Shown here: in pieces, positions 1 through 25,048 of the stretch
Layout: each line of letters begins with the position of its first letter
Numbering within the stretch: position 1 is the stretch's first letter
DNA from: a virus
Strand: one strand, 5' to 3'
Length of the DNA stretch: 25,048 bases
IMG/VR virus record: IMGVR_UViG_3300030101_001032
Coordinates: 8,971 to 34,018 of that record
Notes under the pieces: generated by a model
Database searches by the model: none
What the model was told of the DNA's origin: nothing
The model's input: only the letters and a program-made list of their open reading frames with translations
Program-made: the position numbers and the translations under genes

Positions 1-219
1 GTTTTGGAGTTGTTAGATGGGCCATACAAAGGAAACATGGTGGCGTTACCAAACAATCGTGTAAGGGTTACACACCCAGCATGGTTTGAAACAGGACAAG
101 GTGCGCCGGACTTTAGACCGAACCAACGTATCTATCACTCAAAACAAGATATAGAATACGTTTGGGACACACAACGAGTATTTAACAATCTCTACGCAGA
201 GGATACAGACGATGGCTAA
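1..219 (+). CDS. C-terminal end of an unrecognised phage protein (5' truncated)
   Basis: The frame is open from base 1 and ends with TAA at 217-219, giving 72 residues of what is probably a longer protein starting upstream. A TTG at base 4 could serve as a start, but no ribosome binding site can be seen because the window begins there. The tail is soluble, rich in Asn, Arg and aromatic residues, and ends in an acidic stretch (YAEDTDDG). I do not recognise the family. Its stop overlaps the start of the next gene by 8 bases, so it belongs to the same transcription unit. From its place ahead of the basic proteins and connector genes it is likely a virion or packaging protein, but this is position only. 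Confidence 0.55.
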   Translation, partial: VLELLDGPYKGNMVALPNNRVRVTHPAWFETGQGAPDFRPNQRIYHSKQDIEYVWDTQRVFNNLYAEDTDDG

Positions 220-760
220 GAAACAATTTCCTGACCTAAATAAAGACGGTAAAGTAACACAAGCCGATATTTTACAAGGTCGCGGTGTAAACAAAAAACG
301 AGGCGGCGGTAAAGTCAATAAAGGCATGGCCGTTGGCGGTAAAGTTAAAAAAGGCATGGCTGTTGGTGGTAAAGTCAAAAAAGGCATGGCCGTTGGTGGT
401 AAAGTCAAAAAAGGCATGGCCGTTGGTGGTAAAGTCAAAAAAGGGTACAGCATGGGCGGCGCTTTAGGCTCTGCACCTCCTATTATGCCTGGTAGCAGTA
501 TGCAAGCTATGGAATCTGATGAAGACCGTAAGAAACGTATGATGCGCCAACCCGGTGGCATGCCCCCCAAGATGCCTGGCATGAATAAAGGCGGCGCTGT
601 TGGTGGTAAAAAAGGTATGAGTAAAGGCGGTAAAATTGGTGGTAAGAAAAAAGCCACTAAAGCTAAGGCCACTAAAGCTAAAACCACTACCAAAAGAAAA
701 CCAAAGGTTCGTGGAGCAGGTATCGCTAGAAAAGGTGTACGTCCAGCTAAAATGAGGTAG
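212..760 (+). CDS. Basic Gly/Lys-rich repeat protein with EF-hand-like loop
   Basis: A 182-residue, strongly basic protein. Residues 8-19 (DLNKDGKVTQAD) have the D-x-N-x-D-G spacing of an EF-hand or dockerin calcium loop. Residues 32-81 hold five 10-residue repeats of the form GGKVKKGMAV, the last one diverged. The middle (about 85-125) is rich in Met, Pro and Gly. The C-terminal 40 residues carry AKAT repeats and many Lys and Arg, like a histone H1 tail. There is no signal peptide or membrane segment. It opens a run of four small basic genes just ahead of the connector genes. A DNA-associated virion or capsid-interior role fits the composition but is inference. Proteins of this look, with the N-terminal calcium-loop motif, occur in marine podophages as hypothetical proteins. 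The start ATG lies inside the preceding gene. Confidence 0.85.
   Translation: MAKKQFPDLNKDGKVTQADILQGRGVNKKRGGGKVNKGMAVGGKVKKGMAVGGKVKKGMAVGGKVKKGMAVGGKVKKGYSMGGALGSAPPIMPGSSMQAMESDEDRKKRMMRQPGGMPPKMPGMNKGGAVGGKKGMSKGGKIGGKKKATKAKATKAKTTTKRKPKVRGAGIARKGVRPAKMR
305..454 (+). repeat. Five tandem 30-bp repeats inside the basic protein gene
   Basis: Five in-frame 30-base units encode GGKV(N/K)KGMAV; the fifth reads GGKVKKGYSM. The third and fourth units look identical or nearly so, and the others differ mostly at synonymous positions. This suggests recent expansion by slippage or recombination. Copy number would be expected to differ between relatives. Confidence 0.95.
653..682 (+). repeat. Two tandem 15-bp repeats (lysine/alanine tail)
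   Basis: Two consecutive 15-base units, gccactaaagctaag and gccactaaagctaaa, encode ATKAK twice in the basic C-terminus of the first small basic protein. They differ only at the last base. Confidence 0.9.
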
Positions 761-762
761 TT

Positions 763-948
763 ATGCGTTCATATAACTCAGGCGGCACAGTTAGATACAA
801 GTCTGGGGGTAAGATTTGCCCCAAGGGTAAAGCGTGGGCAAAACGCACGTTTGATACTTACCCCAGTGCTTATGCAAATATGGCCGCGTCTAAATATTGT
901 AAAGATCCTAATTACGCCAAAGGCGCAAAAGGGAAAAAGAAAAAGTAA
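763..948 (+). CDS. Small basic marine-phage protein (two Cys, Lys-rich tail)
   Basis: A 61-residue protein with the core KICPKGKAWAKRTF, a Tyr/Ala stretch (YPSAYANMAA) and a second cysteine in SKYCKDP, ending in a run of lysines. I recognise this core as a recurrent hypothetical small protein in marine podophages, usually beside virion genes; its function is unknown. The two cysteines (residues 19 and 46) could form a metal site or a disulfide, but with only two this is weak. GAGG sits a few bases upstream of the ATG. Its stop and the next start share an A (TAATG). The charge and position suggest a nucleic-acid-associated virion component, which is inference. Confidence 0.8.
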   Translation: MRSYNSGGTVRYKSGGKICPKGKAWAKRTFDTYPSAYANMAASKYCKDPNYAKGAKGKKKK

Positions 949-1217
949 TGGGCGACCTCAAGAAGTGGGTTCAACAGGACTGGGTTCGTATAGGCACTGA
1001 CGGTAAAGTCAAGGGCAAATGCGGCACGTCTAAGGACAAAAAGAACCCTGACCGTTGCTTACCACGCAGTAAGGCTAACTCGTTAAGTAAAGGCGAGCGA
1101 GCCGCTACCGCCAAGAAAAAGAAGCGTGAAGGTTCTAAAGGTAAGACTGTGGTTAAAAATACTAAACCTGCTACCGTTAAGATGAGAGGTGGTGGTCTAG
1201 CAAGGAGAAAAAGATAA
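948..1217 (+). CDS. Basic DUF5872-like protein ending in GGGLARRKR
   Basis: An 89-residue protein starting KKWVQQDWVRIGTDGK, then KCGTSKDKKNPDRCLP, then a Ser/Lys stretch (SKANSLSKGERAATAKKKKR). The order DWV-x-I, a CG motif, RCLP and K-rich repeats is what I associate with the DUF5872 family of small basic proteins seen in viruses and bacteria; this assignment is from memory of the pattern. Cys25 and Cys37 are the only cysteines. The C-terminus GGGLARRKR is repeated almost exactly in the next gene. It is joined to both neighbours by TAATG overlaps, so translation is probably coupled. The biochemical role is unknown. A DNA-binding or virion-internal role is an inference from charge and location. 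Confidence 0.8.
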   Translation: MGDLKKWVQQDWVRIGTDGKVKGKCGTSKDKKNPDRCLPRSKANSLSKGERAATAKKKKREGSKGKTVVKNTKPATVKMRGGGLARRKR

Positions 1218-1681
1218 TGGCAATACCGCAAATAGTAGGCGCAGGTTTAAGAGCCGCAAAAGCCGCAAAAGCCGCGAAAAAGCTTAAAAAAGATAAAGCT
1301 AATAGACGCTTAGAGGAAATGAAAGACAAAGAAAAAACTGACGTGCAAGAAACGTTTAAAGATTTTGATAAAAATTTAAACACTCGCCGAAAAGCTAATA
1401 GAAAAAAAGAATTGGTTAGGCAAAAGAAAGCGGATGACAGAAAACAAACCGCAATAAGCGCAGGTCTTCTTACTGGTGCTACTGGTATGGCCGCTAATGA
1501 AATACGTAAACAAAATAAAGCGTTAGACGAAAAACTACAAGCAGAAGATAAAAAAGCCGGTGGGGGTCTAGCAAGGCGAAGGCGCAAAAACGATGGTGGA
1601 CTAAAAGTAGGACAGCGAAAAATTGCTAGGGGTTGTGGCAAAGTAATGGGTAACCGCCGCAAAAAAACATTATATACGTAG
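1217..1681 (+). CDS. Basic coiled-coil protein with GGGLARR and RGCGKVM tail motifs
   Basis: A 154-residue protein. Residues 11-27 are an Ala/Lys helix encoded partly by 9-base repeats. Residues 28-75 are highly charged and look like a coiled coil. Residues 78-95 are a short Gly/Ala-rich, mildly hydrophobic patch. The C-terminal tail has GGGLARRRR (115-123), then IARGCGKVMGNRRKKT, a motif I have seen at the end of small marine-phage proteins. It shares GGGLARR with the preceding gene product. No enzyme motif is present. It is the last of four consecutive basic genes before the connector genes and is probably a virion-associated protein of unknown function. Confidence 0.8.
   Translation: MAIPQIVGAGLRAAKAAKAAKKLKKDKANRRLEEMKDKEKTDVQETFKDFDKNLNTRRKANRKKELVRQKKADDRKQTAISAGLLTGATGMAANEIRKQNKALDEKLQAEDKKAGGGLARRRRKNDGGLKVGQRKIARGCGKVMGNRRKKTLYT
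1253..1279 (+). repeat. Three tandem 9-bp repeats encoding Ala-Ala-Lys
   Basis: The unit GCCGCAAAA occurs twice and then as GCCGCGAAA, coding an AAK repeat in the N-terminal helix of the basic coiled-coil protein. Confidence 0.85.
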
Positions 1682-1688
1682 GTAACTT

Positions 1689-2414
1689 ATGGGCACTTCA
1701 ACTACTACAAGTTTTAATTTAGATTTTATGGAGATTGCTGAAGAAGCGTGGGAACGCGCTGGCCGTGAGATGCGTTCTGGATATGATTTACGTACGGCAC
1801 GCCGATCCATGAACCTACTGACTATTGAGTGGGCTAACCGTGGCTTGAACATGTGGACAATCAACGAAGGCTCCATAGACCTTACCGCAGGTACTTCGCA
1901 GTATGTTTTAACCGAAGATACAAACCCTAATGCTGAAAATACTGTCGATGTAATTGAACATTTTATACGTGAAAACTCTGGCAATACATCTACACAATCT
2001 GACACATCATTAAACCGCATAAGTGTTAGTACGTACGCGGCTATACCTAACAAACTTGCTACAGGTAAACCTTTACAAGTATTTGTAGAGCGTTTGGGTG
2101 GTAAAAACGCGAACTCTATAATACTTAACCTATGGCCTGTACCCGATAAAGCGTATAAATTAGGTTATTTTAGTATACGGCGTATACAAGATGCGAGTAG
2201 CTCAGACCCCACTAAAAACAACCCCGATATATCGTACAGGTTTTTGCCTTGTTTAGTGGCTGGTCTAGCGTACTATATTGCTATGAAAGTGCCTGAGTTA
2301 ATGCCTAGAGTACAAATGTTAAAGCAAGAGTACGAAGAACAGTATGCTATGGCGGCTTCAGAGGATAGGGAAAAAACGTCAGCGCGGTTTGTACCTAGCA
2401 TTGGTTACCACTAA
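1689..2414 (+). CDS. P22 gp4-like head-tail connector (tail accessory factor)
   Basis: A 241-residue protein. Residues 34-58 read DLRTARRSMNLL and then EWANRGLNMW. This is the characteristic N-terminal helix pair of P22 gp4-like tail accessory factors, where an Arg/Ser/Leu helix is followed by EW-x-NRGLN-x-W. The middle is beta-rich, and the C-terminal 60 residues form a helical domain (PCLVAGLAYYIAMKVPE, then a Glu-rich helix). In that family the protein assembles as a ring under the portal, extends the channel and helps keep packaged DNA in. It is followed by a zinc-ribbon protein and a second adaptor, as expected for a connector block. The ATG follows the previous stop by a short gap. The gp4-like identity rests on motif recognition without an alignment; a T7 gp11-like label is the alternative. 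Confidence 0.75.
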   Translation: MGTSTTTSFNLDFMEIAEEAWERAGREMRSGYDLRTARRSMNLLTIEWANRGLNMWTINEGSIDLTAGTSQYVLTEDTNPNAENTVDVIEHFIRENSGNTSTQSDTSLNRISVSTYAAIPNKLATGKPLQVFVERLGGKNANSIILNLWPVPDKAYKLGYFSIRRIQDASSSDPTKNNPDISYRFLPCLVAGLAYYIAMKVPELMPRVQMLKQEYEEQYAMAASEDREKTSARFVPSIGYH

Positions 2415-2770
2415 TGGGTAGTAAGTTTGCTTCAAGTAAACAAGCGTTAGCGATATGTGACCGTTGTGGGCAGACGTTCAAACTTAAAAAACTAAAAGTA
2501 GAGAAAGTTCGTGGTAGAGAAACTAACGTAAAAGTTTGCCGATCTTGCTATGATCCAGACCACCCACAAAATAAATTGGGTGACGTATTAGTAAAAGATC
2601 CACAAGCCATACGTAACCCACGCCCAGATACAAGTTTAGGTGATAGTGGTCGGTCTAGCAGTAGGTTGATTCAATACGGGTATAATCCAGTGGGTGGTGG
2701 CGATAACATATTAATGCTTAACACGTTGGTAGGTAACGGTAAAGTAGGCACAGTAACGGTGACGACATGA
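2414..2770 (+). CDS. Small zinc-ribbon protein of the connector block
   Basis: A 118-residue protein with two CxxC knuckles, C15-x-x-C18 and C42-x-x-C45, and a His at 50. This is the layout of a treble-clef or zinc-ribbon fold that binds one zinc ion. The C-terminal 55 residues are Gly/Asn-rich and low in charge, ending in a Thr/Val-rich strand. Proteins of this form sit between connector genes in many marine phages, and I know of no demonstrated function. It starts by TAATG overlap with the gp4-like gene and ends by ATGA overlap with the next adaptor gene, so the three are probably made in a coupled fashion. A role as a small structural or assembly factor of the neck is inference; DNA binding is also possible. 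Confidence 0.8.
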   Translation: MGSKFASSKQALAICDRCGQTFKLKKLKVEKVRGRETNVKVCRSCYDPDHPQNKLGDVLVKDPQAIRNPRPDTSLGDSGRSSSRLIQYGYNPVGGGDNILMLNTLVGNGKVGTVTVTT

Positions 2771-3411
2771 GCACAACTTTTACGGATCTAAAATCAGATA
2801 TACAAGACATAACTGAAAACACGTTTACTGACGCGCAACTAACGCTATTTATAGAACAAGCAGAACAATTACTACTTAATTCTGTGCAAATACCTGCATT
2901 ACGTAATGTAGACACGTCTAGTCTTGTTGCTGGCACAGCTACGTTAACCGCACCCACAGGTTATTTATACACCATTAGTATGGCAATTAACCACGGTAAC
3001 GAAATAACGTTTTTATTGCCAAAAGAAGCATCTTTTATACAAGAAGCCTACCCAAGTAGTTTAACAGCTAACCGAGCTAAACCGACGCATTACGCACAGT
3101 TTGGTGAAAACAGCCTTATATTTGGCCCTACACCTGACCAGGCGTACGTTCTGTCACATACCTATGCGGCGTACCCCACGTCAATAACAACGAGTGGTGA
3201 TGGTACAAGTTGGTTGGGCACTAATATGGATTCTGCTTTGTTAAATGCTTCGTTAGTTGAAGCCGCCCGATTTATGAAGGCAGACCCAGATATAGTGGCA
3301 ATGTACAAAGAAGCATTTGCCAACTCCCTAACTATGCTTAAACAACTTGGTGATGGTAAGTTAGACGGTGATGTGTACAGAAATGGCCAGCCGAAAACAG
3401 AGGTGTTATAG
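2767..3411 (+). CDS. Head-tail adaptor-like protein
   Basis: A 214-residue protein. It begins with a helical pair (FTDLKSDIQDITEN, then FTDAQLTLFIEQAEQLL), a beta-rich middle (LTAPTGYLYT, LIFGPTPDQAYVL) and a C-terminal helical bundle (LNASLVEAARFMKADPDI, then EAFANSLTMLKQ). Two N-terminal helices, a central beta barrel and late helices match the adaptor or gatekeeper proteins of podoviruses, such as the SU10-type adaptor or T7 gp11 family. Such proteins bridge the portal ring and the tail hub. It directly follows the gp4-like gene and the zinc-ribbon gene, which supports a neck role. Two adaptor-like genes side by side is not unusual in this phage group. No signal peptide or membrane segment. 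The exact family is unconfirmed. Confidence 0.65.
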   Translation: MSTTFTDLKSDIQDITENTFTDAQLTLFIEQAEQLLLNSVQIPALRNVDTSSLVAGTATLTAPTGYLYTISMAINHGNEITFLLPKEASFIQEAYPSSLTANRAKPTHYAQFGENSLIFGPTPDQAYVLSHTYAAYPTSITTSGDGTSWLGTNMDSALLNASLVEAARFMKADPDIVAMYKEAFANSLTMLKQLGDGKLDGDVYRNGQPKTEVL

Positions 3412-3855
3412 ATGGCTATTACACAAACACTTACAACATCGTTTAAAAAAGAGTTACTTGAGGGTAACCACGATTTTACCGCTGATACCATAAAGATAGC
3501 TTTGTATGATAGCACGGCTACGCTAGGCGCTAGTACGACAATCTATAGCGCCGGTGACACTGGGCAAGTGTCGAACGATGCGCCGGGGTATGATACGGGG
3601 GGTAAAGAGCTTACCAAAGTATCTCCTACATCTAGCGGTACAACAGCGTTTATAGATTTTAGTGATATTACGTGGACAAGTTCTACATTTACTGCGCGTG
3701 GGGCATTAATATATAACGCGAGTACAAAAAGTAGCATAGCAAACAGAGCCATAGCCGTACTTGATTTTGGCTCAGATAAAACAACTTCTAACAGTACGTT
3801 TACGGTGACATTCCCTGCCGGAGACAGTACCAACGCAATAGTAAGGATAGAATAA
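3412..3855 (+). CDS. Beta-rich virion structural protein
   Basis: A 147-residue, Thr/Ser/Gly-rich, almost all-beta protein. It carries the pattern NHDFTADTIKIALYDS near the start, then GYDTGGKELT, then FIDFSDITWTSSTFTARGA and LDFGSDKTTSNSTFTV. I recognise this arrangement from a widespread small virion protein of marine myo- and podophages, often placed beside fibre or neck genes. Its exact role (decoration, tail or fibre attachment) is not known to me. The start ATG abuts the previous stop directly, and its own stop overlaps the fibre gene start as TAATG. No membrane or export signal is present. Confidence 0.75.
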   Translation: MAITQTLTTSFKKELLEGNHDFTADTIKIALYDSTATLGASTTIYSAGDTGQVSNDAPGYDTGGKELTKVSPTSSGTTAFIDFSDITWTSSTFTARGALIYNASTKSSIANRAIAVLDFGSDKTTSNSTFTVTFPAGDSTNAIVRIE

Positions 3856-4820
3856 TGGCATTTACATCACTAGGATTAGTAAAGCCTGATGCCGGTACAT
3901 TATCCGGTACTTGGGGTTCCACTTTAAATACACAATTAACTGATATGGTTAACGAAGCTATAGCAGGGTACGTTAGTGTAGAAATGGTAAACGCAAATTA
4001 CTCAGAGGATGGCACAAAAAGTATAAACAATGGCGCAACTTGTAATGCTAGAAATGCCGTTATAAACGTCACATCTAGTGTTTCTTTAGACGCACAACGA
4101 GAATTTGAGTTACCAGCCATAGAAAAAGTCTACATAGTTATAAATAACACTACTGGTGGTCAGTCTCTACACTTTAAAGACCCCAGCAATTCGGGTGTGA
4201 TAGTGCCCAACGGCAAAGCGGCGCTGATATTTTATGATAGTGTAAGCAACAACTACAAAGAGGGACTTACAAACATTAATGGTAACGCTACTCTTGGGGG
4301 TACGGTGTCTATAACTGGCGCTACTACTTTAGCAAGCACGTTAACACTTAGCAGTGCCTCAAGTGACATTGCGGTAAACACTAACAAGTTCACAGTAGAT
4401 GCTACACAGGGTAATACAGTCGTCGCGGGCACGTTATCTGCGGGAGCGACTACCATAACTGGTGGGTACACAGGTTCACTTACCACCAGCACATCTACAG
4501 GCGACCAAGATGCAACTGCCATGACGGGGTTGGTAGGGAAACGAATTATATCTACAGCTACTACAGATTCTACTTTTACACTACCCGATGCTAATGTTGG
4601 TGTCCCTGCGGGGTCTACGTGGGTGGTGGTAAATATGCACGGTACGGCAGATATAAAAATACTGTCAGCCAATAGTGATGTTATAACCATTTGCACAGGC
4701 TCTACCATAGTAGAAAAGTCCTCGTCTGGCGGGTTTGCTACCATACAACAGGGCGGGGTGGCCGAGATAGTATGCGTAGGGGCTAATTCGTACGTTATGT
4801 TTGGTGGGGGCATTAGTTAA
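3855..4820 (+). CDS. Tail fibre protein of the first fibre cassette
   Basis: A 321-residue protein. Its N-terminus contains LSGTWGSTLNTQLTDMVNEA, a common opening of marine-phage fibre and tail proteins whose following region anchors to the virion. Residues 30-130 are beta-rich. Residues 145-215 are a Thr/Ser/Leu repeat-like shaft (ATLGGTVSITGATTLAST). The last 100 residues form a compact domain (TFTLPDANVGVPAGSTW, ending SYVMFGGGIS) that is paralogous to the end of the second fibre gene. Known fibres of this type form trimers and bind host surface structures. The small genes directly after it may be tip proteins or chaperones. The call rests on composition and the paralogous C-terminal domain. 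Confidence 0.75.
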   Translation: MAFTSLGLVKPDAGTLSGTWGSTLNTQLTDMVNEAIAGYVSVEMVNANYSEDGTKSINNGATCNARNAVINVTSSVSLDAQREFELPAIEKVYIVINNTTGGQSLHFKDPSNSGVIVPNGKAALIFYDSVSNNYKEGLTNINGNATLGGTVSITGATTLASTLTLSSASSDIAVNTNKFTVDATQGNTVVAGTLSAGATTITGGYTGSLTTSTSTGDQDATAMTGLVGKRIISTATTDSTFTLPDANVGVPAGSTWVVVNMHGTADIKILSANSDVITICTGSTIVEKSSSGGFATIQQGGVAEIVCVGANSYVMFGGGIS

Positions 4821-5347
4821 TGTCTGCTGGCGCTATAATGATGGTAGGCGCTAGCGGTACGGTCAGCGCAGACATATCCTCGTTTACTGTAACGGCGGGT
4901 AACGTTGTTATAGGGTATAAAAGCCTACTTTTTGGATACGATAAAGCCGCCTCTGTTTCTGGCGGCTCAGGCGATTTTGAGGGGGAAGTTGGTTATGGTG
5001 GCGCTGTAAACACCACTGACTTTTTGTTACAAAATGGTGCGGCGGCTACATTAAATGAGAACTCAAGTAGGTTTCTTACTAACGATAGTTTCTTACAATT
5101 TAGGTTTTCCGTTGCTGATGGCGAAACAAAACCAGACGAAAGTGATATAAATAGCACTATGTTTAAGTTTATTAGGTTAGAAAATAGTACTACGGGCACA
5201 ACAAGTGACGTCCAAGCGAGTCAATTTACTAATAATAGCTCTAGTAACGTCACAGGGTTTACTGAATACGATTTGCAAGTACCTAACAGCGCGGGAGTTG
5301 ACGTTTCTGTTAATGACGTTGTTGTCGTAACACTAAGGAGTTCGTAA
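4820..5347 (+). CDS. Small beta-rich fibre-associated protein (first cassette)
   Basis: A 175-residue acidic, Ser/Thr/Asn-rich protein predicted to be mainly beta. The start reads SAGAIMMVGASGTVSADI and the end DLQVPNSAGVDVSVNDVVVV. There is one central FLQFRFSVADGETKPDESD segment with little helix. I do not recognise a family. It overlaps the fibre gene before it and the alpha/beta gene after it by TAATG, so all three are probably co-translated. The second fibre gene at 11579 is followed by a 130-residue beta-rich gene in the same place. I therefore infer a fibre-tip, receptor-binding or fibre-folding role. A free virion decoration protein is the alternative. Confidence 0.7.
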   Translation: MSAGAIMMVGASGTVSADISSFTVTAGNVVIGYKSLLFGYDKAASVSGGSGDFEGEVGYGGAVNTTDFLLQNGAAATLNENSSRFLTNDSFLQFRFSVADGETKPDESDINSTMFKFIRLENSTTGTTSDVQASQFTNNSSSNVTGFTEYDLQVPNSAGVDVSVNDVVVVTLRSS

Positions 5348-5832
5348 TGTACACTTTTGAACATAATCCCGCATTTGATGAAGCTACCTTTACTCGTTTG
5401 TTTGACGATTGCAAAGGTAAAATACTAGAAGGCACAATAGACGATAACACCACAGAGCTAGAAGCTAGGATGCACTGCTCAAAGGTTATACGTAGTGGCA
5501 ACGCTACGATAGTATGTAAAAAAGACGACCACGTAATAGCTATGATAGGCGGGCTGAAAAAAGGTAACACCGCTATATTTACAGCGTGGGTGTTAGGTAA
5601 AGACTTATCAGGTAGTAAGTCGTGGCTGTATGACCCAAATTGGGTGGCTGAACTTACGGCGGCGATGAAAGAAAAGTACATACAAGTAGAGTCTGCGCAC
5701 CGTGATGGGCACACTGCGGATAATTATTCAGTCGCTATGTATGAACAAGCAACAGGATTATGGGGCGCATCTTCAGACCAGGTGGTGCGTGGACAAGGGC
5801 CAACACACAGAACACAACAATTTAAGGATTAA
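5347..5832 (+). CDS. Alpha/beta fibre-cassette protein, possibly GNAT-like
   Basis: A 161-residue protein with an N-terminal helix (DEATFTRLFDDCKGKIL), a central run of strands (SGNATIVCKKDDHVIAMIGG, then TAIFTAWVLGKD), a GSKSWLYD turn and a helix followed by a strand (ELTAAMKEKYIQVESA). This order is compatible with an acyl-CoA N-acyltransferase (GNAT) fold, but I see no clear R/Q-x-x-G-x-G/A acetyl-CoA loop, so activity is doubtful. A strong AAGGAG lies at 5335-5340, six bases before the ATG, and the start also overlaps the preceding stop (TAATG). It closes the first fibre cassette. The second cassette closes with a protein of almost the same length. A fibre chaperone or fibre-modifying protein is possible; this is inference. 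Confidence 0.7.
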   Translation: MYTFEHNPAFDEATFTRLFDDCKGKILEGTIDDNTTELEARMHCSKVIRSGNATIVCKKDDHVIAMIGGLKKGNTAIFTAWVLGKDLSGSKSWLYDPNWVAELTAAMKEKYIQVESAHRDGHTADNYSVAMYEQATGLWGASSDQVVRGQGPTHRTQQFKD

Positions 5833-5834
5833 TC

Positions 5835-6065
5835 ATGGTAGTTAAAAAACGCGGGCGCCCCAAAAAAGCAGACACAGTAAAACGACTTTCAGCAAGAGAA
5901 GTATTGGTTCAACTTGAAAAACATGAGGCTAGATGCGCTGTAGAGCTAAGAGAAATAAACAGAAGGCTCGACGAGGGTTCAAAGCGGTTTATTAGGCTAG
6001 AGCAGTATATATGGGGGCTGTATGCGGCTATTTTTGTTAGTGCTATTGCTGGTAAGCTCTTATAG
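5835..6065 (+). CDS. Small tail-anchored protein with AT-hook-like basic N-terminus
   Basis: A 76-residue protein. Residues 4-11 (KKRGRPKK) match the AT-hook core RGRP. Residues 18-57 are a charged helix with heptad-like Leu/Ile spacing. Residues 57-75 (QYIWGLYAAIFVSAIAG) form one C-terminal membrane helix. The helix-then-TM layout resembles XhlA-type phage lysis accessory proteins, which assist holins. The gene begins the lysis and envelope block after the first fibre cassette, which fits. The AT-hook similarity may be only a basic patch on the cytoplasmic side of the membrane. Its last 44 bases are also the start of the next gene, in another frame. Confidence 0.7.
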   Translation: MVVKKRGRPKKADTVKRLSAREVLVQLEKHEARCAVELREINRRLDEGSKRFIRLEQYIWGLYAAIFVSAIAGKLL

Positions 6066-6669
6066 CCTTGGGCAAGATACAGACAGTGGTAACACAAGCT
6101 CGCAAACTGGTGACTTAAATACTAATCAACAGGGTGCTACGGTTGACAGTAACAATGAGACTGTAACGAACACTAACCAGTATAACGGGGCTGGTAGTGC
6201 TAGTGAGATACCTGTGGCATCAGCCACTGCACCGAGCCTTATGTCAGGTGGTAATGACAGTTGTTTGAAGAGCGTGAGCGGTGGTGTATCTACTTTGCAG
6301 ATTGGCATAAGCTCCGGCAAGTATGAGATAGATGAGGATTGTAATAGGCGTAAAGATGCACAAATGTTGTTCACTTTAAACATGAAGATTGCGGCTATTA
6401 CAAGAATGTGCCAGAGTGACGATAATTGGTTATCAATGTTTGAATCAGGGACACCATGTCCCCTTGTTGTAAACGGTAAAGTAGTTGCCGGTAAGAATGC
6501 TTACCTAATGATGAAACGAAAACCCACACTATTTGTAAGGAATTATGAGGATAACAAGGAATACTTTGATGTTGCGTTAGGTATTAATGGAGAAAACGGA
6601 AATGGCGATGAAAAAGAAGATACTAGCGGCAAGTCTGTTAGCGAGCGTTTCCGCACCACTAAGTGGTGA
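6022..6669 (+). CDS. Exported four-cysteine protein of unknown function
   Basis: A 215-residue protein that starts with a classic signal peptide: MRLFLLVLLLVSSYSLG, cleavage near residues 15-17, with no lipobox cysteine. Residues 18-65 are a flexible Asn/Gln/Thr/Ser linker. The folded part has four cysteines (81, 107, 130 and 146) in SCLKSVSGG, DEDCNRRKDA, RMCQSDDNW and TPCPLV. Four cysteines in an exported protein suggest two disulfides. I recall this Cys pattern near lysis genes in other phages without an assigned function. GGGGG at 6013-6017 is a plausible ribosome binding site. The start lies inside the membrane-helix codons of the preceding gene. Roles in lysis, superinfection exclusion or the virion are all possible; the sequence does not decide. 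Confidence 0.75.
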   Translation: MRLFLLVLLLVSSYSLGQDTDSGNTSSQTGDLNTNQQGATVDSNNETVTNTNQYNGAGSASEIPVASATAPSLMSGGNDSCLKSVSGGVSTLQIGISSGKYEIDEDCNRRKDAQMLFTLNMKIAAITRMCQSDDNWLSMFESGTPCPLVVNGKVVAGKNAYLMMKRKPTLFVRNYEDNKEYFDVALGINGENGNGDEKEDTSGKSVSERFRTTKW

Positions 6670-7678
6670 TACCGGCGTTTATTACCCTCAAGCAATTACA
6701 TTTGGGGCGCTAATAGACCCAAACATAAACCCACTGCGCCCAGCAGGTGAGTTCGTAGAGATACAGGAACTTGTTAACACAGCCGCATATATAAATACAC
6801 AGGTAAGCGATGCGACAGCTAGTGTGGTTGAAATGTCCTTGGGTGTGCCTCAATCAGCAACTAGCGTAGAAGGTCTTGTAGTTCCGGTAGCGGGGCGAAC
6901 AGACAGCCACAAGATAGACTTGCTTGAGGTGGCCTATTACAATCAGTCTATATTAGATACAGTTAACGCAAACTATTATTCAGCAGAACATTTATTGGTG
7001 GACTCTTATGAAGAAAATATGGATCAAATGGAAGCGGCTATTGAGATGTTCTCAGGAGCGGCTACAGAAATATCTAAGGCAGAAGCAATTTATAATGAGG
7101 CTATATCTGCTCAAACTGAAGATGAACGTATTGACCTTCAGAATTACATTCGCGCAAATGATGTGCAAATTGACCAGTCAACGGTACAAACCTTTAACCA
7201 ATCACTGGACGTCATTGAAGATAAAGCGCAAGCGGCTACGGCAAGTTTATGGGCAAGCCAAGATTCAGCAACCCTTGCAATGATTAACCATGATGCCATA
7301 GCTACGCTATCTAATATAACTAACTCTACTGTGGCATATGACGCTTGGTCTGATCAAATGACGATCACATGGGATAACGCTACTGATACCGTGTTACAGG
7401 GTGTTTTCTTTAACAATGAGGGCGCTGTAGGTTGGACACAAGCTGTTTCAGAGGTGTATGACGGTTTTTACGGCGATACTCCACCCGTCACAGTTAATGA
7501 AATGTACTCAGCATACTCCTATGGTACAGGTGAAGCGGTGGCATCTATGGGGTCTGGCTACAACGTAAACGCTAAATTGTATGACCCCGTGCAGTTAATA
7601 CAAGATGTTTTAGATGTCCAAAACGAAACGCCTACAACGCAGTTTAACAACGAAAATGGTAATCTAGGCGGTAATTAA
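6608..7678 (+). CDS. Exported acidic helical protein of unknown function
   Basis: A 356-residue protein from the ATG at 6608, giving a clean signal peptide (MKKKILAASLLASVSA). Starts at 6587 and 6602 are in frame but would add an acidic extension in front of the signal, so I prefer 6608. The GGAG at 6589-6592 is rather far upstream. The mature part is acidic and rich in Ala, Thr, Asn and Gln. Residues around 70-230 look like long amphipathic helices, and the C-terminal 50 residues are Asn/Gly/Thr-rich. No cysteine is seen in the mature part and no enzyme motif was recognised. It overlaps the preceding exported protein by 62 bases, so the two are probably a functional pair. It may act in the periplasm or in the virion. 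Confidence 0.75.
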   Translation: MKKKILAASLLASVSAPLSGDTGVYYPQAITFGALIDPNINPLRPAGEFVEIQELVNTAAYINTQVSDATASVVEMSLGVPQSATSVEGLVVPVAGRTDSHKIDLLEVAYYNQSILDTVNANYYSAEHLLVDSYEENMDQMEAAIEMFSGAATEISKAEAIYNEAISAQTEDERIDLQNYIRANDVQIDQSTVQTFNQSLDVIEDKAQAATASLWASQDSATLAMINHDAIATLSNITNSTVAYDAWSDQMTITWDNATDTVLQGVFFNNEGAVGWTQAVSEVYDGFYGDTPPVTVNEMYSAYSYGTGEAVASMGSGYNVNAKLYDPVQLIQDVLDVQNETPTTQFNNENGNLGGN

Positions 7679-8175
7679 TGGGCATTGAAGACATAGAATT
7701 AGATGTAGGTGGGACTAAGTTCAAGGGCATTTACATTGCCATACTCATGTCTTTTGCTACTACGATAGGCGGTGGTATATGGGCGGCAAGCGAGTTTGTA
7801 TCAAGAATAGACAATATAGAGGCTAATTTAGAAGCAACTATTGAGTCTATACCTGACATTGAGCCTATGGAGCTAGAATTAGCTTCCATTCGCACTAAAA
7901 TAGAGGATAATGACCTTGGGCATTTACAAGGTAAGCTCGCTGAACTTGACACACTACTTAATAGCATAAAAGAGCGACAAGCTGAAGTCTTGTCAAATGC
8001 CTCAGAATCTACAGCTAAAGTCAATACAATGGAAAAAGATTGGATTGAGGTTAGGAACGAATACAAAGCCATGGCCGATATGATTAAAAAATTTGAACAG
8101 GACGTACAAAAGTTTAGAAAAGAGGTTGATGACCTATGGAAAGGTCTTGATGCCGCTTCATCACCGTTGGGGTAA
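7678..8175 (+). CDS. Membrane-anchored coiled-coil protein (inner-membrane spanin-like or holin accessory)
   Basis: A 165-residue protein. Residues 17-38 (GIYIAILMSFATTIGGGIW) form one membrane helix after a short acidic start. Residues 42-155 are a long charged coiled coil (SRIDNIEANLEATIES, then EKDWIEVRNEYKAMADMIKK). This is the architecture of an inner-membrane spanin subunit, which works with an outer-membrane lipoprotein to fuse the envelope membranes at lysis. No partner lipoprotein with a lipobox is seen nearby, so the spanin reading is only a candidate. It starts by TAATG overlap with the exported protein and sits two genes before the holin. A membrane-tethered holin accessory is the alternative. 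Confidence 0.65.
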   Translation: MGIEDIELDVGGTKFKGIYIAILMSFATTIGGGIWAASEFVSRIDNIEANLEATIESIPDIEPMELELASIRTKIEDNDLGHLQGKLAELDTLLNSIKERQAEVLSNASESTAKVNTMEKDWIEVRNEYKAMADMIKKFEQDVQKFRKEVDDLWKGLDAASSPLG

Positions 8176-8178
8176 CTC

Positions 8179-8343
8179 ATGCCACACTATACTAAAGATT
8201 TAAACGAAATAATTAAAGGTTTAGAAAAAGCTTCTAAATTACACGCAAAACAAGCAAAACAATTACGTAAAATAAACGAAGACCAAAAGAAGAAGTTTAA
8301 AAACAAGCATGTGGCTAAAAAACCCGCAGGGAGAAAAAAATGA
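8179..8343 (+). CDS. 54-residue Lys-rich protein overlapping the holin start
   Basis: A small gene that fills the gap between the coiled-coil protein and the holin. It encodes 54 residues with 16 Lys and 2 Arg against 5 acidic residues (about +13 net charge). The first 35 residues form an amphipathic helix (DLNEIIKGLEKASKLHAKQ), followed by a basic tail ending GRKK. It has no membrane segment. The frame spans the intergenic space with no other candidate and its stop overlaps the holin ATG as ATGA, which argues that it is real. Seven A residues (8334-8340) precede its stop. A role in controlling holin translation or activity is inference. Confidence 0.7.
   Translation: MPHYTKDLNEIIKGLEKASKLHAKQAKQLRKINEDQKKKFKNKHVAKKPAGRKK
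8328..8343 (+). promoter_or_regulatory. Ribosome binding site and A7 slippery run at the holin start
   Basis: AGGGAG (8328-8333) is a good Shine-Dalgarno site six bases before the holin ATG at 8340. The run A AAA AAA (8334-8340), read in the frame of the 54-residue gene, is directly followed by its TGA (8341-8343). A -1 slip there would enter the holin frame exactly at its ATG. Seen: the sequence and the frames. Inferred: any slippage. Confidence 0.55.
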
Positions 8344-8816
8344 ATTTTGGCGCATTAAAAGGTGTTATTGGTGCAGTTGCACCCACGCTAGGCACAGCCC
8401 TAGCAGGGCCACTAGGTGGCACAGCGGCACAAGCTATCTCTGCTGTTTTGGGGTGCAAGAATGACCCAAAATCTATATCCACGGCCATGCAGTCCGCAAC
8501 CCCAGAGCAGTTGGCCGAGATAAAGAAAGCCGAGTTAGACTTTGAAGCACAAATGAAAAAGATGGATGTAGACATATTTAACCTGGAGACTGCTGATGTA
8601 CAGGATGCTAGACAAGCTTTTAAAGGAGACTGGACACCTAGAGTCTTTGGGTTGGTTAGTCTTTTTGGCTTCATTGGGTATATATTCCTCGTTACTATTC
8701 AGCCCCCCGACGCAAACAGCGATACTATTGTGTCTCTTGTGCTCGGCTACCTCGGAGGGCTTGTTTCAGGCATAAGTTCTTTTTACTTTGGAGCGAGTCA
8801 CGCAAAAGATGATTAA
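8340..8816 (+). CDS. Holin, GTA-type three-helix family
   Basis: A 158-residue membrane protein. Residues 4-38 are a Gly/Ala-rich hydrophobic segment, 55-92 a charged helix (TPEQLAEIKKAELDFEAQ), 102-120 a second membrane helix and 129-151 a third, followed by a short soluble tail. An early hydrophobic segment, a Glu/Lys linker with QDAR, the W-T-P-R motif and two late helices are what I know from the holin family with three transmembrane segments first described in gene transfer agents (Pfam GTA_holin_3TM). Holins permeabilise the inner membrane on schedule so the endolysin can reach peptidoglycan. The endolysin gene overlaps its end by 8 bases, forming a classic lysis pair. Confidence 0.85.
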   Translation: MNFGALKGVIGAVAPTLGTALAGPLGGTAAQAISAVLGCKNDPKSISTAMQSATPEQLAEIKKAELDFEAQMKKMDVDIFNLETADVQDARQAFKGDWTPRVFGLVSLFGFIGYIFLVTIQPPDANSDTIVSLVLGYLGGLVSGISSFYFGASHAKDD

Positions 8817-9225
8817 CTTAAAAAGACTGCAAGATCAATTAGTTATAGACGAGGGCTTAGAGTTAAAGCCTTACCGCTGTAGCGCCGACAAGCTCACTAT
8901 TGGCGTTGGGAGAAATATACAGGAAGTCGGAATCACTAAAGATGAGGCCATGGTGCTCCTTGCCAACGACATAGCACGATGTGCAGGCGAATGTCAGCGT
9001 GAGTTCCCTTGGTTTGCCGATTTGACCCCGTTACGTAAAGAAGCTGTGATTAACCTTGTGTTTAACATGGGTATGGCTACGTTCAAGAAGTTTAAGAAAA
9101 CTATCGCCTTTATCGAGGCTGGCGAGTATGAACGTGCCGGTACAGAGTTGCTAGACAGTAATTACGCCCGTCAGGTAGGTCAACGTAGTCAACGTGTTGC
9201 GAATATGCTTGCTGATGGAGAGTAA
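8809..9225 (+). CDS. Endolysin: GH24 T4-type lysozyme (muramidase)
   Basis: A 138-residue enzyme that cuts the MurNAc-GlcNAc bond in peptidoglycan. The active-site region is IDEGLELKPYRCSADKLTIG: E15 is the catalytic acid (T4 E11), C24 stands where T4 has D20, and T30 matches T4 T26. The spacing E-8-C-5-T is the accepted GH24 triad in its Cys version. The later NLVFNMGMATFKKF and GQRSQRV segments match the family's C-terminal lobe. There is no signal peptide or SAR helix, so release should depend on the holin. I chose the ATG at 8809; an upstream in-frame TTG at 8788 lies well inside the holin gene and adds seven unneeded residues. Length is a little below T4 lysozyme (164). Confidence 0.95.
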   Translation: MINLKRLQDQLVIDEGLELKPYRCSADKLTIGVGRNIQEVGITKDEAMVLLANDIARCAGECQREFPWFADLTPLRKEAVINLVFNMGMATFKKFKKTIAFIEAGEYERAGTELLDSNYARQVGQRSQRVANMLADGE

Positions 9226-9227
9226 AT

Positions 9228-11579
9228 ATGCCACTAAGCAAGATACAACTAAAACCCGGCGTAAACAAAGAAGGCACTAGGTATAGTGCTGAAGAAGGCT
9301 GGAACGACTCTGACAAAGTACGGTTCCGCAAAGGTTTGCCGGAAAAGATAGGTGGGTGGCAACAACTGTCTACCAATGTGTTTCAGGGTGTTGCACGCTC
9401 TATCCACACGTGGCGTACTCTCGCTAGTAAACTGTACATAGGTATAGGTACTAACCTCAAGTTCTATATCGAGTCTGGTGGCACGTATAACGATATTACA
9501 CCGCTTCGTAAAGCCACTATTACTCTAGCCGCTAACCCCATAATTACAACAGCTAGCTCCACTACAGTGCGAATTATAGACACTACAGGTGGGTACGGTA
9601 ATGGTGATTTTGTTACATTTGGGGGCACTATAACTACAGTCAATGTTATAGCTCAAGCGGATCTTAAAGATAAAGAATTTCAGATAGCCTACAACGATGC
9701 AATAGCTACGGCAAAAGCAGATGGTTCTACTGGTAATCCCGTAACAATAAACACTATTGATGGCGCTTACTCCGCTATAGAAGTAGGTATGTTGATGACA
9801 GGAACCGATTCCAGTGCGGCGGCTGTTAGTGAGCGTGTAACAGGAGTTAGTGGTAGTGGGGACAGCACAGAAGTTACGCTAGCTACAGGTAAAAACTTTA
9901 CTACGGGAGCGGATCTAACCTTTTCTTTTAGTGATTCGTACACTGTAACTGTAGGTTCTACTTCTGGGGGCACGCCTGCTACTGGTGGAGGTAGTTCTGT
10001 AACTGCTACGTACAAAATAAACTCTGGTGACGAAGTACAGATAGCCGAAACTGGTTATAGCGCAGGGGCGTGGGGCGGCGGTGCTTACGGCACTGGGCTT
10101 ACCTCTGACTCTAATATACGTCTGTGGAGCCAAGCCAATTTTGGTGAAGACCTTATTTTAGCCTTTCGCGGTGGCCCATTGTATTATTGGTTCGGCGCTA
10201 ACACACTAACCACATTAGCTGTAGAGTTGGACAACAAAGATACAATAACAGCTACAAAAAATGGAACTATAAATGATAGCCCAACTCTTGTTATTAACAA
10301 TGCCTCTGTTCGATCAGGTAGTGCGGCTGTAATACAAGTTGGTATGATTGTAGGTGGCGTTACTGACATAAAAAATGCTGATGGTTCCGCCGCAACCGTA
10401 GCTCGTGTATTAACAGTAACAGACCAAAATAATTTAGTGTTAGACAAAACAGTAGATGCTGGTGATGGAGACACAATTACTTTTAAATATGACGTGCCAG
10501 CCAAGGTAAACAGGGTACTGGTTTCAGACATTAGCCGGTTTGTGTTCTGTTTTGGCACAACAGCTTACCTAGACGATTCTTATGTCATGGATCCGTTATT
10601 ACTACGTTGGTCAGACCAAGAGGATGCTAGCGATTGGATACCTACTACCACTAACTTAGCGGGTAGTTTACGTCTGTCTAGGGGCGGTGAGATAATTACT
10701 GCGGTACAGGCTCGCCAAGAAATACTTGTGTGGACGGATGCCGCACTTTACAACTTACAGTTTTTAGGTGCTGATGGTTGGGGGGCGCAGTTAGTTGGCG
10801 AAAACATATCTATAGCTGGGCCTAATGCGGTAGCGTACGCTAATGGTATAGCGTTTTGGATGGGTAGAGACAAGTTTTACACCTACGATGGTAACGTTAA
10901 ACCCCTACCTTCTAGCGTGCATAGGCACGTCTTTAATGACATAAACAATAACCAACTACAGCAAATTACCGCAGGTACAAACGAAGCGTTTAATGAGGTG
11001 TGGTGGTTCTATCCTAAAAATGAGTCCACAGAGAACGACAGGTACGTGGTGTATAACTATGTAGAAAACTTGTGGTATCACGGTACAGATATAAAACGCT
11101 CTGCCTGGGAAGATTCAGGTATCCGTAACTCACCAATAGCGGCAACTGTCACTACAAAAAACATTGTGGAGCATGAAGTAGGTAACGATGACGGCGAAAC
11201 TACTACCCCTACGGCTATAACAGCGTCTATTACTTCTGGTGAATTTGACATTGAAGACGGTGACAGGATGGCGTTTGTGTGGCGTATGTTGCCTGACTTG
11301 ACGTTTGATGGCTCTGATGTGGGCGCTCCTAGTGCTACACTTACAATAAATCCGTTAAAGAGTTCTGGTTCTGGATACAACAACCCATTATCAGAAGGCG
11401 GTAGTAATTTAGGCACGGTTATTCAAGGTACAACTGTCACAGTAGAGCCGTATACCACACAAATAGACACACGTATACGTGGTAGGCAGATGTCATTAAA
11501 AATAGAATCTACCGATATAGGAGTAAAATGGCAGTTAGGATACCCACGTATTGATATGCGCCCTGATGGGAGGCGCTAA
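9228..11579 (+). CDS. Tail hub / packaged-DNA stabilisation protein, P22 gp10-like
   Basis: A 783-residue, mostly beta protein. The N-terminus (KPGVNKEGTRYSAEEGW, then DKVRFRKGLPEKIGGW) and the middle (RWSDQEDASDWIPTTTN, LRLSRGGEIITAVQARQ, LVWTDAALYNL) are the hallmark blocks of the gp10-like or T7 gp12-like beta-propeller tail hub of podophages. This hub plugs the channel and carries the fibres. Between these blocks lie two homologous beta modules (about residues 175-235 and 351-422), each with a VGM-x-x-x-G strand and a closing L/ITF strand; they look like insertions. A GGAG at 9217-9220 precedes the ATG. Its stop overlaps the second fibre gene. It follows the endolysin, so the hub is separated from the neck genes by the first fibre cassette and the lysis block. 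Confidence 0.8.
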   Translation: MPLSKIQLKPGVNKEGTRYSAEEGWNDSDKVRFRKGLPEKIGGWQQLSTNVFQGVARSIHTWRTLASKLYIGIGTNLKFYIESGGTYNDITPLRKATITLAANPIITTASSTTVRIIDTTGGYGNGDFVTFGGTITTVNVIAQADLKDKEFQIAYNDAIATAKADGSTGNPVTINTIDGAYSAIEVGMLMTGTDSSAAAVSERVTGVSGSGDSTEVTLATGKNFTTGADLTFSFSDSYTVTVGSTSGGTPATGGGSSVTATYKINSGDEVQIAETGYSAGAWGGGAYGTGLTSDSNIRLWSQANFGEDLILAFRGGPLYYWFGANTLTTLAVELDNKDTITATKNGTINDSPTLVINNASVRSGSAAVIQVGMIVGGVTDIKNADGSAATVARVLTVTDQNNLVLDKTVDAGDGDTITFKYDVPAKVNRVLVSDISRFVFCFGTTAYLDDSYVMDPLLLRWSDQEDASDWIPTTTNLAGSLRLSRGGEIITAVQARQEILVWTDAALYNLQFLGADGWGAQLVGENISIAGPNAVAYANGIAFWMGRDKFYTYDGNVKPLPSSVHRHVFNDINNNQLQQITAGTNEAFNEVWWFYPKNESTENDRYVVYNYVENLWYHGTDIKRSAWEDSGIRNSPIAATVTTKNIVEHEVGNDDGETTTPTAITASITSGEFDIEDGDRMAFVWRMLPDLTFDGSDVGAPSATLTINPLKSSGSGYNNPLSEGGSNLGTVIQGTTVTVEPYTTQIDTRIRGRQMSLKIESTDIGVKWQLGYPRIDMRPDGRR

Positions 11580-13033
11580 TGGCGAACAATATAAAATTTA
11601 AAGCTCCCGTACTGCCTTCACCCCCACAACAGTACAACCAAAGCCTATTTCAACGGACTTTCAGCGTCCTACGCCTGTATTTTAACCAGATAGACAATCA
11701 GTTCCGTGAGAACCTAAACAGCCCTACTATTGATGGTGATTTAACTGTTTCTGGCACGGTCACTGCCCCAACTTTTGTAGGTGCTTTAACAGGCAACGCC
11801 ACAACTGCCACAACTGCCACAACTGCCACTTTAGCTTCTACTGTAACAGTCACGGACAGCACTGCAAATACAGACTTCCCTGTTGCTTTTCATAATGAGT
11901 CGAACGCGCTTTTAGACGATACTGGTGTTTTTGAATACAACCCCTCCACTGGTACGTTAAACACTACAAACGTGTCGGCAACAGGGACTATTAGTGCTTT
12001 TAACAGCACCTCCAATGCGGCACTACTTAAAGTAGGTAGAGATGATTTACAAGACATTACTATGTTTGGTGATGACCTTACTTTAACTATAAAAGCTAGG
12101 CAAGATAGTGATTCTAATGGTAACCATAGTTTTATATTAGATAGAGTATTTGGTGGTACTGGCCTAAGTGACTTCAGAGTACGTCATGATGGTAACGATG
12201 AGTTTGTTGTTTCAGATAATGGTGGTGCTGTTACAGCAACGCTTAATGGTGATTTTGAAATTATTAGTACTGATGCAGGTGCTACAGTTAATCCAATCCT
12301 TTCTTTATACCGCAACTCAGCAAGCCCTGCCGTACAAGACGATTTAGGTGCTATACAATTTTACGGCCAAGACGATGGTGGTAATAAAACTTTATATGCT
12401 CAAATCCATGGAAATATAGAAGATGAAACAGGTGGCACAGAAGATGGCCAAATTCATTTTTCTTGTCTTGCCAACGGTAGTTTAGAAGATCCAGTAGTAA
12501 CTTTTAAGAAAAGCGCCTTGGTGATGAGAAGTAGTAATGATGTAATACTAGAATCTGCATGTAATATAAGGTTTGAAGGCCAAAGTAATAACGCACACGA
12601 AACTACTTTTTTTGTTGAAGACCCTACTGCCGATAGAGAAGTAAACCTACCTGACGGTAGTGGCGTTCTTGAAATAGGTGCTTTAGCCAGTGGTGCTGTG
12701 GTAACAGGTACGTCTATAGCTCATGCTACTTTTTCTACCTATAAAGGCCAAAAGGTCGTGTTTACAGGCTCTAGTAACTGCACTATACAGCTACCAGACG
12801 TTGCCGCAGGTGATGTGGGCGCTACATGGACTGTTTGCAATGCTGGCTCTGCTAACGTCATATTTGACTTAAACGGCAGTGGTTCTGCACAAACACTTAA
12901 AATATTAACTGGCGCGGCAGTTACCACCGTAGGCACAGATGACCCACATATAATACCCGGAGGTGTGGCTAGTTTAGTATGCACAGCGGCAGATAATTAT
13001 ATACTATTTGGCTCTGGCGTGGTGGATAACTAA
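11579..13033 (+). CDS. Tail fibre protein of the second fibre cassette
   Basis: A 484-residue protein. The N-terminus (LPSPPQQYNQSLFQRTF, then LRLYFNQIDNQF) is a virion-attachment motif I know from marine-phage fibres. It is followed by a T4-fibre-like stretch (GDLTVSGTVTAPTFVG, GNATTATTAT) and a beta-helical shaft of about 250 residues with many Asp/Gly/Asn turns (EIISTDAGATVNPILSLYR, DDLGAIQFYGQDDGG). The C-terminal 100 residues (NCTIQLPDVAAGDVGATW, ending YILFGSGVVDN) resemble the end of the first fibre. The shaft has the look of the large fibres that bind host surface polymers. It starts by TAATG overlap with the tail hub gene, so stoichiometry may be coupled. No autoproteolytic chaperone motif was recognised. 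Confidence 0.8.
   Translation: MANNIKFKAPVLPSPPQQYNQSLFQRTFSVLRLYFNQIDNQFRENLNSPTIDGDLTVSGTVTAPTFVGALTGNATTATTATTATLASTVTVTDSTANTDFPVAFHNESNALLDDTGVFEYNPSTGTLNTTNVSATGTISAFNSTSNAALLKVGRDDLQDITMFGDDLTLTIKARQDSDSNGNHSFILDRVFGGTGLSDFRVRHDGNDEFVVSDNGGAVTATLNGDFEIISTDAGATVNPILSLYRNSASPAVQDDLGAIQFYGQDDGGNKTLYAQIHGNIEDETGGTEDGQIHFSCLANGSLEDPVVTFKKSALVMRSSNDVILESACNIRFEGQSNNAHETTFFVEDPTADREVNLPDGSGVLEIGALASGAVVTGTSIAHATFSTYKGQKVVFTGSSNCTIQLPDVAAGDVGATWTVCNAGSANVIFDLNGSGSAQTLKILTGAAVTTVGTDDPHIIPGGVASLVCTAADNYILFGSGVVDN
11801..11827 (+). repeat. Three tandem 9-bp repeats in the fibre gene
   Basis: Three exact copies of acaactgcc encode a Thr-Ala-Thr rich stretch after the fibre attachment domain. Simple repeats of this kind are common where fibre modules are joined. 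Confidence 0.9.
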
Positions 13034-13425
13034 TGGCTTGCGCAGGTGTAGTAGCCTCAGCAGGGGCACAACTAGATTTTACATTTATGACTGTGGGTAG
13101 CAGGACTTCAGGTAAAGCTACGTTTTTTGGGTTTAATAGTAGTACAAGCACAGGTAGTCTAAGCAAGACTTCGTTAGAAACACAAAGCGGTAATGCTAGA
13201 ACATGTACATTAATAGAGGATCAGGGCACAAATATTGTATTTACATTGACAGATGGTGAAGATAGTGACGCCGCTGGGTATAAAACACTGGTAATTGATG
13301 ATTTAATACTAAGTAGAAGTAGCAGAGCTAGTTTTAGTAGTGGTGCATGGGTTTATAGCACTACAAATGATGCAATAAGCTCCAACAATGGCAACACAAT
13401 AATTGTACAGTTAAGGGCAGATTAG
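13033..13425 (+). CDS. Small beta-rich fibre-associated protein (second cassette)
   Basis: A 130-residue Ser/Thr/Gly-rich protein. It begins ACAGVVASAGAQLDFTFM, continues with KATFFGFNSSTSTGSLS, then CTLIEDQGTNIVFTLTDG and LVIDDLILSRSSRASFSSG. Gly/Ser/Thr turns between short strands, and a compact module placed right after a fibre, suggest a fibre-tip or virion surface protein. The two cysteines (3 and 56) are not in a metal motif. It holds the same place in this cassette as the 175-residue gene at 4820 does in the first, but I cannot align the two convincingly. It overlaps the fibre stop as TAATG, and one base separates it from the next gene. Confidence 0.7.
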   Translation: MACAGVVASAGAQLDFTFMTVGSRTSGKATFFGFNSSTSTGSLSKTSLETQSGNARTCTLIEDQGTNIVFTLTDGEDSDAAGYKTLVIDDLILSRSSRASFSSGAWVYSTTNDAISSNNGNTIIVQLRAD

Positions 13426-13426
13426 T

Positions 13427-13906
13427 ATGAAGCTAATAAATGGTAGGGAACAGCAGTTAACACAGCCTGATATTGTAATGGGGGCTATGGAGAACGCTGG
13501 CTTGCTAAGTAATGAAAACCTTCAATATGTGTATACTCGCATGATGTTCCCGCAAACAGTGACTATACAAATAAACAACACCGTATTTTTATACAACGCC
13601 AAAGAAAAAGACGGCGCTTTATCTGCAATTTGTTCTGTATTTAACATAGATACTAAAGAACTGTTTGCTAGAAATATATTTGAGTTTTTTAAAACGTTAC
13701 AAGATAGAGACATACAAGTTGCCATTATGTCTACATCCGACGTAAATTTTTTACACGCTGTCCTTAGCGTAGCGCCAGATTTAAAAAAACACAATATAGC
13801 CGCTTCAGCGAAAGAAACTGATAAGGATGGCGCTGTGATGGCTGTTGCTGTGCTAGACGAAAAAAAGTACACAAAGAAAAAACGTAGGTCAAGGAGAACT
13901 AAATAG
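13427..13906 (+). CDS. Alpha/beta fibre-cassette protein with Lys/Arg tail
   Basis: A 159-residue protein: an N-terminal helix (PDIVMGAMENAGLLSNENLQ), strands (QTVTIQINNTVFLYN), then an alternating helix-strand part (FEFFKTLQDRDIQVAIMSTS, VLSVAPDLKKHNIAAS) and a very basic end (YTKKKRRSRRTK). It matches the last gene of the first fibre cassette in length, position and secondary-structure order, including a helix followed by an IQV strand. Sequence identity is low by eye. A GNAT-like or chaperone fold is possible, with no catalytic signature. It directly precedes the giant gene; the AAGGAG at 13891-13896 near its 3' end serves as ribosome binding site for that gene. Confidence 0.7.
   Translation: MKLINGREQQLTQPDIVMGAMENAGLLSNENLQYVYTRMMFPQTVTIQINNTVFLYNAKEKDGALSAICSVFNIDTKELFARNIFEFFKTLQDRDIQVAIMSTSDVNFLHAVLSVAPDLKKHNIAASAKETDKDGAVMAVAVLDEKKYTKKKRRSRRTK
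13891..13896 (+). promoter_or_regulatory. Strong Shine-Dalgarno site for the giant gene
   Basis: AAGGAG ends 11 bases before the ATG at 13908 and lies within the last codons of the preceding gene. It is one of the two best matches to the anti-SD sequence in the window; the other is at 5335-5340. Confidence 0.7.
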
Positions 13907-13907
13907 T

Positions 13908-16900
13908 ATGGTACTAGGACTCCTTGCCTCTATCGGTGCTTTTGCCGGAACGTTTTATATTGCTGATCAAGCTATAGAACTTTTAGACGATCTGTTAGAT
14001 GACGCCGTTGATTTTGTATTTGATCTAACAGAAGACGTATTAGACTTCTTAGAGCCGGTTACAAATTTTATAAGTGGCGCTGTAAATGCCCTAGCGGAAG
14101 ACCCTCTTCATGCCCTTGCTGTGATTACGGCAATAGTACTAGGCCCAGCGACGGGGTGGGCAAGTTTAAAAGCCCTGCCCTACATAAATGCAATAAAAGT
14201 AAAATCAGACGGTGGTTCATGGGGTGACGCCTTTAAAGCGGGCGCAACAACTTATGTCACACAACAAGTTTACGCATCAACTAATGTACAAGGGTTAGAA
14301 GCCTCAACAACGGTTAGTGTTACAGACGCTTTGGTGCAGGCAGGGCTAGACCCAAGTTTAGCGGCTAGTATAGGTGACGTACTAGGTGCCGCTACTTCCG
14401 CAGGTGTTGCTCAAGGATCTATAGAACTCGTCATGGGTGGTAGTTTTAGTGACGGTTTTACACAAGGAGCTACCATAGCAGGCGCCACAGCAACGGTAGC
14501 GCAAATAAATGGTTACCTACAAGAAAACTTACCTGACTCATTTAAATATGAAGGAGTTACTAGAAACTCACAAGGGCATGTGATAGACGAAAGCGGTAAT
14601 CGTGTGTACAACCCTGGCGTGGGTGGGGCAGATGACATCACTAGCCCTACGGGTGCGACAGCCGCAACCTCTTTGCAAACCATGCCTCCAGTAGTACAAC
14701 AATTGTTATCAGATGCTTTAGCCGCAGAGTTACAGGGGCAAACCATAACCAGCGAGTTAGTAACTGGGTCTTTAGCTAAACACTATGTAACCACCGAAGT
14801 TGTTTCCGCTGGGTTAGAAAAATTAGGAGGGGTGGCTTTTGACTCTGATGAGGGGCAGATACTTTTATCTTACATAACCTCTGGCGTACAGAAAACAATA
14901 GGTGAGGTAGCCGCATCCGGGCTTAGTTACCAAGCGGGGGTAAATTTTACTAACAATGTAATGGCTTCCATAAGTCAATATGGCTCAGATCAATTATTCG
15001 CCCAAACATTAGATTATTTAGACAACAACGTTGCTGTCCAAGCGGCTATGAATTTTATAGATGGCGCTTTGCGCGGTAACTTAGACCAAGTAAAACAAGC
15101 GACGGAAGATTTTGAAACCGCTCTAAACATATATAGCGGTAAGGTAGATCAAAACAACGAACTCATTACTGAGCAAAACCGTTTAAGTGTACTTTACAAC
15201 GACGCAGTTGATCTTTTTAAACAGGGAGGAGATGGTATAAGTGGCGCGGCCTATTTAAGTTTACTTGACCAATGGAACAATAGTGTAGGTGAAGACGGAA
15301 AACCAGAAAGTTACCCTTCTAATAGCGGAATATTTAATAGTTTTGAAGAGTTTTACAGATCCGAAGCCGCCCAAAACGGTTACGCCTCGTATGAGCAAAT
15401 GCAAGTGGGTATAAAATTAATATCTAATACCCAAAAAGATTTAAATAAATTTGTTGAAGATAATTCTGCAACAATGGCAAGTCTTAATAACGACCTAAAA
15501 TTTACATATCAAGAAGCAGATGATACGTTAATAGCCAACGGCACCGCAGGTATAGACTATGTAATAGAAACGGTAGAAGAAATAGACCCAGAAGCTGGAT
15601 CTATTGCCGTAGACAAATATTATGTGTTAGGGGCGAACAACAGAAAAATACCTACCAGTGCGGCGGCTACTTACCACGAGTCTATTGGTATATGGAACGA
15701 CGCTCAAAACACGTTAATGTCCGATATAGATTACTTAGGTGACGAGTACCAAGCTGACTTTATACAATTTACACAAGAGGATTTTGTAAAAATAATAGCG
15801 CCTTCGTTTGATAAAGACGAATATATAGCTATGTATAGCGCTCAAATAGACGAAAATTCAAACGCGTTTAAAAACTTTATTGAAGAGGGTATAAGAAATA
15901 AACATTTTATAAGTGAAAGCCAAAAAGATGCAATTTATGAAAGCCAAAAAGCACAATTTAAACTAAACGTCGCTAAAACATACTTACCTGGTGTAACTAA
16001 TCCACTACAAAAATTATCTGTGGCTCAACTCCAAGCACTTGATCAGTTTGTAGATGATGAGTTTGACATACGCATGAATGCTACGTACAGCACCGATAAC
16101 TACGCATCTTGGGGGGATTACTTAACAGCTATTACACCTGTCTATAACGACAGTATAAACGTAGTCATATCACAACTAGAAGCGAACCAATTATTTACAG
16201 ACAAACAGCTTATTCGTGATAGCGAAGCGGCGGCAATTGAGTGGATTGGTGATGCTAATGTAACTGAAAATACATTAAATTTACTAAGTTCTGGTGGTAT
16301 TGCGTTTAACAGTGACGGTTCTTTTAAATATAGCTTTGGTGCACAAGATAGTAATAACAATATTTTAAGTATTGTTAACCCCGAAACAGGTTTATCAGAA
16401 ACACTATTAGATGGTATTAGCTTTGATCAATTAGAAGAAGAAGACCCCTATTCTTTCTTTCAAACGGTTAGTGATGTCTTTGGTCATTTTGGCGAAGCCT
16501 TAGCTCCTGGTATGGATGCACAAAACCAATTTTATGCTATACAGGCTGAGATTGCTCTAGCCTCCACACAACAGATTATAGATACCGCAAAAGTTGCTAG
16601 GGCAACTGCTTTGCACTTTGGGCAAAACGCAGATAGAAAAATAATAGAATACCTACTTAAACGTAAACTTGGCGCAGATGATTTCGCTACACAACTATCT
16701 AACTTGGCCGATCCAGATAACATTTACGGATTAGTTGATTGGAGTGATGAAGGATTTACCGCTAAATATGACGCTCTTTCCGCAGGGCTAAGAGATTTTG
16801 TCGCAGGCGCAAAAACAATCCCAGGGAATATTGGATCGTTGGGAGTGCAAGCTATAGCTGGGACGGCGCAAGCTATAAATGGTGCGGCGGTTATGCTCGC

Positions 16901-19900
16901 CGATTTAGCCACAGAAGCGTATTATGACGTTGACTTAGACTACACTTTAGATACTGACCCTGTTCACAACTTTCTTGAAAACATACTTACCAACGCTGAA
17001 AGTTGGAAAAGTGAAAGTTGGAAATCTAACGCCGCAGACTTACAAGTAGCCCTACAAGCCCGCGCCGTGGATGACCCGAATACGTTAGCAAACGAAGCTG
17101 TATGGGGGTCTGCCGAATTGATTGGGGGTGCGTTTGCAGATCAACCGCTAACATTCTTAGGTGAAATATTATTTAAAGAAGGCGTGCAAGAGATAGTGCC
17201 TGCATTGGTAGGAGGTGGTATAGGCTGGATTGCGGGTAAGGCAGGCGCAAAAGCGCTTGGCCACCAAGTAGGGCAAAAATTTGCAATGCAAGCTGGGTTT
17301 GTAGGAGCCGCCGCTATTGACATTGCTGAAAGTATGGGAGGCACCGCCGAGGAAGCGTATGACACAGCCTTTGCAGTCGTAAGAGATGCGCTAATAAATA
17401 GAAATACTAAACTAGAAGCTAACGGACAAACTCCTTTAACCATAACTCAAATTCATTTAGCCGCTGAACACTACGCAAAGGATATATCTACAAAAAACGC
17501 TTTGTTTGCAGGTATGGCAACAGCGGCAACGTTTATGGTTCCAGGGAAACCTGGTGCGGCCCTCGACACTGCTTTTCTTAGGGCCATAAACAAAGATGCG
17601 TTTGCTATTTATGGTGGCAGAATAGTAGCGCAAGAAATGCTAGCTGAAGGATTTGAAGAGGGGTTAATAGCAAACAATTTAGAGGGTTTGTTAGCGGAGT
17701 GGGATCCTAACCGCAATGTGTCAGGTAATGTGTGGTTTGCATCTACCATGGGCGCCCTTGTTGCAGGGCCGATTACCGCAACCATGGTTGGGTTTATGGG
17801 GCAAAACCCTGGGTTTGATGATCCAGGAAATGAAGATTTTACATTACCCACACAAACGGAAATTACTGGTAGAACTAAACCCCAATCTACAGGTAACCTT
17901 GCCGCAGATGTCTTGTTATTAACTAGCCCAGATTTAGCGTCGGCTGTGTACTCAGGCAGTGCTGATGTGCTTGACACACTAACCGACCTTGGGATTGATT
18001 ACGACATAGCTTCATCATTGCAAGATGCCGCAGATGACACAGATTTTACGGGTCTTTTAGGATTACCAACACTGGCAGATAACAACAATAACGATAATAT
18101 TGGCACGAACCCTGTGCCACCTGATTTTTCTACTTTTCCTCCGTCTGTGGCTAATGAACTATATTATGATGCGGCAACAGACACTACGTTTATGGGTGTA
18201 GCTGGTGGTTGGGAAGAAAGAGGTAGAGGTAATAATACAACTTCTGAACTCGCTACTTCTTTAGAGTTAGGTGATGATTTTCACACTGCAAATGCAACTA
18301 CAATACCGGACTCTTATACGCCTAATAGTCTTACAACTATACCTGCTTCCCGTAAAATTATAATAGACCCTATCACTGGAGCGTCTTATTCTTATACTTT
18401 TGCTAAAGGTAACAACACAGCGGACTTGCGGATTGCGTACGAAACTCTTCTTGACGCTATTGATGATCCAGAAACTGAATACACTCGGGGAATGTACGAT
18501 ACGGCAATAGAACAAGTACGAGAAACGCCCTTGGAACGATTAGAAGTTGTTGTAACCGACGTCCCACAATTAGATACGTCTTTGTATGCTTTACCCCCTA
18601 GCTACGAGCATACAATGTACGATGAAAGTATTCAAATTAGGGGTCACAAGAGATACGCCTTACCGTTAGCTTTTGAAGACGGGTATCAGCCAGAATACAT
18701 GACGTTAGACCAAATGGAGAACATTATTAACTACAATGCCACGATGTATTTGGATTCTGGCATGTACGGTATAAACGATGAGCCGCCTGACTCTTACCAA
18801 CAACAAATGCAAGACAACTACATAGGGGCGTTAGAAACCTTTTATCCGTTAATTCAACGAGAGCGAGAAAGGCTGGGACTGCAAAATTACGATCAACAAA
18901 ATCCAAGTGAATTGGAAGAGATAGAGTTTGATCGGTACTCAAACAACGCACGACGAACTGATTGGTTTGATGGGGTGCCTTATTTATTACGCACTGTAAA
19001 TCACAAGCGCCATAATGAAACAATGACCATAGATGATGCTCGGTACTTTTATAACCTTGCACTCCGCTTTATAAAGCCACCATCACTCACGAATTCGGAG
19101 CCTAGCGACCCCGCATCGGGGCGACTGAGTACAAGGCTTAGACAAGAGCTTAATTACACACAAGAAGTATACGACGGTTTAATATCTCCAGAACTTTTAA
19201 ACGAATATTTATGGCATACAGAAGTTCTTGGTGAGGACGGGCTACCCGATGCTAGAATAGATGAGTTACTTGCCGCTGAAGGCGCCGCAGGTCGTGGAGT
19301 ATTTTATTGGTTAGGGTTTACTAATCCTTTCGCACAAGAACTCGTCGATAGAACAGGACTTAGAAGGTTTTCGACTGCAAATGACACTTTTAAAATAGTT
19401 GACGGGTTGTTAGTGCCTGATACTTATTTTTCTACGGTTCATGGAGAAAATTTAGCTGACGACCCAGCGTACGATGGGGATTACATACCTACTGGTGAAG
19501 ATTTACTAAACGCCATATACCCAGGAGGAGTGGTTAGCGATGGTACTGGGCGCTTTGTACCTAAAGTAGACGTAGATACCATATACGACAGTTGGATGGA
19601 CGACCCTAGATATGATCCTTTCGCGGGTAAAAGTCCTAACGACAGTGAAGTGTATTGGCAGGATCCCATTACTGGTATTCAGTACGTGTGGGGTATGCGC
19701 CAAAGAAATGGATTAGCTAATGATTACAGCGTGGGGCATCCGAGAACAGGTGATAACGGAAGATGGCAACGTGTAATTTTGAACTATGTAGAAGACTCTC
19801 GCTACGGCGCACAAGATGAGTTTGGCAATCCCCGAAACACTCATTTAGTATATTTTCCTACGGGTGTTGGCCCTGGCGGTCGTGATGTGGGTCTAAATTT

Positions 19901-22900
19901 AACCGGTGAAGAAGGTAAGCCCGATGCTCCATGGCCTTCTGATGCGGGTTTATTTCCTTCGTCTGCAATGACTGATCCTGACGATCCTTTGCATATGAGA
20001 CAAGGTATAACAAGGCAAGGTGATTCAGATTTACTTGGGCATCTTTACAACCACGATTTTGATAATTTGACTGAGCAAGAAATGCGGCAAATTATTATAG
20101 ACAACCCTCGTGCGTATGGGTTTGACTATACCCCTATTATAAACAACCCTGCCTACCATTATAAAGACCAGGGTGTAACTAGCAATGATGCTAGAAGAAT
20201 GCTAGAAGAAAATGGTATAGATCCCGATGTTTACTATAAAAGTTCTGATCAGCCGTATATAAGTGTATTTTACACCGATATAATGAACATGTCTCTTGAA
20301 GAGGTACAGCGTAGACTGTCCGAACCCCCTCCTCCACCAGAAGGTTGGAATCAAGACGATAAAATTATAGATTACTTTACAGCCGAAGCCGTCGCAAATG
20401 GTTGGACTGTGCTTGATACACGCAGTTATGTATTTACTAACAGAGATAACATATTAGAAACAGTAAGTGACTTTGACCTTACTAGCACTAGCTTTGCAGA
20501 TGCGTTCGATAATACGTTTGTAAATAACGTAGATACAAGTAAAAACTTCGCTAATATAGACGCATCTCCAGCACTTTCGGCGCGTACAATGCGCAACTTG
20601 TTTATGGACAAGTATAATCTTACTGAAGATGAATACTACGCCATGATGAAGAGTGATGCCTACGGAACTACAAAAGAAGAAATAGACACTGCAATTAATA
20701 ATTACCTACGCACAGCGGTGCAGGTTGACGAAGACGGTAATCCAATATTAGATGCGTTTGGTAACGAAGTTAAAGGCGTAAAGGCAGACAGTGAGTTTGT
20801 AGAGACTCTTGTAGCTAATAATGTTAATACAAGAGACAGCATAATAGCGGCGTACAAAGAAGCCTACGGGCAGAATTATGAACCCAGCGAAGAACAAATA
20901 AACAACTACTTAGGCGCAAACTTTGGGGTAAGTTTTGGTGATAGTAACAATCAACTACCCGAAGGTGAGGTAGGTAACCAAATTGGTAAACCGACTGCCT
21001 CTAACATAGATCAACTTACTATTGGTACTACAACTCCTGCCGAACAAGCGGACATAATTTCAACAGCAACTGCTGGATTGTCGCAAAGTGAATTAGACAG
21101 TTTGGGTGACTTAAATCGTTTAATTGACCCTAACAAAAACGTTAGCTCAAACGAAATTGTAATACAACAATTTATAAATAGGCAACAAGCCTACAACAAC
21201 CGCTTAGAAATAGCGAAATCTAATATACGCGCCGCTTTACAAGATGTCGAACGAGAGTCTGGGTATAAAAAATATTCAGACAAAGACAATGCGTGGGTAG
21301 AAGCTAACTTTACTGATTTACTAGATGTTATTAACGCTAGACCCAGTAAACGACCAGAAGGCAATGAAATACAAGACGCTGTAGATGCGTTTTTAGTGGC
21401 CGATAAAGAAACAGGTGTAGCCGCTCTTAAAAACGCCATGGGCGATGTGGGCGTTGATTCCTTTGCTCTAGGGGGAAACCCAGAATTAATTAAAACTAGG
21501 CTAGCTGAAGCTTTATGGAGTATAAATGGTGACGCAAGTGATGCCGCCGCGCTAAACCAACTAGCAGTAGATTTTAAAAACAAGTGGGGTTATGGAGCTA
21601 GTTTAAATGATTTATTTAGGTTAGGCCATGATGTCATAAACCAAGACTTGTATAAGCAAGACGGTGATTGGACTAGAAATCCTGACGACTACCCACGCAA
21701 TCCAAATTACGCTTTGGGCGATAATCCCTTTAGCCGTGGGTACAATTTATATCGTAAATACGATTACGGTGGTAGTAACACCGCACCAGACTTAGATACT
21801 TATGGGCCTGCTAGCGCCACCTTTGAACGTGTAAAAGCTGAATTTATAAGTAGGTTTGGCTACACGCCTGATGACGCTGAAGTTAGACAGTTTACAAATA
21901 GCGCGATAAGAAACTTACTTGCGGTTGCGGATGGGTCGGGAATACCTATTGAAGACGACGGCTCACCTTATTTTCTTTTTGAGCAAGAAATAGATGCTTA
22001 TATAAACCCTCGCCAGCTAAGTAACGCTGAAGCCGAGGCAATAATATTAGGAACGTTTGCTAAAGGCTCACCCCAATATAATGCGTTAATGGCTAAATAC
22101 GGCAACAAGATGGGTGGTGTAGGGTATCAAGATACACAAACAGCCGCACTAGAAGCTGAAATACTTACCTTATCAGCACGGGCAAACATAGAATCTGACA
22201 TAATTGCATTACTTAACGATGGCACTAATTTTGACGGTGGCACAGCCTTTGACCCTACCAAAGACACTGGCGCATATCTTGTAAGAGCTTACGCAGATAA
22301 AATAGAAGCTGGCGACTTTACGGGTACGTCAGACCCAGCGTTACTTAATGAAATAAAAAAATCAGTAAACGCCCGCCGTTATATGGCAGATGAGCTAGCA
22401 CAGGATATAAAAGACGAGTTAGGTTTATCTGAAACATTAGAAGAAATAAAAAATGATGCCGCGTATGCTAGCTTGTTTAACACGTTAGTTGACGAAGACG
22501 GAACAGTTGACAACCCATACAATTTTCAAACTCTTCAAGAACAAACATTGGACGATGCTACTGTTTCACAAGCCGAAGCACGCGATTACTTTAGGGACAT
22601 CTTAGGCTACGACCAAGGTTGGATGCCTACATGGAATATAGATAATAGAGTTGCTGGTGTAGGAGATGAAGCTACTATACTACCTGATGACCCTAACGCT
22701 ATAGCAGGCGATGTATTAGATATATTTAATAAAACCACTGTCACTAGAGACGATATAGAAAACGAGTTAAAGAACAACCCTACAAAATACGGGTTTAAAG
22801 ACAGTGCCGCTGTGCAAGCCGCGATTGCTGGTGGGTTAGATTTAACTAAGTATGAAGGTAAATACTGGAAAGACAATGGTAAAAGTAACAGTGGTGACCC

Positions 22901-25048
22901 TATCTTACAAGCGGCGTTTACTGGGTTAGCGCCGAAGTTAGACGCGGATACAACCACTGCAAGAGAGTTAAGAAATTACCTACGTGACCAAGGGTTTGAC
23001 ATGGGGTCGGTAGAGGACGGTGATCTAACTAATTTTGCGGCCTTACAAGCCGCAGGTATGTCAGACGCACTAGGTTTTAACACTGACCTAGAAAACACGC
23101 AAAGTGTTATTGACTACATGGATGCCAATGAGATAACAGGCGATGAGATACGTAACCAAATCGTTGCTGAAACAGGCGTCAATATATACGAAGAAGACGG
23201 GGTAACACTCAAGGCTGAGTTTACAGATCAAGCCTTAACAAACGCTGGGTTCCTAGTTGATACAAAAGGTAGAGATGGTTACCAAGCCGCAGAGTTAACA
23301 GGCAACGTTGCCGATAACACTATAAGCGAGTCTGATATAAGAGCTTGGTTAGGTAACAACGACTACGCCGCACCAGGTGCCGGAGCAGATTTTTCAGGCT
23401 ACGTAGGGTTAGGCACAGACATTGCTGGGCAGGCAGGTCAATATGTAACTGACGAGGGTTTAATTACCCAAACACAAACAACGATAAATAACGAACGACA
23501 AGCGGTACGCGACTACTTTGACACAGCCCACAGTTACTTTGATACAGATGCGGCTGTTGACCTTGACGTTGATGCGCTACGTAATGCTGACACTGCAACT
23601 ATGCAAGCCGCAGTCAATGCGTTTGTAAATACTCAATATACCTACGAAGGTGAAGCGCGTGACTATCTAGCTAGTTTAGGTTTGACGGACGTTTTAGCTA
23701 CAGACCCAGACACTGGTAATTATATTGTACCTAATTCAGAAATAAACAATTTAATAGGTCAGTTTGGTACGCCTGAATTAATAACCCGTGCGGCAGAGGA
23801 AGGCGGGTACTTTGACCAGAACGAAGTTACCTTCGATGAGATAAGAGAGCAAATTGCTAACGAGTTAGGTGTAGTCCCTGCAACGCTATACGATGAAAAT
23901 GGCGATCCTATAGCTGGGTACACAGACACCGATATAACCAACGCTGGGTTTACACAAGGTGTGAACGTTGCAGAAACTGGCCTTGGTGCAGAGATTACTG
24001 ACAACGTACTAACAAGAAGTGACATTGAGAATCACTTGCTTGGTTTAGGGTACTCCGAAGAACAAATAACTAATTTTGACTCCAGTAATATTGCCTGGGA
24101 TGACACCACTGCGTTAGATACGCTAACGGCTGACTTTCAAAATCAATATAGAAACGCAACACAACAAGCGATTGCGGCTGATTTAGCAACTAATTTTGGT
24201 TGGTCAAACGCAACTGATGCCGACATAGCGGCTGTAGCAGATTTAGATGCCACAGGACGTGAGGCGTGGGTAGGCGACAGAAGGTTTACTCCAGCACAAG
24301 CCGATACAGCGCTTGCGTTACAAGGCATAACCCCAGAGAGCATAGGACAAGCACGTTATGACACATTGCGTAACGGGTTAATAGTCGATCAAGATAGAAC
24401 AGGCAACGTACCTGCTACACAAGCCGCGCTAGTCGATAGCGTTGAAGACCCATTACTTGACCCGTTCTTTATTACTCCTGACGAAGTAGCTACTGAATTT
24501 GGTAACTATACTTACTTTGACGCTACAGGCAATACCATACCTACAGGTTTAATTGACGAGAGCGGGCTTGGCACTACCGTAGAAGCTTATGTAAACGCCA
24601 ACTATGTAACTGCTGATGAGGCACGCGCCGCGTTAGATGGCGTAGCAGGTGTAGATGCGTACGAACTTAACGATCCAAATGATCCTGATTCTGGCTACGT
24701 AATAACAGACCAACAGCTACTTGACGCAGAATTAGCTGGCCAATATGTAGACACCGTAGAGAACCAGGCGCTTGCAGGGAAAGTTCAGACTCTTACGACA
24801 GACGAAACCGAAGCTAGGGATTTACTGATAGAGCAGGGTGTTCTAAATCCGAGCGCCGCAGACATACAAAACTACATGGGCTTCACTCCAGAAGCGCCTA
24901 CATTTACACCAACTGATATAGCTGACCTGCGCTACAGAGGTATATTGGAGCAGTTTGGCACACCTGCGGTATACAGTGATACGGAAACAGACCAAGAGGG
25001 TAACCCTGTCTTAGTAACCCCAGCAACTGGTATCTACGCCGAAATCGA
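13908..25048 (+). CDS. Giant internal virion / ejection-type protein (3' end outside window)
   Basis: One open frame of 3,713 codons with no stop, still open at the window edge; I followed the frame throughout. N-terminus (1-150): hydrophobic and amphipathic helices (LASIGAFAGTFYIADQA, ALAVITAIVLGPATGW). Residues 150-950: helical, soluble and acidic. Residues 961-1300: Ala/Gly-rich hydrophobic segments (VQAIAGTAQAINGAA, LVGGGIGWIAGKAGAKA, AGMATAATFMVPG, TMGALVAGPITATMVGFMG) with EGFEEG at 1247-1252. Residues about 1401-2146: a Tyr/Trp/Pro/Arg-rich module with unusual Arg codons. From 2146 on: helical units with T-x-x-E-x-R motifs, one long pair being clearly duplicated. No transglycosylase, peptidase or polymerase motif was recognised. 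Its size, position after tail genes and membrane-compatible core resemble ejected inner-core proteins (T7 gp16 type). The function is inferred; a giant polyvalent or tail protein is the alternative. Confidence 0.75.
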   Translation, partial: MVLGLLASIGAFAGTFYIADQAIELLDDLLDDAVDFVFDLTEDVLDFLEPVTNFISGAVNALAEDPLHALAVITAIVLGPATGWASLKALPYINAIKVKSDGGSWGDAFKAGATTYVTQQVYASTNVQGLEASTTVSVTDALVQAGLDPSLAASIGDVLGAATSAGVAQGSIELVMGGSFSDGFTQGATIAGATATVAQINGYLQENLPDSFKYEGVTRNSQGHVIDESGNRVYNPGVGGADDITSPTGATAATSLQTMPPVVQQLLSDALAAELQGQTITSELVTGSLAKHYVTTEVVSAGLEKLGGVAFDSDEGQILLSYITSGVQKTIGEVAASGLSYQAGVNFTNNVMASISQYGSDQLFAQTLDYLDNNVAVQAAMNFIDGALRGNLDQVKQATEDFETALNIYSGKVDQNNELITEQNRLSVLYNDAVDLFKQGGDGISGAAYLSLLDQWNNSVGEDGKPESYPSNSGIFNSFEEFYRSEAAQNGYASYEQMQVGIKLISNTQKDLNKFVEDNSATMASLNNDLKFTYQEADDTLIANGTAGIDYVIETVEEIDPEAGSIAVDKYYVLGANNRKIPTSAAATYHESIGIWNDAQNTLMSDIDYLGDEYQADFIQFTQEDFVKIIAPSFDKDEYIAMYSAQIDENSNAFKNFIEEGIRNKHFISESQKDAIYESQKAQFKLNVAKTYLPGVTNPLQKLSVAQLQALDQFVDDEFDIRMNATYSTDNYASWGDYLTAITPVYNDSINVVISQLEANQLFTDKQLIRDSEAAAIEWIGDANVTENTLNLLSSGGIAFNSDGSFKYSFGAQDSNNNILSIVNPETGLSETLLDGISFDQLEEEDPYSFFQTVSDVFGHFGEALAPGMDAQNQFYAIQAEIALASTQQIIDTAKVARATALHFGQNADRKIIEYLLKRKLGADDFATQLSNLADPDNIYGLVDWSDEGFTAKYDALSAGLRDFVAGAKTIPGNIGSLGVQAIAGTAQAINGAAVMLADLATEAYYDVDLDYTLDTDPVHNFLENILTNAESWKSESWKSNAADLQVALQARAVDDPNTLANEAVWGSAELIGGAFADQPLTFLGEILFKEGVQEIVPALVGGGIGWIAGKAGAKALGHQVGQKFAMQAGFVGAAAIDIAESMGGTAEEAYDTAFAVVRDALINRNTKLEANGQTPLTITQIHLAAEHYAKDISTKNALFAGMATAATFMVPGKPGAALDTAFLRAINKDAFAIYGGRIVAQEMLAEGFEEGLIANNLEGLLAEWDPNRNVSGNVWFASTMGALVAGPITATMVGFMGQNPGFDDPGNEDFTLPTQTEITGRTKPQSTGNLAADVLLLTSPDLASAVYSGSADVLDTLTDLGIDYDIASSLQDAADDTDFTGLLGLPTLADNNNNDNIGTNPVPPDFSTFPPSVANELYYDAATDTTFMGVAGGWEERGRGNNTTSELATSLELGDDFHTANATTIPDSYTPNSLTTIPASRKIIIDPITGASYSYTFAKGNNTADLRIAYETLLDAIDDPETEYTRGMYDTAIEQVRETPLERLEVVVTDVPQLDTSLYALPPSYEHTMYDESIQIRGHKRYALPLAFEDGYQPEYMTLDQMENIINYNATMYLDSGMYGINDEPPDSYQQQMQDNYIGALETFYPLIQRERERLGLQNYDQQNPSELEEIEFDRYSNNARRTDWFDGVPYLLRTVNHKRHNETMTIDDARYFYNLALRFIKPPSLTNSEPSDPASGRLSTRLRQELNYTQEVYDGLISPELLNEYLWHTEVLGEDGLPDARIDELLAAEGAAGRGVFYWLGFTNPFAQELVDRTGLRRFSTANDTFKIVDGLLVPDTYFSTVHGENLADDPAYDGDYIPTGEDLLNAIYPGGVVSDGTGRFVPKVDVDTIYDSWMDDPRYDPFAGKSPNDSEVYWQDPITGIQYVWGMRQRNGLANDYSVGHPRTGDNGRWQRVILNYVEDSRYGAQDEFGNPRNTHLVYFPTGVGPGGRDVGLNLTGEEGKPDAPWPSDAGLFPSSAMTDPDDPLHMRQGITRQGDSDLLGHLYNHDFDNLTEQEMRQIIIDNPRAYGFDYTPIINNPAYHYKDQGVTSNDARRMLEENGIDPDVYYKSSDQPYISVFYTDIMNMSLEEVQRRLSEPPPPPEGWNQDDKIIDYFTAEAVANGWTVLDTRSYVFTNRDNILETVSDFDLTSTSFADAFDNTFVNNVDTSKNFANIDASPALSARTMRNLFMDKYNLTEDEYYAMMKSDAYGTTKEEIDTAINNYLRTAVQVDEDGNPILDAFGNEVKGVKADSEFVETLVANNVNTRDSIIAAYKEAYGQNYEPSEEQINNYLGANFGVSFGDSNNQLPEGEVGNQIGKPTASNIDQLTIGTTTPAEQADIISTATAGLSQSELDSLGDLNRLIDPNKNVSSNEIVIQQFINRQQAYNNRLEIAKSNIRAALQDVERESGYKKYSDKDNAWVEANFTDLLDVINARPSKRPEGNEIQDAVDAFLVADKETGVAALKNAMGDVGVDSFALGGNPELIKTRLAEALWSINGDASDAAALNQLAVDFKNKWGYGASLNDLFRLGHDVINQDLYKQDGDWTRNPDDYPRNPNYALGDNPFSRGYNLYRKYDYGGSNTAPDLDTYGPASATFERVKAEFISRFGYTPDDAEVRQFTNSAIRNLLAVADGSGIPIEDDGSPYFLFEQEIDAYINPRQLSNAEAEAIILGTFAKGSPQYNALMAKYGNKMGGVGYQDTQTAALEAEILTLSARANIESDIIALLNDGTNFDGGTAFDPTKDTGAYLVRAYADKIEAGDFTGTSDPALLNEIKKSVNARRYMADELAQDIKDELGLSETLEEIKNDAAYASLFNTLVDEDGTVDNPYNFQTLQEQTLDDATVSQAEARDYFRDILGYDQGWMPTWNIDNRVAGVGDEATILPDDPNAIAGDVLDIFNKTTVTRDDIENELKNNPTKYGFKDSAAVQAAIAGGLDLTKYEGKYWKDNGKSNSGDPILQAAFTGLAPKLDADTTTARELRNYLRDQGFDMGSVEDGDLTNFAALQAAGMSDALGFNTDLENTQSVIDYMDANEITGDEIRNQIVAETGVNIYEEDGVTLKAEFTDQALTNAGFLVDTKGRDGYQAAELTGNVADNTISESDIRAWLGNNDYAAPGAGADFSGYVGLGTDIAGQAGQYVTDEGLITQTQTTINNERQAVRDYFDTAHSYFDTDAAVDLDVDALRNADTATMQAAVNAFVNTQYTYEGEARDYLASLGLTDVLATDPDTGNYIVPNSEINNLIGQFGTPELITRAAEEGGYFDQNEVTFDEIREQIANELGVVPATLYDENGDPIAGYTDTDITNAGFTQGVNVAETGLGAEITDNVLTRSDIENHLLGLGYSEEQITNFDSSNIAWDDTTALDTLTADFQNQYRNATQQAIAADLATNFGWSNATDADIAAVADLDATGREAWVGDRRFTPAQADTALALQGITPESIGQARYDTLRNGLIVDQDRTGNVPATQAALVDSVEDPLLDPFFITPDEVATEFGNYTYFDATGNTIPTGLIDESGLGTTVEAYVNANYVTADEARAALDGVAGVDAYELNDPNDPDSGYVITDQQLLDAELAGQYVDTVENQALAGKVQTLTTDETEARDLLIEQGVLNPSAADIQNYMGFTPEAPTFTPTDIADLRYRGILEQFGTPAVYSDTETDQEGNPVLVTPATGIYAEI
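19099..19138 (+). other. GC-rich imperfect hairpin inside the giant gene
   Basis: CCCCG (19109-19113) and CGGGG (19117-19121) form a five-base stem with a three-base CAT loop. An outer AGCCT (19099-19103) pairs with AGGCT (19134-19138). The region is GC-rich compared with its surroundings and codes for a Ser/Pro/Gly/Arg stretch. There is no U tract, so a terminator is unlikely. Confidence 0.4.
23130..23354 (+). repeat. Protein-level repeat copy 1 in the giant gene
   Basis: This 75-residue unit begins EITGDEIRNQI, carries TNAGF about 36 residues later and ends near SDIRAWLG. It aligns with a unit starting 693 bases downstream. Identity is clear at protein level but weak at DNA level. Confidence 0.7.
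23823..24044 (+). repeat. Protein-level repeat copy 2 in the giant gene
   Basis: This 74-residue unit begins EVTFDEIREQI, carries TNAGF about 38 residues later and ends near SDIENHLLG. It matches copy 1 in order and spacing with a two-residue shift, showing an internal duplication. Confidence 0.7.

Follow-up and report, generated by a model that had tools for sequence, protein, structure and literature searches.

A giant cysteine-free protein, probably of ejection type, at a variable-size gene position of short-tailed phages

What does a short-tailed phage do with a reading frame of 3,713 codons placed behind its tail genes, and could one such protein do the work of several? The question is raised by a stretch of viral DNA of 25,048 nucleotides (the window), which corresponds to bases 8,971-34,018 of the 34,018-bp record IMGVR_UViG_3300030101_001032. 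The frame begins at ATG 13908, stays open to 25046 of 25048 and takes up 44% of the window. An earlier note, made from the letters alone, had described this frame correctly and proposed that its product (here the giant) replaces all separate ejection proteins as a one-piece DNA-ejection machine. Across dozens of related loci the genes follow the order gp10-like gene, fibre, slot 0, I, II, III and IV, and the giant is assigned to slot 0. The features of the window used below are as follows.

9228..11579, + strand, P22 gp10-type tail hub; matches phrog_3287, named 'stabilization protein' in relatives; starts the tail/ejection block
11579..13033, + strand, tail fibre or needle-like gene directly 5' of the ejection cassette; assigned by synteny, no PHROG match
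13033..13425, + strand, small gene between the fibre and the giant
13427..13906, + strand, 159-aa gene directly 5' of the giant; similar-sized gene in relatives, no PHROG match
13908..25048, + strand, giant slot-0 protein; 3,713 aa seen before the contig ends, 3' end missing; complete homologues of 4,251, 3,780 and 3,388 aa
13908..15197, + strand, N-terminal Ala/Gly-rich domain (N-domain), residues 1-430; motif GxSFSDGFxxGA; defined by alignment and iterated HMM
15588..16607, + strand, helical middle region, residues 561-900; conservation limited to the closest relatives
16845..18317, + strand, Ala/Gly-rich core, residues 980-1470; common to the compact relatives of 1,681 and 1,863 aa
20826..24881, + strand, repeat region, residues 2307-3658; about nine degenerate helix-loop-helix units of about 30 aa

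The tail hub match bears out the tail-gene setting that had been read from the letters. The contig upstream carries portal, GroES-like co-chaperonin, scaffold-like, major head protein and lysis genes leading to this hub, along with a partial gene which, judged from its sequence and outside any family-library comparison, is terminase large subunit-like. The GroES-like gene lies in the head block (L002:3626-4066) and also occurs in relatives such as CRP-902 and Pag-Yong1. At 308-444 of the window a 30-bp tandem repeat of 4.6 copies was found within a Lys-rich 182-aa gene (GGKVKKGMAV units), which adjoins other small, very basic genes.

The giant is a real coding gene. With 3 of the 64 codons being stops, simple arithmetic gives a stop-free run of this length a chance of about 1e-77. 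Relatives keep the frame, and three stretches aligned with the closest of them have dN/dS values of 0.35-0.49; it is on this conservation and these ratios that we take the gene to be translated. The dN/dS values and the independent contigs rule out a chance frame or an assembly artefact. Since the contig ends where the window does, the gene is truncated, and extrapolation from the closest relative predicts a total of about 3,990 aa, of which about 280 residues would be missing.

A first viral scan with a single protein as query gave no match. The relatives were recovered via the tail-hub protein, the C-terminal part and a profile of the N-domain; the tail-hub query led to 80 related loci and to annotated phages, among them DSL-LC04, HTVC023P and Roseobacter phage CRP-902. 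Three relatives carry complete giants. The closest, K (IMGVR_UViG_3300025168_000174), has the same gene order and a protein of 4,251 aa that is 75% identical to the window giant over residues 3237-3713 (the last 477 seen) and runs 276 residues past the break, into a C-terminal domain with an EF-hand-like motif and a C-terminal peptide. The other two are A (3300031975_000054), with 3,780 aa, and M (3300025108_000383), with 3,388 aa. Two compact relatives, B (1,863 aa) and C (1,681 aa), have the core and the C-terminal domain, and C also has the N-domain; both are without most of the repeat-bearing insertion of about 2,000 aa.

Beyond these contigs the giant had no known family, fold or isolate homologue in the searches made. 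Neither four pieces of it nor its relatives had a match above cut-off in Pfam and PHROGs; no match was obtained against the PDB by sequence and profile, nor in a tblastn search of 50,697 phage records with its two ends and a compact relative, and no relative was found in bacterial and archaeal genomes. Relative A gave a weak match to HNH_repeat that stayed below cut-off (E 1e-4) and was not accepted as homology. Comparison with T7 gp14/15/16, P22 gp7/20/16 and N4 gp50 gave no convincing sequence match for the giants.

The N-terminus of the protein is hydrophobic, with the only two TM-like stretches of the giant at residues 1-19 and 69-87, and Ala/Gly content peaks at 26-28% in residues 1-250 and 1001-1250, the latter within the Ala/Gly-rich core that had been described. 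The claim of a repeat-built C-terminus is weakly true: the units (consensus YVTEDEARAAFIAEDFGYTPTDAEITNYLG) are degenerate, and the tandem-repeat check found no long DNA tandem array in this region. The protein is acidic, with a pI of 4.1. AlphaFold models of giant residues 1-1200 and of K residues 3480-4251 had mean pLDDT of 43 and 46, a low confidence at which they were used solely to say that the giant is modelled as almost all helix; a fold search with them gave no usable match, only poor matches to tape measures.

The acidic pI and degenerate repeats, together with the place of the gene after a fibre gene, could also suit a long repeat protein on the outside of the particle, as a tail appendage or adhesin. 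The giants of loci L096, L105 and L085 have near their C-terminus a dockerin/EF-hand-like motif, YDVNxDGIVDxxD (at K 4078, M 3214 and A 3597), which suggests calcium binding by the C-terminal domain and would fit such an appendage. Such a location is nevertheless improbable, since the giant is modelled (at low confidence) as helical throughout, has an N-domain in common with small proteins, rich in Ala/Gly, that are encoded in this position, and resembles the ejection genes in having no cysteine, in contrast to the 484-aa fibre of this phage with its 5 Cys.

No indirect evidence for ejection of the giant is stronger than its lack of cysteine. No cysteine occurs in its 3,713 residues, where about 28 would be expected from the other genes of the window (P about 8e-13), and the giants have 0-1 in 3,388-4,251 residues. 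The trait extends over the whole cassette, with 0 Cys in about 7,380 residues in A, 0 in 5,108 in B, 0 in 5,358 in C and 1 in 7,743 in K. Among the related loci, which are partly redundant, cysteine is absent from 71 of 79 I/II proteins and from 71 of 77 of type III/IV, whereas all 92 gp10-like proteins contain it. In T7, P22 and N4 every Cys-free ORF of at least 450 aa is an ejection protein (gp15 and gp16; gp20 and gp16; gp50 and gp51, respectively); below 450 aa cysteine is also absent from scaffolds, from the major head protein of N4 and from some small virion proteins, so the trait is not exclusive to ejection. Published comments relate the absence of cysteine in the giant injected vRNAP to its way through the tail and the periplasm (PMC3715699, PMC2784036). 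A Cys-free test may offer a simple route to ejection genes in unannotated phage genomes. The slot-0 relative L074 (5523-7940) is an exception to the rule, with 22 Cys in Cys-rich repeats (CGEGKVRNAxGICVNIDCGEGKYWDP).

Does the giant then replace the other ejection proteins? It stands at the start of the ejection cassette and, as the earlier note had observed, no other ejection gene is present in the window; this second point is an effect of truncation, because the contig ends inside the giant gene. All three complete giants directly precede a gene for I or for a I/II fusion, and III and IV follow in K and A. In K the giant is followed by proteins of 884 aa (I/II fusion), 544 aa and 2,064 aa (polyvalent); in A by 715 aa (I/II), 692 aa and about 2,195 aa (LPD39 with a DarB-like C-terminus), the last pieced together from two overlapping loci; in M by the gene for protein I, where the locus ends. 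Protein II of DSL-LC04 matches phrog_4287, 'DNA ejection protein' (E 7e-9), as does protein II of ct7L0027, where it is fused to a lytic transglycosylase (E 9e-11). Separate ejection genes, which the earlier note had named as evidence against its own proposal, are thus present in the genomes of K, A and M. One-piece replacement is contradicted in all relatives open to such a check; on these gene comparisons it is not supported for the window phage either, and we regard it as extremely improbable. What stands of the proposal is the ejection-related role itself, with indirect support.

The last gene of the cassette is itself of giant size in other relatives (L091, L090 and L089: polyvalent-type, 2,248 to 3,105 aa), so a second giant-size protein is common in the group. 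In the 2,064-aa protein of K (L097:938-7132) residues 475-531 match an FtsK gamma domain (PF09397, E 3e-19); such domains orient DNA, and one would not be expected in a phage protein that is ejected.

The polyvalent/DarB-like nature of protein IV in K and A raises another possibility, namely that the giant is an injected cargo and not a conduit: a packaged multidomain effector, polyvalent-type or an enzyme like N4 vRNAP or DarB, acting in the host cytoplasm outside the DNA channel. Besides the polyvalent gene IV in the same cassette, length differences of more than tenfold in one slot are what cargo would be expected to show and a measured channel would not, and the size resembles N4 gp50 (3,500 aa, 0 Cys). 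Like the giant, gp50 is huge, Cys-free and encoded with other ejection-block proteins (two further Cys-free virion proteins, gp51 and gp52), and polyvalent proteins are likewise huge phage proteins among virion genes. In Pfam, however, no LPD, enzyme or other effector domain was found above cut-off in the giant; the LPD domains of the cassette lie in gene IV. N4-type vRNAP identity was rejected, there being no sequence match to gp50 and no Pfam match, and isolated DxxGR matches only in place of the T7-type motif set (T/DxxGR, motifs A, B and C). The domains which the giant has in common with small slot-0 proteins are Ala/Gly-rich and not catalytic. We consider the cargo reading rather unlikely, though a more serious competitor than an external appendage.

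Slot 0 is either absent or filled by a gene of 314 to 4,251 aa, and where it is absent, protein I is often longer (571-1,134 aa). DSL-LC04 and HTVC023P-type phages have the same tail hub and the ejection block with protein II (phrog_4287 in DSL-LC04), but no giant; DSL-LC04 has a 759-aa protein I with no gene of the giant kind before it. The iterated N-domain profile of the giant reaches slot-0 proteins of 314, 363, 647, 806, 860 and 1,336 aa, some of these links lying close to the threshold. The C-terminal peptide follows a pattern, GGx[ILV]...DELLxLL at the extreme end and often SPYG about 20 residues earlier, which occurs in 12 of 668 complete ORFs of at least 200 aa, all 12 of them slot-0 genes; the pattern having been derived from this same family, the count measures its specificity and is no independent discovery. 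The slot-0 subfamilies L032, L041, L044 and L059 have different C-terminal ends. In the window giant the N-domain is present, and the C-terminal peptide and the place before I, which lie beyond the break here, are seen in K, A and M. By these sequence links the giant would be an extreme member of a slot-0 family ranging from 314 to 4,251 aa. In one of the loci, L063, two gp10-like tail-hub genes were found in one contig a few kb apart (2324-4447, 707 aa; 6905-8770, 621 aa).

The same range of lengths, among phages with the same tail hub, is unlike a ruler and makes a tape-measure-like assembly factor very unlikely. This idea draws on the poor fold matches to tape measures and on protein I of DSL-LC04, which matches tape-measure PHROGs over a short C-terminal stretch; the giant itself has no PHROG match.

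The best explanation is that the giant is an internal virion protein of ejection or pilot type, about 3,990 aa in length, working with several separate ejection proteins encoded just downstream; we hold this to be probable. Its membership of the cassette is supported by its position in the ejection cluster behind the tail hub and by protein II, which is phrog_4287 in annotated relatives, and an ejection-type role is likely from this position, from zero cysteine as in known ejected proteins and from the helical, acidic make-up. The T7 proteins gp14, gp15 and gp16 and the P22 proteins gp7, gp20 and gp16 similarly lie behind tail genes, are mostly helical and have no or nearly no cysteine; they differ in size (gp15/gp16 types 431-1,337 aa) and have no detectable homology with the giant. 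The sizes of T7/P22-type ejection proteins are fast-evolving (PMC8954989).

A possible course of events may be outlined. The giant would be packaged in the head, where the C-terminal peptide seen in relatives (...SPYG...GGxI...DELLxLL-end) may dock it and hold it in the particle. At infection its Cys-free helical chain would, as the composition suggests, thread the tail and cross the periplasm in unfolded form; the N-terminal domain and the core, both rich in Ala/Gly, may contact or cross a membrane, the repeat region would serve as a long spacer, and the protein would act together with the ejection proteins whose genes are expected just downstream, beyond the contig. A more speculative extension, doubtful in our judgement, is that slot 0 is a plug-in position in which the shared C-terminal peptide docks proteins of any length between about 500 and 4,251 aa into the particle, to be ejected. 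Phages could then freely exchange or extend the ejected chain, up to a spacer of about 430 kDa that spans the envelope. If true, this would make the peptide a packaging signal of a new kind, placed at the C-terminus of ejected proteins.

If confirmed, the giants would join the N4-type RNA polymerases as a second family of proteins of about 4,000 residues that short-tailed phages eject, and one with no known homologue. The tenfold size range at the locus, the shared C-terminal peptide and the Cys-free cassette (0-1 Cys in 5,100-7,700 residues) would then offer direct access to the loading and threading of ejected proteins.
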